From Boletus sp. NGJ (lineage: Eukaryota > Basidiomycota > Agaricomycetes > Boletales > Boletaceae): a stretch of DNA of 64,000 bases. Positions 1-64,000 of the stretch are shown one piece after another. The translations under genes and the position numbers were made by a program. A model generated the notes under the pieces. It was not told the origin of the DNA, ran no database searches, and saw only the letters and a program-made list of their open reading frames with translations. Every line of letters starts with the position of its first letter. The stretch's first letter is position 1. The stretch spans positions 124,001 through 188,000 of the forward strand of contig JAGTXK010000026.1 in NCBI GenBank assembly GCA_019096195.1. The letters are read 5' to 3'.

Positions 1-3000
1 GTAGTATTTAGTTGATGCAACGGGGCGAGACCAGAAAGTGAGGTATCCTCAGCATCGGCAGCGTACCGAGGTAATCTATCGTGTGCTTGTATTGATGGTG
101 CAGGTCTAGCAAATAGCTGATCCGCTGCGAACGGCCACGGGATGCAAGAGGGGTTGCTTTTCGAGGGACGGAATGAGTAAGTGGGGGTTGGGATGACCTG
201 GGAGTGTACATTGTTCAGAATCTTCTGCACGCGAGTGAGGTGCTCTTTGAGTTTAAGATTGTGATAACAGCTGGAGAAGTAGCTCTGGACCTTGGATGTC
301 AAACCCGCCACATCATATAAGGCGGTGCTGAGTGAGCACCGTGGGGGTGTCTCACATGGCCAAGCCTTCAAGAAGTATTGGACTGTTGTATCAGTGTCCG
401 AGTCGAGTCTCTTGTTATACATTTTGACTCGACGTTTTCGCAAGTTCTTGAAACTTTCGCCATTTTGTGCAGGTTTTGTACTTTCAGGGCTACGTTCGAA
501 GGAGTGGGCACAGTCATGAATATATCTGCACAAGATGTCCTCGGAAGGACAAAAGCCTTCTGAGGGTTTGTAGGAACCATACTGTGGTGGATTCTCCAAA
601 CAGAACTGTGAATCCGCCGCAAAAGCTACGAACGCGGGGACCAGGTCGGTAAGTTCCGATGAGGCGTATACCATCGCGGGTAGTGAGAAAAGTAACCGAT
701 CCCATTTCCTTTCATCGCTTCTTCGCAGGAGATTGTATGCCTTGAGCCAAATTGATGGAAGATTCGGAGCCAACCATGATCTGTCATATAGGAGAGATAA
801 AGCAATATCCCCAGATACGGTCCCCTTCCATGATTCCATCATGCTCACTATATTCTTTGGAGTCGTTGAATTGCCGGTCCGACGGTGAACGACAGTCGCC
901 GCGATATAAGCGCGATGCTCCCCCAAACCAACCTCAACTAGGTCTCTGGCGCGGTACCGGACATCGAAATCTGCCACGCAAGGCTGCCCAGAAACCTCGG
1001 ATGGGAAGAGATACGTAGCTCGTAGTGCACTGCGCTGCAGCAGGTGATCGTCATGCGATGGAAATTCTTCAAACAAAGTATTCGATTGGCTCTCTTGGAA
1101 TAATTGGACTCTTTCGTAGTGTTCCTTGATCCCCTTGGAAACGACGTACAACTCGTGATGCTGAGAATTTACCGGAAGATTGAGCCATTCCACCTTCTGC
1201 ATAGATTTGAGGTGTTGAGGGTACCACGTGCGCGAGGGACACACGGATGCGATCAAACTCAAGAGCTCCGCGTCGCGAGAATCGAACCTCATTATCGACC
1301 AGCAGCTGGCTGAACGAAGCAGAGACAACGCTTCCTCCGTGCCCGATCTGCCTGTAAGCGAATCGGTGCTACACCCGCTGGTCAGAGCGTGCAGGTAAGC
1401 ACAGTACAGCTTGTTCGTCAAACTGCCGTTTCCTGTCAAACAGCCCAGGTCGATATCGACTCTGTAGGTCTGGTACGTGACCCGCTGAAGGGCGGGACCA
1501 CGGGTATCGATCTCGACGCGACCGTGATGACCATCCATCTGGAACGATATCGCACCCTCGGGGATGAGGACACACCGTTGGACAAGTTCGTCAGCGTCGA
1601 CGTTTTCTCTGAGCTTTGGGCGAAGCACAAGCCGATTGACCAAACCAAACAGAGTGCCAATAGATTGGTTCTCGTCATACACCATGCCCCGGATGTTGTG
1701 AGATTGGAGGTCCCCATCCTCATCGACGTAAAAGGACAGGCGATAGCGGGGTAAAGCAACAGACAGTTTGCAATGATGATGAAGGTTTGTCGGAGTGGTT
1801 CAAGGACACGGTGACAAGGAGATTCCATGGGGCATCGAGTGGCTTCAAGAGGTCCGATACCATGGCCCACGATGGGCTTCGGATGTCTATGAGGCGCTCT
1901 CGGCCCTTGTACATGTGATATTGCCCAGGAGTACAACCCATCTTCCAATTCTCCGGCGAAGCCTTCCAAAGATTGTCGAGAGGGCGGATCTCCATGACGG
2001 ATGTAGAAAGGTTTAACCAATGAGCGTGTCCCTCAATCAACACACACGGCAAGTCTCCCTTCAGTTTTTCCTGAGGAATGAGCTCGATGGTTTGTGAGTC
2101 GACATGTGCTCGTATCACGAGATCAGAGCTCTTGCTTCTGAGAGAAAAGTACACCTGGAAATGCCAGTCGAGTTCTCAAGATTATCCCCTACATCCCCGA
2201 AAGCGCGCTCACCTGGTGACCCGAGATCATGCTTCGTGTCGAGTACTCCATCCCTGGGAGATCACTTGGTAAGACCTCAAGCACTTGCTGCACAAGGGGT
2301 CAATAACCTGGGTGACATTGGGCATGAAGAGACGTACCTCGCCAAATATTAGGTTGTACAGCGGATGCCGTTGAATTTCATTCGGCAATCGTCCAAGCGG
2401 TTTCCCGTTGACCAGAAGTGAGCCATCAAGTAAATTGAAATGCACCACTTGGGAACACTGGTCGACTGTTGGCGCGGTCGTGCACGAGAACCAGCGTGAA
2501 TTCGGATTCTGCAATGGGGTCCACCACGAGCCCGCACGGTAGTGAGGCCAAACCCTGCGAACCGCAAGGTCGATGCCTTCATCACTGCAGGCGGCCTGAA
2601 TGATGTCGCTTACAACAGTTTCCAAGGCCAGAGAGAGACGGCGATCACGATCAAGGAGTAGCTGCGTATACGCGGGGAGGGAAGTGACCTTGCTAGGTGT
2701 GTGGTCGTGGATTATTATAGCGGAAGAAAGTAAAACTTCAATATCTTGTGCTGAATGAAGAAGCCTTCGGACCATGGCAGGGTCAACATCGAAGGTGCTT
2801 CGACAAATGGCGGCGGCACCCCACAAACACCTACGCAATTCTTCATCTCCTGGTGTTTTCGCGAGCTTAGCTGATAGCTCCTGCACCCAGGAGAATACCT
2901 TGCCGCGTGTAGTACGAAGAAGCTCCGAGCACTTTCTCTGAGACAGCCTCATCGGGGCTGGACGCAAGGAGACGACGGAGCAAGAGCGAAATGGTATCCA

Positions 3001-5722
3001 TTGTCACAGCTTCCAGCCAATTGGCTTCGACATCCTGGAGGAGGCTCTCTAGCTCTCCTAGAAGCGCATAGCAAAAGGAGGGCTGTTGGATCTCCTGGTG
3101 CCATGTCCACCTCCGTATTCGCACACGGTCCGACTTGTGAGACTGCCTGAGCCAACAGCAGATGAACTTCGTGACGGTGGAAGCTCAATGATCGACCTCG
3201 AAGCTCTCGCAAGATGTTGAGCCATTGAAGCAAACCGCCGCTGCGCAGGTGTCCGAACGCCATGAATTCATGGATGGAAAGGTTCTTGTGGCAGTCGGCT
3301 TGGTTTGCCACGACCTCGTTCGACGTGTGGGAGGTGGCATCAACATACTTCTGCAAATTCTGGTATGGTCCGCTTTGAAGCTTGTACGTGCAATACCTGC
3401 TGATGTTGGCACGACCAAATGCCTTAAAGACAGGAATACAAGCATGGCTATCGAAGCCATAGAGTTTCAATCCATTGTTGACACAGACCTGTTCCTGCGT
3501 GGTGGGAATGGACGTGTTGCTATAATGCGTGACAGCGAATGGTTTCGTGTCAGAAGCAAGGGAGATCCGCGATCTCGGATGCTTAACAAGGTAAGGCTGG
3601 AGCGCGGCATACTCGCTGAGCTGGATATAGGGATTCTTTGCCTCAACGGATGAGGAACAAAGATCGACCAAGAGATGGAATGTGGCAGTGCGCCACATGT
3701 TGAAAGGGATTGGACAGTTTAATTCGAACACGACAGCCTCAGCGTGAAGGTGCTCGTCCGGCAACGGCCACTCGTGAACGGCTATCTCCATGTTCCCAAG
3801 TTCTTTCTCAAGGGAGCACTTGCTACAGCGGCGGCGGGCATGGTATTCGTAGCCATCCCGATTGGTGGCGTACTCGTGATCCATCTCAGCAGCCTGTTTG
3901 TTCAAGATCGGTATAGCGAGCATTCGCTCTCTCGAGTTCAGCACACTTTGCACGAACTTCGCGCCGCGCTACTCCCTCGATTCGAGTCTTCAGACGCTGA
4001 AGATGCGAAGAGCTTCTGTAGAAACGGACGGCAAAACTGTCTGCAGTGACTGTCTGAGAAAACACCGACAATCCACCTTGTGACTTGAAATGGCGATGAG
4101 AGAGGTATTCGTGTGCGCGGTTGAGACGATGGAGACTCCCAGTCTTGCAAAGTAACAGATCCTCCAGAAGACTTGTGGGGACCTCCGGAGAGTACTCCGC
4201 GAGCATGGGAATATCCTTGATAGCTATTTTGTCGAGTGCAATCCAAAACTCGATCATGGTCAACAGCATGACAGACAGAAGTTCTGGATTGTTCGTGTAC
4301 GTTCTCAGCGCATTCGACGAATATTTATTTGCCAAGACCTCCAGTTTCACGCAAGCTTTGTTGTTATTTCTGACCCGATCGACCCAGGTGTCAATACTCT
4401 GTTCGACCGCCTGCTCGACATCATAGAGGGCAACGTGAGGCTCGGTACGGTATGCATCCTCGAAAACGTTAGAGGACAGAAAATCATCAAGAGTACCTCG
4501 AGGACGATGTTCAGGTTTAAAAGGAGGTGTCGGGTAGGATTGATGCTCGTGATTAGCGAGAGCGTTGCGAAGGTAGTCACCACTACCCAAGAGCGACAGC
4601 TGAATGTCTCGCGTTAGATTGAGCTGAGAGGGGCTCCAGTCTGGGGATACACGCTGAGCAGCCTGTACCTGTCCCCACCTCTTCTCAAGGGTCGATCGGA
4701 GGGAACTGCATGTCTGCAACACAGCACGGGAGAGCCAGTCAGGCGCGGAAGAACCCAGCTTCCGTAGGCGTCGGCTGATTTTTGCTGCCATAGAGTGGAG
4801 TACAAGGTTGGGGAGGTCCGCAGATATCTTCTCCCGTGCGAGGTGGCACATGAAGAATAGCATGAATTCCTTGTAGGTACGATGCCCGAGATTAGACCGA
4901 TCCAGTGAAGTCTGAAGGGTAACCCTGATAAGGAGCCAGAGCGATGAGCGCCGCCACGGTAACTTCGAGTTGTTCCATACAACGTCATCACCCACACGTT
5001 TGCTAATGCGAACGATGTTGGCAGGGCTACCGACACTTCTCAAGATTCCGGTAAGTAACTCGGTGATGTAACGTGGGTGGGTGGTGTCTCGGGTTTCGAC
5101 AAGGGTTGACTGCGCTTTTTGGCTTGTTGGAGCGGCATCAAGGATATCGTCGTTCATGTGAACGAGGAAATTGACTAGTTCAGATAGAAAGCTTTCGTCT
5201 TCAAACACGACATTGGGGACCTCGATGGCTGGTCCAGGATATGAGCAGATGAGCTTGCCTTTCGTAGTCATCACATCTTCAGCCTTCGGGGATACCTCGA
5301 ACGACTCGACGATGGTGACATCTCTGTGCTTCCTGAATACGACCGCCACATTCTGAGCTCGAATAAGGAATGGGAGGATATCTACACGTTGTGAGTGTCT
5401 ATGATATTGTGGGGGTCGAAAGCTTACCTCCAACATGCATGCTGCTCAGGTGAGAAACAGTCTGGGACCGGTCCAGGCTTTCAAACTGAACAGTGACCTG
5501 CAGATTATCCAACATTCCTGAGATGCGACCCCACTCAGGTAGGTTGGCTTTGTCGACGTGCCCACTGTAGATATGCGCAACAGAGGCGACCGCACCAGCT
5601 AGCGAACGATCGTTGCGGAGAGTGTGGTCATCCCCACCGGGAAGTTTGAGAGGAAGAAACACGTGCGTAACGATATATTCCAATGTGCGAATGTCCCCAG
5701 GGTCAAGGACAGAGTAAGACAT
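1..5722 (-). CDS. Large DUF6606-type protein (ubiquitinyl-hydrolase-like), 5' part, frame-disrupted
   Basis: This is the N-terminal part of a giant fungal protein family that carries DUF6606 first and, in known members, DUF3638/DUF3645 peptidase-like domains later (annotated as ubiquitinyl hydrolases). Translation starts at 5722 with MSYSVLDPG and quickly gives LEYIVTHVFLPLKLP, the DUF6606 signature. Three GT-AG introns join frames cleanly: 5427-5382, about 2336-2290 and about 2212-2155. The region ending near 1 contains SYFSSCYHNLKLKEHLTR, typical of the family, and the frame runs off the window. Four frame changes have no splice signals: near 3890, 3120, 2950 and 1760. They are single-base-type shifts with homologous protein on both sides. 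The gene is therefore either a young pseudogene or carries assembly indels. The peptidase part lies outside the window, so catalytic competence cannot be judged. Family call is firm; function is from family annotation only. Confidence 0.72.
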
Positions 5723-6473
5723 TTGAAGGATGAACGATAATGAGAATGGGTTTGGTGTGCGGTAGTGTGGCGTTGGAGAGGGGAAGGAGCAAAACACATG
5801 TATTAGGTTCTGCCCTTATATTCGTTCATCTGTGGCGAGGAATTTTCCCTAAATTCGACGGTCCGAGTCCGAACAGCACAGGATGGACCTACATCGTTAT
5901 CAATAACGTGCAACTCGAAGCACGAAGCTGCTTCAAGATAGCTGTTGTGCTTTTCAGTGTCCGCAATCCTCCGCGCAGGACTGCACCCATAATGAGACCC
6001 CGAGAGAAGACAAGATCAAGATGGAACGACTCGCCTGTCTACAGCCTGACTTGGGTGCGGTTCGGGGTATTGGTAGAGCGGTCGCAAAATGTCGTAGAAG
6101 CTGAATCGTACTTCAAGTAGTATCGCAACAGGCGTCAAACAGCAAAACTACATCATGCCCAATTATCTGTTAAGGTGCTTGTTTGGCGATCGCTGACTGT
6201 ATCCTGGACTGGAAAACTTACCAGGCCGACTCGGACTTGCTTATGGCCGCTGAGAGCAGCGGAGGAGCCACTTGAACCAGGACAAATCCACCCTTGAGCC
6301 GGTACAAATTTCTGAGACTTTCGAGAGAATTACGACGAGGTTTCGTGCGATGGAACCATCCGCGGAGTGAATACGGAGTACGGGTAGGAAGATGACAATG
6401 CGGAGATTTTGGCAGCTGGGAATTCCGGAGCAACTTGAAAGTTGAAGCGAACCAGTCGACTACCACTGTAAGT
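5723..6473. other. Intergenic, no supported gene
   Basis: This is the upstream region of the DUF6606 gene and sequence between it and the reductase fragment. Short open frames exist on both strands (for example 5740-6120 plus and 6218-6511 minus), but they show no recognisable family or splice pattern. The minus frame at 6218-6473 could be decayed sequence following the reductase fragment. Confidence 0.4.
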
Positions 6474-6716
6474 TTACTTGCCGGTATGTCTAGCTTTTTC
6501 AGCTCCAGCACTTTTCCCTTCCCGCTCCATCACAGAAACAAAGTCTGCTGCATGCTTTGTCGACATGTCCCCAAAGTCCCCCATTGCTTCCTTCACAGCC
6601 TCGCGTACTCTAGCAGGTATCTTGTTGGAAGACCTACACAAAATTTGTCGACGTGACTCGAGGCTGCAGCGTTGCATTCCCAGAAGCTTCCACACTCTTT
6701 CCTTATCCTGCCGCAA
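6474..6716 (-). pseudogene. C-terminal fragment of an NADPH diflavin reductase (TAH18/NDOR1-like)
   Basis: The frame reads RQDKERVWKLLG, then SSNKIPARVREAVKEAM and a region ending FVSVMEREGKS. This order matches the last 80 or so residues of NADPH-dependent diflavin oxidoreductases, where a helix with VWKLL is followed by the NADPH-binding SGSSxKMPxxVREA segment. In yeast and human this enzyme passes electrons to Dre2/CIAPIN1 in cytosolic iron-sulfur protein assembly. The segment joining the two blocks does not match the expected WVYISG stretch, suggesting local decay. No FMN or FAD domain is present upstream. It is an orphan gene end between two DUF6606-family pieces, probably carried in by rearrangement. 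Another diflavin reductase family is possible. Confidence 0.5.
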
Positions 6717-6759
6717 TCATGCCTTCAGGACACGGTTACCTGTTCCCACCTATCATCAA

Positions 6760-7490
6760 GTAACTTACCGCTCGAACATGACTGCACGTCCCTGGCGCAC
6801 CATCGGAAAGCCATTCAGGCCGAGCTTCCTCAAGCGTCGAGTGATCTTGGCTGATCTGGAATGAAGCAGATCACTAGAGGCGATCCTAGCGAGGAAGAAG
6901 AAGAACGCCTTGTAGGAATCGTCTCCCTGAGGTAGTCTGCAACACAATCCTAATGACGCGCCACTCGACGGCGACGTCGTCGCCGATACGTTTGGTGATG
7001 CTGGTAGCAGGGCGATCCACTCCCCGCAAGATGCCAGGAAGCAGTTCAATGATGTACCGCGGGCTGACAGTGCCTCTGCGTTCGACAGTGGGGCGTTCCA
7101 CCAAAATATTCCACGTAAAAACATCTAGCACATCTTCATGCGAACAGGGAGGTTTGCGGGTTTGGATCGGAAGACTGCATCATCAAAGACCGCGTTGGGT
7201 ATGGCCGGTCCAGGATACGAACATATGGGCTTTCCCCGCGTCGTAATTACAGAGCTCACCCGCGGGATATATACCTCAAAGCCGAATACAACGTCAAGTG
7301 AGATTCCGACTCAAGTCCTCCTGCTTCATAAACACAACCGCGGCATTTTGAGCACAAACGAGGACCGCCCTAACACCTGCATGTTTTTTGAATCGTCGGG
7401 GCGGGGTTCTGAATCACACAGAACGCAGAAAACGCGGTGCGCCTCCAGGTTGTATTACCTGAGTCTGATCCAGCCTTTCAGACGACAGTG
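6760..7490 (-). pseudogene. Decayed second copy of the DUF6606-type gene
   Basis: Pieces in all three minus frames follow, in order, the protein of the gene at 1-5722. They are a stretch with AQNAAVVF (compare AQNVAVVF), TTRGKPICSYPGPAIPNAVF (compare TTKGKLICSYPGPAIEVPNVVF), SPRYIIELLPGILRGV (compare HPRYITELLTGILRSV), and KITRRLRKLG (compare KISRRLRKLG). The copy therefore corresponds to roughly residues 95-290 of the intact family member. Frames switch repeatedly and segments are missing, so it cannot be expressed as a protein. It lies on the same strand just upstream of its relative, which suggests an old tandem duplication. At protein level the two differ far more than the WD40/synthetase units do, so this duplication is older. 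Confidence 0.8.
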
Positions 7491-8324
7491 ACTGCGATGG
7501 CGGTCGACCGTGAGAACATCTACGGCGGAAGGAGTGGAGGTGCATGGTGCTATGGGTGGCTGGTGCCGATGGGTATGATGAGTGTGCCCAACATGGGGAT
7601 GCTCATGCCGCCCAGCCAATGGGACAGAAGCTCCATGGCCTTCCCGAGCGCCACTGCCTCTGTCTATAGTGGTATCTGCAGCTCGCAGAGTGAATATGGA
7701 GGGTATGGCGACTCGTTTGGGCCCTTCTCTTCTCGTCTAAATCACAGGGGAATGGTGTTCCTAATAACGCTGCGAGTGAATATGGGGTAGCTCAAGACCT
7801 CACGCTCGGACGTGGGTTACGCCTCCATGGACATCGTCAGGGCAGTCGACAAGAACTTCCGGAATACCTCGACACGGAGTCAATCCAGAGGCACCACCGT
7901 CGAGCTAGATCGACGCTGCACTCGTAATGTGTACGTTTTTGTCGCTGCGACACTCACCGCAGTCACTCGTTTTGATAATCACTATTTTCCCTGATCTCTC
8001 GCACCATTATTTTAACACACTTTTTTTAAAAATATCCTTATCGATTTGTGTCTCGCCTGCTCCCTCTATTTTTCTGGTGTTCTCTTTGCTTGCCGACTCG
8101 CATCATGACTGGCGCATTTCTAGCATTGTTCTTAGACCTGTCTCATTGATTTGGTTCGATCATACACGTCCTTTTCTTTTTCCCCGACTTTCTCTCGCTC
8201 TCGACGAGTTGCATCAGGTTTCATGATCTTTTTGTCGTTTTCTGACACTACAGTGCACCCGTCTTTTTTTTTCTCCCTACAAACGAGGAATGTATGGTCG
8301 ACAGGCATATTTATGGATGCGTTC
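7491..8324 (+). other. Unassigned region with a possible Met/Ser/Gly-rich coding fragment
   Basis: A plus-strand frame at 7437-7790 encodes a Met-, Ser- and Gly-rich low-complexity stretch (for example MGMMSVPNMGMLMPP). A shifted frame continues the same composition to about 7930. It resembles a disordered C-terminal tail of a regulator, but no domain is recognisable and the start is unclear. From 7930 to 8320 the sequence is T-rich with CT tracts and no convincing gene. Confidence 0.25.
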
Positions 8325-9089
8325 TTGAGGGGAAACGGGCAGCAGAAATACTCGATATTCGCACCATCGTTTGAGAGTACGGAGTGCAGTCAGGTTCACG
8401 TGTCTGATGAGGAGCTTATAGATGGTCTCGGAACAAGCATGCTCGATGATCCACCACCAGAGCCGTCTTCACCAGGAGTCCTCGCACTCAATCATGGACA
8501 GGCTTATCACGACCCGCACTGATGATACACGAACTCGACGAATTCATGGTGGATGTTCCATGGCATGGCTCGCGGTACAGTGTAGTATCTACATGTAATG
8601 CATGCAAACACCTCGATCAATGTCTCTCATCATGCGTACCTGAGCGACAGCACAACAACCACATGGGATATCGTGACGCGAGAGGGTCCCGTAGCCTGAT
8701 TGCTTGCTGATGCTGATCGACTGTAAGTCGAATAGTGTAGGTGAAAGGAAAGTAGCGCGCACCGTTACACGGAACCCCGCAGGCGAGGGTTGAGATGGAA
8801 TGGTGGCTTGTTGCGTCTGATGGGAGGTGAGCTGACGTGACGAGGTCCATCATCACCAGAAAGAGACGTACTGGGTCGGCTTCCCTTGCATCCGCAGCAG
8901 CACCTTGTCCACCACGAGAAGCGCCTTCGTTCGGCTGCTTGGGAACAGTCTTGCTGCGTGATTTATCCTGTAACGCTGTGTGAGGAGCCCTGCATCCAAA
9001 CTCGAGGCACAACAAACCTTTTGTCTTCTGATCGATCTTGCAGCTACTCGCTAGAATGATATGTTAGAGACACTGCATCCAATCATGTA

Positions 9090-10772
9090 TCAAGGAAGAG
9101 CATGTACTGGGGTAAGTTGACCTGCAGCCATCCACGAAGGTCCCTCGTGCCTGTCATCCACTCTTGGTGGGGAACAATCGACAGGCTCGCGAGACTTTCC
9201 GGAAAGTCGATCAAGCTTGTGTGGGTCCTTGTTATTCTTCCCGAACCTTGTCTGGAGCCACCTCTTGGCCACCATGGTGCCCTTGGATGACTCGAGAGTT
9301 TCTTCACGACGTGCCTCTGAAGTAGAGGGTGCTGGTAGGGCATCCAACTGTGATATAACAGGGGATGGGCCTAGTGGTGGTGCCTCGTCTTCATGAGGAT
9401 CGGAAGGAGAGGCTGGCGATGGAGCCTCCGGCAGCGTCAACACGGAAGCAAGCGAAGGATCACCGACCTCGCCATAGTTGAACTCGTCAACAGGCGTGCC
9501 TGACCGCACCTCGGCCTATGCCATGGTGAGAACTCGCCTCGAGTGGAGAATGAACGAACTGATACCTCGAGGAGATCATTGCCGTCTTCATTGTGTCCCT
9601 CAGAGTCGAGTGGACTGGATTCTTCCTGTTGTCGTACACAATGGTGTCAGCATCACTCTTTTGGTGGCGGAATGACGATATTTTACCGCGGTGTCAGTGT
9701 TGAAACCGCCCGATGTCGAAGGCTGTTGGTCTTGTTGTACTTTAGGAGTAGATATCTACACGTCGACGTAGGGGGCTTATGCAACATGGTGTAGCAGAAA
9801 TACTTACGTGGAAAGGACCATACAAGTCTGCGAGCACACCGTTGAGATGACGAACGACGATTTTCCCATCCATTCGCCCAGTTGCGAGATAGCTGCTGTC
9901 CCGAGAGATGGCGATCGACTGTATCCGTTCATCATCCTCGATGACAGGGCCAGTCCGAGAGCGTGTCGATGTGTCCACGAACGAAATCGAACGACTTCCA
10001 GAGGTGGCGACAAATTTACCATTGGGGGCGAGAGCAAGAGAGTGGACACCAGGAACTTGCATTTCGGCGAGCTGGGAACCAGTGGACACATCAAAAGACT
10101 TGATTTTCTTGTCACTGGAAGTGGCAAAGATTTGTTGACCGTCGCTTGACCACAAGAGCGGAATGGCTGGAGTAAAAATGGGTATAATGGTGTCGATGGT
10201 GATGAGCTCGTCGCCGTTGCGACTGTCGAAAACACGAATCGAGTGAGCGTAGCATGCAGTGGCGATTCTCTCGCCATTCGGGGAGAACTGGACTCCAGTA
10301 ACATCATCGTCATGCTCGAGTGGGCCAACGAATCGCTCTCCAGTGTCGATGCTCCAAATACTTGCTTCTTGGTAAACCCCAGTGGCAAACCGGGTTGAGT
10401 CTGGGGAAGTGTCCACCGCATACACCGGGTTTCTGCCCTCCACGTCGATGACCTTTTCACGCAACTCTCCGTCCCACACGCTTGCCCCCACCTTAGTCCC
10501 GTAAACTATCCACTTGCCATCCCTCGACACGGAAATGGCGAACATGTACATGCCCATCTGCTTTGAGACCTCTTGACCGTCTGAAAGTCGCCATCGTCGA
10601 ATGCCATCTTCACTCCCGCCTAAAAGATGCTCTCGGTCAGGGTGGAACGCAACTGCGTATAGTACATCGTCAGAGCGACCGACGTCAAGGACTATTGTTT
10701 GGTCTTACTTGATGGTGAGCATTGTTCAATCACACCTCGAATCTGCTACTCACCGGTGTTCGTCGACGACAT
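9090..10772 (-). CDS. WD40 repeat protein, copy 1
   Basis: Exon 1 is tiny (10772-10754, MSSTNT). A GT-AG intron at 10753-10704 leads into TIVLDVGRSDDV and about seven WD40-like blades through 9820, with recurring motifs such as VDTSPDSTRFATG, VQFSPNGERIATA and IAISRDSSYLATG. The blade exon ends at GPFH with a GTAAGT donor. Short downstream exons encode PSTSGGF, EESSPLDSEGHN and a Pro/Ser-rich tail (PSPASPSDPHEDEAPP). Another exon may reach 8617, giving a tail ending in CC, but the reading frame there is uncertain. This kind of single-propeller WD40 protein is greatly expanded in Boletales; its function is unknown and no enzymatic domain is seen. It is transcribed away from the synthetase pseudogene. 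At the position where copy 2 has a second Met this copy has Ile, but the exon 1 start is intact. Confidence 0.72.
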
Positions 10773-11190
10773 CTTCACTGATGGTACACAGTTGTCGGCC
10801 TTCGAGTGGAAGAACAACGTGTTTCGGTTTACTCGCCGTCGCAAAAATATACTTCCTTCTTCTCAATGTGGTCTGTTCGCACACTGCCTCGTGTCTTTGC
10901 TTGTTCTTATTCGGACCCCAGCTACCCATGTAAACAGTGTCTGGGAATGCTTGTCGTGTATATGCTGCGAGACTCTATTCACCACAAGTTTACAATCCGC
11001 GTTTGTCCAACTCACCATCTTCTGCGCAAAGGCAGAAAATATGGCGCTCAGAATTCATGCCACATCCTGTACCTCGTCGAGATGTCCATTGAAGAGTTCA
11101 AGATACTTTGTACACTCATTGCCGTTGTCTTTCGCAAACCCAATTCAATCCCCAGTTCACCGACCCGGACGTACCTCCATCAAACCGTCC
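10773..11190. other. Divergent intergenic region between WD40 copy 1 and the synthetase pseudogene
   Basis: No gene is supported here. The sequence is shared with unit 3 (about 45590-45850), and its last part (about 11160-11200) matches 38983-39010 upstream of the intact synthetase. It probably contains the WD40 promoter. Confidence 0.5.
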
Positions 11191-11196
11191 ATGTGC

Positions 11197-12741
11197 CAGT
11201 GCAGTGATCACGCGATCATGAGTGGCCGGTGCTCGCACTGGTGATGTCGGTATCATCGAAAACGGCAAGATGAGACTGAGTGGGCGTATCAAGGACACTG
11301 TCATTGTGCACGGTGTCTCGTACGGTATTCCAGAACTGGAGACACATCTGCAGACGGTCGAGGGTGTCACTCACTCGTTCCTCGCTGCTGCACCCTATCG
11401 TGCGCCCGGCCAAGAAACCGAGGGTTTCGTCGTTTTCTACTCGCCGACGTTCGATCTCAACGGCGAGGATGCTCCCGGCAAGCTGTTCGCCACGCACCGT
11501 GCTCTCCGCGACGTCTCTGTGAAGATGATCACTCTTCCCCCTCAACTCATCATCCCCATCCCTGGCGATCAAATGGAGAAGACCACCCTTGGAAAGCTCT
11601 CTAGGGCTCGTCTCGTGAACCAATTCAAGCAGGGGGGACTTGCCAAGCACATCGTCCGCGCCGAGGAGTTGTTGAGCATTGCTCGCGGTGCCAGCTTTGT
11701 TACCCCATCCACTACGACTGAGAAGACCTTGGCTCGCATCTACGCCGACATCTTCAACCTCAACGTAGTCGACATGTCTGCTGGCGACAACTTCTTCGAA
11801 CTCGGCGGTACCTCGATTGACGTTATCAGACTCAAGCGCGAGGGAGAGACTGCGTTTGAGTTGCCAGAGATCCCCACTATCCAGATCCTGAAGCACCCCA
11901 TCCTCTCCAGCTTGGCACAATATGTTGACTCTTTGGTTTCCAAGGACGCGAGCACCGAGGAGTACGATCCCATCGTTCCCCTCAACCTCACCGGCAACAA
12001 GACTCCCCATCTTCATGGTTCACCCCGGTGTCGGTGAAGTTCTCATCTTTGTCAACCTCGCCAAGTACTTCCAGAACGAGCGGCCCTTTTACGCATTCCG
12101 TGCGCGGGGTTTCGAACCCGGGCACCCGTTCTTTGGTTCCATGGACGAGATGGTTTCTTCTTACGCAGCAGCTGTGAAGCGGACGCAGCCTCACGGTCCT
12201 CATGCCATTGCCGGTTACTCGTATGGTGGTGTCGTCGCCTTCGAAGTTGCGAAGCGACTCGAAGCCATGGGCGATGAAGTGAAGTTCACCGGTCTTATCA
12301 ACATTCCTCCCAACATTGCGGACCGGATGCACGAGATTGACTGGACGGGGGGTATGCTTAACCTCTCGTACTTCCTTAGTCTCGTGAGCAAGCGCAAGGA
12401 GCAGCTCGACGTCGTCTGGAAGTTGTCTCCTCCCGAGTGTCTCCTTGAGCTAGACATACGACCCGAGTAGCTCAGTTTGTGAGTCGATCGTCTTTTGCTC
12501 TTTTGCCGATCCGTACTGAGATGCATTGATTCCAGCGTCGGTCGATGTGTTCTATGCCAACCCGCTCCGTGGTAGCAAGGAGGACTGGTTGAACAAGCAG
12601 CTGAAGCCTTGGACAGGTTACAGTCGTGGCGAGCCCGCGTACACGGATGTTCCCGGGCAGCACTACACGCTCATGGACTTTGACCACGTTCCTGGTTTCC
12701 AGAAAATCTTCTGCAACCGTCTCGAGGCGCGGGGGCTCTAG
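11197..12741 (+). pseudogene. Truncated atromentin-synthetase-like gene (end of A domain, T and TE domains)
   Basis: From 11237 the sequence is about 99% identical to 41125-42734 of the intact synthetase. It keeps the A8-A10 part of the adenylation domain (SGRIKDTVIVHGVSYG, TTLGKLSR), the carrier motif FFELGGTS and the thioesterase motif GYSYGG. The promoter-proximal and core adenylation sequence is missing: upstream sequence equal to 38983-39018 joins directly to sequence equal to 41125 onward, at a shared CGC. Two further deletions (about 12390 and 12450) and a one-base insertion near 12000 break the frame within the thioesterase part. The last intron and final exon (12530-12741) survive. 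A host pseudogene; the near-identity shows it is recent. Confidence 0.9.
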
Positions 12742-12980
12742 AAATCTGTCTGCAATCCATCGCGAGGGTATTCTAGGGGCTTCTGCTATTCACTATTTGT
12801 TATTGTTGAGCTTAAGTAAGCTGTATACCAAATATGGGGTACAAGCTACATCCGGCCGAGCATACAGTATGGTGGCAAGGGGCACAACACCAGGATATTG
12901 AGGGCATGTCCCCTCATATTGCAGACGAGTAAATAGCTTAGAAAATCAATAGAGTACACTAGTATAAGTATGAAGGCTAC

Positions 12981-13962
12981 TGAAAGGAACTTGCAATGGA
13001 TGAAAGAAAGAGCCTAAACCCAATATCTGAAGCGTTGCCAACCAAGGCAATATGTGACAGAGAGAAAAGCAATTTCAAGACTAGGCAAAACATGGCACTC
13101 TACCGGCTACTTATATACTACTGATAGTGGTGCACGGACCGTGCTATGCTATGACATTGTGGGTACTGGGTATGACATCACAGGAACGAGAAAGTGTTAG
13201 TGTCCAATAGCGAAAGTGAGAATCAATGGAATGAGATGCGTGTGGTATACACATGTAAGTGGAATGTAGTCCATAATGCTCTAGGTGTGGCTATGTGTGA
13301 TATATCAAGAGAACTGATAAATAGTGACAAAAAAGGAAACAGAAGGGGAAATCTAGGTGGAGGGCTTCCGGAGGGTTCCAGGGGTGGTTCTGGTCAGAAT
13401 GCTCGGAATACTCGGAATGCTCAGGAATGGTTCCGGTCAGGAACTCGGGATGGTTGGAGCGTTCGAAGTGTGTACCCTGATAAATAGTTTGGTGATCTAG
13501 CGTTGCTTGATCAGTATATGGGGCAGTGTATGATGGGTGATCTATGGCGTGAGCCAGGGATTGGGGATCAAGCGGAGGAGTTGAGGATCTGGAGGTGAGC
13601 TCCTGATTAGTACTTGCGTAGTGTACCGGGCACTGTGTTAGGTATGGTCTACGGGGTGTGGCAGTTTAGAGGCGTGCAGGCCTATGCTTTGGCGGTGAAT
13701 GCTGGGGTTAGCCGTGAGGCTACTTGGTGTCGTAGGTGTAGCGGGTACGACGAGGGTACTGGTAGTGAAAGCATACATAGGTATGGTCGGTGGTATGGTG
13801 TATCGTATGAGGAAGGGTATGACGAGTGACTACTCTAGGTGTATGCGAGGTGAAGTGAGGGTGGAGTTTGGTGGATAGTAGGCGAGTGTATTGTATGAGG
13901 AAGGGTAGTGTGAGAGATAGGGGGGTGTTAATAGATAATGGGTATCAATGGTGATCGTTTCA
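12981..13962. mobile_element. Solo LTR (982 bp) inside the Copia 5' LTR
   Basis: The insert begins TGAAAGGAAC and ends GATCGTTTCA, giving short inverted ends (TGAAA/TTTCA). It is flanked by the 5-bp direct repeat GCTAC (12976-12980 and 13963-13967). Removing it restores a Copia LTR matching the 3' copy. No coding content is seen; the right half is GT-rich. The family is not represented by a full element in this window. Confidence 0.85.
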
Positions 13963-16480
13963 GCTACCAGAGGGGACTAATAAGAGTTCTGTGCCTTTCG
14001 TTCCCTCACATCCCGCTTGTGCAAACTTCATCCTAATCGTGGGAATCATCATATCCTATTTGTATCTACTGCTACTACTACAGGTTATGAGCCCGCACTC
14101 TAGGCCTATCTGAACCCTTCGCTTATCCCACCATATGTGGCAAGATGTTACAGTTACTGAAGGGGGTACATCTTTTCCCCTTCCTTCACCTTCTGTAGGA
14201 CTATGGGACGACCTACTCTTCAACTCAGACCAGGGATTCCCCTGTGACACTGACTCAGACATCGCCCCATCCGGAACCTCTGTTCTAGGAAGTTACTTGT
14301 AACTCCCTGTTCAGGAAGCTACCCGTTTGGTGTGGACACTGTCCCCCTCATTTCATTTGATATATGCCTTCTTCCTTCTTGATCCGATCATAGACATTGC
14401 CTCCCTGGCTGTGCTCTCTTGCACACAGCCTAGTACTCCTATTTTCCCCATTCAGACTTATGCCTTGATCCTTTTATAGTAATCTCTCGTCTCAGACTTA
14501 CGATTACTATATTCATTACAAAGCCTGCCCTAGACGGGCAAAGCCTATAAATAGGGATGCGGCCCTTCATGTAACTCTAACCTAGATCTACACTCCTTCC
14601 CATGTAATCTACCTGCTTCTCCCGCTAAGGTTCCACTTCACCTCAGAAGCCTTCTCCATGCTCTGGAAGTGATCGCCCTCGTGCTCATGATCATTCTTCT
14701 TGTCACTTCGCACCTGTGTGCCATCATTGCTGTTACCCACTTCTAAAGCTTCGGCAACTCCAACGCCAACAAGAGGTTGGCCCTGTACTGGTCAGGACTC
14801 CGCCACTGACCCAGAAAGCCCTGGACTCTGCCACCGTGGTAAATCCAAGACTCTGCCATTGGTCGTAGAGGTAACAAGAGGACTCTATGTAAAGCTAGCA
14901 GTTGGTCCCCAGTCAGAGGAAACCTTGGGCCTCTGGAGGTATTTTCCCCTCAAGTCCTGCTAGTCCTATAATCCAACAGGGGTTATACGGGAACGTGTCA
15001 CATTGTTACCTGGTGTAACAAAAGATCTAGGTTATAAATTGCCAAAGACTATTCAGTCTAGCAACTCCCACCATTATTCCAAGGAATTAAAACCGCCTAT
15101 CAAGGGATAGGCCCTCGCTCTACGCACTGCGCAGAATCAACCTTTCCCATCTCCTAGGAGAAGATCGAGAAGAAGAAGCCACATCATCACGGGCTTCTAC
15201 TCCTATCTCCGATACGTCTTCATCAAGAAGGATCCCCAGGGTCATCATCCCATTACAATGACCCTCCCACCCGCGCATTTCCAGAACAGTCCAGATGACC
15301 AGATTTTCCAGGTGGTCTCCACTCTCAAACCTCGACCCCATCAGACGCTCCTATCCCACTGCCAGCATTCCAACCAGTTCCCATCAGAGTAGACTCCCCC
15401 AACCCTCTATTCCCAAGTGGAAGATCTAGTCCCGATCCTGATCCAGAAAATCCCTGGCCCAAAGAAGACACAGACGACGAAGACGATATGGTTGAAATCA
15501 AAGCTGCCCTGCCTGAGGAGTTCTCAGGGGAGACAAATGATGTCAAGAGATGGCTCATGGCTATGGAACGGTACTTCCATCTAGGAGGCACAGAGAAGTT
15601 CACTAAGGAAGCCAAGAGGCTCATCCTATTGAACCGGATGTCCAAGGGAAGAGGAAAAGCATTTGCAGAAGCCTGGCTAACCAGGCTACTCGACGACACC
15701 GTGCCACTTGCAGACAAGACCTATAATGAAATCAAGAAAGCCTTTGCCCTCACCTTCACCCCCCATAACACCAGCAACCTAGCAATGGCAGAACTAGGAT
15801 CCCTCCGACAAGATAAACGGGATCCAAAGGGATTTGATAAATTCATTTTCCCAGTTCTCACTGCTAGTGGTTCGCTCGGAACTACAAGAATTCCACTCCA
15901 TCCTAGAATTCTTCCTCCAGGGGATCGACCCAAGCATTGCCCGACAGTTGGTCAACAGTGAGACCTTCCAGAAAGCCAAGAAAATGGAAGAAGTCTATGA
16001 AGTAGCTGCCAACATCCACAGGGGCATGGCAAAGAATTGAAGGAATACAGAAAGGACCCTTTGCGTCCTTTGGAAGAGGCTGAGGAAATCACCATGATCC
16101 GAACACAATGGACGTGGATAGGATCACCTTGTCTCCTATTGAACAGGGCCAAGCAGATGAGAGAGCGAAGATGCTTCATCTGCAACAAGATTGGGTGCAG
16201 TACCAAGAACCACCCAGGATATCGGCCGGTTAGGAGAGAGGAATATAGGAAACCACAAGAAATGCACACTAGGGTGGTCGTCACCCAAGAAACGCCACAG
16301 GATCCCCTCAACAAGTATTTTGCAGAAGTCGCCAGAAACAACAGATGAGACAAAGTTCTCAGAACGCTCCAGACAGCCTTTGACATGGGGCTGGATGAGC
16401 AAGGACTCGTTTTGGAATGAGTACAGGAAGCTGCTGCAATGGAATGGGAAGAGAATGTCAACTCTCTTGCCCTTGCACCC

Positions 16481-19400
16481 TGAAACGACCCTGACAATTT
16501 TCCCTTAAATTACTGTAGTTAGCTAAGACTTAACAATCCCATGTATGCTTACATAGTTACCTTATACCTAGACCTTACGTCTAGACCCTACGTCATACCT
16601 ATGTCAGACTACGTCACAACCCATATACCCATAGAACAGTCTCAACCCCACTACGTCACTGTACATCATATGGAACACTCTAGCACTTCCCATGCCGACC
16701 CTAAACCAAGGACCACAGATAGTATATAAGTAGCGTAGTAACACCTGTATTCGGTAGCTTTGGAATTCCTTTTCTCTCTCTCGGATAGTGCACTTAGCAC
16801 CCCTTGAGATATTAAGGCTCTTTTTCTTTCAAATTCCAAAGCTATTACCTTGTCCCTGGGCTCTTCACCTCTGGACACTTCTAGCCCCTCTCTCCCTACT
16901 CGCTTTTGCCTAGTCGGCACAAACTTTTTGCCTGCTAGTACCACTCCCGTTTCCGACTCAGACCCTCCCTGCATCCATCCTCAGAGAAACTGAGGACCCC
17001 TTGTTAGCGATAAGCATAATTTCAGCCTACTAGATGGTGGCTAGCGCGAGGTCATCCTCTACTGCAGAAGAAGACAAGGAGGTACCAGTCACTGTTTTCA
17101 TTCCTTCCTCCCCTTCCGAGCGCATGGGCTCTTTGCCGCGCTCAACCTTTGCCGGACCTCAGGCTTAGAGGAACCCATTAGTGCTCGTGACACACTTGAG
17201 TAAAGCACTCGTCGAAGCACTTGTCTATATGCTCATCCGGCATTCTAAATAAGGATAATGTTGCTACCGGGCATAGAGCACTAGCCCCGCTTCTTGGGTG
17301 GTTGTTGACCCAAGCGTACATTGGCACTACGATAGTGTGCTTGGATTTGCATGATCACCCATGATGTCATGTAGCTGTGACAAGGGAGTTTATCTTGACT
17401 TCTCCCTGTGCAGCACCTTCCTGTAGTAGGGAAGTTATTCTCTGGTTCCCTCACCTTCTGACTCTCCCACTTCCAGATGGTGTGCGGTCTTTCCCGCTGT
17501 TTTCTTTTTCAAGCTGCCTCCGGAACAAATGTGTTCCTACCAGGTCTTCCACTGTCGTTATGTCTGGGCTCACCCTGAATATAGCCTAGTCGTCCACACC
17601 ACCCTCACCACTTACTCGCCAACACTTACCTGGCGCGTACGAACAATCACCCGTCTTGCCCAGCTCGCTGGACTCCGCAGGGATGACCACAGTCCCAACC
17701 CCATACAGCTGCCCTGCCTCCACCACTCCCGTCACTCCAGGGAGCTTCATGGATCTCACCCAGAGGGCAGCAGCCCAGGGCCTCCCTACCCTCCAACTGG
17801 TCCAACCGGCCCCATACCTCCCAGTGGCCACACACCTGCAACGCGAGGTGGCCCAGTACAATTTGCACCAGTCGGTCCTCCATTACAATATCTGGTGCCA
17901 GCAGTTTGCAGCAGATCCCGAAGCGGCTGGACCGCCGCCCCCCATTGAAGTCCCTTGCACGGACCCCCCCTCTCCGAGCCCCATCCGGGTCAACATTCCC
18001 TCTCCTGCCAGAACACCCTGGGTCTCTCAACCGGGCCCTCCTCCTTCCTGTCCTCTGCCATCCCCGCCGTCGCCCCCATCCCACTCGAGTTCACCTGGGC
18101 AGCCGAGGGCACCAGCTCGTGGATTCCCTCCCACTTCCCCTCAAATTGGGAAGAGCCTGGCCTCCAAGCCAGAACATTATGATGGGAATAAGGAGAAGTT
18201 TGTGCAGTGGTGGCGCACGATGACCATATACTTGAGCAGCTTCGAAACAGAGCCAACTGACTGGCCAAAAATACTAATCATCCTCTCCTACATGTGAGGA
18301 GACAACGCCACCAGAAGGTTCTCAGACCTGCTGGCCGAGGGCAATGCTTACACTCTGGTCAGCTATGAATTCTTCGTAGACAAGCTCAAGAAGACATTCC
18401 AACCTGCCGGCCTCACCAGGCAAGCTGAACAGAAGCTCTTTTCCCTCCAGCAGGGGAAGGACGCTGTTGAGGATTACTTTACTCAGCTATACCAATTGGC
18501 GATGGAGGCCAAATTCGACGTGCAGATCAATGGGTGAACGATCGTCAACCAGATATGCCATCAGGCCCACAACGACCTGGTGGAGTACGTCGAGAGATAC
18601 AAGCCAGATCTCATCAACTTGACCAATGTTCGTGAGTGGGAACAGGCCCTCGTACGGGTGGAGGAAGTGCTTGGCGCCATCGTGGAGCACAAGAAAGCCA
18701 CCTCTGTCTATGTGACCGGCCCTACCTACAACCCACGCTTTGTTCCCTGTCCTCGCTACACCCTGCCAATGACTGCTCCTCCCCCCTTGATGCCTGCAGC
18801 GTGTCCGCATCCTCAGCAAACTGGGACATTCCCTGGACAAGGCGCTCTGATGGAGCTTGACAAGGCATGCGTGGCTGGTCTATGTAGGAAGTGCAGAAAA
18901 CCATGGCCATGCACAGACCACCCCCCCACCCTTGCTCACAGGTGAGAAGTATTACAGTGAATGGACAAGAAGTGTCCTTAAATATGTTTGCGGCCATATG
19001 GGCCATGATGGACTTAGCAGAAGCTCCTCAGGAGGAGCCAGTAGCATATGCATCAGATGTAGTAAACGACTCGGGTTTTCAACCTGTACAGTAGACACCA
19101 GTCGACCTGCTGTACCCCTTAAGTCATTGTCAAAGAATAGATTTGTGATTCTGGACATTGATGAGACTGAAACCGAAAACCGAGTGAACCTCCCTGGCAC
19201 TCCGCTGGTTAAAAACATAACCATCATACTGCAAAAGGTAAAGTTCACGCCATCTGTGAAATGAGATGATGGATCGAATGACACCGACACGATACCCCAC
19301 AAACACCCCAAGGAAGCATGAAAGGAAGAGACATCCTCTCATTCCTGGTTGAACATGTTGGACCCTTGGTCTATATGTTGGATGAAGGCTCAGGTGGAGA

Positions 19401-22400
19401 ATACAGATGTAGAATGAAGCATCCACCACCTCAAGTCCTTCGTTCACGACACCAGAACGATTGAAGTGTCTCGGGACCTCATGCAAGACCTCCGCACACT
19501 TTCCGACGAAGATGCATATTGGGTCCTCCATGACCTACAACACGCCCCAAAATTCCAGAAGGCCTCCCCCCGATCAACAAAGCGAAACTCTCTGGAAATC
19601 CCCATTAAAGTGACCCTCACAAATCATCAGACTGCCAAAGTTAAGGCACTGATCATCTTGGGTTGCACTGGATCGTCCATACACGAGAAGTTTGTGGCTG
19701 AAAAGGGGGTACCCACCCACTCACTACCCCGTCCCCTCACCGTATACAATGCCAACAGCACACCAAACGCCAGAGGCAAAGTAGAAAGGTTCGTGACACT
19801 CGAACTCCAAGTCCATGACCACAAGGAACAATTGGCCCTCGCCATAACAAACCTTGGGCCCAATACAATATTCCTTGGACATGACTGGCTGAAGACACAC
19901 AATCCAGCCATCAATTGGAAAACAGGTAGGATCTCCTTCTGCTGCAAAGGGGATCACATCATGAACAATGTAGATGAGAAGGAGAATGAAATGGACGTAG
20001 ACTACATGCCCTCGCAAGGCGACCACCTATTTGAACTCGATGTAGTAGAATACATGAGGAATCGAAACGTCGCCACAGAGGTAGCCATTAAAGACTATGC
20101 CCAAAAGAAAAAGAAAACCTTTGAGGAAGCCGCCCTGAAGTACATCCATGAGTATAAGGATGTCTTTGACAAAGAAAGTTTCGACACACTGCCCCCAAGA
20201 TGCCCTTGGGATCATGCCATCAAACTCCTCCCAGGAGACCATGAAGTAGACTGCAAGGTCTACCCACTAAACCCTGACGAGCAGAAAGGACTCGATGCCT
20301 TCCTCGAGGAAAGCCTCAAATCTGGAAGAATATGACCTTCCAAATCTCCCTTCACATCGGTGTTCTTCTTCATCAAGAAGAAGGACAGATGCCTCCGCCC
20401 CGTACAAGATTACCACAAGCTAAACGTGGTGACAAAAAGAAACTGATACCCCCTCCCACTCATCAATGAACTGGTCAACAAGCTCAAATCGGCCAAGTAC
20501 TACACTAAGTTTGATGTGAGATGGGGCTACAACAACGTGTGGATGGCTGAAGGAGATGAATGGAAGGCAGCCTTCCGAACGAATCACAGCTTATTCAAGC
20601 CACTCGTGATGTTCTTCAGACTCACCAATTCCCTGGTGATGTTCCAAATGATGATGAATGCACTGTTCAAGAATTTGGTGGACTAAGACATAGTGGTCGT
20701 CTATATAGACAATATCATGATATTCACGAAAACGCTCAAAGAACACCGAAAAATAGTACACGAAGTACTACAAATCCTGAGGGATGCCCACCTCTACCTA
20801 CGCCACGACAAGTGCGACTTCAAAGTCCAAGAGACTGAGTTCCTTGGACTCATCGTCACACAAGACAAGGTAAAGATGGACGGAAAGAAGGTGGAAGCCA
20901 TTAAAAGCTGGCCAGTCCCCACATCGAAGAAAATGCTAAGAGGTTTCCTCGGATTCCTCAACTTCTACCAACAGTTCGTAAAGAACTTCGCCATGATCGT
21001 GCGCCCCCTAAATGCACTCACATCGGTGAAGAAAGACTTCGAGTGGACAACAGCCTGCCAAGAGGCCTTCCAGACCCTCAAAGACACCATCTCTTCTACC
21101 CCAGCGCTCGCCATGCCAACCAACAATGACCCCTACCACATTGAAACTGACAGTTCCAGCATTGGCATTGGCACCATCCTCTCCCAACGACATGACGGTG
21201 TATGGCACCCCGTCGCCTTTATCTCCCATTCCCTCAACAACACTGAGTGGAACTACCACATGGCAGACCTAGAAATGCTAGCCATCATGTTCGCTCTCAA
21301 CGAATGGCGGCAATATCTCCTCAAAGCCACACACCCAATCGAGATCTGGATGGATCACAAGAATCTCGAGTTCTTCTGCCGACCACAAGATCTCATGCGC
21401 TGCCAGGCCCGATGGCAACAAGTACTATAAGAATACCACATAGTAATCAGCCACCAACCTGGCAAAACAAACCCTGCAGATCCTCTGTCCTGGAGGCCAG
21501 ACTTTGAAAAGGGGGTGACATCCGACAACACCATGCAAACACTACTCCCTGATGTGCTTTTTACACCTCCACCATCACCGACCTCCACGACAGTTTCCCT
21601 CAAGGCCGTCACACCAGCAAGCACACTCTCAAGAATCACCAAAATGCAGTATAAACTCGAGCAATTCGCCAAGGACGGCCTGGAAAAGGAAAACTCGCCC
21701 TGGACCCACAAGGAAGGACTCATCCACTGGAAGTTGCTCATATACGTGCCAAACGACGCGAAACTCTGAGAGGACATCCTCGTTGCTAACCATGATCACC
21801 TGATCACTGGCCATCCTGGTATCCAGCGAACGCGTGACTTGATCATGAGCGAGTATTATTGGCCATCCCTACATAGAGACGTGGAGTCATATGTAAAAGG
21901 CTGTGACACATGCCAAAAAGTCAAAGCCAAAACCTCAGCGATCCACACGCCGCTCCACCCGAATGAGATCTCGTCATCCCCATGGGAAATCATCTCCATA
22001 GATCTGATCAGCCCCCTCCCCCAATCTGATGGTAAGAACACTATCTTAGTTGTTGTCGATTGTTTCTCTAAAATGATCCACCTTACGCCCATGATGGACA
22101 CCATTACATCACAAGGAGTCGCAACAGTCTTCCACAACCAAATATTCAAACTCCACGGCGTCCCCCATAAGGTGATCCCAGATAGAGGAACACAATTTGT
22201 GTCGTCGTTTATGCACGACCTCTACTCCCTCCTTGGTATTGAGGCTAACCCATCCACAGCCTACCACCCCCAGACCGATGGCCAGACGGAGTGCGTCAAC
22301 CAAGAGGTAGAGAAGTACCTGCGCAGTTACGTTAATCATCGCCAGACTGACTGGGCAGAATGGCTACCACTAGCCGAATTCGCCCACAACTCCCAAACTA

Positions 22401-23573
22401 CCAGCACCACAGGCGTCTCACCCTTCCTGCTCAACTACAGGCAACAACCACTCATACCCAACAAAAAAGTGGAAGTACAGAACGAGTCTGCCACCTCCTT
22501 TGCCAAAACAATGAAAATGCATCACAACTCGGCAAAGGATGCACTGGAAAAAGTGGCACAGGTGATGAAGAAATTCCACGACAAGCGTGCCTCTCCCACC
22601 GTTGAATACACCGTTGGCCAACAGGTCCTACTCGAAGGAACTCACATCCGGACCAACCAACCAACGAAGAAGTTCGACAATAAGCGACATGGGCCATTCA
22701 GAGTGAAATGAAAGGTAGGCGAGGCCTCCTACAAGCTTGACCTCCCAAAGATGTGGAAGAGAATCCACCCCATCTTCCACAAATCACTCCTCACACTCTA
22801 TCACCCTGGCACATCCCCCTCCCAGACGAAGCCGAAACCGCCACCCCCGGTTATCGTTCAACAGCAAGAAGAGTATGAGGTTGAACACATCGCCGACTCA
22901 TGTAAGCGACATGGTAAAACGGAGTACCTAGTACAGTGGAAAGGATACCCCCATGAAGGACGCACCTGGGAATCGAAGAAGAATGTCTCAAATGCTCCAC
23001 AGGTGATCGAGAAGTTCCACCACGAAAATCCCACCACCATTCGCACCCTTGCAGACAGTGAGTGTGACTGCCCAACATGCGCGTTCCCCGGGACCCCCCT
23101 GTTTAACAAACCATCCTTCTGCTCATACACAGCATCCCTTAACTGCCTCCCCAACCACCTCTTCGAGATTTCCGAGCCCCACAGTGACGTCAAGCTCACC
23201 GGTATCATTGTCGACCAGGAGTTTGACGGCTAAAAAGAGGGTAATGAAACGACCCTGACAATTTTCCCTTAAATTACTGTAGTTAGCTAAGACTTAACAA
23301 TCCCACGAACGCTTATGCAGTTACCTTATACCTAGACCTTACATCTAGACCCTATGTCACAACCCTATACCCATAGAACAGTCTTGACCCCACTACGTCA
23401 CCGTACGTCATACGGAACACTCTGGCACTTTCCATGCTGACCCTAAACCAAGGACTGCAGATAGTATATAAGTAGTGTAGTAACATCTGTATTTGATAGC
23501 TTTGGAATTCCTTTTCTCTCTCTCGGATAGTGCACTTAGCGCCCCTTGAGATATTAAGGCTCTTTTCCTTTCA
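16481..23573 (+). mobile_element. Ty3/Gypsy chromodomain element 2, nested in element 1
   Basis: LTRs are 16481-16831 and 23245-23573, starting TGAAACGACC and ending CTTTCA, flanked by CACCC at 16476-16480 and 23574-23578. A TATATAAG box is near 16723. Gene order is gag (about 17650-18960, with a Cys/His cluster near 18880), protease (19580-19960), reverse transcriptase (20290-20870), RNase H (21050-21440), integrase with an N-terminal zinc-binding region (21790-22500), and chromodomain (22860-23040, with YLVQWKGYP). The chromodomain after integrase places it among chromoviruses. LTR divergence is about 7.6% plus a short deletion, more than the element it sits in. The coding region is broken in several places; a fossil. 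Confidence 0.92.
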
Positions 23574-25245
23574 CACCCGCTATGCAAATCCCCACTTCTC
23601 CCATAGATCAAACATCTTTTTAGGTGGAAGAGATGTACCAACGTCACCCTCTTCCTACATGATTGCTCCTGTATTTATTTCTGGATCAAAGAGTAATTCT
23701 ATTCACATTCCTCTCTTGATCTGGAAGCAGAATGGCAAAATCGTTGGAACAAAAGCCTTAATCGACAGTGGAGCAACAGGATGCTTCATTTCAAGACACG
23801 CAGTGGAGAAGATGGGACTACTCATATGAAAGCTGGACAATCTGATCTGAGCTTGGAATGTCGATGGAACCCAAAACCAGTCTGGAACCATCAAGGAAAG
23901 GACCAACATCATGTTGGATTATGGAGGCATACGAGAACAGTGGGATCTCTATGTCCTCAACTGCGGCAAGGACAAAGTCATCTTAGGACTTCCATGGCTC
24001 AGGGCAGTGAACCCTGACATCAACTGGACAGAAGGACGGGTAACAATAGTGCCATCTTCCTATTGGTGGACTCAAGGTGATCCACCGGAAACACTCGAAC
24101 AGCAATACCTGTTGAGGTATCTGGAACACAACGAAAGGGAGTACGTGCAAGACGGACTCTATGAGACCTTTCGCCACTGGATGCCCTTACAACAGGCCAA
24201 ATTCTTCAATGCACATGGGGATGTACCAGAGTTCATTATCAAGAGGACTACTCTGTCTACCGAGATCGCCCAACTGGCGCAGAAGACAAAGAGCATATTA
24301 CTAAATGCATTCAAAGAATATGAAGACGTCTTCATGGAGAAGACGATCACCAAACTACCTCCCTCAAGACAGTACGACCACGCCATCAAGTTAAAGGACT
24401 CGTTTGTTCCGAAATGAGCCAAGGCATACCCTCTCAACCCACTGGAACAACAAGCATGCTGGGAATTCATTACTGAACACCTCAAGACTGGGAAGATATC
24501 ACCATCAAAATCTTCCCAGGCTGCTCCTTTCTTCTTTGTACAGAAGAAGGATGGGAAACTCCGCCCCTGCCAAGACTACCGGTATCTTAACAGCCACACG
24601 ATCAAGAATGCCTACCCTCTCCCCTTAATTTCTGACCTCCTGGACAAATTAAAGGGATCATCAATTTTCACCAAATTCAACATATGATGGGGCTATAACA
24701 ACGTCTTGATCAAACCAGAAGATCGGTGGAAGGCGGCTTTTCTCACCCTGTTCGGGCTATTCAAGCCTAATGTCATGTTCTTCAGAATATGCAATTCCCC
24801 AGCAACGTTCCAAGCATTCATGGACAATCTCTTCGGAGACTACATAGCAGAGGGATGGTTGGTGATATACATGGACGATCTGTTGATTCATTCTTCAGAT
24901 CAGATAACTCATGATGAGAGGACATGGAAGGTCCTAGAACGCTTCTGACAGCATGAAATGTACCTCAAACTGGAGAAGTGCACCTTCTCAGCCGAAGAAG
25001 TTGAATATCTTGGGATGATTATAGGGAAGGATGGAGTCCAGATGGACCCAGTCAAGCTCAACGCCATCAAGCAATGGAAACCCCTGGTGAATGTGAAGGA
25101 TGTATGGTCCTTCATCAGGTTCTGTAATTTTTACAGGAAGTTCATCCCCTCTTTTTCTGACATCGCATGTCCTTTGCTGGACCTCACAAAGCAAACGATG
25201 ATTTGGTCCTGGGGATCACTTCAAGAAAAATCATTCAGAACCCTA

Positions 25246-25867
25246 TGTTACGACTACCCTGGGTAAAGATAGGCGTTAACTTGGATGGTCGAGTAGCGAT
25301 GAGCTACTGGGGGTCAAAGGAGGTAGCTTAACAAGCTATGAGATGGAGAGTCCCTTGGTGGGTCAAGGGTTCAACGATGAAGGGTCTTCCTCATCATAGG
25401 GTCAAGGGTTCAATAACAGAGGGTCTTCCTCGTCGTAGGGTCAAGGGTTTGACGACAAAGGGTCTTCCTAGTTGTAGTTGAGGGTTCACTCAGGGAGTGA
25501 AGTCGAGATGTAGAAGAAGTGTTCACTCAAAGTAGAACAATGACTTGTAGAGGTCCGGAGGAACGATGATGAAAGTTCACCAAGTAGGTGTAAATTGCAG
25601 GATCAACTACGAGAGTGAGGTTTATATACTAAGTAATCGTGGGAAAAGGATGAGTAAGCCGCAGCACTGGAGAGATCCTATGGAGTGGGAAATGGAAGGG
25701 ACCTTCTGTATGAAGTTAGCGTAGAAGTACAGGTTGTACAAGGGGCGCAAGGATGATCCTTGACTACATGGAGTCCCACTGTGTAGCGAATGGTCCAAGG
25801 GAGTCAGGAGGACAAAGTAAGAACGAGGACAACTAGCAAGAAGGAAGAAAAGGAAAGAATCGTAACA
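25246..25867. mobile_element. Solo LTR (622 bp) inside Gypsy element 1
   Basis: The insert has inverted ends TGTTACGA/TCGTAACA and 5-bp target repeats CCCTA at 25241-25245 and 25868-25872, and splits element 1 between reverse transcriptase and RNase H. It contains three near-copies of a unit of about 55 bp (25340-25470), each with GGGTCAAGGGTT followed by AGGGTCTTCCT. No open frame is convincing. The ends resemble, but the body does not match, the LTR of element 1. Confidence 0.82.
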
Positions 25868-28198
25868 CCCTACAGGCAGCATTCACCAAGAAACCCGTCC
25901 TTGCCTTCCCTGATACTTCAAAACCCTTCACCCTCATGATGGACGCCTCACTCACGGCGTCAGGAGCGGTACTCATGCAGAACAACGATAATGGAGATAT
26001 GCAACCATGTGGCTATCTCTCCAAAACTGTTCTCTCCAGCTGAGAGAAATTACGACATCTATGACAGGGAACTATTGGCTGTCATACGAGGCTTGAAAGA
26101 GTGGCAGCAATACCTCCTTGGATCCCCCCACCCCATAACAGTGTTAACCAGCCATAAGAACTTGACATTCTTCAAGGAACCCTGACAATTGTCCCGACGA
26201 CAAGCAAGATGGCTTTTGTTCCTCCAAGACTATGATATGGTCTACCAAGCTCTACCTGGAACAAAAATGGCCCCTGCTGACACGTTATCTTGTCAGGATG
26301 AAATTGACACTTCCAAGGACAATGAAGATGTGCAACTCCTCCCATCTGATGCATTTGACTGTCAAGTGCGAATGATTGACCTAGCGTTAGCTGAGAAAAT
26401 CAAGGGATCTTCCCAAAGTGATCCCTTGGTACTCTCTGCCATACAAAATGCAGGGCAAGGAGCACCTCTCTTCACCCGGTCCAACATGGAAGACTGGACC
26501 TTTGACGACGGCAAGCTATACTTCAAACACCGGATGTACATCCCAGGCCCAGTCCGATAGGAGTTGGTATCCTCCATTCATTCCTCTTTCGAAGGAGGAC
26601 ATGGTGGACACCTTCGCACCACTCAACTCCTGGCCAAGGACTATTGGTGGCCCGGACTCACCACATTTGTCCACAAGTTCATCGCCGGATGTGCTGTCTG
26701 TCAAAGCAACAAGGTCCAAACACATCCTACGGTTCCCCCTAGTCACCCCCCTAGCTTTTGTGGGCCACCACACTTTCCAACATCTCTCGGTGGATTTGAT
26801 CACCAACCTGCCCCCAGTGGGGGGCTTTGATTCAGTCATGGTCGTGGTTGACCATGGGCTTAGTAAGGGGGTAATTCTTGCCCCTTGCACAAAAACAGTG
26901 GACGCGGCTGGTATAGCCTGTCTTTTCTTTGAAAAAGTCTTCCTACAGTACAGTCTACATGATAAATTGGTTTCAGATCGTGGTCCACAGTTCGCATCCG
27001 CATTCACTTGGGAACTTGCTAGACTCCTGAACTACGACGTCGCCCTTTCCACGGCCTACCACCCACAAACGGATGGCAAAACGGAACAATATAACCAAGA
27101 ACTAGAAACCTACCTATGGATATTCTGCAATGGCCAACCACAGAAGTGGTTGGAATTATTATCCATGGTGGAGTTCACTCACAACTCCACAACTCACTTG
27201 GTCACCGGAAAATCGCCCTTCTCCTTGATCCTTGGATATGAGCCAAGAGTATATCCTTCTATCAGAAAAACCTTCCTACCAGCCCTAGAGGAGAGACTCT
27301 CTTTCCTGAAAGAATCAAGAAAGGAAGCAGAAGCAGCACACAAATTGGCACAACTATGTATGAAGGAGAGAGTCCACTCTCGCTTCAAACTGTGGAAACT
27401 CGGAGACAAGGTATGGCTGGACGCCAAGAACCTGAAATTCCAAGTCCCCTCCTGAAAACTATCCCTGAAATGGACCGGACCATTTGAAATTACTCAAGTG
27501 GTATCCTCTGTGGCATTCCGACTCAAGTTGCTGAAACAGTGGAAGATCCACAATGTGTTCCACGCGTCCCTACTCTCCCCGTATCGGGAGACTATGGAAC
27601 ATGGCCCCAATTTCACTCAACCACCACTGGAACTTGTCAGAACTGAAGAGGAATACGAAGTGGACAGCATCATCAACCATCAGGGAAAACCGGGAAGAAG
27701 GCAGTACCTGACACACTGGAAAGGATATTCCACAGCAGAATGAACTTGGGAACCAGAGGCCAATCTTGAAAATGCCAAGAAAATACTCCAGGAGTATAAA
27801 AGACAACTCAAACTTTGAGACAAGCCCATGCCCCAAGATAACACCTCCCTCTTCATTCTGCTTGCCCACGTATCAGCTGCTCTCACCCAAGCTCGCCTTC
27901 AGAAGCAATATCCGGATCTCAATATCCCCAAACATATCAAACAACATTGGTGCTTCTGCTGGATTGACTACTGCCCCTATCATCATACTTGGTAGATGAC
28001 TCTCGCCCCCCTTTCCATACACCTCAACTGACTCTCCCCCGCTCACCGCCAGAATCTTTATGCCACCATTCTTGATGACCCCGTCACAGTCCGGACCCTC
28101 CAGACTATCCCCTTCTTCTCCTGCAATGACTCACTCATCCAACTCTGTCACCCTCTATAGATCTTACTCCTCACTTTGATCCCTTCTCTCCCAGACCT

Positions 28199-29160
28199 AT
28201 GGGAACTCGGCAGGTCCCTATGACTCCAATGCCCAGCAGACTGCTGAAGAAGAAAGGGCAACAGAAGGTATCCTTGAGATTTGTGAACTTGTTCTCGACC
28301 TCCTTTTCATCGAGGGATTCAACTATTCCCTCGCCCTTCTACCCATCAACACCCATGATCACCTCCTCCACCCCACCACCCTCTCCCTCTCGGAAGAAGA
28401 AAGTCGCGTTTTCTTTGCCCCCTCAACAACCACCATGCCCTCCCACCCCGTTCCCCCTAGACAAATCCCTTCTATGGTGGAGCAATCCATGGAGAACATC
28501 AACGGAATCAGAAGTGTTAACAGAGTTGATAGAGACTCTCCAGAGACATGGAGAGCCCAGTCCTCCAATGACACTGTTGTCACCTCCCCTTCCTCCATGA
28601 ATCCCAACTCCTCCTTCTGAGGAACCTCCCCAATACCAGTCCTCCCAGTTCCTCCCCCAGCCGTTTCCCGACCCACCAGGACCCTCTGCCGATGAGGAGC
28701 CATGGTGTTCTTGGTCGGCTTTCCCTCTCGCCCCAATGACCAAGGTCTTCTCCACACATTGGGGGACTCTACAACAAGGAGCCCTACTCCTTCCTCCGTT
28801 CCCATTCCTGGGGCCGCCGCAGGCGCCTCTCCTACCAGCCATTCCGACTTAGTGGCTAGTCATCCCAATCCCCTGCCTGGCACCAGATTGCCTCATAACC
28901 ATTGAGCTCCCCTCACTGGCATCCGCTGCTACAAATGCGGACATCAAGGTCACCTTTGGCCTGCCTGCCCCCAGTACCGTTGCCCCTACTGTAGGGTGGT
29001 TGCCCCCAACCATCCACAGTATGCTTGCCCACAAAGAACTTGCACATAGTGTGGAGGACGAGGACACGGCTACCAGATGTGTCCCAGCCAGGGAGTCTTT
29101 GACGACTCTTGGGACCTTACCAACTATGAGGAGAACGAGGGAGATCAGAGTTCTTGAGAT
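28199..29160 (+). other. Extra 3' ORF region of Gypsy element 1 (Pro-rich, three zinc knuckles)
   Basis: Downstream of the chromodomain and before the purine tract and 3' LTR there is about 1 kb of coding-like sequence. The first part is Pro/Ser-rich with a basic patch. The last part (about 28920-29100) has CYKCGHQGHLWPAC, then CPYCRVVAPNHPQYAC, then a third Cys/His cluster with GHGYQMC. Zinc knuckles usually sit in gag, and this element already has one in gag. A separate accessory nucleic-acid-binding protein is a reasonable inference. It could also be captured or displaced gag sequence. The reading frame is not continuous; a fossil part. Confidence 0.6.
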
Positions 29161-31072
29161 GGAACTTCAAGACTACGAGGAGGGTAATGTTATGGTTACC
29201 GAAGGGGGTACATCTTTTCCCCTTCCTTCACCTCCTGTAGGACTATGGGACGACCTACTCTTCAACTCAGACCAGGGATTCCCCTGTGACACTGACTCAG
29301 ACATCGCTCCATCCGGAACCTCTGTTCTAGGAAGTTACTTGTAACTCCCTGTTCAGGAAGCTACCCGTTTGGTGTGGACACTGTCCCCCTCATTTCATTT
29401 GATATATGCCTTCTTCCTTCTTGATCCGATCATAGACATTGCCTCCCTGGCTGTGCTCTCTTGCACACAGCCTAGTACTCCTATTTTCCCCATTCAGACT
29501 CATGCCTTGATCCTTTTATAGTAATCTCTCGTCTCAGACTCACGATTACTATATTCATTACAAAGCCTGCCCTAGACGGGCAAAGCCTATAAATAGGGAT
29601 GTGGGCCCTTCATGTAACTCTAACCTAGATCTACACTCCTTCCCATGTAATCTACCTGCTTCTCCCGCTAAGGTTCCACTTCACCTCAGAAGCCTTCTCC
29701 ATGCTCTGGAAGTGATCGCCCTCATGCTTGTGATCATCCTTCTTGTCACTTCACACCTGTGCGCCATCATTGCCATTACCCGCTTCTAAAGCTTCAGCAA
29801 CTCCAATGCCAACAAGAGGTTGGCCTGTACCGGTCAGGACTCCGCCACTGACCCAGCAAGCCCGGGACTCTGCCACTGGTATTTGTATAAGCCCGGGACT
29901 CCGCCACCATGGTAAATCCAAGACTCCACCATTGGTTGTAGAGGTAATGAGAGGACTCTACATAAAGCTAGCAGTTGGTCCCCAGTCAGAGGAAACCTTG
30001 GGCCTCTGGAGGTATTTTCCCCTCAAGTCCTGCTAGTCCTATAATCCAACAGGGGTTATATGGGAACGTGTCACATTGTTACCCGGCGTAACACAAGACA
30101 TGTCGTGCTACCATGCCCAATCAGGTCAGTCCCCGACAATGCCACAGGCTATGCAAGGTCCATTGTTTACATCACAATCACAGCCACCCACTACTAATGC
30201 AGCACCTGCTGCAAGGGCCACCACTCCCAATTTGGAAAACCAATCAAGTATTGGATCGGCTACCTCCACCCCTACACAAAGTACTACAGTAGCTAGTGGG
30301 GGTGATACTGGCAACTTCAACTCATCTTCATCCTTTCCAAAGATAGAGAAGCTTTCCAACGACAATTATAAGTCATGGAAACGCCGGGTAGCGATCATCC
30401 TTCAAAAGAAGGACATGTGGGAAGTTGTGACTGGTGAAGTTCCCACACCCACAGATCCTGCTGTGCTCAAAGATTGGAAGTGCAAGGACATACATGGTCA
30501 GGAAGTCATTATGACTACTATTAAAAATGACCAGATGAACAATCTTACCGATTGTTCCACTTCTGCTGAGATGTGGAAGGTGTTGAGGGATATACATGAA
30601 CCTCAAGGATATGAATCTGTCAGGCAGAGGAGGCATGAGTACTATACTCAGTTAGCCGACAAAGATATGGATCTGCTGACACATCTCAATACATTATGTG
30701 AGTTATGTGAGCTGTTAGCTGATGCCAGACATCTGATCGAGGAGAAAGATTTCAAGTATTTGATGATCTACTCGCTCCCCAACAGCTGGAGCTTGTTCAT
30801 CAGTTGCTATTTAGGTGCTAGGAGCAGCTCTAGGGATAATGAGCGACTCGCGTCCATAATGGTCAACAAGCTCGTCTCCATGATCCACAAGGAAGACTGC
30901 CGCCGTCGCCAAGCGAGCTGATTGGATGATGTCGTCCACACTGCCAAAAAAGCCATGCAAATGCACCATATGCAGACGTGACAACCATGTTACTGCCAAT
31001 TGCTGCTTCAAGGGGAAACCCAAATGTGGCATATGTGACAGGTTCAGTCACAAAGATGCCGAATGCTGGAAG

Positions 31073-32117
31073 TGTTACGCCGGGTAACAATGAGTGACAC
31101 GTTCCCGTATAATCCCCCTGTTGGATTATAGGACTAGCAGGACTTGAGGAAGATTACTTAACCTCCAGAGGCCCAAATACCCTCTGACTGGGGACCAACT
31201 GCTAGCTTTACGTAGAGTCCTCTCGTTACCTCTACGACCGATGGTGGAGTCTCGGATTTACCACGGAATCCCAATCCTTACACAAAGGAGGGGGCAGACC
31301 GGTGCGCAGGCCTAGGAGCAGTAGCCTTCCGTCTGCTGATTCCTAGGGCTTACTGGGCCTAATATCGAATGGCGGAGTCTTCGATGCCGGTGGCGAAGTC
31401 CCGGGCTTGACGAGTGCTGGTGGTCGAGTCCCGGTCTTGCTGGGTTAGTGGCGGAGTCCTGACCAACGACGACCAACCTCTGTTGGTCGTTGGAGTTGCC
31501 GAAGCTTTAGAAGCCTGGTAACGGCAACGACGGCGTCACAAGTGCGAAGTGATGAGGAAGATGATCACGAGCACGAGGGCGAGCACCTCCAGATCGCGGG
31601 AGAAGGCTTCTGAGGTGAAGTGGAACCTTTAGCGGGAGAAGCAGTAGATTACACGGGAAGGAGTGTAGATCTAGGTTAGAGTTACATGAAGGGCCCGCGT
31701 CCCTATTTATAGGCCTTGCCCATCTAGGGCAGGCTTCGTGACGAATATAGTAATGTTTAGTTGCAGACGAAAGATTACTATAAACGGATCAGGCATGAGT
31801 CAAATGGGGAAGGTAGGAGTACTGGGCTATGTGCAGAGAGAGCATAGCCAAGGAGGCAATGTCTATGATCGGATCAAGAAGGAGAAGGCATGTATCAAAT
31901 GAAATAGGAAGGCGGTGTCCATACCAAACGGGTAGGTTCCTAAAGAGGAAGTTACGAATAACTTCCTAGAAAGGTAGTTCCGGATGGGGCGATGCCTGGG
32001 TTGGTGTCGCGGGGAATCCCAGGGAATCCCTGGTCAGAGTCGAAGAATAGGTCGTCCCATAGTCCTACGGGGGGAGAAGGAAGGGGAAAAGATGTACCCC
32101 CTTCGGTAACCGTAACA
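31073..32117 (-). mobile_element. Solo LTR of the Gypsy element 1 family, inverted, inside the Copia element
   Basis: On the minus strand this is a 1045 bp copy of the same LTR found at 14146-15020, with matching TGTTAC start, AAGGGGGTACATC region, TATA-like box and GTAACA end. Target repeats GGAAG flank it (31068-31072 and 32118-32122). It interrupts the Copia gag-pol just after the zinc knuckle. It is more diverged from the element 1 LTRs than they are from one another, so it comes from a separate event. Confidence 0.88.
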
Positions 32118-35100
32118 GGAAGAACCCTGCCAATAAGGGCAAGGACAAGACAAGTAGTGGGTGGGATAGAAAGAAGTCCACCCAAAAGGGGAAAGAGCAT
32201 GCTAAAATCGTCAATAAGGATGATAGCAATGATAGTGATAGTAAACTTGGCAAGAGTTTTAATGCTCATGTAACTATAGATAGCAATGCGAGCAAGGCTG
32301 ATGAGGCTGAATTTTCTGCTTATTCATGGATTGTGAATTCTGATGCTATGACACACATATGCACCCAACAAAAAGCATTTGTTGACTATCAGACATTAAC
32401 AGCTAAGACAGTTACTGGATTGGGTAGCAAGCCAGTTACCATATATGGTAAAGGCACCATCATTCTCATTACACGAATTGAAGAACAACTCGTTCGAACT
32501 CGATTAAATAATGTGCTACATGTACCTGATGCACAGGAGAACCTACTGTCACTTGGACAAATCAATGCCAAGGGCGGACGATCAGTGTGTGCACGAGGAA
32601 CATTAGAGATCTATGATGACAAGGAACAACTAATTATAGTTGGCCACCTAAAAAGAAAGCTATACTATTTCAATATAGTAAGCAACATACATGATGTCAC
32701 ACATGTGGCAATAAAGATTAAGAACGCGTATACCTGGTCTGAATGGCATCATTGTCTCGGACACATAGGTATTAGTGGATTGAGAAAACTACATAGTAAA
32801 CATCTAGTCAATGGACTATCTATCAGTGAGAGTTCACAAGACTTCGATTGTACTGTGTGCATCCAATCCAAGATCACATGACAGCCGATACCCAAAATGG
32901 GAAGCTGGCGGCAATCCTTATTGGGTGAATTAATTCACACAGATGTGTGGGGACTGGCACAGGTCCCATCACTCAAGAGATATAGGTACTATATATCGTT
33001 TATTGACGATACAACACAATATGTTACGATCTCGTTCATGACGACTAAGGATGAGACTGCTAGCAAGGTAAAACAATATCTAAATTATTTTGAACGACAT
33101 AAGCAGGTACTACCAAAGGCAATACATGCCGATAATGGACGTGAATACATCAACTGTGACCTAATCATGTGGTGTCTCAATAAGGGAATCGAGGTACAAA
33201 CGACCGCACCTTACACGCCGGAGCAAAACAGCATTGCAGAATGATGGAATAGAACCATCGTAGAGTTAGGACATGCCATGATCTCAGGCCAAAATATGCC
33301 ACAGGAGCTCTGGCCCAAAGCAATGAGACATGCAACATATATTAGGAATCGTGTGTTTACCTGATCAGTACCTGATATGACACCCAACCAAAAATGGCAT
33401 GGTAGCTGACCAGATATTTCCCACATTCAGGAATTTGGTTGGAAGGTGTGGATTCTTGATGAATCACTCAACTTATCGAAGTTGGCACCCCATGCCAAAG
33501 AATATAATTTTGTGGGCCATGAGGACGGCCCAAAGGGCATCAAATATTATGATGCAGAACATCGCACACTAAAGGTCACACGGAATTATATATTCCTGAT
33601 GACAAATCTTCCCATGCCAGGAACAGACCCATGGTCCAAGGGGGAGGATACCAAGTGCAAATGTGTAGATAACGAAGCATTACAGAATGCTAATAAGAAA
33701 CAGAAATTAGACGACTCTGAAATATCAGAATCATTGTCAGAGAGTCCAGATGATCACACAAACGAGTCTAGGATTACTATGGCAGAAACTATCTACATGA
33801 TGTTTAGTGAAACATGGCACTCAGGAATAAAGACCTGAAGAATCTAGCCAAAGCCAAATGATCATCTGAATGGCCAAAATGGGAAAAGGCCATCGAGATA
33901 GAGTTGGAAACATTACATAAGATGGGTACCTGGGAATTAACCGAGGCATCCGAAAATAGAAAACCCATATCCAACAAATGGGTATTTGTCAGAAAATATG
34001 ACAAATATGGTAATCTACAGAAATACAAGGCACGACTCGTTGCCAGAGGATATAGCCAAATCCCAGGCATGGATTATAACGAGATGTTCTCACCAGTTGT
34101 GCATCTAGAAACTATAAGATCTATTCTAGCACTAGCAGTAACAGAGGACTGGGAAATACAACAAATGGACATCAAAGGAGCATACCTAAACAGATGTCTA
34201 AAAGAGGAAATATACATGAGTCAGCCCGACGGTTACCATGATGGCACATCATGGCTATGCCGACTAATAAAAACCATATATGGACTAAAGCAGTCCGGTC
34301 GAGAATGGAATGAAGAGTTTGATACAAAAATGAAAACCATATGATTCAGATGATTGTACTCTGATCCATGCGTCTACATAAGACAAGAAGGAGACATGGT
34401 CGAAATCATCACAGTATGGGTCAACAGCCTACTACTATTTATAAATGATAAAAATCATATGAGTAATCTCAAAAGGGAACTAAATGAACTATTTGAGATC
34501 ACCAATCTAGGTGAGCTGAATAAACTCGTCAGACTCGAAATCACACGAGATCGAGTGAAGGGGATGATCTACATAAAACAGACAAAGTACATCGAAGAAC
34601 TACTTGAGAAGTACAATATGCAGGACATTAACCCAGTATCTACACTGCTTGATCCAAATGTGAAGTTGCAACCACAAGTGGAAACAAATGATGCGCCTAT
34701 CCAAAATGGGAATTACGCGTCGCTAACTGGGTCTTTGATGTATGCCGCAATCGGTACTCGTCCCGATATAGCATATGCAGTAAATAAGCTGTGCTCATTC
34801 AATAGCAATCTGGATATGGAACATTGGACTGCAGCAAAGAGAGTACTATGGTACCTACAAGGAACCAAAGATCTGAGTCTTACATATGCGCGAAAACACA
34901 GAAATCAATGGGTTTCATGGTTATGCAGACGCGAGCTTTGCCAGTAACCCTGACCTTAGTTCCACAAACGGCAACGTCTTCATCCTGAGTGGAGGTGCCA
35001 TCACGTGGCATTCCAAAAAGGGAAACGTGCCAACCTTATCGACTGCCAAAGCTCGAATTCACATGAATGGCTGATGCAGGACAAGAGGTGATATGGCTAC

Positions 35101-36705
35101 ACAATCTATATACAGAACTTGGATTCATACTGCGTGAACCTACTTTATTATATGGAGACAATAAATCCGCACTCGCGATAGGCACTAATGCCCAATTTCA
35201 CAAGTGATCTAAACATTTTGATCTCAAAAAATCTACACCTCCAAGATAAAATCCAAGAAGGGTGGATAAAATTAGACTATTGTCCCACAGACGTAATGGT
35301 AGCAGATATATTGACAAAGGCTCTACTGAGAGCCAGACATCGTCAACTCGTTCTCGGACTCGGCCTACATTAGGCTTGAGAGGGAGTGTTGTGCTTAAGT
35401 AAGCTGTATACCAAATATGGGGTACAAGCTACATCCGGCCGAGCATACAGTATGGCGGCAAGGGGCACAACACCAGAATATCGAGGGCATGTCCCCTCAT
35501 ATTGCAGACGAGTAAATAGCTTAGAAAATCAATAGAGTACACTAGTATAAGTACGAAGGCTACCAGAGGGGACTAATAAGAGTTCTGTGCCTTTCGTTCC
35601 CTCACATCCCACTCGTGCGAACTTCATCCTAATCGTGGGAATCATCATATCCTATTCGTATCTACCGCTACTGCTACAGTTATTCGTCTTGCACACACAT
35701 CACAGCATTCTCTATCTCCTTGCACTTTATGTAACGTGGCAGAAGGATACACGACACACACACGTATATATGGTTTATGAATAGACATGGCTCACCTTTT
35801 TTTTTAAAATTACTACTAGACACGTCACGCATGTTGTACCCTAGTGCATCGCAATCTACTATCATCAGCATGAGGCCACAAAGGATTGAAATGATGAACG
35901 GTGGATGGTCGGCCTCGGATGTCATGCATTTGTCGAGCTTCGTGCTAGGTGCTATGCAAAACGTATATGTATATGATCAAAGGTCGTCGCCATTATCGTC
36001 TGATGACTTGAAGTTGGGAGGCCCATGAATCATTGAATGGTCTCGGAACAAGTATGCTCGATGATCTAAAACCAACACCAAGGTCAGCTCAGGCCCGACT
36101 GTCGCAGGCTTATCATCACACTGATCATACTGATGCTGCGATATCCACGAACTGAACAAACTGCATGGTGGATGTTCCACTCGCTCGCGGTACAGTGTAC
36201 TAGTAGCATGTATCTACGTAGATGTAATGCATTCAACAATGTGTCCCGTCATGTGTACCTGATCGACAGCACAACAACCACATGGGATATCTGATGGAGA
36301 GGGTCCCGTAGCCTGATGCTTGGTGATGCTGACCGACTGTAAGTCGAATAGTGTAGGTGAAAGGAAAGTAGCGCGCACCGTTACACGGAACCCCGCAGGC
36401 GAGGGTTGAGATGGAATGGTGGCTTGTTGCGTCTGATGGGAGGTGAGCTGACGTGACGAGGTCCATCATCACCAGAAAGAGACGTACTGGGTCGGCTTCC
36501 CTTGCATCCGCGGCAGCACCTTGTCCACCACGAGAAGCGCCTTCGTTCGGCTGCTTGGGAACAGTCTTGCTGCGTGATTTATCCTGTAACGCTGTGTGAG
36601 GAGCCCTGCATCCAAACTCGAGGCACAACAAACCTTTTGTCTTCTGATCGATCTTGCAGCTACTCGCTAGAATGATATGTTAGAGACACTGCATCCAATC
36701 ATGTA

Positions 36706-38366
36706 TCAAGGAAGAGCACGCACTGGGGTAAGTTGACCTGCAGCCATCCACGAAGGTCCCTCGTGCCTGTCATCCACTCTTGGTGGGGAACAATCGACAG
36801 GCTCGCGAGACTTTCCGGAAAGTCGATCAAGCTTGTGTGGGTCCTTGTTATTCTTCCCGAACCTTGTCTGGAGCCACCTCTTGGCCACCGTGGTGCCACT
36901 TGGATGACTCGAGAGTTTCTTCACGACGTGCCTCTGAAGTAGAGGGTGCTGGTAGGGCATCCAACTGTGATATAACAGGGGATGGGCCTGGTGGTGGTGC
37001 CTCGTCTTCATGAGGATCGGGAGAGAGAGGCTGGCGATGGAGCCTCCGGCAGCGTCAGCACGGAAGCAAGCGAAGGATCACCGACCTCGCCATAGTTGAA
37101 CTCGTCAACAGGCGTGCCTGACCGCACCTCGGCCTATGCCATGGTGAGAACTCGCCTCGAGTGGAGAATGAACGAACTGATACCTCGAGGAGATCATTGC
37201 CGTCTTCATTGTGTCCCTCAGAGTCGAGTGGACTGGATTCTTCCTGCTGTCGCACACAATGGTGTCAGCATCACTCTTTTAGTGGCGGAATGACAATATT
37301 TTACCGCGGTGTCAGTGTTGAAACCGCCCGATGTCGAAGGCTGAGTAGATGTCTACACGTCGACGTAGGGGGGTTATGCGACGTGGTGTAGCACTGGAAA
37401 TACTTACGTGGAAAGAACTGTACGAGTCTGCAAGCACACCGTTGAGATGACGAACGACGATCTTCCCGTCAATTCGCCCAGTTGCGAGATAGCTGCTGTC
37501 CCGAGAGACGGCGATCGACCGTATCCGATCGCTTTCTTCGATGACGGGACCGGTCCGTGAGAGTGTCGATGTGCCCAGGAACAAGATCGAACGGCTTTCA
37601 AAGGTGGCAATGAATTTGCCATTGGGGGCGAGAGCGAGAGACTGGACACCACCAGGAATTTGCAGTTCGGCGAGTCGGGACCCAGTGGACACATCAAAAG
37701 ACTTGATTTTCTTGTCGCTGGAAGTGGCAAAGATTTGTTGACCGTCGCTTGACCACAAGAGCGGAATGGCTGGAGTAAAAATGGGTATGGTGGTGTCGAT
37801 GGTGATGAGCTCGTCGCCATTGCGACTGTCGAAAACACGAATCGAGTGAGCGTAGCATGCAGTGGCGATTCTCTCGCCATTCGGGGAGAACTGGAGTCCA
37901 GTGATATCGTCGCCGTGCTCGAGTGGGCCAGCGAGTCGCTCTCCAGTGTCGATGCTCCAAATGCTCGCTTTTTTGTAAGCCCCAGTGGCAAATCGGGTCG
38001 AATCCGGGGAAACGTCCACTGCCCACACAATAATGTCTCTGCCCTCCACGTCGATGACTTTTTCACGCATCTCTCCGTCCCACACGCTTGCCCCGTTGAA
38101 AGTCCCACAAACTATCCGCTTGCCATCCCTCGACACAGAAATGGCATTCACTCTGATTCCCGTTTGCTTTGCGATCTCTTGACCGTCTGCAAGTCGCCAT
38201 CGTCGAATCCCATCCCTACTCCCGCCTAAAAGATGCTCTCCGTCAGGGTGGAACGCAACTGCGTATACATGGTCAGAGCGACCGATATCAAGCACCATTG
38301 TTTGGTCTTACTAAATGGTTAGCGTTGCTCAATCACATCTCGGAGCTGCTACCCACTTGACGACAT
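36706..38366 (-). CDS. WD40 repeat protein, copy 2
   Basis: The gene starts at 38366 with a very short exon (MSS), spliced through an intron ending near 38311 into NQTMVLDIGRSDHV and a run of about seven WD40-like blades to about 37415 (for example VDVSPDSTRFATG, LQFSPNGERIATA, IAVSRDSSYLATG). Exon 1 is nine bases shorter than in copy 1, so three residues are lost without changing frame. A GTAAGT donor after SFH leads to short exons (PSTSGGF, EESSPLDSEGHN) and the Pro/Ser/Asp-rich tail; a last exon may reach 36233. The product should form a single beta-propeller; the partner is unknown. It lies head-to-head with the intact synthetase, with start codons 1.3 kb apart, so a shared control region is possible but unproven. 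Confidence 0.75.
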
Positions 38367-39676
38367 CCTCCCTGTGGTACACAGTTGTCGGCTTCGAAGA
38401 GTGGAAGAGCAGCGCGTTTCGGTTCACGCGTGGTACCCAAATACTTATACTGGTCTGTTCGCACACTGCCTCGCGTCCTTGGCGCTCATTCTCATTCGGA
38501 TCTCAACTACCCAGGTAAACAGTCTATCCGGATGCACTCTTGAGGGTCGATAATTTGAGAGCAGTCAGGTTCACGTCCTTGTGATGCACACTGGATGATA
38601 TCCTACCAAACCACTCTCTGTGAGGTAACTCAATTGTTGACCCTACCCGATATCCCATCTGGCGATCATTCAACATGTAGGGTGTGACGGCAAAGTAGGT
38701 GCACCGAAACCCGACGGATGCAGGTGTCGCAGACAAATCCGTACTGATTGGAGAGATGCGTATATATGTGTCACATTTGCAACTTGCTGCAAGTCACAGA
38801 GTATAGATCACTTGATTCTAAAGCTCTACAAAATTGACAGAGTGTTCGCCAGCAGAATGAATGAACTGTCATAACATTTCACTGTAGCGGGGCCAGATTC
38901 GCATTTGAGTAACCCTACCTGCGAGAATCTCTCTGAGAAACTACGGGGCGACTGTGATCTGTGTGGTTATTACGGCGACCTCCATCAAACCGTCCATGTG
39001 CCAGTGGCCGGTGCTCGCTACAACCCGATTGAAAGACAACCGGCAAATGGAGTCGCCGCCTCTACCGAACGACGATCAATTGGCGACCAAATATCGGCGC
39101 AAGTCCATTCCCTGCGGCGAAAGAATGGAGGAAGCTAAAAAGCCATTGCAACAGAGTTACTACCGCGATGTACGACTAAAATTTGGTACACCAAGTCATA
39201 CTCATCGCCGGGTCACTTTAGTGAATCGATTCCTCGTGGCTTCACAAGAAATGATGCATGATGAATCGAATCGCGGCTAATCACTGCGCTTCAACATCGC
39301 CTCCATTCATTTCAAGCTGAGCTCGTGCCCGTCTTCTCCACTCTATCATCGGCCGTTGCCCTGGTATCACTGGTACAGCCCATGGTGCATTTACCAACCC
39401 AATCTTTGAATCGGCGTGGCACTGCGACGGACGGTGAGCGGATTTTTGGTCACTGCCTGATCCGGGGACGTTACTCACCGTTTGCTCCTGGTCGTTCACA
39501 CAGCTATGCGTGCTCGGCGGTTCAATCATCGCAAATCTGATCCGCTGACTCTCCCGTAACGTATAAAGGGTGGGGTTCAAGCAGCCTGATGCATACAATC
39601 CAAGTTCTTTCTCCTAGACGGCGACGTGCACTCATCATACCTCTCAACCTACCCTTGTACACCTCCATCACTACTC
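38367..39676. promoter_or_regulatory. Divergent intergenic region between WD40 copy 2 and synthetase
   Basis: This is 1.3 kb with no supported gene between two start codons pointing apart. Part of it (38983-39018) is also upstream of the truncated synthetase copy. Short frames at 38905-39280 look spurious. Confidence 0.5.
39562..39568 (+). promoter_or_regulatory. TATA box of the synthetase gene
   Basis: TATAAAG sits 109 bp upstream of the synthetase ATG, after a CG-containing stretch and before a purine-rich GGGTGGGG run. The spacing suits a 5' untranslated region of about 80 bases. Inference from motif and position only. Confidence 0.5.
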
Positions 39677-42600
39677 ATGGCCCCCGTCGCTGTTTCTTCG
39701 TCTGTCGCCCCTGTCGATGCCACTCTCTCGAGCTCAATCGCCCGAGAGACCCTTCTTGATGTTCTCTCTCGCGCTGTCCACCAATACCCTCACCATCAAC
39801 TCGGCTTCGTCTCCTCCTCAGCCCATGACTCTTCCATTCAAACAAAGACTTTCTACGAGTTCAGTCAACATGCCCTCTCCCTGGCAAAGGCTATTCGTGC
39901 CTGGGGAAAGCCCGCTGGATCAGTCGTCGTCGTCTACCTCACCGAGCACGAGGACAACATGGCGGCCGTTTGGGGCTGTCTCCTCGCTGGCTACGTGCCT
40001 TGCTTGCAGCCCGCCTTGAGTGCTCAGCAGGCCCACAAGGAGGGTCACGTCGCTCACATCAAGAACCTTTTCTCTTCGGCAACCTGGTTGACAAACGAGA
40101 GCGGCGCTGACCAAGTACAGTCCATCCCTGGCCTCGACATCCACTTGCTCTCCGAGCTGAAAGCTTCAGCCGAGACATTGGGCGCGGAGTTTGCTGTCCA
40201 CGCCCCCAAGCCTGACGATGAAGCCATCCTTTTCTTGACTTCCGGGTCGACTGGTTTCTCCAAGGCTGTCGTGCACACGCACCGCACTATCATCGCTGCG
40301 TGCTATGCCAAGGGCCGAAGCTACGGCCTTAGTTCAGAGTCGAAGATCATGAACTGTGAGTTTTATGATTGCCTGCCAGAGGGTGTGCTAACGTGGAATC
40401 AGGGGTCGGATTTGACCACGTCGCTGGATCGCTCGAAATGCATTTCACCCCGCTCATATATGGTGCTTCGCAGCTGCACGTTCACGCGTCTGCCATTCTC
40501 TCTGATCCCTTGCGATACCTCCGCTTGATCGAGGAAAAGGTTTGTGATGAATGGTGCTCCGAGTTTGATGTGTCTAACTGTTGTTTAACTCAGTCAATCG
40601 AGGTCGCGTTTGCACCCAACTTCTTGCTCGCTAAAATCACACGCGACCTCGAGAAGCGCACCGACCTCTTCGGGAAATTCAACCTTACTTCTCTCAGGCG
40701 CATTAACAGTGGTGGTGAAGCAGTTGTCAGCAGCACCGCCGTCGCTTTCAGCAGAACCCTGAAGAACCTCGCGAAGAATGGCAATGCCTCGTTCGTCATC
40801 TCCGCTGGATTCGGTATGACAGAGACCTGGTAAGTTAGGAGCGTGCATCATGGCGTTTGCAATCTAAATGGAACTTTATCAGCGCTGGATGCATCTATGA
40901 CCCCATCGACGTCTTGGCCACACCTCCCGCATACGAGTTCTTGGAGCTCGGCACGCCCATTCCCGGGTGCGAGGCGCGGATCGTGAATCCCGAGGACGGT
41001 GTTACTCCCCGACCTGACGGTCAGAGCGGAGAACTCCAAGTCCGCGGTCCAATGATATTTGTTCGGTACTACAACAACCCCGAAGCGACGTCTTCCAGCT
41101 TTGTCCAGGGTGGTTGGTACCGCACTGGTGATGTCGGCATCATCGAAAGCGGCAAGATGAGACTGAGTGGGCGTATCAAGGACACTGTCATTGTGCACGG
41201 TGTCTCGTACGGTATTCCGGAACTGGAGACACATCTGCAGACGGTCGAGGGTGTCACTCACTCGTTCCTCGCTGCTGCACCCTATCGTGCGCCCGGCCAA
41301 GAAACCGAGGGTTTCGTCGTTTTCTACTCGCCGACGTTCGATCTCAACGGCGAGGATGCTCCCGGCAAGCTGTTCGCCACGCACCGTGCTCTCCGCGACG
41401 TCTCTGTGAAGATGATCACTCTTCCCCCTCAACTCATCATCCCCATCCCTGGCGATCAAATGGAGAAGACCACCCTTGGAAAGCTCTCTAGGGCTCGTCT
41501 CGTGAACCAATTCAAGCAGGGGGGACTTGCCAAGCACATCGTCCGCGCCGAGGAGTTGTTGAGCATTGCTCGCGGTGCCAGCTTCGTTACCCCATCCACT
41601 GCGACTGAGAAGACCTTGGCTCGCATCTACGCCGACATCTTCAACCTCAACGTAAGCGACATGTCTGCTGGCGACAACTTCTTCGAACTCGGCGGTACCT
41701 CGATTGACGTTATCAGACTCAAGCGCGAGGGAGAGACTGCGTTTGAGTTGCCAGAGATCCCCACTATCCAGATCTTGAAGCACCCCATCCTCTCCAGCTT
41801 GGCACAATATGTTGACTCTTTGGTTTCCAAGGACGCGAGCACCGAGGAGTACGATCCCATCGTTCCCCTCAACCTCACCGGCAACAAGACCCCCATCTTC
41901 ATGGTTCACCCCGGTGTCGGTGAAGTTCTGATCTTTGTCAACCTCGCCAAGTACTTCCAGAACGAGCGGCCCTTTTACGCATTCCGTGCGCGGGGTTTCG
42001 AACCCGGGCACCCGTTCTTTGGTTCCATGGACGAGATGGTTTCTTCTTACGCAGCAGCTGTGAAGCGGACGCAGCCTCACGGTCCTTATGCCATTGCCGG
42101 TTACTCGTATGGTGGTGTCGTCGCCTTCGAAGTTGCGAAGCGACTCGAAGCCATGGGCGATGAAGTGAAGTTCACCGGTCTTATCAACATTCCTCCCAAC
42201 ATTGCGGACCGGATGCACGAGATCGACTGGACGGGGGGTATGCTCAACCTCTCGTACTTCCTTAGTCTCGTGAGCAAGCAAGATGCCAACGACCTCGCAC
42301 CGACATTGAGGCCCCTCACGCGCAAGGAGCAGCTCGACGTCGTCTGGAAGTTGTCTCCTCCCGAGCGTCTCCTCGAGCTCCAGCTCACGCCCGAGAAGCT
42401 CGACCACTGGGTTGACATCGCCGGCTCGTTGATCGAGTGTGGTAAGACATACGACCCGAGTAGCTCAGTTTGTGAGTCGATCGTCTTTTGCTCTTTTTCC
42501 GATCCGTACTAAGATGCATTGATTCCAGCGTCGGTCGATGTGTTCTATGCCAACCCGCTCCGTGGTAGTAAGGAGGACTGGTTGAACAAGCAGCTGAAGC

Positions 42601-42734
42601 CTTGGACAGGTTACAGTCGTGGCGAGCCCGCGTACACGGATGTTCCCGGGCAGCACTACACGCTCATGGACTTTGACCACGTTCCTGGCTTCCAGAAAAT
42701 CTTCCGGAACCGTCTCGAGGCGCGGGGGCTCTAG
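39677..42734 (+). CDS. atrA: Atromentin-synthetase-type A-T-TE synthetase (terphenylquinone synthetase)
   Basis: Five exons (39677-40355, 40403-40539, 40594-40829, 40883-42471, 42529-42734) join in frame to 948 codons, the usual size for fungal quinone synthetases such as AtrA, InvA, GreA and NPS3. The adenylation domain shows LTSGSTG (about residue 187), GFGMTET (344), YRTGDVG (429) and TTLGKLSR with the catalytic Lys (547). The carrier domain has FFELGGTS with the phosphopantetheine Ser near 624. The thioesterase has GYSYGG with its nucleophile Ser near 759 and a His-rich last exon. Such enzymes activate 4-hydroxyphenylpyruvate and couple two molecules into atromentin, the precursor of bolete pigments and involutin; polyporic acid from phenylpyruvate is the alternative product. 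The usual aminotransferase and dehydrogenase partners are not in this window. All introns are 47-57 bp GT-AG. The start MAPVAVSS follows an out-of-context upstream ATG. Confidence 0.9.
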
Positions 42735-42741
42735 AAATCTG

Positions 42742-43850
42742 TCTGCAATCCATCGTGAGGGTATTCTAAGGGCTTCTGCTATTCACTATTTGTTATTCGT
42801 CTTGCACACACATCACAGCATTCTCTATCATTCCACCTTACTATGTAACGTGGCAGAAGGATACACAACACACACACACGTATATATGGTTTGCGAATAG
42901 ACATGGCTCACTTTTTTTTTTTACTACTAGACACGTCACGCATGTTGTACCCTAGTGCATCGCAATCTACTATCATCAGAATGAGGCCACGAAGGATTGA
43001 AATCATGAACGGCGGATGGTCGGCATCGGATGTCATGCATTTGTCGAGTTTCGTAACGTATATGTATATGATCAAAGGTCGTCGCCATTATGGTCCGATG
43101 ACTTGAATGATGTACCGGTCCGACCACATGAGCAAAAATACTCGATAATTGCGCCATCGTTTGAGAGTACGGGGTTACGTGTCTATGATGAGGCCTATGA
43201 ATGGTCTCGGAACAAGTATGCTCGATAATCTACTACCAACACCAGGGTCAGCTCAGGGCTGGGACTGTCGCAGGCTTATCGTCACACTGACTGATGCTGC
43301 CATATACACGAACTGAACAACCTGCATGGTGGATGTTCCACTCGCTCGCGGTACCGTGTAGTATCTACATGTAATGCATCAATGTGTCCCGTCATGTGTA
43401 CCCGAGCGACAACACAACAACCACATGGGATATCTAATCGATAACTTGAGGGTCCCGTAGCCTGATTCTTCCTGATGCTGATCTATTGTGAGCCTAACAA
43501 TGTAGGTGAGAGGAGAGTAACGCGCACCGTTAGATGGACCCCCGCGGGCGAGGGTCGAGATGGAGTGGTGGCTTGTTGCGTCTGATGGGAGGTGAGCTGA
43601 CGTGACGAGGTCCATCATCACCTGAAAGAGACGCACCGAGTCAGCTTCCCTTGCATCCGTAGTGCCTTGTCCACCACGAGAAGCGCCTTCGTTCGGCTGC
43701 TTCGGAACAGTAGTCTTGCTGCGTGATTTATCCTGTAACGCTGTGTGAGGAGCCCTGCATCCAAACTCGAGGCACAACAAACCTTTTGTCTTCTGATCGA
43801 TCTTGCAGCTACTCGCTAGAATGATATTAGAGACACTGCATCCAATCATG
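42742..43850. other. Inter-unit spacer, no supported gene
   Basis: The downstream flank of the synthetase merges into unit 3. It carries a CA/TG microsatellite-like stretch near 42860, a T tract at 42913 and sequence repeated at 35684-35960. The minus frame at 43379-43849 corresponds to the uncertain last exon of WD40 copy 3. Confidence 0.5.
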
Positions 43851-45850
43851 TATCAAGGAAGAGCACCCACTGGGGTAAGTTGACCTGCAGCCATCCACGA
43901 AGGTCCCTCGTGCCTGTCATCCACTCTTGGTGGGGAGTGGGAAGGAGATCGACAATCGACAGGCTCGCGAGACTTTCCGGAAAGTCGATCAAGCTTGTGT
44001 GGGTCCTTGTTATTCTTCCCGAACCTTGTCTGGAGCCATTTCTTGACGGTGCCTTCCTCACGACGTGCCTCTGAAGTAGAGGATGCTTGTAGGGCATCCA
44101 ACTGTGATATCACAGGGGATGGACCCAGTGGTGGTACCTCGTCTTCATGAGGATCGGAAGGAGAGCCTGGCGATGGAGCCTCCGGCAGCGTCAACACGGA
44201 AGCAAGCGAAGGATCACCAACCTCGCCATAGTTGAACTCGTCAACAGGCGTGCCTGACCGCACCTCGGCCTATGCCATGGTGAGCACTTCGTCTCGAGTG
44301 GAGAATGAACGAACTGATACCTCGAGGAGATCATTGCCGTCTTCATTGTGTCCTGGCTCAGAGTCGAGTGGACTGAATTCTTCCTGTTGTTGTGCACAAT
44401 GGAGTCAGCATCACAGGCTCTTTTGGTGGCGGAATGACAATATTTTACCGCGGTGTTAGGTGCTTTAGTGTAGGGGCCGCCCGATGTCGAAGGCCGTTGG
44501 TCTTGTTGTACTTTAGTAGGTGTAGATATCTAAATGTCAACGTAGGGGGCTTATGCAAAATGCCGGGACTATAAAGGCACAAATACTTACACGGAATGGA
44601 CCGTACGAGTCTGCAAGCACACTGCTGAGGTGACGAATGACAATTTTCCCGTTGCTTTGTCCAGTCGCGAGATAGCTACTGTCCCGAGAGATGGCGATTG
44701 ATTGTATCCGTTCACTGTCCTCGATGACAGGGCCAGTCAGAGAATGTGTCGATGTGTCCACGAACGAGATCGAACGGTCCCCGAAGGCGGCGATGAATTT
44801 GCCATTGGGGGCGACAGCGAGAGAGGGGACACCATAGCTATCACTGGGAATTTGCGATTCGGCGAGCTGGAACCCAGTCAACACGTCAAAAGACTTGATT
44901 TTGTCGTCGTTGGACGTGGCAAAGATTCGTTGACCATCGCTTGACCATGCAAGCGGAGTGGCTGGAGCGAATGTGGGTGTGGTACTGCCATCGATGATGA
45001 TGAGCTCGTCGCCATTGTGACTGTCGAAAACGCGGATTGAACCACCCCAACAGGCAGTGGCGATTTGCTCGCCATTCGGGGAGAACTTGAGTCCAGTGAC
45101 AGCATTGTGATGCTTGAGTTGTTTAACGAGTCGCTCTCCAGTTTCAATGCTCAAAATATTGCTCGCACCGGAGTTAGTCCCAGTGGCAAACCGGGTCAGA
45201 TCTGGGGAAACGTCCACTGCCAACACCGGGTTTCTGCTCTCCACGTCGGTGACCTTTGCACGTATCTCTCCGTCCCACACGTCTACTCCCCCCATAGTCG
45301 CACACGCTATCCACTTGCCATCCCTCGACACAGAAATGGCATTCACTCTCATTCCCGTTTGTTTTGTGACCTCTTGACCGTCTGAAACTCGCCATCGTCG
45401 AATGCCATCTTCACTCCCGCCTAAAAGATGCTCTTCGTCAGGGTGGAATGCAACTGCGTATACTTCGTCAGAGCGACCGGTGTCAAGTACTGTTGTTTGG
45501 TCTTACTAAACGGTTAGCATTGCTCAATCACATCTTGGAGCTGCTACCCACTGGTGTTCGTCGACGACATCCTCACCAATGGTACACAGTTGTCGGCTTC
45601 GAAGAGTGGAAGAACAACGTGTTTCGGTCTACTCGTGGTACGCAAATATACTCCGTAAACATATTCCTTATTCTCAAAGTCTGTTTGAATTCGCACACTC
45701 GTGTCTTTGGCGCTGGCAGAAAATATGGCACTTAGAATTCATTCTGCATCCTGCAAGGTGGTTACCTCTTGAGATATCCATTGAAAAGTTCAAGCCGCTC
45801 CATACACCCGTTTCCGTTGTCTTTTGCAAACCCAGCCCAATGTCACCCCT
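42800..45850. repeat. Segmental duplication unit 3 (WD40 only)
   Basis: It aligns with units 1 and 2 from the spacer through the WD40 gene and its upstream region, with more substitutions and small indels than between units 1 and 2. Similarity ends near 45840, just before where the synthetase would begin, so this unit lacks a synthetase. Confidence 0.8.
43853..45570 (-). CDS. WD40 repeat protein, copy 3
   Basis: The start at 45570 (MSSTNT) is followed by a short intron with a GTGGGT donor and then TTVLDTGRSDEV. About seven blades run uninterrupted to about 44600, with motifs VDVSPDLTRFATG, LKFSPNGEQIATA and IAISRDSSYLATG. The propeller exon ends GPFR with GTAAGT. Downstream exons give the same Pro/Ser/Asp-rich tail (PSPGSPSDPHEDEVPP). 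Protein differences from copies 1 and 2 are scattered, and the blade frame is intact, suggesting it has stayed coding longer than the decayed copy at 58260-61185. The C-terminal exon beyond 43853 is uncertain, as in the other copies. Confidence 0.72.
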
Positions 45851-46414
45851 CCCGCGTCGCGCTTTCTCCTCGGCCTGAAATATAACAAGTCAGTCGCTTT
45901 CTTCTGCCACGCGGTTGTCAATGTCACGGAGTTCGTCTCGCATTCCACCTCGGTAAACGAGGAATGTAAGATCGACAGACATACTTATCCGGATACACAA
46001 ATAAATCTCTGAACCCACGTTTCAAAAAGTCTCTCCCACACCCGCGAGGGTGTCACAAGGTAATTATACAAACAGTAATCTCCTTGTCCTCGGAGGCTGT
46101 CGAGCAGCCGCCATCCGGTGGAAAGACTTCCCCTTGGTCGCTTTCGCGATGCGACGCTCAGTTGTGACGCGCCTCATCGCCACTTACCCCCAAGTGTTGG
46201 CTGGCAATACATCTTGCTGTGTGCCTCCTGAGCCTGAGTATTCGTGGCTTTGTCTCAGCTCCCCTCGTAGCAGGGGTTCTCATCCCCCCGGGCTTCTGCT
46301 GTTGCTGCTGCTCGCATCTCTGCTGGTAGTCTGGACGCATAGTACACGCACAACCGTGGCTACTAGTTGGTGTAAAGGGGTTGATCTCTGCTGAAGAAGC
46401 TTCTGACCTCATGT
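45571..46414. other. Region upstream of WD40 copy 3, no supported gene
   Basis: The first 270 bp match the upstream region of WD40 copy 1. The rest contains a plus frame (46050-46394) without recognisable domains that is probably decayed sequence before the MET8-like gene. Confidence 0.35.
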
Positions 46415-47248
46415 ATGGAAGTGCGATCACCGCCTTACCCAGAACATCTTACAATGGCCTGGCAACTCAAGTCTAAACACGTTCTCATCGTCGGCGGTGG
46501 AGATGTTGCCTCGAGTCACATTGAATCTGTGCTCGCTGCGGACGCGCGGGTCACCATCATCTGTCCCTGCACCGGCTTGCATTCCCTCATGAAAAAGTTC
46601 ATCGACGGTCCCCATCAGATAACATACCACGACCGCGTTTTCGGTGGCGCTGACGACCTCGCCGGTGTCGACATGGTGCTTACCGCTATTGACGACGTTG
46701 TGCAGTCACGCGTTATCTGTTCTCTATGCAGGGAGCACAAAATCTCGGTCAACGTCGCTGACATTCCAAGAGTCCTGCGATTTCTACTTTGGTTCTCAGA
46801 TTCGCAATGGACCAATACAGATAATGATATTGAATGGGCAGAGCCCGAAGCTCATCAAACAGAGGATCGAGCACATTCTTCCGGAACAAGCTGGGAAAGC
46901 AATCGAGAAGGTGAGAGAATTACGGGTGAAGCTCAGAGAAAGGGCTCCCGGTGTCGAAGGTCCAGCTGTGAGCAAATGTCGAATGAAGTGGATGGTGGAC
47001 CTCTGCACCTCTTAAAATGGAATCTGGTAATGCTAAACGAGGAGATGATGAAGAGGTTGCTAGTTGACGGTTGGGATAATCATGCGATACCACGTCCGAA
47101 GCTGTTGGTGGGATCTCCAAACGCGGCGAGCGTACCACTGGTACTACATTTTCGCTCAGTACGTTTGTTCCATCACTGGCGTTTGCCACAGGCACTGCTG
47201 CGACACCCTACACAGTTGTACTACGTACGCTACATGGATAATAATTAG
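46415..47248 (+). pseudogene. MET8: Broken siroheme synthase (MET8-like)
   Basis: The frame reads AWQLKSKHVLIVGGGDVASS, the NAD-binding GxGxxA-type start of Met8p, then MVLTAIDD and VNVADIP. After a one-base shift near 46765 the expected SCDFYFGSQIRNGPIQIM and KQRIEHILPEQAGKAIEKVRELRVKL follow in another frame, and after a second shift WNLVMLNEEMMKRLL appears. Met8p is the bifunctional dehydrogenase and ferrochelatase that makes siroheme for sulfite reductase. The family's usual residues after NGQSPKL are also missing several positions. No introns explain the shifts. Either a decayed extra copy of an essential gene or a gene with assembly errors; the short deletions favour decay. Confidence 0.82.
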
Positions 47249-47395
47249 AAACAGCGGTCGATTACCTCGAGCGTGGCCTTGTCTACCTCAAACAAACTGT
47301 GACTGTTTTGCTTGTTGTTTTCCGACCACTCAGAAGCGCTTGCACGTTACAATTCCAGAGAAAATGTATGATATTACAAAAATAACCTCAACCTA

Positions 47396-50300
47396 GGCTC
47401 GCCGAGCAGATTTTCCTTTTACATTCGGAACATCCCTCCCATGTTCCCATACCATATGTTCAGGGGTCGCTGTACTGCCGAACTTCACCTGCGCATTCAG
47501 GTATTCCGTGAAAGGTCGTTCTGTTTCGGGTATCTGCTGCAGGTGAACGAGGTTTTGGAGAGCTTGCATGAGCGCCGGGTGGTTGGTCAAAAATGGGTAG
47601 GTAGTGGTGTCGACACCAGCAGCGTAGACGCGTAGACACCGGTCATCGACGTCCCGCTCAGGGAAGGTGACGGAGAACGATGGCGGTTGACCAAGGTCGG
47701 CCAAGATGGCAATGTAAGGAAGGGAATCAGAGTCTTGTTTTCCGCCTTTGCTGCTCAGATATTGACTTCTGCGGGTAATGGTGTGCAAAGCATCCTTGGA
47801 ACTCTTCGAGTCCCGAGCCTTGTCGGAAACGAGGATCTGCGACATTCGCGACGCCGCTGACGCATTTTCGGGTCCGCCCTTGAAATAGATGGGTATCATC
47901 TTGTCGATGAGAGGTTGTTGGTGACAACACTGCACCGCACTGGTCCTCTGCCAGTGGCGTAGAGTCCACTCCTCCAAGCTACATGGTGTGGATCATCAAC
48001 TCCGCTGTCACGTTATGAAGAAAGAAGTCGGAAAACGAACTCTAGTATGTTCTCTTCCTTCGACCCAGCGATGTTCGCTTCCATGCAAACCCAATGGGAG
48101 AAATTCAGATACGCATGCTCGAATGTTTTGCGTGCTAACGATGCTTGAGTGTCATCCTCGTCCCACATCTGGGGTCCGAAGACGAATTCAAGCCAATCCA
48201 CAACAGGGATCATTTGACAGTCGGCGAGATGGCCTTCCCATGTCGTTGGCATCGCGGTGGCCACATTCTTCGGGTGTGTGCGGATGAAGAAGTCTTTGGC
48301 CAGAAGCCACAGCAATCGGCTAGCCAGCTCGCCACGTTGACCCATGTCAATCATGCCAGAGTTGACTGTCTTCAGTAGGGTCCCCAGAGCGTCTCCCAAC
48401 ATGGTAGGCTCTGCATGGAGATCGCTTGCGGCCACGCACGACAGGAGCGGTTCGGATGGATAACTTGTGAATCTCCAATTGCGGTCGAAGGTCGTCGCAA
48501 GACATATGCGTAGGTGGCTCGCCACACCTCTCTCCAGATACTCGACTGAATCTGGGTGTCCCAACGTGATATTCAGACCGAATCGCTGTCCCAATATGGC
48601 AAGGACGTGGTTGGTGTCACGAGGATCGAAACGTCCAGCCCCGTATAACTTCGAGGACGCTGTGCGCAGCACTTTGCGCGTTTGTCCGTGCGCGGTCTTG
48701 AGAGATATCCACCTATCCGGCGTCGAGGACGAGTTGAGGCGATAACAATTCGAAAGGGAAAGTGTCTTACAAGGGTCTCCCATATCCAAGGATGTGATCT
48801 AACCTTGAAACATCCTCCACGCCAATTTCCCCAAGACCCAATGCGCTCTGATCCCACCCTAGCTGAGTGTACGGTGGGAAAAGCTGTTCTCCATCCACAG
48901 CAACGCGAGCAGAGTTATCTGAGTCGATAGATGATTAGCAAGTTCGTGAGGACATCGCCACACTTACATTTCTGGTTTGGGGGCGAAAAGTCGGCAACTT
49001 TCGAAGTCGTCGAGGCAAATACGACCCAGACACCATAGTTCTCTGCGTATGTGTAATCGCTCACTGCTCTGCAAAAAATGTCTGCCGGGCGGTATCCATC
49101 TCGAATTGGAATGGTTGGACTAAGTGGGTGTGCTTCGTCGATTGCGATCACCAATTTGGGCTCGTAGGGAGCATCAGGGAATATGCTCGCGAGACGAGCA
49201 CCGACTTTCTCGTAGGCAGCAAAAAGAACCACAGAAAAATGGGAAGAGACAAGGGGTTGGACTTTTTGTTCTGGTTCGGACCGTGTTACTCAACCATGAG
49301 TTCTCCAACATGAGTTGAAATATTTACCAGATAAGGAGAGTGTTCCCAGCTTCTCGGTAGTTTTACCAACCTCTGTCTCTGTGGCCTTCGAATCCACAGC
49401 CGGCATGGAAGATCCCTTTGTCGGTGCGCCGCTAGATTGTGAAGGGAGGCTTTGGGCGAGACCGGCATGAACCTATAGAAGGTTGTCAAATCGCATTGGG
49501 GTATAGAACAATATATCCACACCTTTTCGTATTTTTCACTGAGTTTGTCAAAGAAATCGCTCCTAGCAGTGGACCTCGGAGGGAAGGTCATGTCGCACAT
49601 CTGGTCAACCCAACGCATGATGCCTGCCTTTGCACTACGGGTGGTATAATTTCTCGAGAAATACTCGTCGAGCGTATCAAAAAGAGCGGTGAGGAAGGCG
49701 TAACAGATTGTCTGGTACCCCTCCGCGGTAGAGGGGAAAGTGGTCAAGATACTCGCTGGGATCGGATCACGCCCAGGGAAACCCACGACATCTTTTTCCT
49801 CGCGCAAGTTCATGTAAATTACGATGACATCCTTTTTTCTTAACTGAGGATTGATTCAGTCGCCACATATGCCTGTGAAAATGAGAGTCGTTTACCTCGG
49901 TAAGCACTCTTGATTTGCCTGTTCCCGAACTTTGGACGATGGAACAAAATTTTGCATAGTACCCGGGCCCAGGAGCGACCTCGTTCTTCTTAAACAATTT
50001 CTCGTTGTGTATCAGATACTCGTAGAAACCATCAACAGCTGCGCCACGGTATTTTGCCTCGAAGGACCCTGACAAGCCTTGAGCTAGATCTATCCGAGGT
50101 CGTTAGTCCATGTGGTTCTGGTCAGATAGTAAGATGTTGAGCACTTACCAGTTTCTGTTATGGAATCTGGTTTTGGTAGTTCCGGTACCGCTGCTGGTGT
50201 TTTGAGGATAGCTTGTGGGAGTGACCATCAACTTATCGTCAACAAATGTTGGACGAGAAGCCAAGACACGTACCGAGGTTTCGAATTTCGCGGTAGGATT

Positions 50301-50574
50301 TACTCTTCCAAGCAGAACTCAGCATATCTCGTAACTCTCCATGGGTTTTGATCAGCTTCATTGCTTGCCCCACACTAAGGTATTTCGTGTCCATGTCACC
50401 GTTAGAGTTCTCAATGATAGCATGGAGGAGCGCGTAATATTCAAGGTCGGAACTGAGGTCGGAGACGTCACCAAAACCATCTTCAACAGCCTTATCGAGC
50501 TCGTCATGAGTGGCAGCGTCGAAGCGATCTGAGAGTATGTCGAGGGGCATGATGTCGAATTGTTGTAGTACCAA
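47396..50574 (-). CDS. Multi-exon P-loop NTPase, Crinkler/RHS-like fungal family
   Basis: About nine exons join in frame into roughly 900 residues, from MVLQQFDIMPLDIL to GKSARRA. The nucleotide-binding loop is VQSSGTGKSRVL (about 49900) and the Walker B segment is LVIAIDEAH (about 49150). Between them lies DVIVIYMNLRE plus GFPGRDPIP, an arrangement seen in NTPases of Crinkler-type and retrotransposon-hot-spot-like proteins of fungi. Checked junctions include a 50273 donor, an intron between TE and LRKKDV near 49860, one after KYEK near 49530, one after PPNQK near 48965 and one after GRPL near 48770. The C-terminal half (LRTASSKLYGAG, WVCMEANIAGS) has no recognised motif. No N-terminal Crinkler LFLAK-type leader or signal peptide is visible. 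No frame break was found. Function unknown; family assignment is moderate. Confidence 0.65.
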
Positions 50575-51590
50575 GCCATTTGACGAGTCGCTTTTATATT
50601 GTCAACGGAGAACGATTGATCCACAGCATTTGCGTTAATGCCGCATGCCGCATGTCTGTTGTTCCACATAAATGTAAACCAATGTCCAGAATGGCGGCAC
50701 AATTAACACAGTGGTACACTCCACCATCATCACGTCGTGTCCACACCATCCATAACCCCCTTTGCGTCGCCGATTTCCGTTCCGTCGATGCTTGGACGTT
50801 GGAGCGAGGTGGTTCCGCCTCGGCATCTGCCGCGACCTCTCTCGACCCCCCTGCGGCTCCTTCTTATGGTCTCTCGCCCCTCTCTCTGCACTGCCACAAC
50901 GTCGATCCTGTCAAGCTAAAGTGGTACAGTGGATATATACCCATAATGCATGTCATCGGGACTTGCAAAAACCTAGTGAATCGCCACGTTTATGCAAGAC
51001 GACAACATGTGACATGCAAATTCATAGATAATCATAATCTTCCATGCAAGAGGACCAGCATGTGGGTTGTTGATCAAGATGACGAGGGGCTCAGAATTCA
51101 ACCTGCCATCTGCAATATAGCTTTTGCAGTCGAAATTTTTTTGCAAAATTTCACCATATTGACTTTGACAAATTTATTTTAAAAATGTACTTCATTCTTG
51201 ATCCAGTGCTTTGAAAATGTCTTGAAAATTTTATTGTTGTATGTTGCTCAGTCTCTGACTGTGAACCCAGAATCCCCTGTCAAGTTGACTGCTCTCTGGT
51301 CGCCAAACCACTTTGGGGTACAATTGCAACATTTATAGGGAGTTTTACCATCACAATAATCTAGTTTTTCTTATAAAGCCTTATAAGGCCTTGGTAAGGA
51401 GACCAAGTTGTAAATCATCACTAGGGCATTCATGAGATTGGAGAAGCAGAAGGGCAAAGGTCCCCATAGACCCGCTAGACTGTCCTACATAGAATACTTG
51501 CATTCCACATGGACATAAATGAATTCAAAAAAAAAAAAAAAAAAAAACCCATGCTCCTACCACTAGTGGGGTCCTGTCCTACACTTCAGT
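50575..51590. other. Non-coding AT-rich transition region
   Basis: A 200-codon plus frame (50580-51182) has low-complexity composition and no known motif; I do not regard it as a gene. From 51120 on, composition turns AT-rich. A run of about 20 A residues is at 51529-51547 and a GCCTTATAAGGC palindrome near 51378. Confidence 0.4.
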
Positions 51591-51600
51591 CACCCTCCCA

Positions 51601-51653
51601 GGGGTACCTCATAGGTCCATCTCTCCCACTAGAGGGTTGGACCTATGAGGTGC
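51601..51653. repeat. Perfect-stem hairpin (about 17 bp arms)
   Basis: GGTACCTCATAGGTCCA is followed after an 18-base loop by its reverse complement with one mismatch. The loop contains CCCACTAGAGGG, itself nearly self-complementary. No gene spans it. It could be a transposon-end inverted repeat or a folded transcript element. Confidence 0.75.
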
Positions 51654-51989
51654 CTAGGATCAGGGAATTCCCAATAATATGGGCAACATGAATGATTAAG
51701 GACCTTTATTAGAAAATAGGTTGGTTTTCCTAGTGCCCAAAGGGAAGAGAGAATTCCCATATTGACAGGGTGTTAGGAGTCCTGCTGTGCTTTATTGCAA
51801 ATGTAATATATGCTATTTAATCATGATTTAGAACTTGAAGGAATTTCTTGTACTAATAAGGAGGTCAATTATTCATTTGAAATCAAGATAAAAAGCCTTT
51901 TATAGGACTCAGCAGAGATCTGGTGATTGTTCTCCACAGTAGAGAAAATAAGGGCAGGGTACTAAGGAATAAATTTTTATCCTCTGCAA

Positions 51990-52490
51990 AGCATATACTA
52001 TAAAATGAGACAGCTTGACTATTGAATTTAATGAGATTGGGATTACTTACAAGATAGCAAAAGTTATTGAGAAATGAGGTTTTGTTCTCAAAGCATATGC
52101 TATGAAATGGGGTAGCTTGACTGTTAAATTTGATGAGAATAGGGGGTACTTAGGACAGGCAAACTAGTAAGTGATACAATAAATCTAATATACAGCTAAG
52201 GTTGTGTGATATGTAATGCATAGTAGGCTATGAAATGGGGTAGCTTGACTGTTGAATGTAATAAGGATGGAAGGAGGTGGGAATTCCTCATTGTTCCTAG
52301 AGGTAGAGAGGAGAATTCTCAACAGCTCTGGAAAATTTCCCAAGACTCTTGGATGTGGAGAAGGGAATTCCCTAGAGCTGTTGAAATTCCCTAAGACTCC
52401 TGGATATTTGTGTAATATGTAATGCATAGTAGGCTATGAAATGGGGTAGCTTGACTGTTGAATTTGATGAGGATGGGGGAGGTGGGAATT
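51990..52490. repeat. Degenerate tandem repeat (unit of about 45 bp)
   Basis: The unit CTATGAAATGGGGTAGCTTG with a following GACTGTTGAATTTGATGAGG recurs near 51998, 52090, 52230 and 52433, spaced irregularly. Copies near 52230 and 52433 also share the preceding GTAATGCATAGTAGG. No coding content. Confidence 0.75.
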
Positions 52491-52640
52491 CCTGAAAGCC
52501 AATGGGAATTCCCTATGATTACTAGATGTGGAGATGGGAATTCTCTAAAGTCACTGGGGAATTCCCAAGGGTAGTTGGGAATTCCCCATGGTTACTGGAG
52601 ATGGCAGAGGGAATTCCCAAATGCTGCTGAAGATGGAGCT
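52270..52640. repeat. Cluster of GGGAATTCCC palindromes
   Basis: About ten perfect or one-mismatch copies of the palindrome GGGAATTCCC occur in 370 bp, with a few more between 51660 and 51760. Such dense short palindromes resemble subterminal binding sites of DNA transposons. They lie just beyond the C-terminal end of the KDZ-type transposase remnant. Confidence 0.7.
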
Positions 52641-52692
52641 GGGGATATGTAAAGAATTGCAATGACAAGACTGGATGAAAAGCAAAGTATGT

Positions 52693-53770
52693 TCAGATTT
52701 TCAGCCTCTTAGAAGGTGGAGTACAAACATCATCATCTATGGTACTAGGGAACTCAGAAAACACATCATTATTCAAGTCATCATCTTGCCCATCAAGTTG
52801 ATACTCATAGGCTAATGCAGCATCCTCAGCTTCTGCCATCAATTCATCATCACCAATATTTCCTCCTCTCTCTCCCTCCTCCTCCTCCTCCTCCTCCTCA
52901 GTCAACTCTCTTTCCTCCACTTCATCCACACTAGGCTGGTATTTTGCAACAAAATGAGCATGAACCATCAACCTCACAGGCAAAAAACTTTACTTCTGTA
53001 TGATGAGAAACTATCCAACAGGAATACAGTATACTGAGCATGTAGTCCAATAACAATCAGAAGCTTGTACTTACCATGGGCACTCTGTGGTTGATGCATG
53101 GCAAGTGCAGTGTGGCCAAGGGTGATACTTGAGGGCCCCCAGCTATCTGGCATAGCCCAAGCACAAGGTATGTGACGAACTTGTGTCTTCACACCGGACA
53201 CATAGCCTACATAATTCAACCTCATGCAAACCTAACTGGTATAGTTCATCCACATCTAGAACATGCTAGATATAAGAATATCCTTAAGACATTAAAAGCA
53301 GCAAACAACTCACCTGCTTTATCTTTTGCTTTCTGGAGATTGTTCCACTCCAAAATCATCCATTCCTGAAGAATACAACGTTCATGGCAAACTCTAGCTT
53401 CTTCCTCCACACACCGGTCATGTTCTAGCAGATGGCGAATACCAGTACACACATCTTCATCAGCAAGCCAAAGTGGTGGATCAGTAATGGCATCATCAAG
53501 ACCTATGTCTTGCCATATGTCATCATCAACATCCAGCTGAAATATAATATACCCTCACAAGATATACTAGGAGGGACAACTGCCCCAGGAGGTGCTGTGC
53601 CACCATCGATGAGTGTCGACAGCTGTTTGCAAAGAGTATTATAATTGCTGACAAGCTTGAGGACTGGTTGGTTCACATGTCGCTTGATAGCTGCTTGAAC
53701 ATTGTCCTGTAGTCGGTTCTCTACATCATGAAGAGCATATTAAGCTTCAGTATCCAAAGGTGAATAGCAC
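52693..53770 (-). mobile_element. KDZ-type DNA transposon, transposase C-terminal remnant
   Basis: Minus-strand frames give AIKRHVNQPVLKLVSNYNTL, then GGTAPPGAVVPP, then LDVDDDIWQDIGLDDA and PLWLADEDVCTGIRHLLEHDRC followed by EEEARVCHERCILQEWMILEWN. This order is the end of the transposase of the Kyakuja-Dileera-Zisupton superfamily common in mushrooms. An acidic tail (52693-52983, with a run of Glu and QLDGQDDDLNND) follows. Segments are separated by sequence with splice-like ends and by at least one stop, so the copy is probably dead. The catalytic core should lie further right but is displaced by the solo LTR at 53789 and I could not recognise it. Confidence 0.68.
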
Positions 53771-53788
53771 AGACATACCATTCACTGT

Positions 53789-54704
53789 TGTTACAGTTAG
53801 GGAAGGGGGTATATCTTTTTCTCTTCCTTCACCCCCTCCAGGACTATGGGATGACCTCTTCCTCGACTCTGACCAGGGATTCTCCTGGGATTCCCCTGCA
53901 ACACCAATACAGGCATCACCTCATTCAGAACTCCCTTTTTAGAAGATACCTATTTCGGCCATGACATAGCCCATTTCCCATTTCATTGATATATGCATTT
54001 CATCTCTGATTTGATCAATAGACATTGCCTCCCTGGCTGTGTTCTCTCATACATAGCCTAGTATTCCAACTTTCTCATTTGACTGATGTGTTGATCTCTT
54101 ATAGTAATATTCTGTCTATGACTTAATATTACCATATACAATAGGAAGCCTGCCCTAGATTGGGGAGGTCTATACATATGGGCATCTGCCCTCCATGTAA
54201 CTCTAATCTAGATCTACACAACTTCTCATGTAATCTACCCACCCCTCGGTTCCACTTCACCTCAGAAGCCTGCGCCCACTCTGGAGGTGATCACCATAGT
54301 GCTTGTGATCATTTTACTTATCACTTCACACTTGTATGGCCTCGTTGCTGTCCGCTCATGTCGCTAGCCAACGGCAACTCCAACACCAACAGAGGTTGGC
54401 CTATATAAGCCCAGGACTCCACCACTGGCACCCACATTGGTCAGGACTCTGCCACTGACCACTGTATAGGATAGGTCTGCCCTTCTTTCAGATTGTGCCA
54501 CCATTCTCAAAGTCTGAGACTCCAACATCAGTCATAGAGTAGCAGCTTCAACCCCAAGGGAGGCTTTATGTTAAAGCTAGCCATCAGTCCCCAGTCCGAG
54601 GAACCATTGGGCCTTGGGAGGTATTTTCCCCTCAAGTCTGGCTAGTCCAGTAATCACACAGGGTTGATTACTCAGGAACATGTTACTTGTTACACAGCAT
54701 AACA
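53789..54704 (+). mobile_element. Solo LTR of the Gypsy element 1 family
   Basis: The sequence matches 14146-15020 along its length at lower identity, with the same start (TGTTACAGTTA) and end (ATAACA). It is flanked by ACTGT at 53784-53788 and 54705-54709. It inserted in the KDZ-type remnant. It is much more CpG-poor than the copies in the nested stack, so it is older or more heavily mutated. Confidence 0.88.
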
Positions 54705-54879
54705 ACTGTGGTGTGGTAGACACACTCCAAACATTCAAGCTCAAACTTGCATTAATGAAGCCTCTCCCATATGTGAGTTTTCAATCCATGAGCATTCATA
54801 TATACCTAGCACCAAACCCAATCAGTCCCTAGCATCAGTAAAAACAGGACTAACTGTCCAATGCTGGACAGTACTCTGG

Positions 54880-55140
54880 ACAGTAACATAGTGCTCATAG
54901 TGAGGGTCCAACTGGATAGTGGTTTGATAGTACTATAACAGTGTCTCATACTCTGTTCATAGTATGGCCATAGTCTGTCATAGTATTCTCATAGTGTCTC
55001 ATAGTATTCTCATAGTACTTTCATAGTGGTCATAGTATTCTCATAGTGTCTCATAGTGTCTCATAGTATGTATTCTCATAGTACTTCCATAGTGGTCATA
55101 GTGATGCCATAGTATACATAGTGCTTCCATAGTGGCTTAG
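54880..55140. repeat. CATAGT-rich degenerate array (left arm)
   Basis: Dozens of CATAGT words occur with TCTCATAGTATTC variants at irregular spacing. The reverse complement (ACTATG) forms the right arm at 55775-55975. Confidence 0.85.
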
Positions 55141-55310
55141 CAATCCTAATCCTAATCCTGATCCTGATCCTAATCCAATTTCAAGCCAATTCTAATTTCA
55201 AATTCAATCAAATATTAATTCTATTAATTCTAATTCTAATTCTAATCCCAGTCCCAATCCCAGTCCTAATCCCAATCCCAATCCCAATCCTAATCCTAAT
55301 GATTTACAAA
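55140..55310. repeat. CCTAAT hexamer repeat block
   Basis: Runs of CCTAAT with CCTGAT and CCCAAT variants. The complementary TTAGGA run is at 55732-55770. The hexamer resembles but is not the fungal telomere repeat TTAGGG. Confidence 0.85.
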
Positions 55311-55479
55311 GTGAAGTGTTGACTTCATGTAATGAGTAGAGAAGGATAAAATTAAGAAACAAGAGGGTGTGGGAATGTTATTGAAGTCTGGCTTGTTTAT
55401 ATAAGAATGGTGGCACAAACAATGTCCCCTTTTTTAACACTGAGTGTGGGAAAATGGACTTGGATATTTTTTTTGAGTG

Positions 55480-55730
55480 TAGGTCTACACTTTTGGTACA
55501 CATTGTGACTACACTTTTACTACACTTTGGTGCGCATTTTTGGTACACTTTTGGTACACTTTGTTTGCTACACTGTACTACACTCTGCTACACTTTTGTT
55601 TGCTTTTTTTTACTTCACTCTGTTTGCTACGCTGTACTACACTCTTTCCTATACTTTTTGTACAACATTTGACTATACATTTGACTACACTTTTTGTGCA
55701 CTTTTTGACTACACATTTTGTATGCTTTTG
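55480..55730. repeat. TACACTTT-rich array between the repeat arms
   Basis: Repeated TACACTTTTGGTACAC-like and GACTACACTTTT-like words fill the centre. Open frames here are artefacts of the repeat. Confidence 0.75.
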
Positions 55731-55731
55731 A

Positions 55732-55975
55732 TTTAGGATTAGGATTAGGATTAGGATTAGGATTAGCTTAAAATTACTACTATGACTATGACTACTATGA
55801 ATGTACTATGAATGCTATGAAATGCTATGATACTATGATACTATGAACACTATGAATATACTATGGATACTATGAATACACTTTCAATACTATGATACTA
55901 TGAACACTATGAGTTATCTATGAAACTACTATGACTACTATGAAACTACTATGGCACTATGAGCACTATGATGAA
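55732..55975. repeat. TTAGGA run followed by ACTATG array (right arm)
   Basis: Five to six TTAGGA copies are followed by about 200 bp of ACTATG/ACTATGA words. Together with 54880-55310 this makes a mirror-ordered inverted structure. Confidence 0.85.
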
Positions 55976-57470
55976 ATCCTGTATTTACTGATGTAGGTTT
56001 CCCCCACTAGTCTGCTGTTCTCGCTGGCTGTTTTAGACTTGCAGATCTTCCAAGTTGCAGTGACAGTTTATTTTGTGCTGAGTAAGGTGGTGTGGTAAGG
56101 CGACTTTCAGGGTGTGACATGTACATTGGCCTGTAGAGTCTGTCATACAGTTGGGAGTGATGGGTTGCGGTTCATCAGAGAAATGGTTAGGAGGGAGTTT
56201 GAAGAGAGTGGGGTGCTTGAGGTTTGGGCCACTCAAGCTGCTCAGGTCATGTGACAGTCTTCATCCTCCCTCTTTTACATCTAGCTTGTCTCCTGATCCA
56301 TCTAGTACCCATCCGGCTCTGCCAATCCCTCATAGACTTAAATAGTAGGTGGAGTATAATGAATGTAACTTAGTGTGGATTATGGCGTGTGTTGCTGAAG
56401 GTTCTTTTGAAGCACCCTGAGTTGTGGATGAAGCTCAATAAGGGGCTGGGAGCGTGGGTTGGTACCGGACTATGACCCACCGGACCTACAGGTGAGACTC
56501 CTCATCTGAATCCTATTCACGTTGTTCAAGCGGTTCATCAGAATGGATTGATAAGTACTGTTTAGCCTCAATCCATTCTCACCTATTCAATCCCAGAGAT
56601 AATGACTAGTATTACGCCCCATACAACAAGCTCCTTAATGTTCTTTTCCCTCCAGATGGTTTTGGACCGCAGACCCATTGACAGTGGAGTGGTGTCAGTG
56701 GAGAGCTGATTGTATGCATGGGTGATGGTGTGCCGAGCTTCAGCAGTATAGAAACACAATTTGGTGTCGATTGCACTGACCACATGAAGCTTGAAAAGTG
56801 GGCAAATTTCCCTCAAACTTGATCAAGCAGATATGAGTTCAAACCTACTGAGGCCCTGTAGGCTTGATCTCCAGAATAAAGACCAGTACATCTCCCCAGA
56901 ACACCTGTTATTTGACCAATGGAAATTGGTGGAATCGATAGATTCGCAGGACTCCACAATTGGGCAAGCGTTGGGATTGTGATGTGCTAGAGGCAGAGGA
57001 AGCAGCTCGCCTTAAGATCATCATTTATGAGACACATCAGGCATGTGCTTGGCTTGACACTGGTGAGTGCTTGGCTTTTTGATATTCTGATGAATCTCAC
57101 ATGCCATTAGAAGAGATTGACTGATTTCGTGATTGGTTTACTTTTCACCTGTTTCATCAGCAGTTGCACCTTGTTCGGCTTTCTATCACCATCCCTATGA
57201 ACCTCAAATCACTGACAGGTTCAGTATTGTATCCCAAGTGCCTATGCCAGTGTCACAAGCACAGAAAAGTTGTGAATGTAGGTCATCGAGTCGGAGGTGG
57301 CACATGCGCTAATGTGAACATATGAATTCCTTGAAGTTTAGCTTGAAACTTCAAGTTGTCCCTTAGTCGAAAACACAGAATTCAACACATCAGTACATGC
57401 CACTACTCTGTGGACCCAATGACCTCTCGCTGAGCTGAATGGTCACAGTTGAACCTCAAGTTAGATAGAA
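55976..57470. other. AT-rich region with unassigned coding-like fragments
   Basis: A plus frame at about 56104-56265 (with FIREMVRREFEESGVLEVW) and a minus frame at 56583-56816 have protein-like composition but no family I recognise. They may be decayed transposon pieces. Nothing else is supported. Confidence 0.3.
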
Positions 57471-58259
57471 ATGTTCCAATGGTACTTGTAGATCTGATTA
57501 ATGGAAACAACGGCAGTTACTCTAACAGAACATTTAGGCTTTCATCTTGACCTCACTGTGCAGAAGCACTGCACAATGCACATGTGCCCACAACCCACCT
57601 GACAATGACGATTGTCACCACCCCCCTGTTTCAAGAGGATGACAATGCGTCATTGTGCACTCACCACCCTGCATTCCAAACCTTGCCCCCACGATGATGA
57701 CACATCATCCTCAACCCACTGCTATGACCATCCCTTTTCCTTGCTATTCTAGTCTCCTCGCCCCCACAATGAAGATGATAATGATGACAGTGATGTGTCT
57801 TCATCCCCATCACTACAACATCTGTCCCCTCACCATCCCAATCATCAAATATGAGTGCACAAACACAAACACAAACATAACACACGAGGGGTCTTCAAGG
57901 AGCCGCCCCTTGTCTCGGATAGGTTGGCTTTGCATGCAAGGGTTGGGATATTGTTTTACCACACTAGTGTTTGTTGTACAGACCAATGGAACTACTGAAG
58001 AGTTATAAATCGATCAGGACACAATGTTCCGTCTCCAGCTTGAACTGGTCAATGCCCCACTTGGGCGAGCTTACAGGTGCAGTTGGTGTACCTTCACCAC
58101 TGTGGTGGGAACAGGGCCTAGGACCATGGGTGTAAACGGTTTCCTTTCAATCCAATTCAAAGTTGTCACTAGTCAACAAGAGGGCTGGTTATCATGGTTT
58201 CAATCAGTGTATAGGCAGAAGACGCACCTCACTACATATAACAGTGCTTGCAAAAATAA

Positions 58260-61185
58260 TGTGATATCTACTACATGTCATGCATGCAAACACTTTGATC
58301 AATGTGTTCCGTCATGTGTACCTCAGTGACAACACAACAACCACATGGGATATCTGATCAAGAGGGTCCCATAGCCTGATTCTTTCTGACGCTGATCTAT
58401 TGTAAGTCTAACAATGTAGATGAGAGGAAAGTAAAGCGCACTGTTACATGGTTTTCCGTGGGTGAGGGTTGGGATGGATTAGTGGCTTGTTGTGTCTGCT
58501 GGGAGCTGAACTGATGTGATGAGGTCCATCATCACCAGAAAGAGACACACTTGGTCCACTTCACTTGCATCCACAGCACCTTGCCCACTATAAGAAGCGT
58601 CTTTGTTCAGATGTTTGGGAGTAGTGGTCTTGCCGTGCGATTTAGTCTGTAATGTGTGATGAATCTCTGCATACTACAAATCCGAGGAACAATGAACCGT
58701 TCACCATTTAATGATTTTGTTCCTTGCCAGCTAGAACATGTTTGACATAGTGTATTCAATTGTCCTTGAAGGCAATGCACTCACAGCCATCATTGAAGGT
58801 TCCTCTTGCCTATCATCCACTCTTGCTGGTGACTGGAAAGGAGATCGATGGTTGGCAGGCTTGTGTGACTTTCTGGAAGGTCAATTGGGTTTGTGTGACA
58901 CTGGGTCCTTGTTACTCTTTCTGAACCTTGTCTGGAGCCGCCTCTTGATCACCATGGTTTTGGATGACTTGAGATTTTCCTGTCGACACGCCTCTTTGGG
59001 AGAGGCTACTGGCAGGTAAACTGATGACTGTGCTATCATGTTAGATGAATCAACCGGCAGTATCTCATCCTCCTGGAGATTGGCAGAGGATGCAGTGGAC
59101 ATAGACTCCAGTAGCATCAACACAGAAGCAAGAGGAGAATAAAGTAATCACCAACCTCATTGTAGTCAAATGATTGAGGAGCGGGGGTGCTTGATGACAC
59201 CTCAGACTATGCTATCGTGAGAACTTGTTTTGAGGGGGAAATGAATGAACTCATACATCGAGGAGATCACTATCACCATCTGACTCGAGGTGACTGGGAT
59301 TCCCAGGATCTTGCTGGTGACAAAGTCAGCGAAACACTTTGGTGATGGAATGACAAAATCTGACTGGGGTGGAGTCACATACTTTGCCATTGTGGCTGCC
59401 AGATACTGAAGGCTGCCCATCTTGTTGTGGTTCCTTGCGAATAGATACCAATGTGAGAGGCAGAATGTCAGCTTACAGTGGCTCAAAAAAGTGTCCCAAT
59501 GTTTGGCTATTTTGCAAAGACTTGACATTTGCAAAAGAACCAAAAGGTATTAGCCCTAATCCTCGCCCTAAAGATGAGCCCTTAATCATATAATTTGATT
59601 GTCATGGCACTGAGATATAGCCATATTAAAGTGACATGTCATTGAGACACTTTTTTGAGCAACATTTCTATTCTTCAATTTAGTACTTTGTATGCCCTCC
59701 CTTTGCTTTTATCACTGCCTCTAGTCTTCTAGGCATACTCTCTATCAATCCTTGACACTCCTCAACCTCTATCTTCCCCCACTCCACTTCAATTTTCTCC
59801 CAAAGCTCCCATACTCCTTTTGGTGGTGTTGTATAGCTATTGAGTTTTTTTTTGAGGATTTGATTTGCCAGAGATGTTCAATGGGATTAAGGTCTGGAGA
59901 TTGTGCTGGCCAGTCAAGAAGCTTGATCCCTTGAGATTCCAGCCACTCCTTGGCTCTTTTAGAGGTGTGCTTGGGGTCATTATCTTGTTGAAAGATAATG
60001 CTCTCTTCAGGAATTCCAGAATTTTCCATGGAAGGAAGCAGATTATCCTCCAAAATGGAGACATACTGCTCAGCATTCATCCTCCCTTCAACCTCTGCAA
60101 GAATCCCCACTCCACTCCAACTCATGCATTCCCAAACCATCAAGGAACCTCCTCCAAACTTTACTGTTCCCTGAACTTCCTTGTCTTGCAAAGACTTTCC
60201 TGCCACATCTGACATGCAATGCACAAATACATGCATGGAAAGGACCATATGGCTCTGCAAGCACATCGTTCAGATGATGAAAGACGATTTTCCCATCCAG
60301 AAATAGCTGCTGTCCCTAGAGATGGCAATTGACTATATCCATTCACTGTCCTCGATGACAGGACCAGTCAGAGAGAATGTTGATGTGTCCACAAATGAAA
60401 TCAAATGGCTTTCAAAGGTGGTAATGAATTTGCCATTTGAGGCAAGAGTGAGAGAGGCGACACCACTGGGAATGTGCAGTTTGGTGAGTTGGGACCCAGT
60501 CAACACATTTTGTCATCCTTGGATATGGCAAAGATTTGTTGACCATCGCTTGACCACACAAGTGGAGTGACTGGTGCAAGTTCAGGTATGGTGGTGTCAA
60601 TGCCAGTGATGAGCTCATCACCATTGTGACTGTCGAAAATGCGAATTGAGTGACTGTAGCATGCAGTGGTGATGTGCTCGCCATTAGGGGAGAACTTGAG
60701 TCCAGTGACAGCATTGTCATGCTCAAGTGGGCCAACAAGTCACTCTCCAGTTTCAATGCTCCAAATGCTCACTTCGTTGCAGATAGTTCTGGCAGTGGCA
60801 AACTGGGTCAAATCTGGGGAAATGTCCACTGCTAACACTGGGTTTCTGCTCTCCACATCAATGACCTTTACACGCATCTCTCCGTCCCACACGTCTACTC
60901 CCCCCATAGTAGTCGCACACACTATCCGCTTGCCATTCCTTGACACAGAAATGGCATTCACTCTAATTCCTGTTTGTTTTGTGACCTCCTGACTGTCTGA
61001 AAGTCGCCATCGTCGAATACCATCTTCACTCCTGCCTAAAAGATGCTCTCTGTTAGGGTGGAATGCAACTGTGTATACTTCATCAGAGTGACCAGTGTCA
61101 AGTACTGTTGTTTGGTCTTACTAAATAGTTAGCATTGTTCAATCACACCATGGGGCTGCTACCCACCGGTGTTCATCGAAGACAT
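58260..61185 (-). pseudogene. Decayed WD40 copy 4, interrupted by Tc1/mariner
   Basis: The start region (61185, MSSMNT with a GTGGGT donor) and blades such as VDVWDGEMRVKVIDVESRN and VDISPDLTQFA match copy 3 closely. The frame then breaks (stop after IETGE near 60740) and only fragments continue. The tail exons are recognisable at 58880-59120, for example KTMVIKRRLQTRF. C-to-T and G-to-A changes dominate the differences. A transposon lies in the intron after the blade exon. Confidence 0.82.
59478..60212 (-). mobile_element. Tc1/mariner transposon, 5'-truncated
   Basis: The minus strand encodes the C-terminal half of a Tc1-type DDE transposase: FGGGSLMVWECMSW, then IIFQQDNDPKHTSKRAKEWL with the second catalytic Asp, and SPDLNPIEHLW with the third acidic residue. 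One terminal repeat, CAGTGGCTCAAAAAAGTGTC, begins at 59478 directly after TTA, consistent with insertion at TA. The other end and the N-terminal DNA-binding part are missing, and WD40 intron sequence resumes at about 60213. A frame shift after EHLWQ separates the last residues. It is a dead element inserted in the WD40 copy 4 intron. Confidence 0.85.
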
Positions 61186-61760
61186 CCTCACTACTGGTAC
61201 ACAATCGTCTGCTTCGAAGAACGGAAGAACAATGTGTTTCGGTTTACTTGTGGTATGCAAATATACTCCATACACATGTTTCCTTCTCCATGTGGTCTGT
61301 TTGCACACTGCCTCATGTCTTTTGTGCATATTCACAGCTTTGTGACCTCATTGCGACCAGGTAAACAGTCAATGTTTGCGACTGTCACTTGTCATGTCTA
61401 CACTGTGAGACTCTATTCACAACAAATTTACAATCTGCATTTGTCCAACTCACCATACAATGAATGGTACTTGTAGATCTGATTAATGGAAAAACAGTCA
61501 CAGTCACTCTAACAGAACATTTAGGCTTTCATTGTCGACCTCACCATGCAGAAGTGACCACACAATGCACGTGTACCCACAACCCACCCGATGATGACAA
61601 TTGTCACCACACCGCATCCATTTCAAGATGATGACAACACATCATTGTGCACCCACCACCCCACATTCCAGGCCTCGCCCCCACCACAAAGTACATCCCC
61701 TTGCCATTCCAGCCATCAAATATGAGCGCACAAACACAAACACAAATGTAATGCACGAGG

Positions 61761-62801
61761 GCCAGACTAGACCACTTGTAGTTAAAGCAGTCCATCCCAA
61801 GCCTCAGTACTTAGAATAGGTCCAAGTTCCCATCTGAGGAAGCACTCCCAGAATAAAGAAGCTTGTGATTTGGCTATGTGTGCACCCACCACAGTGGATC
61901 CCACTTTATTCACACATTAGGCTTTGTTCAAGCTTGCAACCACATGGCCACTTTTTAATGAGCCAAGGCACATGGGATTCTATCCTGCCTACTTGTCGAG
62001 ATACTATGGACAACTCTGAATTGCTCATTCCCCTGGCAAATATTCACTGCAAAGGGCTCAACCAGAAGTGGAGCCTGCCAACACACCCCCGTCACCACCG
62101 CATCTACCCCACTTTGCTAAGGAGTCTGTCATCATCAATTCGTATGGACTAAAAGATCCCCTGGAGAGGTTGGAAAGACTCTCGTTACTCAAGTCTGCCC
62201 TTTGGCGATGCATGAGCAGTAGGATACAATAATTCAAAGCAAGTAAAGATTATGAACCCTTGTTTAGGGTGGAGAGGGTGTACATACTCATGGCTTCTGT
62301 GAGCATCACATTGATCACCACTTCCATTTGATTTGAGGGTACTTTGGTGCCCATTTTGCTCTCCTATGCCTCCCAATAGGGTTTCTAGAAGTCACCTGGA
62401 CGTTCCCGTCATGCCAAAACTGGAATCCATCACTCTAATATCTATCTTTCTATGAGATTATCTTCCACAGGACAAAGATGCAAACTCATTCAGCTCATCT
62501 ATGATTGCATTCTCACTCAACTCTTGTCTTCTGAGTGACTCTCTGCAGAATAAGCTTGACTTACTCTCCGAATATTGCATGATGCTTGACAAGCTTGTGA
62601 TCTACCTTCACTTCTGGCTCGAGCTAAAACCATGCCTTGTCCTTCCACCGGTTTCCTACCTTGGTCTACACTCCAATGCTGCAAAGAGACCGCATTTCCA
62701 TCATCAGGCATTGGTTTCTGCTCTTGTGACCCTGATGGTGCCAAAACTCAGGGCTGTTCGGCTACTGTATACTTGTGCAGAGGAGGAGTTGCACAAAAGC
62801 A
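61761..62801. other. About 1 kb insert of unknown nature in unit 5
   Basis: Unit 4 is continuous where unit 5 has about 1040 extra bases between CACGAGG and GTCTTCA. The insert has a few short plus frames (61865-62152, 62501-62842), none recognisable, and no clear inverted ends. Confidence 0.4.
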
Positions 62802-64000
62802 TGTCTTCATTCACTGCAGAGAATCATCCTTGTCTCAGATAGGTTGGCTCTATATGCATGGGGGTTGGGATACAATATTATTACTGTAGGTTTTACCACA
62901 CTTGTGTTTGTTGTACAGACCAAACTGGTGAACTTTCCATCTCCAGCTTGAACTGGTCAATGACCCACTAGGCCTGTTGGACAGAGGTGAGCTTATATGC
63001 ACAGTTGGTGAGTACCTTCACCGCTGCAGTGGGAAAGCCGACGACAATGGGCATAATTTAATCCAACCCAATTCAAAGTTGTTGCTACTCAACGAGAGGG
63101 CTGGCTACCATGGTTTCATCTATGTATAGGCGGAAGATACACCCTCTTGCCAAAGGGCTCACAAGAACAGTGTGATATCTACTACATATGTAATGCATTC
63201 AAACACTTTGATTAATGTGTCCCGTTATATGTACCCGAGTGACAACACAACAACCACATGGGATATCTAATCAATAACTTGAGGGTCCCATAGCCTGATT
63301 CCTCCTGATGCTGATCTATTGTGAGCCTAACAATGTAGGTGAGAGGAGAGTAATGCACACCATTAGATGGACCCCCATGGGCAAGGGTTGAGATGGAGTG
63401 GTGGCTTGTTGTGTCTGATGGGAGGTGAGCTGATGTGACAAGGTCCATCATCACCAGAAGAGACACACTGAGTCAGTTCCCCTTGCATCTGTAGCACCTT
63501 GTTCACTACAAGAAGCACCTTCGTTCAGCTGCTTGGGAACAGTAGTCTTGCTGTGTGATTTATTCTATAACATGTGAGGAGTCCTGCATCCAAACTTGAG
63601 GCACAACAAACCTTTTGTTTTCTGAAGGATCTTGCAGCTACTTGCTAGAATAATATGTTAGAGACACTGCATCCAATCATGTATCAAGGAACAACACCCA
63701 CTGGAGTAAGTTGACCTGCAGCCATCCTCGAAGGTCCCTCTTGCCTGTCATCCACTCTTGCTGGTGAGTGGGAAGGAGATTGACGATCAGTAGGCTTATG
63801 TGACTTTCCAACAAGTTGACCGAGCTTGTGTGACATTGGGTCCTTGTTACTTCTCCTGAACGTTGTCTGCAGCCACCTCTTGACCCCCATAGTGCCTTTG
63901 GATGACTCGAGATTTTCCTCACAAAGTGCCTCTGCAGGGAAGGTCACTGGCGGGTACACTGATGGCTATGCTATGACATGAGACGGCAGTATCTCATCCT
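62802..64000. repeat. Segmental duplication unit 5 (partial, decayed)
   Basis: 63170-64000 aligns with 43370-44150 and 58260-59100, the tail end of a WD40 gene on minus. Fragments such as KRWLQTTFRRSNKDPM are visible at 63684-63959. CpG-to-TpG changes are common. The propeller part would lie beyond the window. Confidence 0.75.

Follow-up and report, generated by a model that had tools for sequence, protein, structure and literature searches.

A probable gene conversion tract between outer LTRs and an apparent age inversion in nested LTR retrotransposons of Boletus sp. NGJ

The window analysed here, a stretch of 64,000 nucleotides (JAGTXK010000026.1:124001-188000, C41 in the contig numbering used here) from the 32.8-Mb, 141-contig assembly of Boletus sp. 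NGJ, carries three nested LTR retrotransposons, Copia enclosing Gypsy 1 and Gypsy 1 enclosing Gypsy 2, and the LTRs of the inner Gypsy 2 are more diverged than those of Gypsy 1, in which it sits. The results suggest that this age inversion probably arose in an ordinary nest, through a later gene conversion tract between the two Gypsy 1 LTRs. The nest is made up of the following features.

12804-35678, + strand: Copia-type LTR retrotransposon, outermost, enclosing Gypsy 1 (self-alignment, empty paralogous site)
12799-12803 and 35679-35683: Copia target site duplication (TSD), GTTAT
12804-14082, + strand: Copia 5' LTR, split by a 982-bp insert
12981-13962, strand not assigned: the 982-bp insert in the Copia 5' LTR, solo-LTR-like, with ends TGAAA...TTTCA and TSD GCTAC (junction sequences)
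35387-35678, + strand: Copia 3' LTR
14146-30093, + strand: Gypsy 1, inside Copia, with TSD CAAGA at 14141-14145 and 30094-30098
14146-15020, + strand: Gypsy 1 5' LTR, 875 bp
29188-30093, + strand: Gypsy 1 3' LTR, 906 bp
16481-23573, + strand: Gypsy 2, Tf1/sushi-like chromovirus inside Gypsy 1, with TSD CACCC at 16476-16480 and 23574-23578
16481-16831, + strand: Gypsy 2 5' LTR, 351 bp
23245-23573, + strand: Gypsy 2 3' LTR, 329 bp
25246-25867, + strand: insert of 622 bp in Gypsy 1, resembling a solo LTR from a different family, TSD CCCTA
31073-32117, - strand: Gypsy 1-family solo LTR inside Copia, 96% identical to a type A LTR, TSD GGAAG

The positions of Gypsy 1 and Gypsy 2 given in an earlier note on this DNA are correct to the base, with TSDs on both sides of each element, and the nest holds one level beyond that description, the Copia around Gypsy 1. 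The TSDs of Copia, Gypsy 1, Gypsy 2, and the 622-bp insert are exact, indicating that each reached its present place by integration. The Copia insertion is flanked by copies of a WD40 gene array, with the empty site in a paralogous spacer at 42792, and its coding matches (copia-type gag and RVT_2) fall in the open reading frames (ORFs) at 30037-30921, 33862-34344, and 34354-34947. Of the 20 Gypsy 1 copies fetched, 18 align across the site of the 622-bp insert, and all 18 lack it.

Gypsy 2, which we take to be a member of the Tf1/sushi-type self-priming chromovirus class, has RVT_1, RNase H, H2C2, rve, and Chromo domains above the cut-offs, the chromodomain (PF00385, E = 6e-16) lying in the ORF that follows the integrase ORF, together with an SH3_Tf2-1 match below the cut-off (27.8 vs 30 bits). 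The scanned ORFs of Gypsy 1 gave a weak integrase match only. Both elements in the window are predicted from their sequences to have a self-priming layout, with the following putative primer-binding stretches.

16832-16844, + strand: Gypsy 2, 13 nt, the exact complement of LTR 16755-16767
15023-15034, + strand: Gypsy 1, 12 nt, complementary to LTR 14578-14589

In each case the complementary LTR segment lies about 32 nt after the start of a TATA box. Gypsy 2 thus resembles Tf1/sushi chromoviruses in its chromodomain, its weak Tf2-1-like SH3 match, and a 13-nt complement to the presumed RNA 5' end, and Gypsy 1 shares the same primer layout with 12 nt. The self-priming complement of Tf1 is 11 nt, unlike the 12-13 nt found here.

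The earlier note counted 25/329 differences between the Gypsy 2 LTRs and 37/875 between those of Gypsy 1. As a count the inversion is real: the Gypsy 1 pair differs at 33/874 sites and the Gypsy 2 pair at 24/329 in an affine realignment, in which 22 missing bases are set as a 21-bp and a 1-bp gap, or at 27/329 in the cruder MAFFT alignment (Fisher p = 0.014 and 0.0027, respectively, under a simple site model). The Gypsy 2 LTRs are also more diverged than the LTR pieces of the outermost Copia, which differ at 11/292 sites overall and at 3/266 non-CpG sites. Most differences are of CpG type (27/33 in Gypsy 1 and 17/24 in Gypsy 2). In Gypsy 1 they include six dinucleotides at which a TG in one LTR faces a CA in its partner, the signature of a CpG that has decayed twice independently. 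With CpG sites excluded, the divergences are 6/808 in Gypsy 1 and 7/295 in Gypsy 2 (p = 0.051), or 9/1074 for Gypsy 1 and Copia pooled against the same 7/295 (p = 0.058), whereas transversions show no inversion (2/874 in Gypsy 1 vs 1/329 in Gypsy 2, p = 1). The raw inversion rests largely on CpG-type changes and on a mosaic outer LTR.

The number of CpG per 4-kb block varies along the window: it is 103-151 in the six blocks of 12001-36000, 255-294 in the six blocks of 1-12000 and 36001-48000, and 194 in the block of 48001-52000, and it falls to 20-60 across 52001-64000. The expected CpG discordance between two LTRs is flat, at 0.56-0.67, for per-copy decay between 0.4 and 0.8; at the per-copy decay of 0.6-0.7 it is at its flat maximum (about 0.66), so that CpG differences cannot order the elements. 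Furthermore, the Copia LTRs, necessarily the oldest, have a CpG decay per copy of 0.39, below that of both Gypsy pairs, and decay load is therefore no clean clock. Unequal mutation by methylation, one of the alternatives in the earlier note, hence matters as well, most differences being of CpG type on a saturated CpG clock.

The differences between the Gypsy 1 LTRs are unevenly distributed, with three in LTR positions 1-13, 5/521 in 14-534, and 25/340 in 535-874 (Fisher p = 9e-7 for the latter two segments, the segment having been picked after the data were seen). The divergence of 535-874 (7.4%) is about that of Gypsy 2 (7.3%). The two parts correspond to the following features.

14159-14679, + strand: homogenised tract of the Gypsy 1 5' LTR (LTR positions 14-534), with its partner in the 3' LTR at about 29201-29722
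14680-15020, + strand: unhomogenised part of the Gypsy 1 5' LTR, with its partner in the 3' LTR at about 29723-30093

A best-segment scan with CpG-stratified permutation (300 permutations) gave p = 0.0066 for Gypsy 1; among the 11 pairs scanned, a quiet core was also present in L002 (201-520, p = 0.0066) and L009 (201-580, p = 0.01), and the other eight had none. Beyond the tract, the Gypsy 1 and Gypsy 2 pairs are alike both in differences (25/340 vs 24/329, p = 1) and in discordant CpG sites (16/25 vs 13/22, p = 0.77); the non-CpG comparison there leans towards the inversion (p = 0.10).

The tract was further characterised at the ancestral CpG sites of the Gypsy 1 LTR, defined by 28 other LTR rows. 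Decay per copy was 0.67, 0.68, and 0.70 in positions 14-200, 201-534, and 535-875, respectively, and 0.60, 0.68, and 0.67 with a stricter reference. The sharing of decay is far from even, the two LTRs being decayed in the same way at 19 sites and discordantly at one in 14-534, compared with 7 and 16 in 535-875 (p = 2e-5). The same contrast was not significant in the four control pairs, namely L001 (13/14 vs 12/14, p = 1), L005 (5/3 vs 11/9, p = 1), L002 (20/6 vs 12/8, p = 0.33), and L009 (16/1 vs 20/8, p = 0.12); L005, a tandem, was kept as a control in this test, and eight near-duplicate rows (L015, L016, L018, and L019) were left out of the reference for this and the run test. The longest concordant CpG run in Gypsy 1 covers 22 of 56 sites (permutation p = 0.0001). 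Among the 16 LTR pairs in the run test, only Gypsy 1 and L009 (29/52 sites, p = 0.002), both of the long-LTR family, fell below 0.01, and neither L002 (p = 0.50) nor Gypsy 2 (p = 0.23) had a long concordant run. The run test omitted three Gypsy 2-family pairs, L040/L039 and L045/L046, which have no matching TSD, and L047/L050, whose ends are 59 kb apart in opposite orientation, and retained L034/L033, with a TSD match of 4/5 bases. Since the segment 14-534 carries an equal decay load but the same decay in both LTRs, it looks neither young nor spared, and late copying of one Gypsy 1 LTR onto the other would be the simplest cause of the shared decay.

Considering these results, we propose that the nest was assembled in place from the outside in, Copia being followed by Gypsy 1 and then by Gypsy 2 and a solo LTR, and that the CpG sites of the LTRs would have decayed fast after insertion. 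At a later stage, once most of this decay had accumulated, about 520 bp (60% of the LTR) probably passed from one Gypsy 1 LTR to the other through gene conversion; this would have wiped out the CpG differences within that tract and brought the outer divergence down from about 7.4% to 3.8%. The Gypsy 2 LTRs, which are short and bear no sign of conversion, would have stayed at 7.3%, and the CpG part of the divergence, saturated in both pairs, cannot order them. Partial copying from one end of the element to the other, together with an exhausted fast-site clock, most likely makes the apparent age reversal an ordinary one. Gene conversion of the outer LTRs, which the earlier note had offered only as an alternative, is thus favoured by the mosaic and by the shared decay.

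Several observations count against this account. Within the tract CpG-type differences number 1, against 23 outside, whereas non-CpG differences are not fewer there (4/498 vs 2/300 outside), and a recent conversion should have removed them; the outer pair has a contiguous tract of excess identity, but not a drop in all classes of difference. The four non-CpG differences in the tract are each private to one Gypsy 1 LTR, with the derived state in 0/36 other rows, and would therefore have arisen after the conversion. No CpG change clearly did so, as the only discordant CpG site in the tract (position 415) adjoins a 1-bp gap. The four differences might stem from mutagenic repair synthesis or from sequence error. 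In addition, the CpG-excluded comparisons still lean towards the inversion, the necessarily oldest Copia pair is low in both divergence and decay, and the family controls on concordant decay are mixed, L009 having a long run, L002 none, and both a quiet core.

It is unlikely, we consider, that conversion played no part and that CpG saturation, small numbers, and a differing make-up of the LTRs yielded the inversion from pairs of about equal age. The differing CpG dinucleotides (21/33 vs 14/17, p = 0.21), the transversions, the borderline non-CpG comparison, and the flat expected discordance are all consistent with such a reading, as are five other Gypsy 2-family pairs with a CpG discordance of 50-58% and a non-CpG divergence of 0.95-4.1%, a range that makes the 2.4% of Gypsy 2 usual for its family. 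What this reading leaves unexplained is the shared decay in 14-534 and the mostly unshared decay beyond it. We regard as highly improbable the view that the shared decay in 14-534 was inherited from a decayed parent and that this segment, unlike 535-875, was then spared CpG decay. The similar non-CpG differences in the two segments and the quiet cores of L009 and L002 suit it, but it demands two independent region-specific causes sharing one boundary, and discordance in L001 is ordinary throughout. A simple cold promoter core, hinted at by the scans of L002 and L009, was set aside for Gypsy 1, if not with full certainty, because the Gypsy 1 tract is as decayed per copy as the rest.

The earlier note had proposed that Gypsy 2 entered Gypsy 1 elsewhere and that the composite was later copied as a unit by trans-acting machinery, with only the outer LTRs reset; such copying would be by reverse transcription. 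The raw order of divergence (Copia 11/292, Gypsy 1 33/874, and Gypsy 2 24/329) would fit a composite landing in Copia, and the pooled non-CpG comparison leans the same way. The search for Gypsy 1 copies with Gypsy 2 at the same internal site and other outer TSDs, suggested in that note, found none, an absence that holds for this assembly only. The left- and right-junction patterns, allowing at most three mismatches, each had a single match in the 32.8-Mb assembly, in the window, and 240-bp junction searches of the assembly, in which 40/210 and 40/241 candidates were scored, returned no full-length row except the window's own. Gypsy 2 was absent from the internal site in all 20 fetched Gypsy 1 copies, 19 of which had an exact 5-bp overlap of the single target and one (L020) an overlap of 3. 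Among 35 left-half Gypsy 1 matches outside the window in the left-junction search, 26 had a contiguous right half in the scored rows of the right-junction search and five more were empty in the fetched loci. One right-junction match that overran into the flank (C43:66857-66993) was rejected because it proved to be a member of the Gypsy 2 family flanked by a different TSD, CAAAG. Moreover, the outer LTRs were not simply reset over their full length, because about 40% of that length (535-874) is as diverged as Gypsy 2. The likelihood estimate of the share of Gypsy 1 decay that preceded insertion is 0.20 (0.00-0.44), or 0.29 (0.08-0.47) with a wider reference, the comparable shares in L002 and L001 being 0.36 and 0.11; it also counts against the composite, with intervals that are wide, too wide to judge pre-insertion decay as a sole cause. 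The earlier note had named two outcomes that would together speak against its account, and one of them was found, the lack of a second composite; the other, equal CpG-excluded divergences, was not, the values being unequal though not clearly different (p = 0.051). Copying of the composite as a unit is thus very unlikely.

In the Gypsy 2-family tree, the two Gypsy 2 LTRs of the window group together, as do the two members of 13 of the 14 other LTR pairs, L044/L043 being weakly supported; L045/L046, which lacks a matching TSD, is the one pair that does not. Neither the tree nor the alignments include L057 and L058, and L059 was included in the tree only. Gypsy 2-like LTRs also occur within the fetched Gypsy 1 loci L004, L007, L011, and L012. 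A comparison of the sequences flanking 15 insertions of the Gypsy 2 family (12 pairs and three solo LTRs) with the window and with the 20 Gypsy 1 loci fetched gave matches on both sides for three: L027/L028 (in L006), and L047/L050 and the solo L054 (both within the window, at about 55 and 59.8 kb). Other nests of Gypsy 2 in Gypsy 1 are too few to serve as controls. L013-L020 were excluded from the pair controls for Gypsy 1, being tandem, truncated, at contig ends, or members of a group with unequal LTRs.

That group comprises five near-identical Gypsy 1-family copies whose 5' LTRs fall in one clade and 3' LTRs in another, about 8% apart. Three of them (C89:140201-148677, C22:1708785-1717261, and C74:78750-87220) have the TSDs GAGCG, CTGTG, and CTAGC, respectively, and those in C21 and C81 lie at contig ends. 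The unequal LTRs show 77-86 differences in a three-copy matrix, and some variants are linked across the 5' LTR, interior, and 3' LTR. Four differences separate the C89 and C22 copies, and all of them lie no more than 14 bp from the 5' end or 57 bp from the 3' end. This gives the interior the look of a collapsed consensus, and the unequal-LTR copies are probably an assembly artefact. This caution hardly touches the Gypsy 1 of the window, because it differs by several per cent from its nearest relatives. We think it quite unlikely that this genome has a young Gypsy 1 subfamily in which a 5' LTR of type A and a 3' LTR of type B, about 8% apart, transpose together and are co-inherited through several insertions. 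If it had, new copies would be born with non-identical LTRs, LTR dating would fail for the family, and the process would go beyond canonical LTR regeneration, requiring either intermolecular plus-strand transfer in every round or transposition of the element as DNA. A search by word co-occurrence in a limited literature collection found no reports of retrotransposons with non-identical LTRs or intermolecular plus-strand transfer.

In a study of 15 plant species, Jedlicka et al. (2020; PMC7251063) reported that the LTRs of 25% (1042/4126) of nested elements are more diverged than those of their hosts, a state labelled negative 'delta LTR similarity', for which they proposed gene conversion. The same study predicts converted regions in 25% of LTR pairs, with predicted tracts mostly of 100-1000 bp and longer within than between elements, and its main text does not contain 'CpG', 'methylat', or 'fung' (PMC7251063). 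As in those nests, the LTRs of the inner element here have diverged further than those of the element around it; those nests are from plants, whereas the host here is a fungus and the shared-decay test localises one tract. The present nest is a further example of a known inversion, with a CpG-based argument for a converted tract added to it. It is one locus at which LTR dating reverses a known order of insertion, and it warns against reading unusual mobility stories from LTR divergence in heavily CpG-decayed genomes. Asking whether or not the two LTRs share their CpG decay is a simple check that helps to tell late gene conversion apart from youth.

Five young Gypsy 1 copies carried unequal LTRs, belonging to two clades of Gypsy 1-family LTRs, types A and B:

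L014, C89:140201-148677, type A 5' LTR and type B 3' LTR
L018, C22:1708785-1717261, type A 5' LTR and type B 3' LTR
L016, C74:78750-87220, type A 5' LTR and type B 3' LTR
L019 and L015, copies at contig ends, type A 5' LTR and type B 3' LTR

In all five, the 5' and 3' LTRs were approximately 8% apart; three had distinct TSDs, and two were truncated by contig ends. The unequal LTRs reflect either non-canonical copying or an assembly artefact, the latter being considered because the copies on C89 and C22 differed at their outer ends only. Compared to L014, the Gypsy 1-family copy L017 (C71:29830-39749) exhibited graded divergence, from approximately 3% in the 5' LTR to 1% and then 0, the last between element positions 3500 and 8000. 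For L017, 800 bp of the 3' interior was identical in eight places, with a one-base difference in a ninth. A solo LTR distantly related to the Gypsy 1 LTRs (TSD ACTGT) was present at window positions 53789-54704.

Two LTRs of the Gypsy 2 family lay in opposite orientations:

L047, C114:557365-557912
L050, C114:616280-616827

They shared TSD GAACA and paired in the tree, forming the LTR pair of one element. Their 59-kb separation and opposite orientation thus suggest an inversion with a breakpoint within the element.

Around the transposon nest lay repeated sequences, 70-88% alike:

window 8341-10938
window 36034-38523
window 43131-45709
window 58265-64000

These apparently constitute a WD40 gene array; Pfam analysis covered a single ORF (window 37312-38307). 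CpG was very low in window 52001-64000 (20-60 per 4 kb), part of which matches array copies that retain 255-294 CpG per 4 kb elsewhere; the array copies in this region thus appear as if heavily CpG-mutated.
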